64,000 nucleotides of DNA from Lathyrus oleraceus (lineage: Eukaryota; Streptophyta; Magnoliopsida; Fabales; Fabaceae). The notes beneath the pieces were generated by a model. That model was given only the letters and a program-made list of their open reading frames with translations, was not told the DNA's origin and made no database searches. The position numbers were made by a program, and so were the translations under genes. Where the stretch lies: NCBI RefSeq assembly GCF_024323335.1, contig NC_066581.1, forward strand, positions 223,825,039 to 223,889,038. The letters are read 5' to 3'. The stretch's first letter is position 1. The number at the start of each line of letters is the position of its first letter. This document shows positions 1 through 64,000 of the stretch, piece after piece.

Positions 1-885
1 TATTCGTGTTGACTGATTTCCTTTGACGGTCCAGCTGGAGACATTTCAGGGTTTCTTGCCCCTTTAACTGCTATAGCTTCGGATCTTTATCCGTGTGGTA
101 ATTTTTTCCCTTTCTCATACTTTATCGCTTTCTTAGCTGGAAGACCTCGATAAGAGGCAATGTTTGAGCCCCTTGGTGGCATTTTACTTTGAGATACATG
201 TTTTGTGTTTTGTATTCATATCCCTGCAGGTAGCGCGGTTCCTTCGTCAAGGACTGCCTTTTTGCCCTCGAGCATCCCAAACCCTAAAACCCAAAGCAAC
301 ACGTTTACTCCTTCTACTACAGGCGAGTAAGTCTCCAAAGGTCGAGCATCCGGTAGATTGCGTAGTAACGTCGTTCTTCCAAAACCCAATCCATAACCCC
401 GTAGTTAGCCGAACTATGGCTTGCTCTGATTCTCATTCCAGATGAGATACGTAGGCATAAGACGCGATGTCTTAGCGAGCACACATCCCCTTAACCCATA
501 GGTCAGCCGAGCTACGAAGACTCTGATTCTCATATTCAGATGAGATACGTATGCAGTGGATGCGACATCCGCGCGAGTCATTTCTCTTAACCTTTTTAGT
601 AAATAAACACATTAGGTAAACCCGCACCCTTTAGACAAAAACTACAAAAGTGGATCCCGTAGAGTACTATGGATGCGTAGGGGTGCTAATACCTTCCCTT
701 CGCATAACCGACTCCCGAACCCAAGATTTGGTTGCGAGACCCCGTCTTGTCCTTTCCTTTTTTCAAGTTTACTTCGAGCGTTTCCTTTTCCCTCCTTTGG
801 GATGAATAACGCACGGTGGCGACTCTTTTATCTTTTTCTTTCGCCGGTTGTTTTTTTCGCGCACTGTATTTTTCAGGTTGCGACA
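1..885 (+). repeat. 5' LTR of E1 (3' portion only)
   Basis: This is the direct-repeat partner of 11283-12166. It ends in a CA dinucleotide at 884-885, two bases before the primer-binding site. The missing upstream portion (about 740 bp, judging from the complete 3' LTR) contains the promoter. Short open frames inside it recur in the other LTR and have no coding character. Confidence 0.93.
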
Positions 886-887
886 GC

Positions 888-905
888 TGGCGACTCTGCT
901 GGGGA
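888..905 (+). promoter_or_regulatory. Primer-binding site, tRNA-Arg type
   Basis: The 18-mer TGGCGACTCTGCTGGGGA begins with TGG, the complement of a tRNA CCA end, two bases after the LTR. From memory this is the tRNA-Arg primer site of Ogre elements. The same 18-mer lies at 50472-50489 in E3, and a one-mismatch version lies in E2. Confidence 0.88.
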
Positions 906-2099
906 ATAAGAAGTTGACCTCTTGCTGGTCCATCTTCCCTAAGCGAGTCCCTCCTAGCTTTTGTAGTTTGTTTGTTTATTGGGTGTTCATGCTTTTGTAC
1001 AGTTATTTATTTACCTGCTTTACCTTATTACATTGTGTACATATCATTGTTGTATCTGTTGGTTGGCTATGGCTGCTTGGTGATCTTTGTGAGATGAGTT
1101 CTATACCCGAACTCGAGTGCACTTAAGATAGGAGAATGGCATAGTCCTGTCAACTTGTGTGGAGTATTCCTTAGCGAGTTGACTTGCAAGCCCATTCACT
1201 TGGTGGAGGTCATGTTGAGATCAATAATGTCACATAAGTAAGTTGTGGTTAGACATTACTTGTTCCAATATAGACCTAAGAAGCCAAGGACCTTAGTTTA
1301 CCTAACCCATCTTGGCCTATTCGTAGGACGTAGTGCGAAAGTCGTTCAAATGTAAGATTTGATACGATTGTTACGCGATACTACACTCATAAGAGTCTCT
1401 CTTGAGAATATTGTTGGAATACGAGTAGTCGTTCCTCTGATAATATATGAAAGATGGGATTATGACTATGGGAACCTTTTGTAGAACATGTTTGGCAGGT
1501 TTAAACCTTAGTACACTCCTTTTGGGTGGTTCTTAACCTAAACTCCATGCTCGTGACTTGCGACAAACCCTTGATTCATGGTTGATCCGATCAGGTATCC
1601 TTAATATCAATGAAACTCGGGTATTGATAAGGTGTAAACCATAATCCGCCAAAATGGGTGGTTGATATTAAGGATAACATGATCCATCCCATGACCTTTG
1701 TTTGGTGTGCTCTTAATTTCTCTCCAGACAGTGCAACCTGACAGATGTTCAAGCAGATACGACAATCCTGATTGGCATGCCATTGCATTGCATTCACATC
1801 ATCACACCATTTGCATTCATATCATTTAACACATGTTTATCCTTTTCAAGGAGGTTTAAATCTTCTTCTTGATTCTAGTCGGGGTTTTCTTCTTACACTG
1901 TTTATCAAATGTGAGACTGGAATCAAGGGGGTAGAATACTTTTGGAATTGATAAACATGTCATTGCATTTGCATAGTCATCCGCATGTCTTGCATAACAG
2001 GTACCGCCACAGTGTTCTCAGTTTGTTTGGTGTCCCATCAACAGGATAGCTGACTCAGGCATTCACCGATACGGTACCCGCAGGAATCAACAGAGAGTA
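906..2099 (+). other. Untranslated leader of E1
   Basis: No convincing coding region. Roughly 1070-1700 is clearly homologous to the E3 leader (about 50630-51350) and, inverted, to the E2 leader (about 24320-24910), although the elements differ elsewhere. It contains the long-stem hairpin listed separately. The ORF1 present in E2 and E3 is absent. The last 50 bases before the gag ATG can be read in the gag frame and resemble the equivalent E2 and E3 sequence at amino-acid level (H-R-Y-x-T, then N, R-V-M). Confidence 0.75.
1596..1676 (+). promoter_or_regulatory. Conserved leader hairpin (E1)
   Basis: The arms TATCCTTAATATCAA (1596-1610) and TTGATATTAAGGATA (1662-1676) are a perfect 15-bp inverted repeat around a 51-nt loop. 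Equivalent hairpins occur in the leaders of E2 and E3, and part of the stem covaries between E1 and E2. A role as an RNA structure in packaging, dimerisation, translation or splicing is inference. Confidence 0.7.
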
Positions 2100-3996
2100 A
2101 TGGAAAGCCTACAGGCAGAGCTCGCCGAGATGAAGATTCGCATGAATCAATTCATGGATTTGGTTCGAGGGGTGGCTCAAAGACAGCAGGAGCTTAGATT
2201 ATTGGTGCAGAAGGATCCCCCTATTATTCAACCGGAGACGTTGGCTGATCCTCCAGCTGGAGAGGCTAATGGTCCCAATGGACCGGGGCCTATCCCAATC
2301 CTACATGTCACCTCCGGTCAACAACCCATTCAGGATGGTCAGGATGATCAGTTCCCCTTGCTTCAGGAAGACTTTGGCATGGACCCCATGTTTAGAAGAT
2401 TGGAAGAAAGGTTGAAGGCAGTGGAAGGACAGAATCCTCTGGGAGTAGATGTTGCTGAGTTGGGGTTGGTCCCAAGTGTGAGGGTGCCACCGAAATTCAA
2501 GGTCCCGATATTCGACAAATACAATGGCAGCTCTTGCCCCAAAACTCACGTGCAAGCATATTTCCGTAAAATGGTTGCATACTCTGATGACGAGAAGCTA
2601 CTTATGTACTTCTTCCAGGATAGCCTAGCTGGGGCATCCTTGGAATGGTATATGAGGCTGGACAGAGCCCACATCCGTTGCTGGAGGGATTTGGCAGAGG
2701 CTTTCGTGAAGCAGTATCAGTATAATGCAGACATGGCTCCGGACAGAACTCAACTTCAGAATCTGTCTCTTAAAAGCAATGAGTGCTTCAGGGAATACGC
2801 TCAACGCTGGAGGGATACAGCTTCCCGTGTTCAGCCTCCTATGTTGGAAAAGGAAATGGCCAACATGTTCATGAATACGCTGCCTGGACCTTATCTGGAG
2901 CGTCTGGTGGGTGCAATGCTTCCAACTTTGCTGATGTGGTCTCTACTGGAGAAAGGGTGGAGAATTACCTAAATACATACAAGATCCAGAGTGGAGGTGG
3001 ATCCTCATCAGGGGTGAAGAAGCCGTTCATTCAGGGACAGAAGAGGAGAGAAGGGGATGCAAGTGCCATATCTTCTTATCAGAACAGGGATAACCGGAGG
3101 AATAACTTTCAGAATTATCATCAGCAACTGTATGTTGCGGCTGTGACCATTCCAGCTGCAGCACCACTACAACAACAATCACAACGTCAACCAGCTCAGT
3201 ATCAACAGAAGCAACAACCGGGTAACAGACCCGCTTATCAACAGAGGCAAAGGATGATGGACCGGCGTTTCGACACCCTTCCAATGTCGTACACCCAGTT
3301 GCTTTCTAGTCTTCAACAACTACAACTTGTGCAATTGCGCACTCTGGCTCCTCCTGTTGGTAGATTTCCGGTGGGTTACGACGCCAACGCTAGGTGTAGC
3401 TTCCACTCTGGGGCACCTGGCCATGACATTGAGAACTGCAAAGCTTTTAAGCACGTAGTTCAAGACCTCATAGATTCAAAGGCCATCGACCTTGCACCGG
3501 CTCCGAATGTCGTCAACAATCCCATGCCCCAGCATGGTGGTGCGAACGTTAATTTGGTAGAGGGAGAAGCCAAGTCCATTAAGGATGTGTTGAAGCTGAA
3601 GACTCCATTGTTGGATATCAAAGGATGCTTGCTGAAGGCCGATGTCTTCCCCGGTTGTGGGAAGGGTTGTTTGGATTGTGCCACTCAGAGTGGAGGTTGT
3701 TTGAAACTACAGCAGGGTATTCAGGCCTTGCTCGACAAAGGTATCCTCCAGGTTGAAGATTTGTTTGTCCAAGAGTCTGTGGAAGGGATTGAGGAAGAAG
3801 TGTTTGAAGATGCTACTGATGAATTCGCAGATGTTGTTCCTGTTAATTTTGTGATTCCCAGTGAGGTCTCTGCGATCAACAATGAAGATGGGGATAGTGA
3901 TTGCGACATCGACAACTGGGTGCGTCCGAGGATCCCGGGTGAAGTCATCAACAATTGGTCTTCTGAAGAGATTATCCAAGTCACTCTTCTTGAAGA
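2100..3996 (+). pseudogene. gag: E1 gag, frameshifted and lacking protease
   Basis: Gag is the structural capsid/nucleocapsid precursor. The first frame (2100-2972) carries a coiled-coil-like N terminus and the retrotransposon Gag core, including a region with REYAQRWRDTA. Homology then moves to another frame near 2907 by a small indel and continues to 4000. The C-terminal part has Q-rich low complexity, a variant zinc knuckle C-x2-H-x5-H-x4-C (CSFHSGAPGHDIENC) and a Cys cluster (CGKGCLDC). E2 and E3 follow these with an aspartic protease; E1 has none, passing almost directly to the acidic tail before the intron. The apparent stop at 3998-4000 overlaps an intron donor. The frameshift and missing protease make it non-functional alone. 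Confidence 0.85.
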
Positions 3997-4244
3997 GTAA
4001 TTTTCTTTGTTTATTCATGCATATCCAAGTCTTACGTTCCGCCCGGGGCGTAATGACTCATTGTAGGGCCCATCTATGTGACACTTGCATTTTTATCATA
4101 AATAAAGGACGTATTTTTGCATTCAAATATTTCGTTCCCTGTCTTTCTATTTTTGCAGTTTTTCAAAATAAAAAAAAATGGCAATGTTTTGTTTAGTTTT
4201 CACTTCTTGTTCACACTCATAAGCATATACCATCACTCATGCAG
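3997..4244 (+). other. Intron between gag and pol in E1
   Basis: The donor GTAATTTT starts one base before the TAA that ends gag, and the acceptor is ATGCAG at 4239-4244. Removing these 248 bases joins the gag frame to the pol frame without a stop. E2 and E3 have an intron at the same place, with the same donor sequence and phase. Ogre elements are known to have an intron between pro and RT; the exact sites here are my reading. Confidence 0.75.
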
Positions 4245-7200
4245 ATGCACAACACCGGATCCTATTGATAACGGTTCTGCTATGGCTCGCTTCGACTTTG
4301 AAAATCCAATCTTTCAAGCTGAAGAAGAGGGTGATGAAGACTGTGAACTCCCTGAAGAGCTTACCAGGTTATTAAAACAAGAGGAAGGGGTTATTCAACC
4401 GCATCAAGAGTCTGTTGAAGTGATTAATCTCGGCACCGAGGACGCCAAGAGAGAAATCAAAATAGGGGCTGCTTTGGAAGATAATGTGAAGAAAGGGCTG
4501 ATTGAATTGCTGCAAGAATACGTTGACATCTTCGCCTGGTCTTATCAGGACATGCCTGGGCTGGACACAGACATCGTGGTACACCGCTTGCCTCTCAAAG
4601 AAGGTTGTCCTCCGGTCAAGCAGAAGCTCAGAAGAACAAGACCAGAGATGGCTGTCAAGATAAAGGAAGAAGTGCAAAAGCAGTTGGATGCAGGGTTTCT
4701 AGCAGTCACCAATTATCCGCCATGGGTTGCAAACATCGTCCCAGTACCTAAGAAGGATGGAAAAGTACGGATGTGTGTCAACTATCGGGGTCTGAACAGA
4801 GCTAGCCCTAAAGATGATTTCCCATTACCTCACATCGACGTTTTGGTGGATAATACAACTCAGTTCTCGGTATTCTCCTTCATGGATGGTTTTTCTGGCT
4901 ATAACCAAATCAAGATGGCACCAGAGGACATGGAAAAGACAACTTTCATAACCCCATGGGGCACCTTCTGCTACAAGGTGATGCCGTTTGGTCTGAAAAA
5001 TGCCGGAGCAACATATCAACGAGCTATGGTGACTCTGTTCCATGATATGATTCATCATGAAATCGAGGTTTATGTGGATGATATGATTGCCAAATCTCAG
5101 ACAGAAGAAGAACATTTGGTGAATTTGCAGAAACTGTTTGAGCGTTTGAGGAAATTCAAACTGAGACTTAATCCGAACAAGTGCACTTTCGGGGTGAGAT
5201 CGGGAAAATTGCTGGGTTTTATTGTTAGCGGAAAAGGGATTGAGGTGGATCCTGACAAAGTGAAAGCAATACAGGAAATGCCTGAGCCAAGAATAGAGAA
5301 GCAAGTCCGTAGTTTCTTAGGGAGGTTGAACTACATTGCAAGGTTCATCTCTCACCTAACAACCACGTGTGAGCCAATTTTCAAATTGCTGAGGAAAGAT
5401 CAGACTATTAGGTGGAATGAAGATTGTCAAAGGGCTTTTGAGAAGATAAAAGAGTATTTGCAGAAACCTCCAATCCTTATACCTCCAGTTCCTGGGAGAC
5501 CTCTGACAATGTACCTATCAGTGACTGAGAACTCGATGGGGTGTGTATTGGGACAACATGACGAGTCTGGTCGAAAAGAGCATGCCATATACTACCTTAG
5601 CAAAAAGTTTACCGACTGTGAAATCAAATATTCGCAGCTTGAGAAAATTTGCTGTGCTTTGGCCTGGGCTGCTCGCCGACTGAGACAGTATATGTTGAAC
5701 TATACTACCTTGTTGATTTCTAAGATGGATCCAATGAAATACATATTCGAGAAGCCAGCTCTCACTGGAAGGGTCGCTCGTTGGCAAATGATTTTAACAG
5801 AGTATGATATTCAGTACACGTCACAGAAGGCCATCAAAGGGAGTATTCTGTCAGACTATCTTGCTCAGCAGCCGATTGATGATTATGAGCCGATGAAGTT
5901 TGAATTCCTTGATGAAGACATCATGTTCCTCAAGATGAAAGACTGTGAAGAGCCAGTTGTTGAGGAGGGACCTGATCCAAACGAAAAGTGGACTTTGTTG
6001 TTTGATGGGGCTGTCAATGCTAGAGGTAGTGGAATTGGCGCTGTCATTACTACTCTGAAGGGTGCCCACATGCCTTTCACCGCTCGTTTGACTTTTGAGT
6101 GCACAAATAACGAAGCTGAGTACGAGGCCTGTATCTTGGGTATTGAGCAAGCCATTGATCTGAGAATCAAGACTCTGGACATCTTCGGAGATTCAGCTCT
6201 GGTGATCAATCAAGTGAATGGTGATTGGAATACTCTCCAGCCCACTCTGGTCCCCTAAAGAGATTACACGAGAAGACTTTTGACTTTCTTCACAACAGTA
6301 AAATTGTATCATATACCTCGTGATGAGAACCAGATGGCAGACGCACTTGCTACTCTATCCTCCATGATCAAGGTAATTCGTTGGAACCATGCTCCCAGGA
6401 TCGATGTGATGCGCCTTGACAGGGCCGCGTATGTGTTTGCTGCTGAACTGGTAGTCGATGACAAGCCCTGGTATCACGATATCAAGTGCTTTCTGAAGAA
6501 TCAAGAGTACCCTGCAGGGGCATCCAATAATGACAGAAAGACTTTGAGAAGATTGGCAGGCAGTTTCTTCTTGAACAAAGACGATGTGCTGTATAAGAGA
6601 AACTTCGACATGGTTTTGCTCAGATGCGTGGACAGACACGAGGCAGACATGTTAATGCAGGAAGTTCATGAAGGTTCCTTCGGTACTCATGCCGGTGGAC
6701 ATGCAATGGCTAAGAAATTGTTGAGAGCGGGTTATTATTGGATGACCATGGAATCAGATTGTTTCAAGTATGCTCAGAAGTGTCATAAATGCCAGATTTA
6801 TGCTGATAAGGTGCATGTACTGCCGAATCCTCTGAATGTGATGTCTTCGCCGTGGCCGTTTGCCATGTGGGGAATTGACATGATTGGAAAGATTGAGCCG
6901 ACTGCTTCCAATGGGCATCGCTTCATCCTTGTTGCCATCGACTATTTCACCAAGTGGGTCGAGGCATCGTCGTTCGCAAATGTCACCAGACATGTGGTTG
7001 CCCGTTTCATCAAGAAAGAAATCATTTGTCGCTATGGGATTCCCGAAAGAATCATTACTGATAATGGTTCTAATCTCAACAACAAAATGATGAAGGAGTT
7101 GTGTCAGAACTTCAACATTCAGCATCACAATTCTTCCCCTTACCGCCCTAAGATGAACGGCGCTGTTGAGGCGGCAAATAAGAACATAAAGAAGATTGTG

Positions 7201-7717
7201 CAGAAGATGGTCGTCACGTACAGAGATTGGCATGAGATGCTACCCTTCGCCTTGCATGGGTACCGTACTTCAGTACGTACATCGACCGGGGCAACCCCTT
7301 ACTCCCTGGTGTATGGTATGGAAGCAGCCCTACCTGTTGAAGTGGAGATTCCTTCTTTAAGAGTCCTGTTGGATGTCAAGTTAGATGAAGCTGAATGGAT
7401 TCGGACAAGGTTCAATGAGTTGAGTCTTATCGAAGAGAAGCGAATGGCAGCCATTTGTCATGGGCAGTTGTATCAGAGTCGGATGAAGAGAGCTTTTGAT
7501 CAAAAGGTGTGTCCTGTTGTTTCCAAGTTGGAGATTTAGTGTTAAAAAGGATCCTTCCTCCTCAGACAGATCACAGGGGCAAGTGGACTCCTAACTATGA
7601 TGGACCGTATATTGTCACCAAGGTTTTTGATGGTGGGGCCTTAATGCTTGCAACTATGGATGGTGAAACTTCACTTCCCCTGTGAACTCAGACGCAGTTA
7701 AAAAATACTTCGCATAA
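4245..7717 (+). pseudogene. pol: E1 pol: RT, RNase H, archaeal-type RNase H, integrase
   Basis: The reverse transcriptase region includes VPKKDGKVRMCV, MPFGLKNAGATYQRAM and the YVDD active site (5071-5082). A gypsy RNase H follows, then a second archaeal-type RNase H at about 5990-6345. Integrase has a His/Cys zinc-binding region (about 6660-6800) and the catalytic D, D and E in WGIDM, TDNGSN and VEAANK (about 6870-7180). Lesions: an in-frame TAA at 6256-6258 inside the second RNase H, a frame change near 7512, and another near 7672 in the integrase C terminus, whose last residues resemble E2 (VKKYFA). Catalytic motifs are otherwise preserved, so inactivation looks recent. Confidence 0.92.
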
Positions 7718-8399
7718 AATAGACCCGCTGGACAGTAAAAAAGAGTAGTCCAGGCAAAAATGGGCATCCCGGCAAACCAAGAAAATGAAAAGGTTCGGGC
7801 AAAAATTAGGGACAAAAAAAAAAAAAGATTGTACACCCGATAAGTTGAAAACCTGAAAAGGCAACTTAGGCAAAAATGGGTATCCCGGTGGATTGAAAAC
7901 CCGAAAAGGGCGATCCAGGCAAAAGTTAGGGATTAAGCGAATGACTGCGTTCTGAGTTAGTTCTGAATCTCATCTCATGTCGATGACTGGAAATTTCCGA
8001 AAGGTAGGAAACAGTCCAATCACCTTTTCAGAAGGCTGATCATCTGGAGGATCTTGAAGACGAGCAAGTCGTAGCAGAATTGGAACCCAATAGAAATCCA
8101 TTTCACATTGCCATTAGATTAATTTCGGTTTTTATCTATTGTGCGATTACCTCTTTCCAGGGATTGCTTCTTAGTGTAAATGCCTATTCAGAGGCCATTT
8201 AATCAATAAAATCATGTTATTCAGTATATCTCTGTTTTCATTTTCATTTTACTGTTTTGTTTGCAAAAATGACGTCCGAATTTTTGATAAACATTGCATT
8301 ATGACACGCAAGGGCTTTACAGGTACATGCTTAATAAATATTTAAAATTGCTGTAAATTTTAAGTGCTTTGGATCGTCTATTCAGAACAGATACCCTCG
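7718..8399 (+). other. E1 3' region, part 1: conserved post-pol block
   Basis: Non-coding. Just after pol, two similar segments around 7750-7800 and 7865-7930 share AGGCAAAAATGGG and a following ATCCCGG. The complementary strand of the same position in E2 (15250-15375) has related sequence, so the block is shared by both elements. From 7930 to 8399 I see no further structure apart from AT-rich sequence. Confidence 0.6.
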
Positions 8400-9262
8400 G
8401 GGCATTCCATTAAAATCCCCTGCGGAGGATCGTGAATATCTTCCCCAGTGAAGTCGCCAACAGACGAATCTGGTGTCTTATCCCTGCAGAGCTGATCAGA
8501 GTGTTGGATTCTTCAATCCCCAGCAGGTTCTCACCACTGTACTTCCCCAAGCGTTTGTTTCAGGACATACACTCCCCAGTAGAGTTGACAGTGCCAGACT
8601 ACATATCCCTAACAGGGTCGATAGTGTCAGACTTTATCTTTCCAGCAGAAGTAGCTGCTCCTTAGAGTTCGATGCCAGATCGATAATCCCAATGCCAGAT
8701 CCATGGTTTCTTTTCTTGAAGCAGAACCTCGGTACCGTATCAGTGTTTGCTCCCCCTGCTGAGTCATCTCTCGCAAATCGTGGTTGCCAGAACCATTGTA
8801 GCTTTCCTCAGCAGCAGGCTTCCAATGCCATTCTTAACCCGATCAGAGTCTCGGTATGGCCAGAACACCGCATGGCTAGTCATCTCCCCACAGAGTTCCT
8901 TGCGCTGTGCATCTCCAACAGCCTTGCCAGGGTCCAGAAGATGGTGATCATTTCCCTAGTAGATCCCCTTGCCTCAGCTTGGCATTCTACCCAGCATTTC
9001 GCATCCCTGGATGTAGAATCATATTGCATTGCATCCTTCCAAATCGCGTAGCATTTTCATTTTCATGGAGCATTACGCCATTGAAAAATTCAAACATATG
9101 CATGTAAGCATAAAACATTCTCGGTATCCCAAGTGATAAGCTAGAAGTTGTTTCCAGTACTCAAACTGAAGATTGTTCATGACTTACCTTTGTTATCCCC
9201 AGCAAGTGTCATTGGCCCATGCGCCGCCTCTATTATCATTCCCTATTTCTGCCAATGCTGAC
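8400..9262 (+). repeat. E1 3' region, part 2: degenerate anti-PBS motifs
   Basis: The segment is scattered with sense-strand sequences resembling TCCCCAGCAGAGTCGCCA, the reverse complement of the element's PBS and thus the 3' end of its primer tRNA. Clear cases are 8442-8459 (15 of 18), 8573-8590 (15 of 18), 8606-8623 (13 of 18), 8517-8526 (10 identical in a row), 8885-8896 (one gap) and 9196-9204 (9 identical). Spacing is irregular. Small ORFs across it look non-coding. Function unknown. Confidence 0.6.
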
Positions 9263-10292
9263 AGGCATGAAGTTTTCCGATGTTCAGATCGAAGAAGTTT
9301 CCGACGTTCAGGTCGATGCAACTTGTGGCATTCAGGCCAGTTTTTCGGTATCCAGACCGAAGTGGCATTCAGGCCAATTTTCCGATATTCAGATCGAAGT
9401 GGCATTCAGGCCAGTTTTCCGGTATCCATACCGAAGTGGCATTCAGGCCAATTTTCCGATATTCAGATCGAAGAAGTTTCCAACGTTCAGGTCGATGCAA
9501 CTTATGGCATTCAGGCCAGTTTTCCGGTATCCAGATCGAAGTGGCATTCAGGCCAGTTTTCCGGTATCCAGACCGAAGTGGCATTCAGGTCAGTTTTCCG
9601 GTATCCAGACCGAAGTGGCATTCAGGCCAGTGTTCCGATGTTCAGATCGAAGAAGTTTCCGACGTTCAGGTCGATGCAACTTATGGCATTCAGGCCAGTT
9701 TTCCGGTATCCAGACCGAAGTGGCATTCAGGCCAATTTTCCGATATTCAGATCGAAGAAGTTTCTGACGTTCAGGTCGATGCAACTTATGGCATTCAGGC
9801 CAGTTTTCCGGTATCCAGACCGAAGTGGCATTCAGGCCAATTTTCTGATATTCAGATCGAAGAAGTTTCCGACGTTCAGGTCGATGCAACTTATGGCATT
9901 CAGGCCAGTTTTCCGGTATTCAGACCGAAGTGGCACTCAGGCCAATTTTCCGATATTCAGATCTAAACAGTTTCCGACATTCAGGTCAATGCAACTTGTG
10001 GCATTCAGGCCAGTTTTCCGGTATCCAGACCGAAATGGCATTCAGGCCAATTTTCCGGTATCCAGACCGAAGTGGCATTCAGGCCAATTTTCCGATATTC
10101 AGATCGAAGAAGTTTCCGACGTTCAGGTCGATGCGACTTGTGGCATTCAGGCCAAGTCTTTCCGATGTTCAGATCGAAGAAGTTTCCGACGTTCAGGTCG
10201 ATGCGACTTGTGGCATTCAGGCCAATTTTCCGATGTTCAGATCGAAATCCTTTCCAGTATTCAGACTGCTGAGCGGCGTTCAGGCCATGCTT
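9263..10292 (+). repeat. Tandem repeat array in E1 3' region
   Basis: About 1 kb of short tandem repeats built from two modules. A 37-bp module contains GGCATTCAGGCCAGTTTTCC and ATCCAGACCGAAGT. A 68-bp module contains CCGATATTCAGATCGAAGAA and GACGTTCAGGTCGATGCAAC. Between 9661 and 9871 they alternate with an exact 105-bp period (the GACGTTCAGG element starts at 9661, 9766 and 9871); elsewhere the order is irregular. Both modules appear derived from a smaller unit of roughly 19 bp centred on TTCAG or TCCAG. Tandem repeats in the 3' untranslated region of Tat/Ogre elements are known as a source of satellite DNA. Confidence 0.92.
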
Positions 10293-10530
10293 ATTTCTGT
10301 GTTACCATTTATTTTGGTATCCAGTTTAACATTCTTTTTCGATATTCAGACTGACTCTCACCGTACCAGACGGATTCTTCTTTCAAGACCACCTCTTTGC
10401 CGATTCTGACAGACATTGTTACTTCACTTCACTTCAGTGCAAATTTTTGGGCTTTTATTATATTCAATCCCTTGATACCTCGAAAGCACGAAAGCAGCTG
10501 CCATCTTCTTTCCGGGTCTCCAGTTGATTG
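10293..10530 (+). other. E1 3' region, part 3
   Basis: Non-coding sequence between the tandem array and the polypurine tract. The first part has diverged TTCAG/TCCAG units; the rest shows nothing I can name. Confidence 0.5.
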
Positions 10531-10542
10531 AATAGGGGCAGC
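10531..10542 (+). promoter_or_regulatory. Polypurine tract of E1
   Basis: AATAGGGGCAGC lies immediately before the LTR start TGTAATACCCC, the expected place for the plus-strand primer. It is short and ends in GC, but position and G-run fit. Confidence 0.75.
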
Positions 10543-12166
10543 TGTAATACCCCAAAATTTACCCTTCATTTTTCCTGGAAAAAAAAAACGAAAAAAATTA
10601 TTTAATTAATTATTTAATTAATTAATTAAATAAATAAAATAAATAAATAAAATATAACAAATTATTTTGGACTTGGGTCTCCCTCATTTGAGCCCATTAC
10701 CCACGAAAATCAGTCTATAAATACTGAAGTTTCAGTAGAGGAAAACACACTGGGAGTTACACTGGGAGATTCACTTGAGAAAAAAGGAGAGAAGCAAAAT
10801 ACTCTGAGGTTTCCTTGGAACAAAACCCTGAGGAAAAAGATAGTGAGAGAAGACTTGACAGAAAACTCAGAGCAGCCTCCAAACCTTGAAGGGAACTCAA
10901 CTTGTAAACCTCACGGGTGCAACTCAATTTCAATCAAGCTCTCCAATCAGGTTTGCCCTATATCCATCATCTTTATGCCTTTTATTTGAATGCTCTAAAT
11001 GTATGAGGTATTATGGGTGAATTTGATACCTTTTTTGTGAGCCTTTTGTGAATTTTGATGGAATTATTCATGTGGTTACATTTTGATTTAGGGGCAACTC
11101 TGGGTTACCCTATTTTGTTTATTCTAACCTGTCTTGTGTTTCCATGGCATTGTTTTCTCTTGATTTCATCCTGCTGCTCTAACCCTTTGTCGAGTTTTGT
11201 GAGGGCTCACATGGCTTTCGCAGAGACACTCGCGTGGTTTCCCACTTTATTTGTGGGATACCCCCTGGAGTTTTATTCTGATTATTCGTGTTGACTGATT
11301 TCCTTTGACGGTCTAGCTGGAGACATTTCAGGGTTTCTTGCCCCTTTAACTGCTATAGCTTCGGATCTTTATCCGTGTGGTAATTTTTTCCCTTTCTCAT
11401 ACTTTATCGCTTTCTTAGCTGGAAGACCTCGATAGGAGGCAATGTTTGAGCCCCTTGGTGGCATTTTACTTTGAGATACATGTTTTGTGTTTTGTATTCA
11501 TATCCCTGCAGGTAGCGCGGTTCCTTCGTCAAGGACTGCCTTTTTGCCCTCGAGCATCCCAAACCCTAAAACCCAAAGCAACACGTTTACTCCTTCTACT
11601 ACAGGCGAGTAAGTCTCCAAAGGTCGAGCATCCGGTAGATTGCGTAGTAACGTCGTTCGTCCAAAACCCAATCCATAACCCCGTAGTTAGCCGAACTACG
11701 GCTTGCTCTGATTCTCATTCCAGATGAGATACGTAGGCATAAGACGCGATGTCTTAGCGAGCACACATCCCCTTAACCCATAGGTCAGCCGAGCTACGAA
11801 GACTCTGATTCTCATATTCAGATGAGATACGTATGCAGTGGATGCGACATCCGCGTGAGTCATTTCTCTTAACCTTTTTAGTAAATAAACACATTAGGTA
11901 AACCCGCACCCTTTAGACAAAAACTACAAAAGTGGATCCCGTAGAGTACTATGGATGCGTAGGGGTGCTAATACCTTCCCTTCGCATAACCGACTCCCGA
12001 ACCCAAGATTTGGTTGCGAGACCCCGTCTTGTCCTTTCCTTTTTTCAGGTTTACTTCGAGCGTTTCCTTTTCCCTCCTTTGGGATGAATAACGCACGGTG
12101 GCGACTCTTCTGTCTTTTTCTTTCGCCGGTTGTTTTTTCGCGCACTGTATTTTTCAGGTTGCGACA
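10543..12166 (+). repeat. 3' LTR of E1, complete (1624 bp)
   Basis: It begins TGTAATACCCC after the polypurine tract and ends GCGACA at 12166, where similarity to the 5' LTR stops and a copia reading frame resumes. It contains an AT-rich low-complexity stretch (about 10597-10655) and a TATA box. The element's R and U5 correspond to the part also seen at 1-885. Confidence 0.93.
10716..10723 (+). promoter_or_regulatory. TATA box of E1 LTR
   Basis: TATAAATA in CTATAAATACTG, 173 bp into the LTR and just downstream of AT-rich sequence; typical position and sequence for an LTR core promoter. Confidence 0.7.
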
Positions 12167-12365
12167 AGAGGCAACACATATAACTGCAGAAGAAGCTACA
12201 AAGGCAAGAGATGATGCTCTGACTCAAGGGGAACAATCTCATTTTAATTTCCCTCCTCTGGTCCTGAAGACTCTGGATGAGCTACAGAAGGAGCAACAAA
12301 TAGTGAGAGCAAGACTGGATCAGCAGGACTCCGTCAACAACAACATTCATAACCTGCTGACTTAG
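12167..12365 (+). pseudogene. C-terminal tail of copia ORF interrupted by E1
   Basis: An open frame continues from the E1 insertion point to a stop at 12363-12365. The residues are charged and coil-like (ELQKEQQIVRARLDQQDS). No domain is recognised. By position it is the end of the polyprotein or of the env-like extra ORF that SIRE elements carry downstream of pol. The N-terminal part is outside the window. Confidence 0.5.
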
Positions 12366-12832
12366 TTGCTCCAAAGGATGCCTCCACCTCCGAACCCTTA
12401 GGCACTTAGGCTTTTCTTGTTGTTTTCGTTACTTATCTGCTATGCATTTTGTGGCTTTTCTCTTTGTTTTGAATAATTGCTTATCTGTAACTCTCTTTCG
12501 CATATATGAATCTGTTTTTGACTACTTTATTATGTGTTAAGTCTTTTTGGTCTGACAAAAAGGGGGAGAATAAAAATAGCTCTGATGAAAATATATCTAA
12601 ACTGCTTGCTGCACTGCGCACATTAATCTCTTATGAAAATTCTAAGCTATGCAGGATCACATCTAAAGGTAAAAACTAGTTACTACACAAGGAAGATCTG
12701 GTAAGAACATCTGAAAAACCTATTATGATCTATCTCTAGGGGAGTCGTCACTCATCTGACTCTGAGATAATTTTTAAATTCTTGTTGTTAGTATCATTGT
12801 TTCATCACCACTCTGAGATTTTTGTCATCATC
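12366..12832 (+). other. Copia 3' untranslated spacer
   Basis: Non-coding. It contains an extra polypurine-like tract AAAAAGGGGGAGAAT at about 12557-12571, some 275 bp upstream of the LTR-adjacent one. Nothing else is seen. Confidence 0.5.
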
Positions 12833-12846
12833 AAAAAGGGGAAGAT
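12833..12846 (+). promoter_or_regulatory. Polypurine tract of the copia element
   Basis: AAAAAGGGGAAGAT directly precedes the LTR start TGTAAGAAC. Confidence 0.7.
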
Positions 12847-13848
12847 TGTAAGAACAAGATTCTGTGTCTACAATTCATCTCTAAGATTTTGATGATAACA
12901 AAGGATGAAACAAATTGGTACCCTAACATAATTTATCTAAGTATGCAGGACTCTAATCAAAAAGAGGTCAGATAAACACATATCAGATACACACGCAAGT
13001 CCAGAACGACCACTTAGAAGGTATTCAAGTAGAAATTTTGACTCTAAACAAAGGAAGCGTACAAGGCTCAACGGAGAAAGCAATATCAGACGCTCTGAAT
13101 CTAAAGAGTTCACTCTAGGGTCTGAAGCGTTTACACTCTAATGTAATCAATCAGGAAGACATCAAGAACCTCTGAAGTCAATCAGCTGTCAGCAACTATC
13201 TGAAGATGCACACGCTAAACAGAAACTCTGATCTCTTAACACCCTGAATCAGAAATGGTCAATAAATATTTAACTGTGAAGTCTTCCACTTATGGCAACA
13301 ATCTATTTTTGGAAGAAAGTTAAACCGCCCTAAGCTGTTATGGAAAGAACAAATAGATTAATTACATTAAACGTTTATCATTTCCAAGATCCTTTCAACC
13401 AACGGTCTCTCCATCAAACTCCTATATATATGATGGATCATCTTCAGATAGATGAACAAAGCACACGAGAATACTGAACCTACTCATAAATCTCGTATTC
13501 ATTCTCTTTTCACACGAGTTGTTGCTCTAAGTGTGGACCAATTTTTGTTCGTATAGTGTGTAATCTCTGCTTACTTAGAAGCACTAAACACAATTATATT
13601 CTTCATTTAACTATTGAATATTCCTCAAGTGACTTGTGAAGTCTATAAACATGAGAGGGCTAAGAGATCCTAATTCTCTTAGACACTTATTGTTGTAATC
13701 TTTCAAGATTAGTGGATTAAGTCCTTGTTGAAGGCGAAATCACCTTGGCCGGGTTGATGGCTTTATTTTCGCACATATTCTATTTACAATTTTTTTATCA
13801 TCCGTTAAAACAATTCAAACCCCTCTTTCTTGTTTTTCTCAACCTTCA
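12847..13848 (+). repeat. 3' LTR of SIRE-like copia (about 1.0 kb)
   Basis: Starts TGTAAGAACAAG after the polypurine tract and ends AACCTTCA. The following sequence belongs to the 3' region of E2. A TATATATA box at about 13423-13431 is the likely promoter. The right end is set by TG/CA ends and context rather than by a second copy. Confidence 0.62.
13423..13431 (+). promoter_or_regulatory. TATA box in copia LTR
   Basis: CCTATATATATGA about 580 bp into the LTR, followed by sequence ordinary for a transcribed LTR. Confidence 0.5.
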
Positions 13849-15377
13849 ACTGTTACCAAGTATTGGGTAAGAGTAAGGTACCCGCAAATCGAGAAGAATA
13901 TTACCAGTTACTGGGTAACAAAACTTCGAGGGACCAAAAACATTTATCTAGGTAAGAGCTAGAAAGAAATGGCCAAACAAAGACTCGACCCAGTGAGGAT
14001 ATAATTCAGGGGGAATGGTTCCATACAAATAATCAACTGGGGAGAAAGCTGAAATAATAATCATCCACGAGGAAATAACTCAGTGGGGAACGAGAAAGGT
14101 TAAATTCTTTCTGCTTAAGGGGCTGACACTCTACAATTGAGGGAGGACATATGCATCAAATCTGCGTGGGGAAAGGATATCACCGTAGTAGAGGATCGGA
14201 AAATAGGGAATCAAATGCGATAATAATGCATAATGAAATATCTGATGTATGAATGTATATGTATATGTATACGTGATCGATGATTATGCTGATAAAACAA
14301 TTACAAAGGATACAGATGTCACTGATATGAATCATCGCTACAACACTCGTCTAATCTCGACGGGATGGAGGCATCAACTGGAGAAAAACATAAGGATGAA
14401 CATAAATCATCCATCTCAAAATAGCTCGACCCTGACTAGGGAGATAGAAAAGATGTGCTGAGTATCTGAATTGTCAACTCTGCGGGGAATTTTAGGTCAA
14501 CACCATACCAAATGGGAGACAACCTTGCAGATGACCAAAAATACTGCTCAAGAACTAATGTTGACGGGTGATCAGTAGTAAACTCCGCTGGCGACTTGAG
14601 GGGAGTAAAACTCTGTGCTGAATCTATGCAAACCGTTGAGAATACGCGCCTACAAACAGCTAGTGAGGCGATCACAAAACTCAGTTGGAGAAACTGAATT
14701 GTCGTTGGGAAGGACAAAATAACAAACCAACTTCTTGGGGAAAGACCAACAGTATTCCGTACTTTTAAGACACACCTGTTCTTAGACTGCTGTTGATATT
14801 CCTTAAATGAAATCAATTGCTTTTAAAAGCATTTGTTTTAATTATTTAAAAAAATGATTTTGATTATTAAATTCAATTTCAAAATGATCATCATAAAATT
14901 TAATTCTACTTAGCTGAAAGATAAATAAGAGTAGAAATAATTGGATAAAAAGCTCACCTTTATTTAATAGAATGGTAGCCTGTAAATAACAAGACTCCAC
15001 AGATCTTTACAAATTATGAAAAATGGTAATTTACATGGAAAATGGCTACATTGAATACAATGATCACTAATCCTTCTACCAACTTCAATATCCACTGTGC
15101 TCTTGACTTTGGTTGAAAATGATGAATCAGAACCAGATGACTTGCTAAAAAATTTTCTTAAGACTGGAGATCAACCAGATCCAGTTACTTGCCATAATCC
15201 CTATTTTTTGCATATATTGCCCCAAGGTGGGGTACTCAATCTATCGGGATAAATCTTATGTTTTATGTCTCTAATTTTTTCCTGGACCGTCCTTTCGGGT
15301 TTTCAATCCACCGAGACACTCATTTTTTCCTAAGCCGCCCTTTCGAGTTTTCAACTAAGCGAGTTGTTCTTTTCTTT
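13849..15377 (-). repeat. E2 3' region with repeated anti-PBS motifs
   Basis: Non-coding. The plus strand here is dotted with PBS-like sequences, so the element's sense strand carries their complement, as in E1. Clear cases: 14472-14490 (TGTCAACTCTGCGGGGAAT, close to the PBS with one gap), 14589-14604 (starts TGGCGACT), 14161-14174 (TCTGCGTGGGGAAA), 14077-14090 (AACTCAGTGGGGAA) and about 14731-14743. The end nearest pol (15250-15375) matches the E1 post-pol block. An inverted TTACC/GGGTAA pair lies near 13852-13920. Confidence 0.6.
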
Positions 15378-18300
15378 TTAGGCAAAGTATTTCTTGACTG
15401 CATCGGTATTCACAGGACGCATGAACTTTTCACCATCCATAGTTGTAAGAATCAAAGCATCTCCTGAAAAGGCTCTCTTAACAACATATGGGCCTTCATA
15501 GTTAGGAGTCCATTTACCCCTAGCATCGGGTTTGAAAGATAAAATCTTCTTAAGCACAATGTCACCTTCGCGAAACACACAAGGCCTGACCTTCTTATCA
15601 AATGCCTTCTTAATTCTCTAATGATATAATTGACTATCACACATGGCAGTCAACCTTTTCTCTTCAATCAAATTCATTCGGTCATACCTAGTCTGACACC
15701 ATTCAGCTTCAGTCAACTTGGCTTCCATTAAGACACACAGTGATGGGATCTCAACCTCTACTGGGACTACAACTTCCATACCATAAACAAGTGACAAAGG
15801 GGTTGCCCCTTTTGAAGTGCGGATGGAGGTTTGGTACCCATGCAAAGCAAAAGGTAGCATCTCATGCCAATCTTTGTACGTCACAACCATCTTTTGAATA
15901 ATCTTCTTGATGTTCTTATTTGGAGCTTCAACAACCCCATTCATCTTAGGCCTGTAGGGAGAAGAATTATAATGTGCAATCTTGAAGTCTTTGCAAAGAG
16001 CTTCCACCATATTATTGTTCAAGTTCGATCCATTATCAGTAATGATCTTACTCGGCACACCATACCGGTATACAATCTGAATCTTGATAAACCTCACAAT
16101 AACTTTTTGGTTACATTTTAATATGATGTCGCTTCAACCCACTTTGTGAAGTAGTCAATGGCCACCAAAATAAAACGATGTCCGTTCGAAGCTTTAGGCT
16201 CAATCATACAAATCATATAAATTCCCCACATGGAGAAGGGCCATGGAGAGGAAATGACATTCAACAGTGTCGGAGGAACATGAATCTTGTCTGCATAGAT
16301 TTGATACTTGTGGCATTTCTTCACAAACTTGCCACAATCAGATTCCATTGTTAGGCAATAGTAACCTGCTCTCAACATCTTCTTAGCCATGGCATGTCCA
16401 TTGGAATGGGTACCAAAGGAACCTTTATGGACTTCTGTCATCAATAAGTCTGTTTCGTGTCTATCCATGCATCTGAGCAGAACCATATCGAAGTTTCTCT
16501 TATAAAGCACATCACCATTTAGGTAGAAGTTGCTAGCTAATCTTCTCAAAGTCTTCTTATCTATCAAAGATGCCCCAGACGGGTAAATCTGACTTTGGAG
16601 AAAACACTTGATGTCAAAATACCACGACTTTTCATCTTTGATCTCTTCAACAGCAAACACATGAGATGACCTATCAAGACGCATCACAGACAAATTGGGA
16701 ACTTCATTCCAAAATTTCACCATAATCATTGAAGTCAACGTTGCAAGAGCATCTGCCATCCGGTTTTCATCTCGAGGGATATGATGAAACTCAACCTTTG
16801 TAAAGAAAGTTGAAATCCTCCTCGCATAATCTCTATATAGTATCAAACCAGGTTGATTCATCTCCCATTCACATTTGATCTGATTCATAACCAAAGTTGA
16901 ATCTCCATAGACATCAAGACATTTGATTCTGAGATTAATGGCCTCTTCAAGCCCCATAATGCAAGCTTCATACTCAGCCATGTTATTCGTACACTTGAAA
17001 GTCAATCTAGTTGTAAATGGAAAATGAGTGTCTTGAGGAGTAATAATCACTACCCCAATGCGATTACCATATTGATTAACAGCTCCATCGAATACCATGC
17101 CCCAACAGGAACCAGATTTTGGCCCTTCCTCAAGCAATGGTTCATCACAATCTTTCATTTTCAAGTACAAGATCTCTTCGCCAGGAAAATTATATTATAC
17201 TGACTGATAATCTTCAATCGGTTGGTGAGCCAAATGGTCAGCCAAGACACTACCTTTAATAGCTTTTTGAGATCGGTATTCAATATCATACTCGGATAAC
17301 AATATCTGCCAATGGACAATCCTCCCAGTTAAAGCAGACTTCTCAAAGATAGACTTGATTGGATCCATTTTGGATATCAACCAAGTAGTATGATTCAACA
17401 TATACTGACGCAGGCGCTTAGCAACCCAAGCCAATGCGCAACAAGTCTTTTCTAGCACAGAATACCGAGTCTCATAGTCGGTGAACTTCTTACTGAGGTA
17501 GTAAATTGCATATTCTTTCCTTCCAGTTTCTTCTTGCTGACCAAGAACATAGTCCATAATTTCATCAAGCACAGTCAAATACATGATTAAATGTCTTCGT
17601 TCAACAAGCGGAGACAGAATCGGAGGTTCAACCAAATACTCCTTGATACTGTCAAAAGCTTTCTGGAAATCTTCGGTCCAATCACAAGACTGATCTTTCC
17701 GAAGAAGCTTGAAAATAGGCACACATGTGGGAGTCATATGCGATATAAATCTTGAGATATAATTCAAACGGCCGAGAAAACCTCTGACTTGCTTCTCAGT
17801 CTTGGGCATAGGCATTTCTTATATTGCTTTGACCTTGGCAGGATCAACCTCAATACCCTTCTCGCTAACAATGAAGCCCAACAAGTTACCAGAACGAACA
17901 CCAAATTTACACTTATTGGGATTCAAGCGGAGTTTGTACTTCCTCAAACACTGGAATAACTTCAACAAATGCTCAACATGTTATTCTTCATCACTCGATT
18001 TATCGATCATATCATCAACATAGACTTTGATCTCTTTATGCGTCATATCATGAAAAAGAATGGTCATAGCTCTCTAGTATGTTGCACCAACATTCTTTAA
18101 ATCGAAAGACATCACTCTATAACAGAATGTTCCCTAGGGCGTAATGAATGTGGTCTTCTCCATATCTTTAGGTGCCATCTTGATTTGATTATATCCGGAA
18201 AATCCATCAATAAATGAAAAGACTTTGAATGTAGCTGTATTGTATACAAACATATCAATGTGTGGCAAAGGGAAATCATCTTTCGGACTAGCTTTGTTTA

Positions 18301-18838
18301 AATCTCTATAATCGACACACATGCAGACTTTTCCATCCTTCTTCGGAACAGGAACAATATTGGCCACCCACTGCGGATACTCAGCGGTAACAAGAAAACC
18401 GACATCAATTTGTTTCTGCACTTCTTCTTTGATCTTCACTACCATATCAGGATGAGTCCTCCTCAACTTCTGCTTTACCGACGAGCATTCTGGCTTCAAT
18501 GACAATTTATGCTCCACAATCTCAGAGTCCAAACCAGACATGTCTTGATAGGACCAAGCAAACAAATCTTAATATTCTCGGAGAAGATCAATCAACCCCT
18601 TCTTAACCTCCGGACACAACTGAGACCAATCTTGACTTCCTTCACATCATCTTCGGAACCCAAGTTGACTAGTTCAATATGCTCTTCGAATGGCTGAATG
18701 GCTTTTTCCTCACGCTCAAGTAGACGAGATAGTTCATCAGATACTTCTTCATCAATCTTTTCCTCAGCCTCAAACACATGGAAATTAAAGTTTGAAGAAG
18801 GAGTAGGATCATTGTGTTCAACGGGTTTGGGAACCAAC
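15378..18838 (-). pseudogene. pol: E2 pol, degenerate
   Basis: From right to left: acidic linker, RT (VPKKDGKVCMCVDYRDLNKASPK region), RNase H, second archaeal-type RNase H (VFDGAVN, NMAEYEA, GDSTLV), integrase zinc region and catalytic core (TDNGSN, VEAPNK), and the C-terminal domain ending VKKYFA at 15378. The RT YVDD motif is still readable near 18020-18030, but the frame has several stops around 17817-18140 and 17170-17195, plus a break near 16100. Some stops fit C-to-T or G-to-A change (a TAG where the other elements have TGG); others do not. Non-functional. Confidence 0.9.
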
Positions 18839-19095
18839 CTGTATAATGATTTGATATTTTGATTTTAGAGAAGTGAATTATGACCAAATATTATGCAGAT
18901 GGATAATTATTATTCATTTATTTATGTTCTTTGTGATTACCATTTTCAGAAAAGCAAAGAGTAAAAATAAAACATCATAGATGTGGATGAATAGAATTGC
19001 ATTTTACTAATGATAATTGAAAATTCCTATGAATGTTCACTTCTCCCTTAGGCATAGGAGAAGGATTTTTCTTAAAACAATGAAAAACAAATTAC
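18839..19095 (-). other. Intron between pro and pol in E2
   Basis: On the minus strand the donor GTAATTT begins at 19095 and the acceptor ATACAG ends at 18839, a 257-base intron in the same phase as E1 and E3. As in the others, the donor overlaps the TAA that would end gag-pro if the intron were kept. Confidence 0.72.
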
Positions 19096-22000
19096 TTAGA
19101 GCGATGGACAATAACAAGAATATCAACAACAACCTAATTATTGTAAGTCTTGCCATGCGTCACAAAGTTGGCGCAGTCTTCATCTTCATCACCCTCAATC
19201 ACAGCAGCTGAGTATTGTTCATTACCATGGATGAACCCTCCGCTACGGAAACTCGGTTGCACTTCTTCAGCTTTGACATTAAACGACCCTTTTTGAAATC
19301 CCAACCCGGCCATATTTTTTTTCTCAGTGACTTCTACCATACGACCCCATTGATCTGTGCTGCCTGCCTCAATAGCTTCCTGAGCATCTTTGAAAGAAGA
19401 CATGGGTGCCCTAGTTTTCGTTACTTCAGCAATAAACAAGGATTGGAATGGAGTCCCAACCTCCTCCTCAGCTTCCACATACGTAAAAGATGACAAATGG
19501 CTCACCAAAAGTGCTTTCTCTCCACCAACAACGACAAGCTTGTCGTTCTTCACAAATTTCAGTTTCTGGTGCAGAGTAGATGTTACAGCTCCAGCCTCAT
19601 GAATCCATGGCCTTCCCAATAAACAACTATAGGTTGGGTGGATATCCACTACTTGAAATGTAATTTGAAAATCACTCGGACTTATCTTCACTGGAAGGTC
19701 CACTTCTCTATGATGGTTTTACGAGAAGCATCAAACGCTTTGACGATCACGCCACTATACCTCATCGGGGCGCCTTGATAGGATAATCTAGATAGAGTTG
19801 ATTTCGAAAGTACATTCAGAGAGGAACCGATATCAACCAACACATTTGACAATGCATCCTCCTTGCAGTTCATCGATATATGTAGTGCCAAATTATGATT
19901 TATGCCTTCCTCAGGAAGTTCTTCATCACAAAAACTCAGATTGTTGCAAGAATTAATGTTAGCCACAAATTGGTCAAACTGATCCACAGTAACGTCGTGC
20001 TCAACGTAGGCTTGCTCCAACACTCTTTTCAATGCTTCTCTTTACGCTTCAGAATTCATCAATAAAGATAACACTGAAATATTCGACGGGGTTTTGAGCA
20101 GCTACTCCGCCATATTAAACTCGCTCTTCTTAATCAATCGCAGTACCTCATCATCATCGTTAGGCTTTAGTTTGCTGGATTCACCAGACTGACACACGGA
20201 AGCACTAACTGGGTTCACCGCAGGCACATCAAGCTTCTTACTGACTGTAGCCTCTTCTACCTCCTTCGGAAAGACCAGACCGAAGAAACGACCACTATGA
20301 GTCACCTTTGCTATGTTAGCTATATTCACAACAAAATTTGCAACAGGCAACAGAACCTCTTAACCATTCTCCACCATTTTGGTATTATACTGATAAGGCA
20401 TAACTTTATCGGATGCATACGGGACAGGGCCCGCTAACCGTATCACTAACGGCCATACCAATTTATTAACGATATTGCTGCTGCTACTATCAAATTGAAT
20501 CACTACCCGTTCGGAGGTCTTAAACATAAGAACAATGACATTGACATCATCACCCAAGTGACGAGACTGGAAAATTTGAATAATCCCTTCGTCCATTAAC
20601 ATCTGAATATCCCTCTTAACAATGACACATCCTCGAGGGTTCACACTGCAGATTGCACAACCATCATGGTCATGCTCACATTCACTAACCAGACAAATAT
20701 CCTTATGAATTGTCACTAAGGACCTTCTGATAAAGCGGACGTCATAAATCTTAAACTCCCCAGGACAACCATCTACCATGTTGACAGAGGAATTACCATG
20801 AGCGGGAAACGGATTGGCTTTCACATCCGGCGCACAGTCCTTAAAGGACACTATCCCACTCTTCACAAGTTTCTGTACCTCATACTTCAACGGGTAACAG
20901 TTCTCAATATCATGTCCGGGAGCTCCTTGGTGAAAGGCGCAACGGAGTTCAGGCTTATACCACCATGGAAGTGGTTCAGGAAGTTGAGGCGGATTTCTTG
21001 GTTGAAGTAGGTTCTTGAGAACCAAAGATGGGTAGAGTTCAGCGTATGACATAAGAATAAGGTCAAAAGAGACCTTCTCCCCCTCGAAGTCTTATTGTTG
21101 ATTATTGTTGTTATTGTTGTTGTTGTTGGTTCTTTGATGCGGTTGTTGTTGACGTTGTTGTTGAATTGGCATTGATTGATTGTTGGAATTGTTTGAAAAC
21201 ACTGGAATTACTGGTGAAACTTGATGTTGACGCTGACGTGGTTGAGGGTTTCTTCTGACATGAGGCCTTCTTTGCCTCCCCACAGATACTGAATTGGTTT
21301 CCCCTTCCTTTTTCTTGGGGAAATCACTCCCATACTTCTTACTGGACGACACCTCTTCCTTAGACAGACGTCCTTCACGGACTCCCTTTTCTAGCCTCAT
21401 CCCTATATTTCCCATTTCCGTAAAGTCATTAGGGGCACTGGAAATCATACGTTCGTAATAAAATGAACTCGGGGTCTTTAGAAAAATCTTCGTCATCTCC
21501 TTCTCTTCCAATGAAGGATTAATCTGAGCACCAAGTTCTCTCCATCTTTGAGCATACTCTTTGAATGTCTCTTTTTCCTTCTGAGACATAGACCTCAGCT
21601 GGTCTCTATCAAGCGCCATGTCCATATTATACTTTTACTGTTTCATAAAATCTTCACCCAATTTATTGAACGTACGAACACTTGCAATGTCTAGCCTCAT
21701 GTACCATCTTAGAGGAGCACCAGTCAAACTGTCTTTAAAGTAATGAATAAATAACTGATCATTATCAGTTTGAGTTGACATTTTTCTGGTGTACATAACA
21801 AGGCGGCTAAGCGAACAAGTATTTCCCTTATAGATTTCAAAGTCAGGGACTATGAACTTCATAGGGATCTTCACATCTGGTACCAAGTAGAGTTCAGCAG
21901 CACTCTTACCGAACGGGTCTTTTCCTCTCAACGTTTTCAATTCCTTTCGCAGCTCAATGAACTAATCCTTCATCTCATCCATCTTCTCATAAACATTTGG

Positions 22001-22357
22001 GCCCTCAGACGACTCAAAATAGTAGATGGTGTACTCAACACGAGGCAAGGTATGAACAACTAGAGGCGGCACAGACATGACCAGGCTAGATGCCGGCATA
22101 AAAGCAAATGTAGGTGCAAACCCTTCAGGCACGAAATTCGGTGGCATCCCCCACGGGAATCCAGTAGGCATAGTCGAACTGGATTGAGTAGCAGTAACAG
22201 GCATGGTTGAGGTAGCAACCTCGGAGATGACAATCCTCTAGGGAGGAGGAGCAGGAGTTAGTGAAGATTGGTTCTGCGCAGCAATGACAGATTCCATCAA
22301 TGTTGTTAACCTAGCAATCTCATCCTTCAGCTCTCTATTCTCTTCTAGATGCTTCAT
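19096..22357 (-). pseudogene. gag-pro: E2 gag-pro, degenerate
   Basis: First ATG at 22357. Gag core (FKEYAQRWREL, about 21570), Q/N-rich stretch (about 21090-21220), variant zinc knuckle CAFHQGAPGHDIENC (about 20900-20950), second Cys/His cluster HDHDGCAICSV, then the aspartic protease. The protease active site reads VDIGSS at about 19824-19838 instead of the D-T-G of E3, so the catalytic threonine is lost. Stops or frame breaks occur at several places, including 21950-21961, 21626-21634, 21053-21090 and a TAG at 19134-19136. Confidence 0.88.
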
Positions 22358-22664
22358 TATCCTTGGTTGATTAGCATGAGTGTTGTATCGGTGGGTCAGC
22401 TTGGCTGAAGCACATAAGAATAACTGATAAGACATCTGGAGAAAGAAAACCTGTTATGCAAATGATGCATGAAATGCAATGTTTTTGTTTGTTTTTAATT
22501 CCAAGGAACCTACAAAGTTATATTTGCAAATATTAAATAATAACAATAGTAACCATTTGATTGACCATAAAAATCTCTTTTATTCATGAAATTTTGGAAG
22601 GATTACACTGAGTATAATTTCAGAAATCAAAGTACAAATATAAGAGAAAAGGAAACTAATCATC
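22358..22664 (-). other. Spacer between ORF1 and gag in E2
   Basis: The part next to gag (about 22358-22400) reads in the gag frame as a sequence like LTHRYNT upstream of the first ATG, also conserved in E3 and partly in E1. The remainder is AT-rich and shows no other feature. Confidence 0.5.
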
Positions 22665-24171
22665 CTAAGGATCCCCTAGCAACAGTGTCAGATGATCTGG
22701 CTGCAGGCGCGTACTTTCTTCGGATGCGTCAGATCTCAGACTCAAAAGATGTCTTCATCTGAGCCTTCTCAAGGACAAGTTGGTCAACAATCTTCTTCCA
22801 AGCACCGGAAGGCTGAGGCATGCTAGAGGGAGATGGACCTTCTGGCTCTCTCTGTCTCTTCACTGCTCGATCTTCAAGAAGTTCAATAAGTGCATCTTTG
22901 TCCTTTGACTCAAGCTAAAACTCCTCATGCTTTTGGCTCAAAGCATTGGACCGTTCTTCCCACACATCTCTCTCTTGCTTCATATTGGCGAGTGCGTCTT
23001 CCAACTCCTCTACATCTTGGTTAGGGAGAGTTGATGGCTCAGCCACAACCATAGACATAGGTCTTTCACAAGCCTACAATATCTTCAACTCCGAAGCTCT
23101 TTTCTTCACCCAATTAGTGTAAGCTTCCAAAGCTACACAGTTGCATGGATCAAGCTCGGATCTTTGTTTCCCATGCACATTATGCCAAACATGTATCATC
23201 TTCTGCTTCAAACGTTGGGCATCTTTACCCTCTTGATAGAAAAGACCTTCTAACTGAATTTTATTAGGTTTGTCTCTCAAGGGGAACCCAAGTTGACGAT
23301 GAGCCAAAGCAGGGTTGTAGTTGATTCCTCCTCGTGTACCAATGAGAGGCACATTAGAGAATTAATCACAACTATCTATAATCTCCAAGCTACTAAATAT
23401 ATAATCATACCAAACAATATCATCATTAGTGAGGGACATAAGTCTCTAGGACCACCGTAGACATTGCTTGTTTTCCATAAAAGCAAGTGTCTGAGGCAAG
23501 TGCGAAATAAACCACTTGTACAGAAGAGGAACATAGCATACAATAGTTCCACCACCTTTAGAATTCCTCAAATGCAAAGAGAAGTACACATCACCCAACA
23601 TAGTAGGCACATGATTTCCAATCAAGAAGATTCTAATAGCATTAACATCAACAAAACCGTCGATGTTAGGGAACAAAGCCAGACCATAGATGAACAACAC
23701 AAATATGGCTTCAAAAGTATCCACATTACCGGCTTGAGCAAATAAAATAGCTTTCCCTATGAGAAACTCAGAAGTCAACCCAAACATTCCTCCTTTCTTT
23801 ACCCAATGAGCCTCAATCTCATACTTCTTCAGATGAAGAGCTTCATCTATAAGATGAGATCTGGGAATCTCCTCCAATCCACTAAAAGGCACCTTGTTAG
23901 AAACAGGTATTCCTAAGAGATGGGCATACTCCTCCAATGTAGGCATAAGTTGATAATCGGGAAAAGTGAAGCAACGGTAGAGAGGGTCATAAAATTGAAC
24001 CAACACAGTCAAGAGTCCTTCCACTACATCAGCGGATAACACAGACAAAAGCTTCAAATTACGTTGCTTAAAGTCCAAGGGATCTAATACAAAGGATGAT
24101 AACTTCCTTAGCTTTTTCAAGTCGGGACATCTGAAACTGTACTTTTTAGTGTTCCTTCATCAATAATCCAT
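22665..24171 (-). pseudogene. E2 ORF1, degenerate (PMD-like + coiled coil)
   Basis: Collinear with E3 ORF1 (51474-52922). The start ATG at 24171 is followed almost at once by stops. The main readable part (24120-23446) contains FYDPLY and PTLEEYAHLLGI, then LPLLYKWFISHLPQ. A further stop separates it from 23352-23074 (GGINYNPALAHRQLGFPL). The C-terminal part (22665-23070) is charged like the E3 coiled coil. ORF1 function is unknown; the motif spacing resembles plant mobile domain proteins. Confidence 0.82.
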
Positions 24172-25024
24172 GGTCTGAAAATATTTGCAAATAAAACCCT
24201 AGTTCCTTGGAGTTGTTTTTCGTGTGATGAATGTTATGATGTGCATGAATGCATGAATGTAACAATCACAAATAAGGGATCACACACAAGGAAAAGAAAT
24301 AAAGGTCAAGGGATGAATCAAATCATTGTCAAGATCAATCATCCATTTTGGTGGATTATGGTTTTCACCTTATCAACACCCAAGTTCCATTGATATTGAC
24401 AAGACTTGATTGGATCAACTAAGAATCAAAGGGTCTGTTGTGAGTCACGAGCATGAAGTCAGGTTAAGAGCCATCCCGAACGAGTGTACTAAGGATAAAA
24501 ACCTATAGATCATGTTCTAAAAAGTTCCCAGAGTCTTAATTCCATCTATCAGATATTATAGGTTAGGATGACTGACTCATCAACCCATAATATTCTCAAG
24601 AGAAACTCGTCTGAGTGTATTATCGCATAACAACTGTTATCAAGTCTACACCTGAACAGTCTCCACACTACATCCTAAATAGGCCAAGTTGGGTTAAATG
24701 TTCTACGGTCCTTAGCTTCTCGAACCCCAAATCAGAGAAAGTAATGCCTAACCACAAATAACTTGTGTGACATCAATAGCTCCAAAAGGGTCTCCACTGA
24801 GTAGATGGGTTTCAAGGCAACTTGTTAAGGACTACTCCACATAAGTAGAACATGACTATACCATCCTCTTATCTTAATTGCACTCAAGTTCGGGTTAGAA
24901 CTTATCTCACCACTCAGAGATCACCAAGCACAACAAGCAGATTATATCATACAAACAAATACATAAACATCAAATATACAATTATATACACATAAAAAAG
25001 TAGGCTAAACCCATTGAGGACTAC
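24172..25024 (-). other. Untranslated leader of E2
   Basis: Homologous to the E1 and E3 leaders, including the conserved hairpin and the block near 24860-24920 whose complement resembles the E1 sequence at 1080-1140. No coding region seen. Confidence 0.7.
24326..24402 (-). promoter_or_regulatory. Conserved leader hairpin (E2)
   Basis: On the minus strand the arms TTGTCAATATCAAT (24402-24389) and ATTGATCTTGACAA (24339-24326) pair at 13 of 14 positions around a loop of about 49 nt. Relative to E1 the outer part of the stem has changed on both sides while pairing is kept. Confidence 0.68.
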
Positions 25025-25042
25025 TCCCCAGCAGAGTCTCCA
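25025..25042 (-). promoter_or_regulatory. Primer-binding site of E2, tRNA-Arg type
   Basis: Minus-strand TGGAGACTCTGCTGGGGA, one mismatch from the E1 and E3 sites, nine bases from the LTR end GCTACA. Confidence 0.82.
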
Positions 25043-25051
25043 CTTAATTTT

Positions 25052-28000
25052 TGTAGCTGTAAATTCATGACCACTAAGTTATGGATAAACTTAACGTCAA
25101 TAAAACCAGAGTCGCCACCGCGCTCTTATTGTTTCCAAAGGAAAAGGGAAAAGTACGAACAAAACCCAAAGATAAGAAGTTTTCAAATCAAAACTAATAA
25201 AATGCCAGAGATTACAGGTAAGGGGGTTGGTTACACAGAGGGAAGGTGTTAGCACCCAAATTGTCCTAGGTACTCCTAGGGAGCCCTTTTTTATGTGTGT
25301 ATGTGTTTTTGGTCTAAAAGATGTTTGCAATAAATAGAGTGGGGGATGAGAAAAGAATTTATTAATTATATTTTTGTGTTTGACAAGACCTTCGGAGTTG
25401 TGCCTACGTACCAACATAAAAATGAGGGATCAAAACCTCATAGTTCGTGGTATCAATTTCAAAATGAGTGGATTGCTTTTAATAAAAAATTAGGTTTAAA
25501 AGAGGCATAAATGGCCCAACAGTTTGAATGAGTGTTAGTTCTTTTTGTCTTTTTGAAATTTTAAGTCAATATGATTAGATTCATTTACATGTTTGATTTA
25601 AGAAAAGAGTTTTAAAATGCTATGGCATAAGGCCAAAGTTTCTAATTTGCAATAAAGTATATATTTTTAAATCACAAGCAAAGAAGATTTTTTAAAAGGG
25701 GGAGAGATTTTGAAATTTAAGAAGTGGGAGGAGATGAAGAGACTAATCCTAAGCATAAAATTAAAAGTTGAGAGTTGAAAAGATCTGATCAATGAGATGC
25801 AATCTAATAGACAAGAATTTCATATAGAAAACTCACTTTCCTTTTGGACCTTTGAATCAAGAAATATCAACAAGAAAATAGCAATATCAAGCAAGACATC
25901 AAATAAAGATGGCTACATCCAAGCAAGAAAATCCCAACTAACAGTCTTCTTTGTCTTCTTATGTGTCGGATGAAATAATCCTTGATCAACTCAGAATAAG
26001 GCATCAAACACAAGATAATCAGTTGCACTAAGACCATGTGTAACAGATGAATTCAAATGGATCCTAATACTTGCATTAGATGAAAGCTCACAATCACAAT
26101 AACTTGGTTTCAGAAATGTTGGCATTGGCCAAGTCCTTTTGCATAGGGAATGTTGCCTAATTCTAAGTCCAAAAGCTCATATCAAATCCAATAGTCCATA
26201 CAAACATTTTTTAAGAGTTTTTGTTGTTTATTAAGTATTTTAAGGTCCTAAGACCACACACACACAAAAATTACACAAACAAATATATACAATCACAAAA
26301 TATGGCTCAAGTGAGCAAAGTGAAAATGACGTAAATATAAACAAGTTAAACGATATGTAAATGACAAATGAAATGGTAAATGACTTGAATTTAAATTGCA
26401 TAAAGTAAATGACTTGAAAATAAAAGCAATATTAATAAAAGTTAATCAAATGTTAGTTGATTAAATGTTAGTGATGGTTTGCTTTTCAATTGATTAAGTC
26501 ATTCTTTGGAGAACACTCAACCCTCTATTCATATTCATGGATCCTTGAACCAAGACATCTTCCAAAGGAAGGAAAAAGGCCAAGTTTACATATAATACCA
26601 TGAAAGGGGGGAGACTTACAATCTCACTTACTAGAATGTTATGCCTTTAGGGTCAAACTTAGCTATATGTTAAGCAATGGTAATTGGACTTATGTAGAAG
26701 TCACAACTACCTGAGGTCGGGTAATAGAAATTTTAGTGTTAATGCATGTTAGAGATATGGTATAATGAACCAAACTCCTAAAATATACCACACACAAAAG
26801 GAAAAAAGATCAAAGGATAGACCTATCTCATCCATACTTGTATTGGTTCATCTAACACAAGGTTATTGATGAACCAATTAGCCTTAGGATATTGAGACTC
26901 CATTGGTCAATGGAAAGGATAAGAGATAATGGGATTGAAGATGAAGAGGGAAAGGAGATGAGAGAAACATAAATTGGTCATGGGAGGAATTTTATCAAAT
27001 TAAAATCATTCCTTCATTTTGGGAGATGAAATGTACATTTCATCAATCCCCTAAATCCAATGATTTTAACTTAACAAAAGTTAAATCAACCTTGAGCAAG
27101 GCCCAAATAAGTAGTCAAACATCACAAGTCAATAAAAATGGCTCAACATAATTTCTACAAAATTAATCAATTAAAGTGCATTTAAATTAAATTTAGTTTG
27201 GTTAAAACCTTAAACCTCTTCAAAACACCAAATATATGGCCAAGAGATTTATCCTAGGTCGAACAAGGTCAAAGGACCTTAGACAAAAAATTTCAAAATT
27301 TTTGAAGAGTCAGAAGTATTTTTAAACAATTAAAAATATGCATAAAAACAATTAATTCATGAAAAATATCAAAGTTAATCCAAAAAATAATTTTAATTCA
27401 GAAAAAAAAAAGGAAAATATTTAAAGATTTTTGGTGAAAGTCCCATTTTTTTGATTAAAAATGAAATTAATATGAATTAATCAAAATAAATGGATTAAAT
27501 GAAAAATCAGAAAATAAAAAGAAATTCAACAAAACAAGGGTCATCAGATCTCCCTCATTAATTGAGGTGGCAGATATGATGGCCAAGCGCACGGTTCCAC
27601 CAAACACTTCACTCAATGCATGCACACGCATGGTATTCAAAAGCAAGAGCCCTGATTAAAAACCAAGATTAGAGGGCTTGGATTGGACCAGCGCACCACC
27701 GGAACCCTAACTCCGATCATTTTCTCCAGTGATCACCGCCGGTCTGATTCAAGCTCAACTTCATGAAAAATGAAAAGTGAATGCACTAATTTGAAGGAAA
27801 AATGCCCAGGAGCACGAATTTGGCTTCAATTTTCTCCAATTCCAAATATATAAAAAGATACAGAGATTTGAATTTTGAGGATCATGAATTGAGTTGCTTC
27901 GATTTAACCTCAAAGCAACTCAATCTTCTTTCCTACATTGATAGGACATCAGACAACCAAACATCAGAAATAATGGTGAAGAATTGAGGGAGAATCGAAG

Positions 28001-29769
28001 AGATAAAGTTTATGAAAATTCACCTTCGAGGGAGCTTCAAACTTGCTTGATCTTGATTCCAGTTGTGCTTGGCTTTGCTTCAGAAGCTTGTTGGAAGTGA
28101 TTAGGATCAAGAAATGGCCTGGACTCTTGGAGTTTCAATCTCAAAACAGATGGAGATTTGAAACTCGATTTTCAAATGAAAACCTTCAAGATTATCCTTT
28201 AGTGGAGAGGGTTTGGATTGCAGGTTCAAAGCTTGGGCATGAGGTCCTCCATTCTGAGCAATGAGGGTTGTATTTATAGCCAAAGATATTCATTTCCACA
28301 CACTTCCAAAAATGGAAAATTTGAGTAATTCTCTTTGCATTCTTGCATGGGCGTGTGGTAGGACCATCAAGTGAGGTATTCAGGTCCAAAAATGAGTGAG
28401 AATCATGCTGAAATCATGTTATATGACCATGCATTCGTGTATGAAATGTGGAAGTGAAAATCATCCAAATGGTATCTCACATTGCACCCATGCGTAAGTC
28501 CTTCATTATTTGACCAAATGAGATGATTGTGGACTTTTTGGAAATGTGAGATCAAGGGGAAAAACTTTTATATTGAACACTTTTTTATTTGAAGCTTGAA
28601 CCATGATGAATTTTGAGGTGGAAGTTTGGGAAATCAAGCATATTTGAAAAGTTTCTAAGTCCTAAGTCAAATGTTCACTTCTTCCATCTTGAATAAGTTT
28701 TTCTATGGACTTCAAATGAAAAACGTTCCTTCATAAACATTGTATCTCTTTCGAAACTCATTTGGATTTGGCATGAAGGAGTTATGCATTTTAGAAGTTG
28801 AGGAAAATCACTTGTTCAAGGGTATTTGCCCAAAATGACCTATAATGTTTCCTCTTGGCACATGCATTTGAAAATTGAATTTGAACTTCCTCCAAACATA
28901 AAAGTTGAATTAGAGATATTGAATTTGATCATGGAATTTGAATGGCTTTCATCTCATAAAAATTGAGCAAGTTATGGTCTTGGGAAGTTGACCTCCAAAC
29001 TAGGGTTCAAACAAAATGACCTATAATCTTTCACCATAAAAAATGACTTTCCAAGCAAAACTAGATCTTGACTTCAACATGAAAGTTGTTTGGAATGTCC
29101 TTTTGAGTAACGCTTCTTTTGGAATCATTTTCATATGACAAAACTTGTAGGAGATAGGGTCTAGGGAACCCCAATTTTGACCAGTTGACTTTCTCTGGTC
29201 AACCACCATGAACCATCTTGATAGCTTAACATTCTCTTGACTTTTGGGACTTATGGAGGATCATATATGTGTAAGATGACGTAATATGAAGTATACCTTG
29301 AAATATTTGGTCAAATGTTGAAGAAACTTGTTGAAGAAGTTACACAAGATACCCAGATGAATTAGGATTTACAAGGCAAACAAACTCCAAACTCTTGGTA
29401 AATTCTTGATTAAAATGATATGTGAAGATCATGGGATCCATATATGATTCCTAGAACCAATTTAAACTAATTCTTGATTGAGCTACTTGCATTGAGGGTC
29501 TTAAACCCTAGATATGAGCTTGATAGAGCATAGGTGAGCATACACACTTCCTACAAATGCAACAAACTATACATTGACATATTTTTGGTATTTTGGTTAG
29601 TAAACAATGAAAAAAACAAAGTATGATACAATCAAAAGTGTTCTTGGTGATCTCTCCCAATGCAAACCCAATGGATGGGGGGTAAAGAGGATGCCAAGGT
29701 GTGATCCCAATTCTAATGCATATGATGAGATAACATGAGGGATATTAGGGTCAAAATTAGGGTCTTACA
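25052..29769 (-). repeat. 5' LTR of E2 (4718 bp)
   Basis: On the minus strand it begins TGTAAGACCCTAA at 29769 and ends GCTACA at 25052. The length fits Ogre LTRs (about 5 kb). The part from 26640 towards 25246 is homologous, in inverted orientation, to the LTR fragment at 29770-31205. Small ORFs within it have no coding character. TGGCGACTCT, matching the first 10 bases of the canonical PBS, occurs at 25117-25108 inside the LTR. Confidence 0.87.
28270..28279 (-). promoter_or_regulatory. TATA box in E2 LTR
   Basis: Minus-strand CTATAAATAC about 1.5 kb into the LTR, the likely core promoter. Confidence 0.6.
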
Positions 29770-31205
29770 ATAGCATTCTAGTAAGTGAGATTATAAGTAT
29801 CCCATTCTTCATGGTATTGTATGGGAACTTGACCTTTTTTCCATTCATGAAAACTAGTGGCATACTTGTTGATTTATCCAAGTTGGAGCTCTTCTCATGG
29901 ATGATGTCTTGGTTCAAGGATTCATACTTGTGAATGAATGGTTGAGTGTTCTCCAAAGAATAACTGAATCAATTAAAACTCATCATTAACATTTAACTAA
30001 CCATTTTACTAACTTCTTGATTAATGTTGTTTTATTTTCAAGTCATTTACTTTATTCACTTTAAATTTCAAGTACCTTTATCATTCATTGCCATTTACAT
30101 TTCATGCAACTTGTTTATGTTTCAAGTCCTTTTCACTTTGCTCATTTGAGCCATATCTTGTGATTGTATATTGTTTGCTTGCTTTTGTTTTGTTGGTGGT
30201 CTTAGGACCTTAAAACATCTAATAACAACAAAAACCCTAAAAAACATCTTGGTGGACTGTTGGATTTGATCTGAATTTTGGACTTAGAATTAGGCAACAT
30301 TCCATATGCTAAAGGACTTGGCTAATGCCAACATCTGAAACTGAGCTATCTTTGACTACTTCATCTGATGCAAAACCTTGAATACCTTTGATTCATCTGT
30401 TACTCTGTCTCTGTGCTTAATTGTTATATTGTTATTATTACTTATGTCTGATGATTGTTCTGAGTTGATCAAGGAGTATTTCATCTGATACATTGGAAGA
30501 TATTGAAGACTGCTAGCTATTGGAGTGGTTGCTTGGATATTATGACTATCTTTATTTGATGCCTTGATTTTCATATGGTGCTGGAATATAGCTTATTGTT
30601 TATTTCTTATTGCTTGTCAAAGTCTAATAAAAAATGGGTTTCTATATGACATTCTTGTATCTTTTCAACTCTTAACTTTTAATTTTTGTCTAGGATAGTC
30701 TATTCATCTCCTCCCACTTCTTTAATTTCAAAATATCTCCATCGTTTCAAAAACCTTCTCTGTCTTGTGATTTCAAACTTAGACATGTTTTAATGATTAG
30801 AAACTTTGGCTTTATGCCATTAAATTCTCAAACTTTTTCTTAAATCAATCTTGTAAATAAACTTAACTATATTGACTTAAATTTCAAAAAAGACAAAAAA
30901 AAACTAACAACTTCATTCAAATCTTTAGCCTCTTGTGCCTTTTCTTGTTTAATTTTTGTTAAAATTAATTCATCAACTTCTTTGAAATTTTTACCACGAA
31001 CTACGGGATTTTGATCTCTCATTTTTATGTTGGTACGTAGGCATAAGACCGAAGGTCTTGTCAAACACAAAAATATAATTAATGAATTCTTTTCTCATCC
31101 CCTCACTCTATATTTGATCAAACATCATTTAGACCAAAAAAAACATGCACACAAAAAAGGGTTCCCTAGGAGTACCTAGGACACTTTGGGTGCTAACACC
31201 TTCCC
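29770..31205 (+). repeat. Plus-strand Ogre LTR fragment (target of E2 and copia)
   Basis: Sequence starting CATTCTAGTAAGTGAGATT near 29774 matches the reverse complement of the E2 LTR from about 26640 onward. Its right end carries the Ogre block CCTAGGAGTACCTAGG and GGTGCTAACACCTTCCC, also near the end of the E3 LTR (about 50235-50275). E2 interrupts it on the left and copia on the right at 31205/31206, so it is the oldest visible layer. No gene. Confidence 0.78.
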
Positions 31206-32480
31206 TGAAGGAGAATTGCCATCCAAGGCGCAGCGGAATTTAAAAATTTCTCCATTTAGTGATCCTTATGAATGGGCATGATCAGTGATAGAATCGTTAC
31301 CTCTTGTGGCGATTCGAACCTTTGGTGCAGATCTCTGATAATGATCAAAACCTTTGATACAGATCCACGGGGCGATCACGAACGTTGAACGATGACAACG
31401 TCTCTACTCAGTCCACACGAACGGATTCCTTCAATCGCAGTGCTAGCTGTTATGAATGAAGGCTTTGAATGAGAGAGAGATACGAAATTCCAACTCTTCA
31501 GTTGTGTTTTCTGTCTTAGTGAGTTCTTATGCTTCTACCCAAGGGGTTCTATTTATAGAACCACTTGTGTGGGTTTCAAGCCAAAAAGCCCACTTAAGTG
31601 CATATTGGCCCATATCTCATAATATGCCAAAATCACTTAAGTATTTGGTACCTTACCATATTTCGTATCCTGCTTAAGTACACCGTACCTTACAATGTTC
31701 CTTAATTATTCTATCTCTCATCAATCCGTCCTTTGTGTGTGACCCTATAGGTTTTCGCGACGTTGGCAATTATATTAAATCACGCATTTAACATAATAAA
31801 CAGTGAGCGGTATCTAGCAACACATCACTGCTACCCAAGTCACGAAAATGTCGTGTGATCTGACAAAACCTCCTGTGATAATAATTGTGTGTATAATTAC
31901 CCCTTTTCCCTTATATCTATATTGAACACAAGGTATAGACCGTGTCACCCTTGTCCAGTTCAATATTGGGCCCATAGACATTTATCCTGTTACGCAGGAT
32001 TGGCAAATTCCATCTAGGACACTCATGTCCCTCAGCATGCTTCGTGGAGTATCCATCAACTGTCTTTATGGTTATCCAGTTACGGACAATGTTGGATCAG
32101 CAATAAAACACTCGACTCTACATCTAGGATCCATAGTGGTTTGAGGTCGAAGATTGGTATACACTATTATCACCATGAGAATAACTTATGACACTTTGCA
32201 TAACTTCCTATATAGTATTCTCATAGCGGGTCAATCCGGCATAATAGTCTTAATGCTTTAATGTTATCCCACTTCACATTAAAGCTCGACTACGGATACT
32301 TTAAGAGCAGTGCCCTTATGTTTAATGTGTTCTCATGATTAAGTCACACTTAATACATTAAACGGACTATCTATTCTAGGGACTTTATTAATCAACCATA
32401 ATAAAGAAAATGCCTTTTATTATTAATAAATAATTCGATACAAGTACCAAAAGTATTGGCCTCTAGGGCTTACACCAACA
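31206..32480 (-). repeat. 3' LTR of the Ty1/copia element (about 1275 bp)
   Basis: On the minus strand it begins TGTTGGTGTAAGCCC at 32480, after the polypurine tract (CTAGTGGGAGAT, 32492-32481), and ends CTCCTTCA at 31206. A minus-strand TATA motif CTATAAATAG lies at 31558-31549. Confidence 0.82.
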
Positions 32481-32494
32481 ATCTCCCACTAGCA

Positions 32495-32869
32495 CTAGAG
32501 CCAATCAGGCATACCCCGTATGCCCATTGTTCTAGTATGGCCATCATGCTTCTGCTGCGCAAGAGGCTTTGTCAGTGGGTCAACTATATTGTCAAGTGTA
32601 GGTACTTTACATATTTTCGCACAACGCCTAAGTATGTGTTTGGATCGTTGGTGAGATCTAGGCTCCTTAGCTTGTGCGATAACACCATTGTTATCATAAT
32701 AGAGACCAATGGGATCCACAATTCTAGGGACTATGCCAAGTTTATTGATCCAAACAGCTTCCTTTGCTGCACTTAAGGCAGCAATATACTCAACCTCAGT
32801 TGTAGAATCAGCAACTGCATCTTGCGTTGAACTTTTCAAGCTCACAGTGCCACCATTTAAGAAAAACAC
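32495..32869 (-). pseudogene. Copia RNase H and C terminus
   Basis: Contains STTEVEYIAALSAAKEAVW and the RSKHI motif typical of Ty1/copia RNase H, ending MPDWL just before the polypurine tract. The N-terminal part of the domain is missing. Confidence 0.85.
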
Positions 32870-32933
32870 ATAACCAGATTGGAATCATTCATATTAAAGC
32901 ATCTCAGCACTTTGTCTATGTATGTACTCTGAC

Positions 32934-33239
32934 TTAGGCCAGGCAGTTTTGTAATCTATCTCTATAGATTCTGATTCCTAATATATAGGTTGTTTCACCC
33001 AGGTCCTTCATAGAAAAGCATTTCCCTAACCAAGACTTTACTTGTTGCAGGGTAGGGATATCGATTCCAATGAGTAATATGTCACCTACATATAATACCA
33101 GGAATACGAACATGCTCCCACTAACCTTCTTGTAGACACAAGGCTCATCTTCGTTTTTGATGAATCCATACAGTTTAACTGTTTCATCAAAATGAAGATT
33201 CCATGAGTAGGTCACAGGCTCATCTTGATCCATGAGTAA
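32934..33239 (-). pseudogene. Copia reverse transcriptase C-terminal remnant
   Basis: Carries LVLYVGDILLIG, where the usual Y-V-D-D active site has glycine for the first aspartate, and the downstream FSMKDLGETTYILGI motif. Most of the RT N terminus is deleted; the sequence jumps directly from the region after integrase. Confidence 0.82.
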
Positions 33240-33960
33240 TACATCACCTAGATCAGATATCCATATATCTCAGGTAGGTGACGTATCCTGCCTGACCTAC
33301 GCTGGTCTTGTTCTACTTGAGCAGGTTGCTCTTACACAACTACTTGTGTTTCCTGCTCTAATTCCTCCATAGGTGTATCGATGCTTTGTGATTCTTGAAT
33401 TTCTTCAAGCTCTACTTTCCTCCCACTGGTTCCTTTGGAAATAAAATCCTTTTCTAGGAAAACTCAAGTTCGAGCGACAAACATTTTGCCCTCAGAAGGA
33501 TTGTAGAAATAATATCCTCTTGTTTCTTTAGGATACCCCACAAATAAGCATTTGTCAGATTTGGGCTCAAGCTTAGTTGAAATTTGTCGTTTCACATAAA
33601 CTTCGCCACCCCCAATCTTCATGTAAGACATATGTGGTCTCTTACCACTCCATATCTCATATGGTGTCTTTTCAACCTTTTGGATGGAACACGGTTAAGT
33701 GTGTAAGTTGATGTCAATGGTGTATGTCCTCAAAAGGAGTTTGGAAGATTGGTGTGACTCATCATGGATCGGACCATGTCCAACAGGGTTCGATTTCTTC
33801 TCTCAGATACACCCTTCCATTGGGATGTGCCAGGAGGAGTAAGTTGGGATAGGATCCCATACTCTTTCAGATGGTCATCAAACTCTAGGATTAAATACTC
33901 ACCACTTCGATCTGATCGAAGAGTTTTAATATTCTTACCTAGTTGGTTTTAACTCGTTAG
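33240..33960 (-). pseudogene. Copia integrase remnant
   Basis: The minus strand reads as the second half of a copia integrase: LRSDRSGEY, a segment ending in a run with RRNRTLLDMVRSMM, the TPYEIW motif and the C-terminal VGYPKETRGYYFYNP motif. In-frame stops are scattered. The zinc-binding part and first catalytic aspartate are deleted between here and the protease. Confidence 0.75.
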
Positions 33961-34113
33961 GTTTCACCCTTTTGTATTAATGTTATTAATAGGCATTTCA
34001 AGATCAAAGACATATAGTCCATTGTTCATTTGTGCAGTAGCATAGAATATATCATTCAAATAAATTGAACAACAATTGTTCTTTATTATAAATGAAAAAC
34101 CAAACTTGTCCAA

Positions 34114-35035
34114 TCAAGCAATGGAAATAATATTCCTGCTAATTGCAGGTACATAATAACAGTTCTCTAACTGAATTATTAAACCACTAGGTAAAGTCAA
34201 TACAAAAGTTCCTACGGCTAAAGCAGCAACCTTTGCTCCATAGCCAACTCGTAGGTCGATTTCACCTTTTGCCAAATCTCTACTCCCTTTTAGTCCCTTC
34301 ACATTTGTACAAATGTGAGAACTGCATCCAGTATCTAATACCCATGATGCAGAAGTAGATAAATTAATAACAAAAATACCTGAAGTTGAAGTCTCTACTC
34401 CATTCTTCTTATCTTCCAGGTACTTTGGGTAGTTCCTCTTCCAGTGTCCGGTCTTACCGCAATGGAAGCAGGTGCCTTCTTTTGCTATGCCTCCACTAGG
34501 CTTCAAAGCAGCAGTGGGTCTGGGATTGGCAACTTCCTTGCCTTTTCCCCTTATCACTCTGCTTAGTGGGCCTTTTGTTTTGTCTCTTTCCATTTCCGAT
34601 CATCAGAATGGACTTCCCTTTTGACTTCAGATTCTGCTCGGCAGTTCTTAACATGGCGAGCAGTTCAGGAAGAGATTTGTCCATATCAATCATATTGAAA
34701 TTTAGGACAAATTAACTGAAACTATCTGGCAACGATTGCAAGATCAAATCAGTTGCAAGTTCCTTTTCGAGGGGAAAACCCAATCATCTTGAGTACATGG
34801 GGACCTACAGGGGCTCCCTCAGCTAACTTGCTTTGAAAAAGGGCTTTTGAAACTTCAAACCTCTCATGCCTTGCTTGCTCTTGATAGAGCATCTTCAGGT
34901 GTTCGATCATATCGAACACTGACATGTTCTCATGTTGCTTTTGCAATTCCGAGTTCATGGTAGCTAGCATGAGACAAGCAGTCTCATTGGCATCATCGAC
35001 ATGCTTCTTATAAGCATCTCTTTCTGCCTTGCGGG
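34114..35035 (-). pseudogene. Copia gag (partial), zinc knuckle and protease
   Basis: Gag fragment (about 35035-34749) with HLKMLYQEQARHERFEVSKA, then a frame break, then a zinc knuckle CFHCGKTGHWKRNY whose final Cys is replaced by Tyr, and the protease active site WVLDTGCSSHIC. The N terminus is cut by E3 at 35036. Confidence 0.85.
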
Positions 35036-37899
35036 TGTAAGACCCCAATTTTGTCCCTAAGATCCCTCATGGCATCATCCCATATCATTCATTGCCTCAA
35101 GGATCTTTGTGCCCCTTACCTCCTTTCCTGTGGGTGGGTTAGCTTTTGAGTGTGATTCTTGATCACCAAGCATGTTTTGCATATGTATATCATTGCTTTT
35201 CTTTTTATCTTTAACCAAAGGTACAAAAATGTGTCATCTAACCTTTGCCTTGCAGATGAAGCAATCTTAGGTCAAAGCAGTCAAAGGCAGTCATTGAGCA
35301 ATAGATGGTGGCCATTCTTGAGAATTTGGACCCCATGATCATTCATAAGAGTTCATATGAGCCATGATATCATTTTGAATCAAAATCCCAAGTGGTAGAG
35401 GCTTGAATTTCATCAGGACATAGCTAGGTCATCTGAAGACCTAGAAAAGTCAACTGCCAGGTCAACTGTTGGATTTGGAGGTGGGAAGTGATTAGAAATA
35501 CTCCATTCATGTTCAAACAAGTCTCATTTTACATTTCAAACATCAACATTGAAGAAAATAAAGTCAGGTCAAAACTTTCCAAAAATAGAAAGTGACCTAT
35601 AATTCAAAATTGCCAAAAATGGAAAGGTTTTAACCTAACTTCAACTTCAAATTACATCATCAAGAAAGCTTCAAATGAAATTTTGTTGAACATGAACGTT
35701 GTAGATCTTTCTCTCCCATTTCCAAAAAGTCCAAGATCATCCATTTCTCATATGTGGTTAAGGAGATATGATCAAATCATGGCAAGGTGTACATGGAGAT
35801 TCAAATGTGCATAACTTCTCAACCAATTGTCCAATTCAAGTGGCTCTTTTTTGTACATTCTTCTCTTTTTTGTACATTCAAATGTGCATTGCATTACATC
35901 AATTCTCATCACATAATTATTTGCATTTCACTTGAATTTTTGGAGGGAAAAACTATAATTTGAAATTGGTGCATTGTTTAAGCATGGTACCATTGCATTT
36001 AGCTCCAAAATGATGTTTTAAGTGAAAATCAAGTGAATCACGTGCACTGTTCATCATGCACACCATGCATAAGGTGAATTTGCTAATTTGCATTTTACAT
36101 CTTCTTTTTACTAATTCCATTTGCCAATTGCTTAAACATGATTAGGGAAGTGATTAAGGAGAAGTATATATAGCAAATCATAACAGATTTTCTGCTAACA
36201 ACACTTCATTTTTCAGATCTAGATCTAGAATACAAAACTTTTCTCTCAAAATTTTCTTCCATTTTCTTCATTTCCAATCCAATTTCTTGCTTAATTCTTG
36301 TTGTTGAGTTGTTTTTGAGCAGGATTACACATAGAATCATAGCAATTTGTGCAGCATTGAAGCATTTGTGAAGCTTGAAGCTACCATGGCAAATCCAAAT
36401 TCTGGCAAAATCGTGTGCACTTGAGCTTCGAGTTCTCTCCTAATCAACTTCACAAGCATCATAGAGGAGATTTTGAGCACTGCAAGGCTTGGACAACACC
36501 AAATTCGATTCTGCTCTCCAAGAGGTTACAGATTCGACCTCTCTAATTCTCGAAATTATTATGCTAATGTGATAGATAATTGAATGCTGAGTAGATTGAG
36601 CTCTAAATCGTGTGAATCCATGCATAATTGAGTGAGATATGGTTGTTCAAAGTTTTGATGTTAAATCTTCTTTCATTTGATCCATGCATGTTTAGTTGTT
36701 TCTTGATGATTTGTTTGTGGATTCATGTTGTATGATGCAAGATCTTTAAAATGATATGCGCCATGCCTATTTCTGTGCATTTTGAAAATTTCTGGAAAAT
36801 CTGGATGAAGATCTTCATGATCTTCATCCTGTTCTTCGCTTGTTCTTCATTTCCTGCGAATTTTGTTGCAACCTTCATCGTTACCTGCGAATTTTCATGC
36901 AACGTTCATGTTTCCTGCGGATTTCCCAGCGTTTGCATGCATAGCTTAGGGTTCGTATGTTATTGGTACACGTATGCGCATGCATGGCGAAGTGATTGGC
37001 TTACCTTGGTTTGACTGAGCCACGCAGGCATTGACCGGTCAGGTCAATTAATGAAACGACCGCGTTTCATTTAGCCTGGCGCCAACTTTCAAATTGTGCA
37101 TTGGTTCGATTCTCAGCTACGCATGTTTTCAAATGTGCTTCATGATATTTTACATCTCCCTCCATTTTGTTCCATGCTAATTCTTCATGTTTTTTTATTT
37201 TTTCATCATCTTCTAAAATTCATATTAAATTGAAAATAGCTCCAAAAAATGTGTGGTTTTTTGCTTGATGTCACATTTTCTGTCTAGAATTTTATGACCA
37301 TTTTTTCAAAAATTGTGCTTGGCTGGTTTTTAATTTTGCCTAGGGTTTGTTAACATATATGCTTCTTGTACCTTGCCTTGCTTCTTCATTTGTGAAATGC
37401 TGGTTGTTTATCCAAAGAATCTGAAAATTGACATGATGAAACTAGACTCTTGGCTTGACATTATGGTTTTGATTTGATATTTTTACCGTTTGTGGTTTCT
37501 ATTTTATGATCATGTGAATGTAGGTGTGACAATTTGTGTCACACCTTTGCTTGTTCTTCTTATGTGATGTGTTTGCCTTACCTATTGATCTTCAAATACT
37601 CTGATTTTTTGTAGGATACATATTATGGATGATGTGAATGAGCATGAATTTTCTTGGAATTATTTGATTGATTTCTGATTTTATTGAGATTTTTCATTCT
37701 GGTTGGTCACATTGGTGCTTTGAAATTGCTTTGAACTTCAATTGATTGTGAAATACTTTTGGTATATGATATTGATGTGAGACCTTTTGGATTGTCTTAA
37801 GATGTGTTTGAAGTTGATCCATGTTAATTTTTAGCTTCTGTTTTAAATTTTTTCTCCATCTTTGACCCTAGGCTTTGACCTAGTGGTTTGCCTCTCATC
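35036..37899 (+). other. Left single-copy arm of E3 LTR
   Basis: No gene. Contains the presumed promoter near 36165. Small ORFs (for example 36751-37014) have no recognisable product and show no sign of coding. Confidence 0.7.
36165..36172 (+). promoter_or_regulatory. TATA box of E3 LTR
   Basis: TATATATA in GAAGTATATATAGC, about 1.13 kb into the LTR; transcription would start about 30 bp downstream and run through the tandem array before the PBS. Confidence 0.6.
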
Positions 37900-40800
37900 T
37901 TTGAGCTTTGTTTTCAGGTTGAACATCCAAGTTATATGGTTCATGATGCTCCATCATTTGAGCATTTGATGTCTACCTTTGTCTACTAACATTGTGTGTT
38001 TTGTAGGGTTGTTAACTCACTTGAGTTGGACTTGTGGCTTATGCCTTTGCTTATTGGGTTTGACTGTTGATATTGATGTTGTTTAATTGTCTGAGTTGTA
38101 TACTGATTTGTTTGATGTTTCCACAGGTACATTAGTTGCTTAAGTTCATTTTGAACTTGCTTTTGCTTGGTTGCTTAACCACTTAGGTATAATTTCTCTT
38201 CTTCATGTAGTCTGGAAGACCTACTGTTACTTGGTAGGCACCTGTCTGAAGTCCTCCTTAAGAGGCAATGCTTGTGTTTGTTTATCTTTGTGCCAAGCAG
38301 GAAAAGTCCTTTGATAAGGCAATTGGCAGATAAAAGAGATGTGTAATCCATCTCCTGCTATTCAGTGTGTCATCCCTTTGCTCACATTACATGTTGACGC
38401 ATTGTGGATATTAACCCAAGATCTATAGAGTCATTCTCTTGTGGAGAAGAGTTCCAACTTTCTGAACTCCCACACTTTCTGTTATTCAAAGCTCTCCCAG
38501 GCCAGGGATAAGAGCTATGAGACACACCCCTCATCTCCATTTCATCTGCTTCACCCTAACTCTCAATGTTAGGGTTAAGAGCACAACATACCCCATTCCA
38601 GTTGACTGTAAAGTCTAACCTTGCTTGAGCCTAATTGCTTGTGTATAGTGTGTGCTAATTGACTTGTTTGTCTGATTGTTTGTTTCATCTGTGCACATTT
38701 GCTTGTGTGCCTTTGTGCATTTATCATAATTAATTGAACATCATTGCATGATCATGATTCATATCCTTGTGACATCTTTGTTTCTCCATTGAGGATCCAA
38801 TTGTAAGTCCATTTATTGGCCATTGTCTCCTATGATTTGGAAGGAGTCGAGTGTAAGACCATATATTGGCAACTTGTTTCCTTTTGCTTATTGCTCTTGT
38901 TTGCTTTTTGTATGTGAGGATTCAATTGTAAGTCCATGTTATTGGCAGTTGTTTCCCATGATCATCCTTTAGGAGATTGGAATAAGTCCATATATTGGCA
39001 TCTGGTATCCTTGTTTGTTTTGTTTTAGGAGATTAGTATAAGTCCATTGATTGGCATCTGATATCCATGTTTGTTTTAGGAGATTGGTGTAAATCCATTG
39101 ATTGGTATCCGGTATCCACCTTTATTTGTGAGATTGGTGTAAGTCCATTAATTGGCATCCGGCATCCATTTGCTTTGTTTATTGGTTATTGCTCATTTGC
39201 CTATTCCAAAGGAATCACTTGGATCATCTACATATGATCTCAAGAGGTGAACATCTAAGAAGTTTTACACTCCCTCACCCCCTCCCATTCTTTTGTTTCC
39301 TAAACCTTCATTTTGCATGTTAACCCAAACTTGAAATATTGTGCAAACATTATCATCTCTTTTCAAATTTGAGCTTTGTTTTCAGGTTGAACATCCAAGT
39401 TATATGGTTCATGATGCTCCATCATTTGAGCATTTGATGTCTACCTTTGTCTACTAACATTGTGTGTTTTGTAGGGTTGTTAACTCACTTGAGTTGGACT
39501 TGTGGCTTATGCCTTTGCTTATTGGGTTTGACTGTTGATATTGATGTTGTTTAATTGTCTGAGTTGTATACTGATTTGTTTGATGTTTCCACAGGTACAT
39601 TAGTTGCTTAAGTTCATTTTGAACTTGCTTTTGCTTGGTTGCTTAACCACTTAGGTATAATTTCTCTTCTTCATGTAGTCTGGAAGACCTACTGTTACTT
39701 GGTAGGCACCTGTCTGAAGTCCTCCTTAAGAGGCAATGCTTGTGTTTGTTTATCTTTGTGCCAAGCAGGAAAAGTCCTTTGATAAGGCAATTGGCAGATA
39801 AAAGAGATGTGTAATCCATCTCCTGCTATTCAGTGTGTCATCCCTTTGCTCACATTACATGTTGATGCATTGTGGATATTAACCCAAGATCTATAGAGTC
39901 ATTCTCTTGTGGAGAAGAGTTCCAACTTTCTGAACTCCCACACTTTCTGTTATTCAAAGCTCTCCCAGGCCAGGGATAAGAGCTATGAGACACACCCCTC
40001 ATCTCCATTTCATCTGCTTCACCCTAACTCTCAATGTTAGGGTTAAGAGCACAACATACCCCATTCCAGTTGACTGTAAAGTCTAACCTTGCTTGAGCCT
40101 AATTGCTTGTGTATAGTGTGTGCTAATTGACTTGTTTGTCTGATTGTTTGTTTCATCTGTGCACATTTGCTTGTGTGCCTTTGTGCATTTATCATAATTA
40201 ATTGAACATCATTGCATGATCATGATTCATATCCTTGTGACATCTTTGTTTCTCCATTGAGGATCCAATTGTAAGTCCATTTATTGGCCATTGTCTCCTA
40301 TGATTTGGAAGGAGTCGAGTGTAAGACCATATATTGGCAACTTGTTTCCTTTTGCTTATTGCTCTTGTTTGCTTTTTGTATGTGAGGATTCAATTGTAAG
40401 TCCATGTTATTGGCAGTTGTTTCCCATGATCATCCTTTAGGAGATTGGAATAAGTCCATATATTGGCATCTGGTATCCTTGTTTGTTTTGTTTTAGGAGA
40501 TTAGTATAAGTCCATTGATTGGCATCTGATATCCATGTTTGTTTTAGGAGATTGGTGTAAATCCATTGATTGGTATCCGGTATCCACCTTTATTTGTGAG
40601 ATTGGTGTAAGTCCATTAATTGGCATCCGGCATCCATTTGCTTTGTTTATTGGTTATTGCTCATTTGCCTATTCCAAAGGAATCACTTGGATCATCTACA
40701 TATGATCTCAAGAGGTGAACATCTAAGAAGTTTTACACTCCCTCACCCCCTCCCATTCTTTTGTTTCCTAAACCTTCATTTTGCATGTTAACCCAAACTT

Positions 40801-43800
40801 GAAATATTGTGCAAACATTATCATCTCTTTTCAAATTTGAGCTTTGTTTTCAGGTTGAACATCCAAGTTATATGGTTCATGATGCTCCATCATTTGAGCA
40901 TTTGATGTCTACCTTTGTCTACTAACATTGTGTGTTTTGTAGGGTTGTTAACTCACTTGAGTTGGACTTGTGGCTTATGCCTTTGCTTATTGGGTTTGAC
41001 TGTTGATATTGATGTTGTTTAATTGTCTGAGTTGTATACTGATTTGTTTGATGTTTCCACAGGTACATTAGTTGCTTAAGTTCATTTTGAACTTGCTTTT
41101 GCTTGGTTGCTTAACCACTTAGGTATAATTTCTCTTCTTCATGTAGTCTGGAAGACCTACTGTTACTTGGTAGGCACCTGTCTGAAGTCCTCCTTAAGAG
41201 GCAATGCTTGTGTTTGTTTATCTTTGTGCCAAGCAGGAAAAGTCCTTTGATAAGGCAATTGGCAGATAAAAGAGATGTGTAATCCATCTCCTGCTATTCA
41301 GTGTGTCATCCCTTTGCTCACATTACATGTTGATGCATTGTGGATATTAACCCAAGATCTATAGAGTCATTCTCTTGTGGAGAAGAGTTCCAACTTTCTG
41401 AACTCCCACACTTTCTGTTATTCAAAGCTCTCCCAGGCCAGGGATAAGAGCTATGAGACACACCCCTCATCTCCATTTCATCTGCTTCACCCTAACTCTC
41501 AATGTTAGGGTTAAGAGCACAACATACCCCATTCCAGTTGACTGTAAAGTCTAACCTTGCTTGAGCCTAATTGCTTGTGTATAGTGTGTGCTAATTGACT
41601 TGTTTGTCTGATTGTTTGTTTCATCTGTGCACATTTGCTTGTGTGCCTTTGTGCATTTATCATAATTAATTGAACATCATTGCATGATCATGATTCATAT
41701 CCTTGTGACATCTTTGTTTCTCCATTGAGGATCCAATTGTAAGTCCATTTATTGGCCATTGTCTCCTATGATTTGGAAGGAGTCGAGTGTAAGACCATAT
41801 ATTGGCAACTTGTTTCCTTTTGCTTATTGCTCTTGTTTGCTTTTTGTATGTGAGGATTCAATTGTAAGTCCATGTTATTGGCAGTTGTTTCCCATGATCA
41901 TCCTTTAGGAGATTGGAATAAGTCCATATATTGGCATCTGGTATCCTTGTTTGTTTTGTTTTAGGAGATTAGTATAAGTCCATTGATTGGCATCTGATAT
42001 CCATGTTTGTTTTAGGAGATTGGTGTAAATCCATTTATTGGTATCCGGTATCCACCTTTATTTGTGAGATTGGTGTAAGTCCATTAATTGGCATCCGGCA
42101 TCCATTTGCTTTGTTTATTGGTTATTGCTCATTTGCCTATTCCAAAGGAATCACTTGGATCATCTACATATGATCTCAAGAGGTGAACATCTAAGAAGTT
42201 TTACACTCCCTCACCCCCTCCCATTCTTTTGTTTCCTAAACCTTCATTTTGCATGTTAACCCAAACTTGAAATATTGTGCAAACATTATCATCTCTTTTC
42301 AAATTTGAGCTTTGTTTTCAGGTTGAACATCCAAGTTATATGGTTCATGATGCTCCATCATTTGAGCATTTGATGTCTACCTTTGTCTACTAACATTGTG
42401 TGTTTTGTAGGGTTGTTAACTCACTTGAGTTGGACTTGTGGCTTATGCCTTTGCTTATTGGGTTTGACTGTTGATATTGATGTTGTTTAATTGTCTGAGT
42501 TGTATACTGATTTGTTTGATGTTTCCACAGGTACATTAGTTGCTTAAGTTCATTTTGAACTTGCTTTTGCTTGGTTGCTTAACCACTTAGGTATAATTTC
42601 TCTTCTTCATGTAGTCTGGAAGACCTACTGTTACTTGGTAGGCACCTGTCTGAAGTCCTCCTTAAGAGGCAATGCTTGTGTTTGTTTATCTTTGTGCCAA
42701 GCAGGAAAAGTCCTTTGATAAGGCAATTGGCAGATAAAAGAGATGTGTAATCCATCTCCTGCTATTCAGTGTGTCATCCCTTTGCTCACATTACATGTTG
42801 ATGCATTGTGGATATTAACCCAAGATCTATAGAGTCATTCTCTTGTGGAGAAGAGTTCCAACTTTCTGAACTCCCACACTTTCTGTTATTCAAAGCTCTC
42901 CCAGGCCAGGGATAAGAGCTATGAGACACACCCCTCATCTCCATTTCATCTGCTTCACCCTAACTCTCAATGTTAGGGTTAAGAGCACAACATACCCCAT
43001 TCCAGTTGACTGTAAAGTCTAACCTTGCTTGAGCCTAATTGCTTGTGTATAGTGTGTGCTAATTGACTTGTTTGTCTGATTGTTTGTTTCATCTGTGCAC
43101 ATTTGCTTGTGTGCCTTTGTGCATTTATCATAATTAATTGAACATCATTGCATGATCATGATTCATATCCTTGTGACATCTTTGTTTCTCCATTGAGGAT
43201 CCAATTGTAAGTCCATTTATTGGCCATTGTCTCCTATGATTTGGAAGGAGTCGAGTGTAAGACCATATATTGGCAACTTGTTTCCTTTTGCTTATTGCTC
43301 TTGTTTGCTTTTTGTATGTGAGGATTCAATTGTAAGTCCATGTTATTGGCAGTTGTTTCCCATGATCATCCTTTAGGAGATTGGAATAAGTCCATATATT
43401 GGCATCTGGTATCCTTGTTTGTTTTGTTTTAGGAGATTAGTATAAGTCCATTGATTGGCATCTGATATCCATGTTTGTTTTAGGAGATTGGTGTAAATCC
43501 ATTGATTGGTATCCGGTATCCACCTTTATTTGTGAGATTGGTGTAAGTCCATTAATTGGCATCCGGCATCCATTTGCTTTGTTTATTGGTTATTGCTCAT
43601 TTGCCTATTCCAAAGGAATCACTTGGATCATCTACATATGATCTCAAGAGGTGAACATCTAAGAAGTTTTACACTCCCTCACCCCCTCCCATTCTTTTGT
43701 TTCCTAAACCTTCATTTTGCATGTTAACCCAAACTTGAAATATTGTGCAAACATTATCATCTCTTTTCAAATTTGAGCTTTGTTTTCAGGTTGAACATCC

Positions 43801-46800
43801 AAGTTATATGGTTCATGATGCTCCATCATTTGAGCATTTGATGTCTACCTTTGTCTACTAACATTGTGTGTTTTGTAGGGTTGTTAACTCACTTGAGTTG
43901 GACTTGTGGCTTATGCCTTTGCTTATTGGGTTTGACTGTTGATATTGATGTTGTTTAATTGTCTGAGTTGTATACTGATTTGTTTGATGTTTCCACAGGT
44001 ACATTAGTTGCTTAAGTTCATTTTGAACTTGCTTTTGCTTGGTTGCTTAACCACTTAGGTATAATTTCTCTTCTTCATGTAGTCTGGAAGACCTACTGTT
44101 ACTTGGTAGGCACCTGTCTGAAGTCCTCCTTAAGAGGCAATGCTTGTGTTTGTTTATCTTTGTGCCAAGCAGGAAAAGTCCTTTGATAAGGCAATTGGCA
44201 GATAAAAGAGATGTGTAATCCATCTCCTGCTATTCAGTGTGTCATCCCTTTGCTCACATTACATGTTGATGCATTGTGGATATTAACCCAAGATCTATAG
44301 AGTCATTCTCTTGTGGAGAAGAGTTCCAACTTTCTGAACTCCCACACTTTCTGTTATTCAAAGCTCTCCCAGGCCAGGGATAAGAGCTATGAGACACACC
44401 CCTCATCTCCATTTCATCTGCTTCACCCTAACTCTCAATGTTAGGGTTAAGAGCACAACATACCCCATTCCAGTTGACTGTAAAGTCTAACCTTGCTTGA
44501 GCCTAATTGCTTGTGTATAGTGTGTGCTAATTGACTTGTTTGTCTGATTGTTTGTTTCATCTGTGCACATTTGCTTGTGTGCCTTTGTGCATTTATCATA
44601 ATTAATTGAACATCATTGCATGATCATGATTCATATCCTTGTGACATCTTTGTTTCTCCATTGAGGATCCAATTGTAAGTCCATTTATTGGCCATTGTCT
44701 CCTATGATTTGGAAGGAGTCGAGTGTAAGACCATATATTGGCAACTTGTTTCCTTTTGCTTATTGCTCTTGTTTGCTTTTTGTATGTGAGGATTCAATTG
44801 TAAGTCCATGTTATTGGCAGTTGTTTCCCATGATCATCCTTTAGGAGATTGGAATAAGTCCATATATTGGCATCTGGTATCCTTGTTTGTTTTGTTTTAG
44901 GAGATTAGTATAAGTCCATTGATTGGCATCTGATATCCATGTTTGTTTTAGGAGATTGGTGTAAATCCATTGATTGGTATCCGGTATCCACCTTTATTTG
45001 TGAGATTGGTGTAAGTCCATTAATTGGCATCCGGCATCCATTTGCTTTGTTTATTGGTTATTGCTCATTTGCCTATTCCAAAGGAATCACTTGGATCATC
45101 TACATATGATCTCAAGAGGTGAACATCTAAGAAGTTTTACACTCCCTCACCCCCTCCCATTCTTTTGTTTCCTAAACCTTCATTTTGCATGTTAACCCAA
45201 ACTTGAAATATTGTGCAAACATTATCATCTCTTTTCAAATTTGAGCTTTGTTTTCAGGTTGAACATCCAAGTTATATGGTTCATGATGCTCCATCATTTG
45301 AGCATTTGATGTCTACCTTTGTCTACTAACATTGTGTGTTTTGTAGGGTTGTTAACTCACTTGAGTTGGACTTGTGGCTTATGCCTTTGCTTATTGGGTT
45401 TGACTGTTGATATTGATGTTGTTTAATTGTCTGAGTTGTATACTGATTTGTTTGATGTTTCCACAGGTACATTAGTTGCTTAAGTTCATTTTGAACTTGC
45501 TTTTGCTTGGTTGCTTAACCACTTAGGTATAATTTCTCTTCTTCATGTAGTCTGGAAGACCTACTGTTACTTGGTAGGCACCTGTCTGAAGTCCTCCTTA
45601 AGAGGCAATGCTTGTGTTTGTTTATCTTTGTGCCAAGCAGGAAAAGTCCTTTGATAAGGCAATTGGCAGATAAAAGAGATGTGTAATCCATCTCCTGCTA
45701 TTCAGTGTGTCATCCCTTTGCTCACATTACATGTTGATGCATTGTGGATATTAACCCAAGATCTATAGAGTCATTCTCTTGTGGAGAAGAGTTCTAACTT
45801 TCTGAACTCCCACACTTTCTGTTATTCAAAGCTCTCCCAGGCCAGGGATAAGAGCTATGAGACACACCCCTCATCTCCATTTCATCTGCTTCACCCTAAC
45901 TCTCAATGTTAGGGTTAAGAGCACAACATACCCCATTCCAGTTGACTGTAAAGTCTAACCTTGCTTGAGCCTAATTGCTTGTGTATAGTGTGTGCTAATT
46001 GACTTGTTTGTCTGATTGTTTGTTTCATCTGTGCACATTTGCTTGTGTGCCTTTGTGCATTTATCATAATTAATTGAACATCATTGCATGATCATGATTC
46101 ATATCCTTGTGACATCTTTGTTTCTCCATTGAGGATCCAATTGTAAGTCCATTTATTGGCCATTGTCTCCTATGATTTGGAAGGAGTCGAGTGTAAGACC
46201 ATATATTGGCAACTTGTTTCCTTTTGCTTATTGCTCTTGTTTGCTTTTTGTATGTGAGGATTCAATTGTAAGTCCATGTTATTGGCAGTTGTTTCCCATG
46301 ATCATCCTTTAGGAGATTGGAATAAGTCCATATATTGGCATCTGGTATCCTTGTTTGTTTTGTTTTAGGAGATTAGTATAAGTCCATTGATTGGCATCTG
46401 ATATCCATGTTTGTTTTAGGAGATTGGTGTAAATCCATTGATTGGTATCCGGTATCCACCTTTATTTGTGAGATTGGTGTAAGTCCATTAATTCGCATCC
46501 GGCATCCATTTGCTTTGTTTATTGGTTATTGCTCATTTGCCTATTCCAAAGGAATCACTTGGATCATCTACATATGATCTCAAGAGGTGAACATCTAAGA
46601 AGTTTTACACTCCCTCACCCCCTCCCATTCTTTTGTTTCCTAAACCTTCATTTTGCATGTTAACCCAAACTTGAAATATTGTGCAAACATTATCATCTCT
46701 TTTCAAATTTGAGCTTTGTTTTCAGGTTGAACATCCAAGTTATATGGTTCATGATGCTCCATCATTTGAGCATTTGATGTCTACCTTTGTCTACTAACAT

Positions 46801-49643
46801 TGTGTGTTTTGTAGGGTTGTTAACTCACTTGAGTTGGACTTGTGGCTTATGCCTTTGCTTATTGGGTTTGACTGTTGATATTGATGTTGTTTAATTGTCT
46901 GAGTTGTATACTGATTTGTTTGATGTTTCCACAGGTACATTAGTTGCTTAAGTTCATTTTGAACTTGCTTTTGCTTGGTTGCTTAACCACTTAGGTATAA
47001 TTTCTCTTCTTCATGTAGTCTGGAAGACCTACTGTTACTTGGTAGGCACCTGTCTGAAGTCCTCCTTAAGAGGCAATGCTTGTGTTTGTTTATCTTTGTG
47101 CCAAGCAGGAAAAGTCCTTTGATAAGGCAATTGGCAGATAAAAGAGATGTGTAATCCATCTCCTGCAATTCAGTGTGTCATCCCTTTGCTCACATTACAT
47201 GTTGATGCATTGTGGATATTAACCCAAGATCTATAGAGTCATTCTCTTGTGGAGAAGAGTTCCAACTTTCTGAACTCCCACACTTTCTGTTATTCAAAGC
47301 TCTCCCAGGCCAGGGATAAGAGCTATGAGACACACCCCTCATCTCCATTTCATCTGCTTCACCCTAACTCTCAATGTTAGGGTTAAGAGCACAACATACC
47401 CCATTCCAGTTGACTGTAAAGTCTAACCTTGCTTGAGCCTAATTGCTTGTGTATAGTGTGTGCTAATTGACTTGTTTGTCTGATTGTTTGTTTCATCTGT
47501 GCACATTTGCTTGTGTGCCTTTGTGCATTTATCATAATTAATTGAACATCATTGCATGATCATGATTCATATCCTTGTGACATCTTTGTTTCTCCATTGA
47601 GGATCCAATTGTAAGTCCATTTATTGGCCATTGTCTCCTATGATTTGGAAGGAGTCGAGTGTAAGACCATATATTGGCAACTTGTTTCCTTTTGCTTATT
47701 GCTCTTGTTTGCTTTTTGTATGTGAGGATTCAATTGTAAGTCCATGTTATTGGCAGTTGTTTCCCATGATCATCCTTTAGGAGATTGGAATAAGTCCATA
47801 TATTGGCATCTGGTATCCTTGTTTGTTTTGTTTTAGGAGATTAGTATAAGTCCATTGATTGGCATCTGATATCCATGTTTGTTTTAGGAGATTGGTGTAA
47901 ATCCATTGATTGGTATCCGGTATCCACCTTTATTTGTGAGATTGGTGTAAGTCCATTAATTGGCATCCGACATCCATTTGCTTTGTTTATTGGTTATTGC
48001 TCATTTGCCTATTCCAAAGGAATCACTTGGATCATCTACATATGATCTCAAGAGGTGAACATCTAAGAAGTTTTACACTCCCTCACCCCCTCCCATTCTT
48101 TTGTTTCCTAAACCTTCATTTTGCATGTTAACCCAAACTTGAAATATTGTGCAAACATTATCATCTCTTTTCAAATTTGAGCTTTGTTTTCAGGTTGAAC
48201 ATCCAAGTTATATGGTTCATGATGCTCCATCATTTGAGCATTTGATGTCTACCTTTGTCTACTAACATTGTGTGTTTTGTAGGGTTGTTAACTCACTTGA
48301 GTTGGACTTGTGGCTTATGCCTTTGCTTATTGGGTTTGACTGTTGATATTGATGTTGTTTAATTGTCTGAGTTGTATACTGATTTGTTTGATGTTTCCAC
48401 AGGTACATTAGTTGCTTAAGTTCATTTTGAACTTGCTTTTGCTTGGTTGCTTAACCACTTAGGTATAATTTCTCTTCTTCATGTAGTCTGGAAGACCTAC
48501 TGTTACTTGGTAGGCACCTGTCTGAAGTCCTCCTTAAGAGGCAATGCTTGTGTTTGTTTATCTTTGTGCCAAGCAGGAAAAGTCCTTTGATAAGGCAATT
48601 GGCAGATAAAAGAGATGTGTAATCCATCTCCTGCTATTCAGTGTGTCATCCCTTTGCTCACATTACATGTTGATGCATTGTGGATATTAACCCAAGATCT
48701 ATAGAGTCATTCTCTTGTGGAGAAGAGTTCTAACTTTCTGAACTCCCACACTTTCTGTTATTCAAAGCTCTCCCAGGCCAGGGATAAGAGCTATGAGACA
48801 CACCCCTCATCTCCATTTCATCTGCTTCACCCTAACTCTCAATGTTAGGGTTAAGAGCACAACATACCCCATTCCAGTTGACTGTAAAGTCTAACCTTGC
48901 TTGAGCCTAATTGCTTGTGTATAGTGTGTGCTAATTGACTTGTTTGTCTGATTGTTTGTTTCATCTGTGCACATTTGCTTGTGTGCCTTTGTGCATTTAT
49001 CATAATTAATTGAACATCATTGCATGATCATGATTCATATCCTTGTGACATCTTTGTTTCTCCATTGAGGATCCAATTGTAAGTCCATTTATTGGCCATT
49101 GTCTCCTATGATTTGGAAGGAGTCGAGTGTAAGACCATATATTGGCAACTTGTTTCCTTTTGCTTATTGCTCTTGTTTGCTTTTTGTATGTGAGGATTCA
49201 ATTGTAAGTCCATGTTATTGGCAGTTGTTTCCCATGATCATCCTTTAGGAGATTGGAATAAGTCCATATATTGGCATCTGGTATCCTTGTTTGTTTTGTT
49301 TTAGGAGATTAGTATAAGTCCATTGATTGGCATCTGATATCCATGTTTGTTTTAGGAGATTGGTGTAAATCCATTGATTGGTATCCGGTATCCACCTTTA
49401 TTTGTGAGATTGGTGTAAGTCCATTAATTCGCATCCGGCATCCATTTGCTTTGTTTATTGGTTATTGCTCATTTGCCTATTCCAAAGGAATCACTTGGAT
49501 CATCTACATATGATCTCAAGAGGTGAACATCTAAGAAGTTTTACACTCCCTCACCCCCTCCCATTCTTTTGTTTCCTAAACCTTCATTTTGCATGTTAAC
49601 CCAAACTTGAAATATTGTGCAAACATTATCATCTCTTTTCAAA
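37900..49643 (+). repeat. Eight tandem copies of a 1468-bp LTR segment
   Basis: The same sequence (GAACATCCAAGTTATATGG) occurs at 37921, 39389, 40857, 42325, 43793, 45261, 46729 and 48197, each exactly 1468 bp apart. Copies run 37900-39367, 39368-40835, 40836-42303, 42304-43771, 43772-45239, 45240-46707, 46708-48175 and 48176-49643. Differences seen are single bases: copy 1 (GACGC at about 38395), copy 3 (TTTATT at about 42034), copies 6 and 8 sharing two changes (TCTAAC at 45793 and 48728; ATTCGC near 46493 and 49429), and copy 7 with two of its own. No coding capacity. Confidence 0.97.
38791..39170 (+). repeat. Internal short subrepeats within each 1468-bp unit (copy 1 shown)
   Basis: Seven degenerate subrepeats of about 45-65 bp share a core of the form GTAAGTCCATTNATTGGCA followed by a TCC-ending tail. 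Later ones begin GAGATTGGTGTAAGTCC. They recur in all eight copies at the same offset (first at 40259 in copy 2). Confidence 0.85.
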
Positions 49644-50465
49644 TTAGAAACCTAGGCCTTAAGCCTTTGATTTTTCAAACTTCATTTTCATAATACTTCT
49701 TTGAATTGAATCCTAATCACACTTTGACCATCTTTTGTGAATAAATTCTAATTGATTAACTTCACTCATTCAATTATTTTGTGGCTTTGTCCATTCTTGA
49801 TAAGTTTTCATACATTAGCCATAGGTTTGATTTATCCTAGTTGGTTGATGTTAATCTCACCTTTTGTCCTTAGTGATTGAATTGTAAGACTTCCTTGCTT
49901 ATTATAGGGTTAACCCCTCACTAGCAAGTTGAAGCTTTTCTCATATGGTGGACTTGTTGTTTGTATAAGGTTGAGTTTTCTCCCGTGGATAACGAAAGAC
50001 CTTAGGGCTTCTGTTTTAAAATGAACCCACTCATATTTTGGAAATCTTTTAGCCGAACTACGGCGTTTTGATCCTTTACCTTTTCATGGAAAGGTACGTA
50101 GGCAACGGGTTCATCCGTTCAAACACAAAAATAATAACTTGTATATTCTTTTCTCATCCCTTCATTCATGTTTGCACAATAAACATTTTCATAAACAAAT
50201 AACATTTCATTTCAACAAGTGTGAAAAGGGCTCCCTAGGAGTACCTAGGATGTTTTGGGTGCCTAACACCTTCCCATTGCGTAATTTTACCCTTACCCAG
50301 ATTCTCTGATCTTTCATTAGTTTTCTATGTGTAAAACTTCTTAGGCTTTTGTTCGCTTTTTAGCCATTCCTTTGGATAAATAAAAGTGCGGTGGCGACTC
50401 GATTCCTTGTATGCTTTGCTTTTGGTTTAATCAATAAATCATAAAGTGAGGAATACACCGCTACA
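49644..50465 (+). other. Right single-copy arm of E3 LTR
   Basis: Follows the last unit without interruption (TTAGAAACC). Contains the conserved CCTAGG dyad block and the internal TGGCGACTC. No gene. Confidence 0.7.
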
Positions 50466-50471
50466 GAAAAG

Positions 50472-50489
50472 TGGCGACTCTGCTGGGGA
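50472..50489 (+). promoter_or_regulatory. Primer-binding site of E3, tRNA-Arg type
   Basis: TGGCGACTCTGCTGGGGA, identical to the E1 site, six bases after the LTR end. Confidence 0.9.
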
Positions 50490-51150
50490 CTACAAGCCTT
50501 GGTGGTATTGCCTACTTTTCACCCTTGTTGTGTGATATTGTTATTTGTTATATGACATATTTTTGTACAATTTGGGATAACTGTATTGATTGTAATGTTT
50601 GAATTGCTTGATATACAATTTCTGTTTGCTTGGTGATCTCTGTGAGATGAGTTTTATACCCGAACTCGAGTGCACCTTAGGATAGGAGAATGGCATAGTC
50701 TTGTCGACTGGTGTGGAGTATTCCTTAGCCAGTTGACTCGCGAGTCCATTCACTTGGTGGAGGTCATGTTGGATTAATAATGTCACACAAGTTATTTGTG
50801 GTTGGGCACTATACTTTCAATCATGTGCCTTAGAAGCCAAGGACCGTAGTTTACCAAGACCATCTTGGCCTATTTTAGGACGTAGTGCGGAGGTCGTTCA
50901 GATGTCAGTTCTGATGCGATTGTTACGTGATACTACACTCATAAAAGTCTCTCTTAAGAATATTGTTGGAATACGAGTATTCGTTCCTCCGATAATATCC
51001 AAGAGATGGGACGATGATTATGGAAACTTCTGGTAGAACATGTTTGGCAGGTTTAAACCCTAGTACATTCCCTTTGGGTGGTTCTTAACCGAGACTCCAT
51101 GCTCGTGACTCTCAGCAAACCCGTGATTCATGGTTGAGTCGTTCAGACAA

Positions 51151-51225
51151 CCTTAATATCAATGGAACCTGGGTGTTGATAAGGTGTAAATCCTAATCCA
51201 CCAAAACGGATGATTGATATTAAGG
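51151..51225 (+). promoter_or_regulatory. Conserved leader hairpin, first copy (E3)
   Basis: Arms CCTTAATATCAAT (51151-51163) and ATTGATATTAAGG (51213-51225), a perfect 13-bp stem at the position equivalent to the E1 hairpin. Confidence 0.68.
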
Positions 51226-51250
51226 ATGTTTGAGCCGGTTCATGTACCGT

Positions 51251-51319
51251 TAATATCAATGAAACTTGGGTGTTGATAAGGTGAAAACCATAATCCACCA
51301 AAATGGATGATTGATATTA
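51251..51319 (+). promoter_or_regulatory. Conserved leader hairpin, second copy (E3)
   Basis: Arms TAATATCAAT (51251-51260) and ATTGATATTA (51310-51319), a 10-bp stem whose outer pairs have decayed. Loop sequence closely matches the first copy, so this is a tandem duplication of about 95 bp. Confidence 0.62.
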
Positions 51320-51473
51320 GGGATACAATGAGCTTTTCCATGACCTTTGTCTGGTGTGACTTGCTTGATCCTTGAGTGTGATTGTTGCATTCATGCATTC
51401 ATCTACATTCATGTCATCAAAATTAGAAAATTTTCAAGGAACTTAAAAGGGTTTATTTGCAAAATTTTCAGAC

Positions 51474-52922
51474 ATGGAAAGACCGAAAAGGCATACCAAG
51501 AAGTACAGCTTTAGACAGCCTGATGTGAAAGAGTTAAGGAATCTGACATCTTATGTACTAGATCCCTTGGGTTTCAAGGCTCGGTATGGGAAGCTTCTGC
51601 CTCTGTTGACTACTCAGGTTGATGAGGGACTGATGAGTACTTTGGCACAGTTTTATGATCCTCTGTATCATTGCTTCTCTTTTCCGGACTTCAAGTTGTT
51701 GCCTACCTTGGAGGAGTATGCTCATCTTGTGGGTATTCCTATTCTGGATCAGGTGCCGTTCAGTGGCTTAGAGAGTATTCCGACTGCTCGAGAGATCGCG
51801 AACTTGTTGCACATAGATGATTCCTTGATTAAAGCTAATCTGACTGTCAAAGGTGGAATTCAGGGTCTTCCTTCCGAGTTCCTCATCGCTCAAGCTACTG
51901 TGTATGGGAAGGCCAGGAGTGAGGATGCCTTTGAGGCTTTATTTGTGCTGCTCATCTATGGGTTGGTGTTGTTCCCCAACATCGACAAATTTGTGGATGC
52001 GAACGCCATTAGGATCTTTTCAGTTCTTAATCCCGTTCCGACTCTGTTGGGTGATGCATATGTCTCTTTGCATCTGAGGAATGCAAAGGGTGGAGGAGTT
52101 ATTGTGTGCTGTTTGCCTCTGCTGTATAAGTGGTTTATTTCTCACTTACCGCAGACGGTCGCTTTCAAGGAGAACAAGGGATGTCTACGGTGGTCTCAGA
52201 GACTTATGTCTCTCACTAATGATGATATCTCTTGGTATGATCGCGTGTATGATAATGTTCAGATCATTGACTATTGTGGTGAATTCCTTAATGTGCCTCT
52301 TCTTGGTACATGTGGTGGGATCAGCTACAATCCTATCTTAGCACGTCGTCAACTTGGGTTCCCCCTAAAGGATAAACCTCATAACATTATGTTAGAAGGT
52401 GTGTTCTTTCAGGAGGGTAAAGATCCCCAAGGCCTGAAAGCCAGGATGGTCCGCGCTTGGCGCAATATTCATAAGAAGGGTAGGAATGAGTTGGGTCCGA
52501 AAAATTGCATTGCTTTGGAGCCATATACCTCTTGGGTCAGACAGAGAGTTGCTGTGTACCTTATGTCGTATGATCATCCGAGACCTACACCGTTGGATGT
52601 GGCTGGGCCTTCAACCCTCCCCACCCAAGATGTAGAGGAGTTGAGAGAAGAAGACCTTTCACGTGCTTGGATTCGTGAAAGAGAAGAGTTGCTTCATCAA
52701 CTTAAGGAAAAGGACACTCTGATTGAGTTTCTCGAGCATCAGGTGATCGATGATCCGAATGATACTTGGACTTCTCTGCTTCCTCAGTCTTCCAAATTCT
52801 GGAAGAGTGAGTATGATCGACTTGCAAAGGAGAAAGCGGATATGGAAGCAGCCTATGAGAGAGAGATCAAGAAGCTGTGTGCATCTCGTCTTCCAGCATC
52901 CCGAGCTTCTAGGGATCCATAG
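51474..52922 (+). CDS. Ogre ORF1 protein (PMD-like domain + coiled coil), 482 aa
   Basis: Uninterrupted ORF between leader and gag; the ATG follows a TTTTCAG. Residues about 20-360 form one conserved region also found in E2. It has FYDPLY (60-65), PTLEEYAHLVGI (77-88), a hydrophobic segment with FVLLIYGLVLFPN, and LPLLYKWFISHLPQ. The spacing of F, D, Y, F, P, P-T-L and G at residues 60-87 equals that at residues 189-216 of the E4 antisense protein, which looks like a plant mobile domain; I also recall an uncharacterised plant family (DUF7745) of this type. The C terminus (about 400-475) is charged and heptad-like (REELLHQLKEKDTLIEFLEH), probably a coiled coil. The role of ORF1 is unknown. No active-site motif is seen. 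Confidence 0.85.
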   Translation: MERPKRHTKKYSFRQPDVKELRNLTSYVLDPLGFKARYGKLLPLLTTQVDEGLMSTLAQFYDPLYHCFSFPDFKLLPTLEEYAHLVGIPILDQVPFSGLESIPTAREIANLLHIDDSLIKANLTVKGGIQGLPSEFLIAQATVYGKARSEDAFEALFVLLIYGLVLFPNIDKFVDANAIRIFSVLNPVPTLLGDAYVSLHLRNAKGGGVIVCCLPLLYKWFISHLPQTVAFKENKGCLRWSQRLMSLTNDDISWYDRVYDNVQIIDYCGEFLNVPLLGTCGGISYNPILARRQLGFPLKDKPHNIMLEGVFFQEGKDPQGLKARMVRAWRNIHKKGRNELGPKNCIALEPYTSWVRQRVAVYLMSYDHPRPTPLDVAGPSTLPTQDVEELREEDLSRAWIREREELLHQLKEKDTLIEFLEHQVIDDPNDTWTSLLPQSSKFWKSEYDRLAKEKADMEAAYEREIKKLCASRLPASRASRDP

Positions 52923-53222
52923 GATGTTTATTTTCCTTTTCCCTTGTAATGATCAAAAAATGTTGTACTTCTTTGTTCCAAATATATTTGATGAGATATT
53001 TTCCATATGCTATTAAATGCTTAAATATTCAAATTTGCAAATAAATGCCCTAAAGGTTCCTTGAAAATAAAATAAAGCATATGCACCAGCATTGCATGCA
53101 TCATTTTGCATAAGCAGGTGTTGTTCTGGTCTTCTTGTCTGTAGCCTAACTCTGTGCTCTTCATTTATTTTGAAGACAAGCTGACTCACCGGTACTATAC
53201 CAGAGCCAATTCTGCCAGAGTG
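52923..53222 (+). other. Spacer between ORF1 and gag in E3
   Basis: AT-rich except for its last 55 bases, which can be read in the gag frame (KLTHRYYTRAN) upstream of the first ATG and are conserved in E2. A possible splice acceptor lies just before them (TTGAAG|ACAAG). Confidence 0.5.
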
Positions 53223-56200
53223 ATGGATCAACTTGAGCAAGAGAACAGAGAATTGAAGGAAGAGGTCGCTCGTCTGAGTGCTCTGATGGAGCAGTTTCTG
53301 TCTGCTCAAAACCAACCTTCTCCACCTCCTGCAACTCCTCCTCAGAGGATGGTGATATCTGAAGTCGTTGCTCCGACCGTGCCAGCTGCCAATGCTCATT
53401 TCATGTCTAATGCCATGCCAGCCGGGTTTCCGTGGGGTATGCCTCCGGGTTTCATGCCAGATATTCCAGCTCTAACTTTTGCTTCTATGCCGGCATCTAG
53501 CCCGGTCCTTGTTGCTGCTCCTCCTGTCGTGCATACCATTCACAGGGTAGACGACACCATCTATCATTCTGAGCCGTCTGAGGGCCCAGATGTTAATGAG
53601 AAGATGGATGCGATGAATGATCAATTCCTTGAGCTGCGTAAGGAATTGAAGACCCTCCGAGGGAAAGATCTGTTTGGCAAGTTTGCTGCTGAACTTTGCC
53701 TTGTTCCCGGTGTAAAGATCCCAATCAAGTTCAAACTGCTTGACTTTGAAAAATACAAGGGGAACACTTGTCCTCTCGCTCACCTAGTCATGTATGCCAG
53801 GAAAATGTCTACGCAAACAGATAATGATCAGCTTTTGATTCATTACTTCCAGGATAGTTTGTCCGGTACGGCTCTTCGCTGGTATATGAGCCTTGATAGT
53901 GCAAACATCCGATCCTTCAATGATCTTGGCGAAGCCTTCGTCAAGCAATACAAATATAATGTTGATATGGCGCCTGACCGTGATCAACTCAGGGCCATGT
54001 CTCAGAAGGATAAAGAGACATTTAAGGAGTACGCCCAGAGGTGGCGAGAGTTGGTTGCTCAGATTACTCCTCCGCTGGAAGAGAAAGAAATGACTAAGAT
54101 CTTTTTGAAGACTCTTAGCTCATTCTATTATGAGCGGATGGTTGCGAGTGCTCCCTCTGATTTCACCGAGATGGTGAACATGGGGATGCGTTTGGAAGAA
54201 GGAGTCCGTGAGGGACGTCTGTCGAAGGATGAGAGCTCTTCTAAATGGTATGGGGCGTTTAAGAAGAAAGATGGGGAGGCACATGTTGTGCAGTCCCATG
54301 CTAAACCAAGAAGACCCTCTGTCAAGAGGAAGCCGGTACGTCATCAGCACCAGGTGGCTCATATATCACCTGTCTTTAGAGAGAATTCTCAGTATCAGCA
54401 ACCTAATCAGCATCAGCATCAGCAACAACCTCAGTATCAGCAGCAACACCGTCCACAGCAACAGGCTTACCAGCCTCGTGGCAATACCAGCAATCAGGCC
54501 AATCTGAACTATGATAGGAAGAAGATCAGCTTCGATCCTATTCCTATGTCATACGCTGAATTGTATCCTTCCTTGTTGGAAAGGAAACTGGTTACTCCAA
54601 GGGATCCTCCAGCTGTGCCTGCGAACCCGCAGTGGTGGTATAAGCCAGATCAACACTGTGTTTATCATTCCGGTGCTCCGGGACATAATATTGAGAGCTG
54701 CTTTCCATTGAAGACTAAGGTTCAAGACCTTATGCGATGCGGTATTCTGAGCTTCGAGGACTCAGGCCCCAATGTTACAAAGAACCCATTGCCCGAGCAT
54801 GGGAAATCAGTGAACATGGTCCAGGGGTGCCCTGGGAAGTACAAAGTCAAATATGTGAGTCATATTCGACAGTCATTGGTCGAGTTGCATCGTTTGCTGT
54901 GTCAGTACAGCTATATGGAGCATGACCATGACAAATGCCGCATTTGTTCGGTTAACAGACTGGGTTGTCGCCAAGTGCGAAGAGAGCTTCAAGAGCTGTT
55001 AGATGAAGGTACCATAGAGATTCTTCAGAATCGAAATGTTGATGAAGATGAACCAGAAGTCAATGTTATTTCTCCTGTGTTCAAGTTACCCGAGCCTGTT
55101 GTCATCTGTTATGATGGTAGCAAGTCGAAGGTCTCTCCTTCATTGGTGATCAAACCTGCAGGCCCTGTGCCTTATTCTTCGGATAAAGCTATCCCTTTCA
55201 GGTACAATCCCGTTGCTGTGGAAGATGGGAAAGAAGTGTTGTTGCCTTCAACCTTCGTGGTTAATATTGCTGATGTGAGCGGGTTGACCCATAGTGGTCG
55301 TGTGTTTTCTGCACCCTCGAAGCCTCATGTTGTTTCTGATTCCGTTGAGCGCCCGGTTGGGACTGCTGTGAATGTTTAGAATCCGGCACTTGTTGTTGCC
55401 AAACCCTCCTCTGTACAAAAGACTCCTGCTTCTTCTGTTGGCCCGAGTGGCACTGTGAATGAAGAGTGTGATGAGATGCTGAGGCTCATCAAGAAGAGTG
55501 AGTACAATGTTGTAGACCAGCTTCTACAAACACCGTCCAAAATCTCCGTTCTATCTTTGCTTCTGAATTCAGAACCCCATAGGGAGGCTCTACAGAAAGT
55601 ATTGGATTTGGCCTATGTTGATCATGATGTCATAATAGAACAGTTTGATAGTATTGTTGCAAACATTACTGCTTGCAACACTTTGAGTTTCTGTGACGCT
55701 GATCTCCCTGAGGAGGGAAGAGACCACAACATGGCTCTACATATTTCTATGAACTGCAAGAATGACGCCATGTCCAACGTGCTGGTGGACACTGGGTCAT
55801 CTTTGAATGTATTGCCAAAGACCACTCTTTCGAAATTATCATATCAAGGACCTCCCATGAGGCAGAGTGGTGTTGTTGTGAAAGCTTTTGATGGGTCGCG
55901 TAAGACCGTGATTGGGGAAGTTGATCTCCCAATCAAAATTGGACCAAGTGATTTCCAAGTTACCTTCCAGGTTATGGATATCCACCCATCTTATAGCTGT
56001 CTCCTTGGTAGACCATGGATTCACGAGGCTGGTGTCGTGACATCCACCCTACACCAGAAGCTGAAATTTGTCAAGAATAAGAAACTGGTTGTGGTAGGGG
56101 GAGAAAAGGCTCTCCTGGTTAGCCACCTGTCTTCCTTCTCGTATATTGATGCTGAGGATGAAGTTGGAACTCCTTTCCAAGCTTTATCTATTGCTGAGCC

Positions 56201-56515
56201 GATTGAGAAGAAGTCTCCTTCATTTGCTTCCTACCGTGATGCGAAACTGGCCATTGAATGTGGTGCAGTCGCTGGTTTGGGGAAGATGATTGAGCTTGAA
56301 GACAATAAATCTCGGGCTGGTATTGGCTATTCTTATGGGGCATTCAACGAGCACGGACTGTTCAAGAGTGGAGGCTTCATCCATGCTGATCAGACTGAAG
56401 AAGCTGCTACTATCTTGGAAGAGGATGCAGAGGATTTGAGCAACTTCATCATACCTGGTGGTGTCTGCCACAATTGGGTCGCTGTAGATGTTCCTACAGT
56501 CATTCATAGATCAGA
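53223..56515 (+). pseudogene. gag-pro: E3 gag-pro, one in-frame stop
   Basis: First ATG at 53223. Order: coiled-coil start (LEQENRELKEEVARL), Pro/Ala-rich linker, Gag core with FKEYAQRWRELV (about 54020-54060), Q/H-rich stretch (about 54390-54470), variant zinc knuckle CVYHSGAPGHNIESC (about 54655-54705), Cys/His cluster HDHDKCRICSV, then the aspartic protease with intact active site VDTGSS (D-T-G at 55788-55796) and LLGRPWIHEAG. A TAG at 55377-55379 lies between the gag and protease parts in the same frame; it may be a mutation, though readthrough cannot be excluded. The end overlaps the intron donor: TAA at 56517-56519 is used only if the intron is retained. Confidence 0.9.
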
Positions 56516-56781
56516 GTAATTTGTTCACTTTGTTCAAAACCCTTCTCCCATGCCAAAAGGAGAAGTGATGACACTGTTGGCAGCATTTATATAATGATAT
56601 TTCATTCAATTAATGCATTGTTAAACATTTGTTTTTCCTTTTGTTTTCACTTTTTGCTTTTGCATAATATCAATGATCACAAAAAACCCTAAAAACAAGA
56701 ATAAAAGCAATCTTTTTCATATGCATAATGGTTTGCTTGTTTAAATTCTGAAGTTTTTCATTAACCAAAATCATTATGCAG
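56516..56781 (+). other. Intron between pro and pol in E3
   Basis: Donor GTAATTTG at 56516, acceptor TATGCAG ending at 56781, 266 bases. Splicing joins GA to G and continues in the pol frame. Site, phase and donor sequence equal those of E1 and E2. The intron is AT-rich with T-runs. Confidence 0.78.
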
Positions 56782-58124
56782 GTTGATTCTAAAACCCATT
56801 GAACATAATGATCCAACGCCATCTCCCAATTTTGAATTCCCTGTATTCGAGGCAGAGGAAGATGATGTTGAAGAGATTCCTGATGAGATTACCCGTCTCC
56901 TTGAGCACGAGAAGAGGATCATTCAGCCGCATCTCGAAGATCTAGAAACAGTCAACTTGGGGTCTGAAGATTGTGTTCGCATGGTGAAGATTGGGGCACT
57001 TCTTGAAGAGTCTGTCAAGAAGGGGTTGATCAGTCTGCTACGAGAATATTCCGATATCTTCGCTTGGTCATATGAAGACATGCCGGGTCTAGATACAGAT
57101 ATTGTGCAACATTTCCTGCCTTTGAAGCCTGAGTGCGTGCCTGTGAAGCAGAAGCTCAGAAGAACTCATCCAGATATGGCAGTGAAGATCAAAGAGGAAA
57201 ATCAGAAGCAAATTGATGCGGGGTTTCTGGTGACTTCTACATATCCTCAATGGGTGGCCAATATTGTGCCGGTTCCTAAGAAAGACGGAAAAGTCCGTAT
57301 GTGTGTTGATTACAGAGATTTGAATAAAGCTAGTCCTAAAGATGGTTTCCCTCTACCACACATTGATATGTTGGTAGACAATACAGCTAAATTCAAAGTG
57401 TTTTCGTTTATGGACGGATTTTCCGGTTATAATCAAATCAAGATGGCACCCGAAGATATGGAGAAGACAACATTCATCACACCTTGGGGAACATTCTGTT
57501 ATCGAGTGATGCCCTTCGGTTTGAAGAACGCCTGAGCCACGTATCAACGAGCTATGACTACCTTGTTTCATGACATGATGCACAAGGAGATAGAGGTCTA
57601 TGTTGATGACATGATTGCTAAGTCCCGAACGGAAGTTGAACATGTTGAGCATTTGTTGAAGCTTTTTCAGCGTCTGAGGAAGTTTAGACTTCGCCTGAAT
57701 CCGAACAAATGTACATTTGGAGTCCGTTCCGGCAAGTTGTTGGGTTTTGTTGTTAGCGAGAGAGGTATTGAGGTTGATCCTGCAAAGGTCAAAGCAATAC
57801 AAGAAATGCCTGCACCCAAAACTAAGAAGCAAGTCCGAGGTTTTCTTGGCCGCTTGAACTACATTTCCAGATTTATATCCCACATGACTGCCACATGTGC
57901 GCCGATATTCAAGCTCCTTCAGAAAGATCAGTCTCATGATTGGACCGAAGATTGCCAGAAAGCTTTCGACAGTATCAAAGAGTATCTGTCTGAACCTCCG
58001 ATCTTGTCTCCGCCTGTAGAAGGAAGACCTCTGATTATGTATTTGACCGTTCTTGAAGACTCGATGGGTTGTGTACTCGGTCAGCAAGACGAATCAGGGA
58101 AGAAAGAATCTGCTATTTACTACC
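56782..58124 (+). pseudogene. pol: E3 pol (RT and start of RNase H), cut by E4
   Basis: Acidic linker, then RT with VPKKDGKVRMCVDYRDLNK, FSFMDGFSGYNQIKMAPEDM and the YVDD active site (57599-57610), leading into the RNase H region (MYLTVLEDSMGCVLGQ). A TGA at 57533-57535, in the conserved segment before ATYQRAM, breaks the frame once. Reading stops at 58124 where E4 is inserted (IYYL, then foreign sequence). The rest of RNase H and integrase must lie to the right of the window. Confidence 0.92.
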
Positions 58125-58973
58125 TGTTCGCAGTGAATTTTGGCGAACAACCTCTGGTTTACCAAATCTTGTAGAATTGGGTTACTTGCAGGATCAACCA
58201 CACAAATCCTAGGACATGTGCAGATCTAGATGGTCTTGAAGATGTCTAGAATCACTTTCATGTATTTCATTTTTGTTCTCTAAGTGTTTTACGTCGAAAT
58301 ATGTTGATTAAAACGTTAAGTAGATGTAAATTTAGCAAGATAAAGTAAATGGCGGAAAATAACTGACAAAATGTAAAGTGTCGAAAAGGAGAAAGTGCTG
58401 AAAGATAAATGACTGGAAAACATAAAAGAGATTTGTAAAGAACTTTAAACTTTATAAAATAAACTTTGAAGAAATTGGTGTTTGTTTACACATACATTTT
58501 CCAAATATGACTCTTTTCTCTCACACGGGTACTTTGAGCGTTTTCAGGAATTTTGTACAAGTAATTCTTCACACCCTTTTCTGATAACAACTACCCTATT
58601 TATATACAAATAACATAACTGTCACTAACGGTTAAATCCTAAAACTGTGACGAACGGCTTTCATCTTTTCGCCAGATGCTTCCACGCGTCTTCTGTCAAA
58701 CGTTACAACTTTTTAAATTCAAATTTACACTTTAAGTCGAAACGACGTCTTCCTTTAGGATTTTTTGTCGAATTATCAAGATACTGCAATGTCTTCCATG
58801 TCTTGTCAAAGTACTTTTCTAGCTGCACATATCATGTCGAAATATCAAAGCTTCCATTTTTGTCGAAGTGTCGAGCCACACTTATCAACCGAATCGTTTT
58901 ATCCCATGTCATCATTTGTCGAAACAGTCATTTTGTACACCAAATCTCATGGCGTCGAAAACGCACGTATACA
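58125..58973 (-). repeat. 3' LTR of E4 (849 bp)
   Basis: On the minus strand it starts TGTATACGTGCG at 58973 and ends GCGAACA at 58125, where E3 pol resumes. A minus-strand TATA motif TATATAAATAG lies at 58607-58597, about 370 bp into the LTR. Only one LTR is visible. Confidence 0.75.
58597..58607 (-). promoter_or_regulatory. TATA box in E4 LTR (sense direction)
   Basis: TATATAAATAG on the minus strand at a normal distance from the LTR start; the same copy in the 5' LTR would drive the genomic RNA. Confidence 0.6.
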
Positions 58974-58986
58974 AATTGCCCCCCAG
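58974..58986 (-). promoter_or_regulatory. Polypurine tract of E4
   Basis: Minus-strand GCTGGGGGGCAATT directly before the LTR start. Confidence 0.72.
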
Positions 58987-59397
58987 CAAAGACGTTTCGA
59001 TTGTTGTTCTGGAGAAACAGTCATTTGTTGTCAACCAGTGTTTTGATGCCATGTCATTTTAATCTTCATTAAATGCAAGTCTGATAATCTCAATTCCCAA
59101 TGCAGGTTCATCATTACACTTTTTCCACAATGTCACGTCTAACCCACGTTCACAGCCTACTTCCATCATTTCCTCACATCATGGTCTCTTTTCAACTTCC
59201 ACCTCTTTATCATTCCCATTAGAAATGGCCACGTGTCCCACTAACACCATTACCATCTAAAACGTTTCAACATCTTCTTCCTATAAATACCCATAAACCT
59301 TTTCTTTAAACCCTTTTCCGTTTCAGATTTCCTTTCCTCATACCCATTTCTCAAGCTTTTCACATTTTCTGAGAAATCTTCTTAAGTTCTTCTAGCA
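58987..59397 (+). other. Promoter and 5' UTR region of the antisense gene
   Basis: Non-coding sequence between the E4 polypurine tract and the ATG. It contains a TATA box at 59282 and a CT/A-rich presumed 5' UTR. Confidence 0.6.
59282..59288 (+). promoter_or_regulatory. TATA box of the antisense gene
   Basis: CTATAAATACCC, 116 bp upstream of the ATG, a normal plant core-promoter sequence and distance; it points opposite to E4 transcription. Confidence 0.68.
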
Positions 59398-62300
59398 ATG
59401 GCGCCTCAAAAACCCTCAAGCAGTAAACATTCCAAGAAGAAACAAGACTCAACTTTTCCTCCTGTGCATGATTTAAAAGGGCCAATGACCATTGGGAATC
59501 AACAGTATGTTCCGGAACCTCCAAATGAGAAAGAAAAAGACTGCATCTATAAATCTCAGGTACTAATCCCTGTTCTTATTTCTGGAAATTATCACGCTAT
59601 GTTAGGTCCCCTTCCAAATCCAGAGATTAAACCAGAGTGTTTAAGAGAATTTTTTCCATCTTACTTTCACACAAAACCCATAGGTGTTGGAAGAAAACCT
59701 CAGCCTAAAGAGAAAGTTGTAGAACAAAAAGATGCATCGAGTTCGACGGATATTGGAGAGTTGGACTTAGCCTATTTGAACTATCCCAGGATTTTTAGAA
59801 CTTGCCCATGGTCAAAAGATCCTTCTGATTACGTATCTTGGTTAGATAAAATCGAAAAAGTTAAAGGGCCTTTTTGGAAAGAGGTAGGCATTTTCGACCT
59901 TATCCAGTTGTCGAGAGTAGGACCCAATATTTGTCCAAATATGCTTTTGGCTTCTCTCTACTTTTGGGATAGTACTTACAACACCTTCCACCTTCCTTGT
60001 GGGATGGTTACGCCTACCCTTTTCGACGCAGCATCCATTGTTGGTCTTCATCCCAATGGTATAGATTTCGACCCTACTGTCTTAAATGAAGACACCATTG
60101 CTTTCGAGACTAGCCTTGCACCCTACTCCTTATTCATGTCCTATTATCACGATAAGAGCACTGCTGAAGTTTTAGATGTCGAACATATAGCTTTCCTAAC
60201 ACTGTGGCTATGCAAATATGTGTTCTGTTCTCGCTCTCTTCAAGTTGCCAAGAGATTTATCACCATAGCCAATCAGCTTCATGCAGGCACGAAACTATGC
60301 TTGAGCGAAATGATTCTGGCGAACCTTTATGAATCTCTGAGTGAGAGCGTACATTTTTTAAAAAACACCAAAACCCAAGGGAAGATCAACTTATCAGGAC
60401 CTTTCTGGCTCTTGCAATTATGGCTCAATGCCACGTTTGAAGCCAATCTTCCTGTAGCACCAGAAATAGATGCAGAAGAAGTACAAAATAGGACTGTCGA
60501 ATGGCCAAGATTAGTGCTAATAACGCCAACTGATGAAGGAATCAGCCTTCGACAGGCTTTTAAAAGCTATGTTATGATGTTTGCTAAAAGTCATCAATTT
60601 ACTTCGACCATGGCACCTTTTGCTGATAGAAAAATCGGACCTAAGTGGTTTACCCAACAACTGCCCTTGGAGATGCAAAAGGACGAAAATACATTTCTGA
60701 ATGTTTGGGAATCGTTCTTAACCCCTAGGCTCCTTTTTTCTTATCGTAACACCACTAAAAACCAAATTGCTTTGATAGGTTATCAACCCAACCTTGCTTC
60801 TAGACAGTTTGGTCTGATCCAAATCAAACCTCAACCTATATTCCCCAAAAAGGGGTCCATCATTTTTTATAACTCCCTTCACACTGAAGACGAAGGCAAA
60901 GAGCTGTCGAAGAAACTAGCTGATGATTCTCTCGACATTCGACCAGTTATTTTTCGACCATCATTCCTATGCACTCCTGAGTTTGATGAATGGTGGAAGG
61001 ATTATTATTCCAACAAATTTTTCGACGTAGCTGCTTTTGCTACACATTTGACAAATGCTTTCGCTTTTGTGCAGGATCGGACCAAAAAAGGTATTCAACG
61101 ACATATTAAGGAAATACAGAAATTTCAAAAATATTTTGAAACTGCGTATAGACCTGATGATCTTAGTCGAACCATATGCGAAGCAGCGGCTGAATTAAAA
61201 CGCAAATTGACAGAGAAGTTTAAAAAACTGTCATTGCCTTCCAATCTTTCACCAGAGGCGCGCTATGACCTGGCTTTCAATTGTCATCCACCAAAGTTTC
61301 CTCCTTTGCCAACTGCTGACTTTGGGGTGGCGTTTGGTTTTCCACTTCCAGACTGGTTCCTTTGTGGGGATTTTATGAAAATTCTTCGTCAAAAGTATCA
61401 AAAACCTGCTGAGCGTGTGGTTCCGACTAAGTATCATCTGGGCGAATATCCAGGACACCTTCATATTGGAATAGAACACGTTCGCGTGGAAGATCCCATT
61501 CTTGAAGGTGTTCACAGAAAAACATGATTTTTCCTTCTGTTATTCTAACTGTCTTATCATGTCTCTCTTATATTTGTTTCTGAATTTTCTTTCTTTCCTT
61601 AGCCGTGAAGATCCCTGCTAAGAAAGCTGTTGTCGAAGCGACGCCCAGTACTGCTAAGAAGCCTTCGACAAAGGTACAAAACTTCTCTTCTTATCATTCA
61701 TCTTCCCTTTTTCAAAACTAACTGGCTTTGGCCTGCATGACTAGGTAAGTCGAAAACCCCCAACAATCCAAAAGAGAAAGAGTGAAGAGGAGAAAGAAGA
61801 GGCTAAAGTCCCCAGTGAAGAGTCTGGTGACGAATCTCCAGAGTTAATCCCTCCCCCTCAGAAGAAGAAGAAACTCACGAAGGTCTCTTCCCAAAGATCT
61901 ATCATTAAATCAACTAGGAAGGATTCTGCCAGTACTCCCCCTGCTAAACATCAGTCGAAAGATACAGAGAGTGGGAAATCCAGCTTTAATACTGAGATTC
62001 CCGAGGTAATTCTTTTTTATTTTGACAGCATATGTTCACCTTTCCTACATCTTTTCTTCTAAATCTTAGAATTTATTTTTAGGAACAAGTGGTTGTCGAA
62101 AGAACACCTGAGAAAATTCTGGAGGAAACAGCCCCAGAGGAAGATATCCCCACAAGTGACCACGATATGCAAACCGTAGGAGAATTCGACACTACAGTGG
62201 GTGAAGCTTCTGAAGATGAATCTCCTCCTCATCCAGGATTACATGTTGCACCTCAGGGTGATGATATTGAAATGGAGGTTGTGGTCGAAGATGATCCTGA

Positions 62301-63180
62301 AGATGGAGCTGCCAGAGATGAGGACAACCAGTCGAAACGAACAGAGGTTGAGCATACTTCGACGCGAAACACTCCACCTGCTCCTGACCGGGCCCAAGGG
62401 AGTGGCAAATCAACTGGTTCGACCAGTTTCTCTCGCGAGGAGCTTGAAAATCTCAAAGTGCAAAGACCTTTGGAGTATCTAAAAGCCATGCTTAGCACCC
62501 GTTTTAATTTTCAGGATTCTTCGCAGAGTAGTTCGACCACTTCTGGGGCAACTTCTGAAGCACCATCACTTGGCAACCTCCTGACCAAAATCAAAACGAA
62601 AATCCTTGATGTCGATTTGTTTAAAGTCTTGGAAGAAAATTCCCTTGCTCAAATTGGTCTTAAGAAAATTTTGAAGCAAGTGAATGTCCTAGAAGCTTCT
62701 GCTGAGATTGGAAGTTTTGTGATGGAGCTGATGACTCTCGTTGACTTGGCCACTGCAGATCTCCATCGTCAAAGGGATCTTACCAATCAAATCTCCTCCA
62801 AGTCTGAAACTCAAACTGCTGAATGGGATGCTGTTTCGACTTCGACCGACAAAGTTTCAAAATTGCAAAAGCTCTCCGAAACGTATGTCGAAGAAGTTGC
62901 TGCTTGCAATGACAATATTCAAAAATGGAAAACACAGATAGCAGCACTTCAAGAAAAGATCTCTCAAGAGGAGAAACGTAAGGCATCCATTCAGCAACCC
63001 AAGCAGAGCGAGATTGACGAAGAATTGAGGGTGGGTATTCGACATGCAGAGAAAGCCCATCAACTTAGTCAGGAGATTGAGACTCTCTCTACTCACAAAA
63101 GTCTTTGTGATCATCGACTCCAACTCCAGAGGCAGAAGTTCGCCACTTTGAAGGATACTTTTGCCAATTTTAATTTTTAG
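59398..63180 (+). CDS. Antisense spliced gene in E4: PMD-like + coiled-coil protein, predicted 1179 aa
   Basis: Predicted exons: 59398-61507, 61603-61673, 61745-62005 and 62083-63180. Introns have GT..AG ends and T-rich acceptors, and the joined 3540 bases form one open frame. Exon 1 encodes a plant-mobile-domain-like region (about residues 125-620): FWDSTYNTFHLP then TPTLFDAASIVGL (189-217), a WLCKYVF segment, and a region with LLQLWLNATFEANLP. Exons 2-3 are Lys/Ser/Pro-rich with basic clusters (KKKK) that could be a nuclear signal. Exon 4 is acidic at first and ends in a long coiled coil. Exon 1 read alone stops soon after the donor, at 61527. Function unknown; PMD proteins are linked to transposons and silencing-related plant genes. 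Antisense PMD genes are known from related elements. Confidence 0.82.
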
Positions 63181-63281
63181 TCGAATTTATTTAGCAACTC
63201 TCAGCCCTTTGAGGCTTTCTTTGTAATAACTTTTGAATGCCATTTTTATTTGGCCCATCTTATCACACTTATGTTTTGCAC
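63181..63281 (+). other. Short gap between convergent genes in E4
   Basis: 101 bases separate the stop of the antisense gene (63180) from the stop of pol on the other strand (63282). No clear AATAAA is seen on either strand, so the two transcripts probably overlap at their 3' ends. Confidence 0.5.
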
Positions 63282-64000
63282 TTATTCTGTTACTACTTTT
63301 ACTTCCTGCAATATAGGCTTATATTTTTTCAAATACTTGCCATTTATTCTTAGGATTCTCTTATCCTTCTCTATTTCTTCTATTTCGTACGCGCCGTTCG
63401 AAAATGTTCTCAAAACCTGGAAACGTCCCTCCCATTTAGGAGACCACTTTCCCATCAATTTATCCTTTCGATCCATAGGAAGGATTACTTTCCATACAAG
63501 GTCACCTATTAAGAAGGTCTTGAATCTTACTCTCTTGTTGTAGAACCTTTCGACTCTCTTCTTTTGTCTTCTTATTAGGTCTAGCGCGCGCAGCCTTTCT
63601 TCGTCTAAATCAACTAGTTCGTCCATCATCATACTCCAATATGTATCTGATGGGATTTCATGATGCCTTTGCACTCTAACTGACTGCAGATATATTTCGA
63701 CTGGCAAAACTGCATCATGTCCGTAAGTCAACTTGAATGGAGTCGAATTCGTTGCCTCTTTGGGGGACGTTCGACAAGCCCACAAGGCTTGATCCAAAGT
63801 CTTATGCCAATTTCTAGGTTTTTTCCCCACATGCTTCTTAATTAAGTTTATCACTACCTTGTTGGCTGCTTCAACTTGCCCATTTGCTTGAGCGTAGTAA
63901 GGTGTCGAAGTAAGGAGCTTAAAACCTGTTTCTTGCGCAAATTTCTGCATGTTTTTACCGGTGAACACAGATCCTTGATCTGTTGTTATTGTCTCAGGTA
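63282..64000 (-). CDS. pol: E4 integrase, C-terminal part (runs off window)
   Basis: Open on the minus strand from the window edge to a stop at 63282. The visible start includes the catalytic aspartate segment TTDQGSVFTG, then YYAQANGQVEAANK with the catalytic glutamate, ALWACRTSPKEATNSTPF, and the C-terminal domain with IGDLVWKV and GKWSPKWEGRFQV. These are Ty3/gypsy integrase motifs. No lesion is seen. Its end is only 101 bases from the end of the convergent antisense gene. Confidence 0.93.
   Translation of the reverse strand, partial: PETITTDQGSVFTGKNMQKFAQETGFKLLTSTPYYAQANGQVEAANKVVINLIKKHVGKKPRNWHKTLDQALWACRTSPKEATNSTPFKLTYGHDAVLPVEIYLQSVRVQRHHEIPSDTYWSMMMDELVDLDEERLRALDLIRRQKKRVERFYNKRVRFKTFLIGDLVWKVILPMDRKDKLMGKWSPKWEGRFQVLRTFSNGAYEIEEIEKDKRILRINGKYLKKYKPILQEVKVVTE

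Follow-up and report, generated by a model that had tools for sequence, protein, structure and literature searches.

A 15.4-kb LTR with eight 1468-bp tandem units in a pea Ogre-type element, best explained by local amplification after insertion

The 5' LTR of the Ogre-type element E3 in Lathyrus oleraceus is 15,430 bp long and contains eight 1468-bp units; the 3' LTR of the same element holds one. We consider it highly probable that the array began with a joint made in the chromosome after E3 had inserted and then grew by homology-based copying, giving a young tandem repeat at a single locus in a broken element. The window, the whole stretch of DNA analysed, is 64,000 nucleotides of contig C3 (NC_066581.1), positions 223,825,039-223,889,038. 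Coordinates below are window positions unless a contig is named, and features lie on the plus strand unless stated otherwise.

Self-comparison of the window places the LTR at 35036-50465. It starts with TGTAAGACCCC at 35036 and ends with CGCTACA at 50465, giving TG...CA ends, and is preceded by GCGGG at 35031-35035. The eight copies are spaced at exactly 1468 bp and span 37902-49645 (11,744 bp), with a unit frame that is free by 2 bp. Chance is no explanation for them. The first and last copies both continue into single-copy arms within the same LTR, a left arm of 2866 bp (35036-37901) and a right arm of 820 bp (49646-50465). A first-pass annotation had described eight copies at this spacing, with such arms, inside one Ogre LTR, and self-comparison together with the LTR ends confirms this. 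Its length for the LTR after removal of seven copies also holds (15,430 - 7 x 1468 = 5154 bp); the actual 3' LTR is 5157 bp.

The units differ by very little, as the same annotation had reported. Leaving out the edge of unit 1, six sites vary among the eight units, all by substitution, and there are no indels in 11,744 bp. Two units differ by 0-4 bases, with a mean of 1.86 of 1468 (0.13%) and a maximum of 0.27%. Unit alignment gives unit 1 (37902-39369) a private C at unit position 497 and unit 3 (40838-42305) a private T at 1199. Units 2 (39370-40837), 4 (42306-43773) and 5 (43774-45241) are identical to one another. Unit 6 (45242-46709) has a T at 554 and a C at 1253, found elsewhere only in unit 8 (48178-49645), to which it is identical. 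Unit 7 (46710-48177) is alone among the units in having A at 458 and 1261. Every unit also includes a minisatellite with a period of 51-56 bp and about 3.9 copies, located by a repeat scan at 38968-39169 in unit 1 and recurring every 1468 bp; related LTRs also have repeats in this region of the unit.

The partner LTR lies 17 kb to the right of the window, at C3:223,903,502-223,908,658 (L009:1003-6159), where the first-pass annotation had proposed to look for it. It is the best genome match to the unit among the matches listed. It aligns end to end with the arms of the 5' LTR (left arm 50 substitutions and 3 gap columns, right arm 10 substitutions and no gap) and contains exactly one unit, of 1468 bp. 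The 5-bp target site duplication GCGGG stands before the 5' LTR and after the 3' LTR. Since the 3' LTR aligns to the arms and has the same flank, E3 is a full-length insertion with two LTRs of unequal length.

LTRs of several kilobases and an extra open reading frame (ORF) upstream of gag are typical of Ogre elements, whose primer binding site is complementary to tRNA-Arg and which also have an additional RNase H (aRH) domain. E3 has a 3' LTR of 5157 bp, and 15 of 20 related elements, those in which both LTR ends could be read by motif, have LTRs of 5076-5600 bp. A putative primer binding site region directly follows the 5' LTR (50466-50489). The coding region (51447-58125) contains, in order, a DUF7745 ORF and the Pfam domains Retrotrans_gag, Asp_protease_2, RVT_1 and RT_RNaseH_2. 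The 5-bp duplication is likewise that of Ogre (Ty3/gypsy, OTA/Tat clade).

E3 is no longer intact. A stop codon cuts its reverse transcriptase into two frames, and its pol is broken in RNase H at about 58,125 by a nested LTR element that fills the window from 58125 to 64000 and runs on to about 72,107 (window-equivalent), where E3 pol resumes. The nested element was delimited by an 849-bp terminal match, 98.94% alike. On the minus strand it has an integrase-like frame (63282-63998); the plus strand has two frames antisense to the element's own pol, one at 59386-61527 with a plant mobile domain (PF10536) and one at 62083-63180 with no Pfam match.

The proposed history starts with the insertion of a full-length Ogre-type element whose two LTRs each had the normal length of about 5.15 kb; both then accumulated mutations, as is observed. 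Late in the life of the insertion, one chromosomal event would have linked position ~49,645 of the 5' LTR back to ~37,902, producing the first tandem copy. The joint, first seen at 39350-39386 and repeated at 1468-bp steps to make seven unit-unit junctions, connects CAAATT to TGAG, and two bases (TT) are common to both edges. It would have formed without long homology, by end joining or by microhomology-mediated template switching. The 2-bp overlap had been taken to suggest end joining. The shared TT is there, but an overlap of at least two bases is expected in 19% of random joints and occurred in 20.8% of 20,000 random breakpoints of the 3' LTR. With an overlap no greater than chance gives, end joining and template switching are indistinguishable, and we reject microhomology as proof of the former.

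Once a second copy existed, 1468 bp of perfect homology would have allowed unequal sister-chromatid exchange or unit conversion to raise the count to eight. Copying between units went on later. Two derived sites, 699 bp from each other, are common to units 6 and 8 but absent from unit 7, and independent mutation gave sharing of this type in 0 of 200,000 simulations. At least one copying step therefore followed the first amplification. Duplication of a unit 5-6 block followed by two changes in unit 7 explains the pattern, as does conversion between units 6 and 8; the shared variants fit conversion and unequal exchange equally well. For satellites that derive from transposons, a first step of end joining and later non-allelic homologous recombination have been proposed (PMC12628747).

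The strongest competitor to stepwise growth is a single burst, in which a 1468-bp circle was copied by rolling-circle replication and recombined back in place, adding many units at once. Seven identical junctions and near-identical units agree with it, and a burst could account for the first several units. The 6/8 variants missing from unit 7 demand later copying, so a burst alone is insufficient, and we regard this route as unlikely.

It is improbable, in our judgement, that the array is an assembly artefact, that is, a real locus with one, two or some other number of units. The copy number of eight does rest on one long-read assembly. The pea ZW6 assembly, which we take to be that of this genome, was built from PacBio Sequel reads with Canu and polished with Pilon (PMC9534762), a combination that can miscount or homogenise units, and the longest stretch of the array lacking a unit-specific mark is 3759 bp. 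Against this, there are eight unit-level marks, all of them substitutions and none indels, and an array of 11.7 kb is in principle within long-read reach. The alternation of like units 6 and 8 with a different unit 7 is also not what a simple assembly loop is expected to produce.

The array was found at one locus. We searched the genome (3,795,255,167 bases in 1550 contigs) with a 37-bp junction pattern at up to three mismatches and obtained seven matches, all inside the E3 5' LTR array; such a genome-wide junction count had been suggested at first pass. As a gauge of how many sites a pattern of this kind reaches, the unit's ordinary right edge (40 bp, up to three mismatches) gave 2,297 matches, 1156 forward and 1141 reverse, and its reversed-pattern control gave none. 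Applied to 21 test LTRs (L009 and L019-L038), the junction pattern would catch the same junction in 12, so more diverged relatives carrying it could escape; in this reach test the best half-matches were misplaced in three (L026, L036 and L038). The pattern is also blind to tandem duplications with other breakpoints in other LTRs. A phage collection search gave no match.

A second line of evidence comes from the related LTRs themselves. A search with the unit listed 39 places, one of which is the 3' LTR of E3 and 20 of which are relatives that were analysed further. The window's own eight units are absent from the 39, and a missing tandem match there therefore proves nothing alone. In the fetched sequences, a tandem copy of the segment was found in 0 of the 20 relatives. 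The shorter internal repeats among them are a 50-bp minisatellite. Two relatives, L026 and L036, have truncated LTRs and, in the same stretch, extra diverged LTR pieces (70-74% alike) with no tandem array; we read these pieces as neighbouring fragments. For relatives within the reach of the pattern, the array is thus a single locus and not a family trait. An inherited family trait, the condition under which the first-pass annotation would have withdrawn its claim of a local event, is rejected: within the reach of the pattern the junction was found only in the E3 array, which is missing in all 20 fetched relatives. A local event within one LTR fits the single-unit 3' LTR and a junction found nowhere else.

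Both LTRs of an element derive from a single template and match each other at the moment of insertion. An array that is confined to one of them, with units that share post-insertion changes of the 5' LTR, therefore arose in the chromosome. Such changes were identified at the 12 sites where the 3' LTR has a different base from all eight units, using seven related LTRs (L002-L008; four insertions, judging by position) as the outgroup. Six sites changed on the 5' side, with agreement of 7/7 outgroup LTRs, and four on the 3' side. Unit site 1451, with A in the units and T or C elsewhere, is probably another 5'-side change, and the polarity of site 1070 is not readable with these LTRs.

These comparisons practically exclude an origin of the array in reverse transcription, and we reject that origin. 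The scenario would have the array made by reverse transcription or present in the parent element, arriving with the insertion, after which the 3' LTR shrank to one copy. Repeats in the 3' untranslated region (UTR) of Ogre have indeed been hypothesised to form by abnormal strand transfer or illegitimate recombination (PMC7004042). For E3 it would have to accommodate a 3' LTR with a single unit that still measures exactly 1468 bp, at least six 5'-side changes present in all eight units and absent from the 3' LTR and 7/7 outgroup LTRs, and a junction found nowhere else in the genome; we give it very little credence. Of the two possibilities raised at first pass, an array that arose after insertion and one that made an exceptional template, the former is the better.

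Amplification appears to have been late. The LTRs differ at 73 of 5154 sites (1.42%, compared with a mean of 0.13% between units). The left arm accounts for 50 of these, the right arm for 10 and the segment, with unit 2 compared to the 3' LTR, for 13. At least six changes common to all units and absent from the 3' LTR, set beside about one later change per unit, place the array in roughly the last tenth of the insertion's life. Six substitutions followed amplification, a mean of 1.0 per unit. Dated by counts per lineage (1 of 7 or 8), the array falls within the final ~12-14% of the time since insertion. The figure is 7% by a star estimate (95% range of the count 2.6-16%) and 19% by the deepest unit pair; homogenisation of units in the plant, or by Canu and Pilon in assembly and polishing, would make the array seem too young and these ratios too low. 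With substitution rates of 0.65-1.3e-8 per site and year, the insertion dates to 0.55-1.1 My and the array to 0.04-0.21 My; the ratio is more secure than the absolute dates.

By the time the array formed, E3 was probably already broken. The ends of the nested element differ at 9 of 849 sites, or 1.06% against at most 0.27% between any two units, which suggests that the nested element came first, an order that is a point estimate with a 95% range of 0.48-2.0% on the nested divergence.

Two observations on divergence stand apart from the dating. The left arm differs from the 3' LTR by 1.74%, compared with 0.89% for the unit and 1.22% for the right arm (p = 0.07), and the higher left-arm value could reflect mutation context or unit homogenisation. 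Window position 39162 (unit 1261) is a G in CG context. Unit 7, the 3' LTR and outgroup LTR L006 have A there; this A is most simply a recurrent change and not shared history.

The array sits between a putative promoter and the primer binding site of the broken element. A TATA-like box, TATATATAG, lies at 36165-36173, and 18 of the 20 related LTRs have TATATA or TATAAA here; the remaining two, L026 and L036, gave no alignment. Transcription would start near 36195, about 30 bp downstream of the box; a literature search on the Ogre transcription start gave nothing of use. With that start, about 14 kb of a 5' LTR transcript would precede the primer binding site. The first-pass annotation saw here a difficulty for first-strand strong-stop DNA. 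It need not arise, since the array post-dates the insertion and pol is split by the nested element. Because pol is split, retrotransposition of E3 by its own proteins is not expected.

The array is probably without function, and we noticed no sign of one. Selection for a role such as a silencing nucleus or centromeric seed has a parallel in Lathyrus sativus, where Ogre-derived arrays expand mainly in primary constrictions (PMC7004042), but is very improbable for one young locus in a broken element.

Satellites derived from retrotransposons are known, and the E3 array belongs to a known kind. The statement at first pass that most known cases originate in 3' UTRs agrees with the Ogre-derived satellites of Lathyrus sativus, most of which derive from 3' UTR arrays (PMC7004042); it does not extend to the LTR-derived satellites on record, which include Sobo, St3-58 and others, RPCS and MALREP (PMC9659126; also PMC3648361), and the maize repeats CRM1TR and CRM4TR derive from LTR plus UTR (PMC3648361). 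No description of the E3 array locus was found in the open-licence literature.

Three systems are closest. Sobo of Solanum bulbocastanum likewise has a kilobase-scale monomer (4.7 kb) related to a retrotransposon LTR, that of Sore1 (PMC3648361, PMC9659126), but covers ~360 kb, whereas the eight units of the E3 array still sit in a single LTR that can be identified, and its partner LTR and target site duplication are present. CRM1TR and CRM4TR also derive wholly from one retrotransposon, and their authors propose illegitimate joining followed by homologous growth; unlike the E3 units, theirs span LTR and UTR, and their arrays, which are large and lie within or close to centromeres, started to form at least ~4 and ~1 My ago (PMC3648361). 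The Ogre 3' UTR repeats (Lathyrus FabTR, PMC7004042; pea PisTR-A, PMC9659126) come from the same lineage and plant tribe, and there too short in-element arrays seed longer ones. Their position is downstream of gag-pol, and they travel with the element when it moves, whereas the E3 array lies in the 5' LTR, arose post-insertion and is absent from the 20 fetched relatives.

The earlier suggestion that the array is an early stage of satellite DNA is plausible as an inference. Its monomer comes wholly from an LTR and is arranged head to tail; the long arrays or several loci of a satellite are not seen, only seven junctions at one locus. A bolder reading, which we hold tentatively and at somewhat less than even chances, is that E3 has caught a satellite at birth: a single genome still shows its ancestor (the 3' LTR), where the breaks lay, the target site, its relative age and at least one copying step after amplification. 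If so, the transition from one copy to an array, which later homogenisation usually erases, would be directly testable among pea lines.

In the literature examined, LTR-derived satellites are large arrays; E3 differs as a datable early stage at a single locus that keeps its unamplified twin in the same element. The twin dates the amplification relative to the insertion and reveals the breakpoints, so the origin of the first duplication, without long homology, can be separated from later growth with homology available. It is this readable history that is unusual, and the locus can be used to track copy-number change in living pea lines.

The window contains one further array. At 9269-10246, downstream of another retroelement's pol frames (4102-7539), lies a minisatellite array with periods of 37, 70, 105 and 179 bp. 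A 394-codon open frame with no Pfam match runs through this array, which resembles the hypervariable 3' region of Ogre elements.
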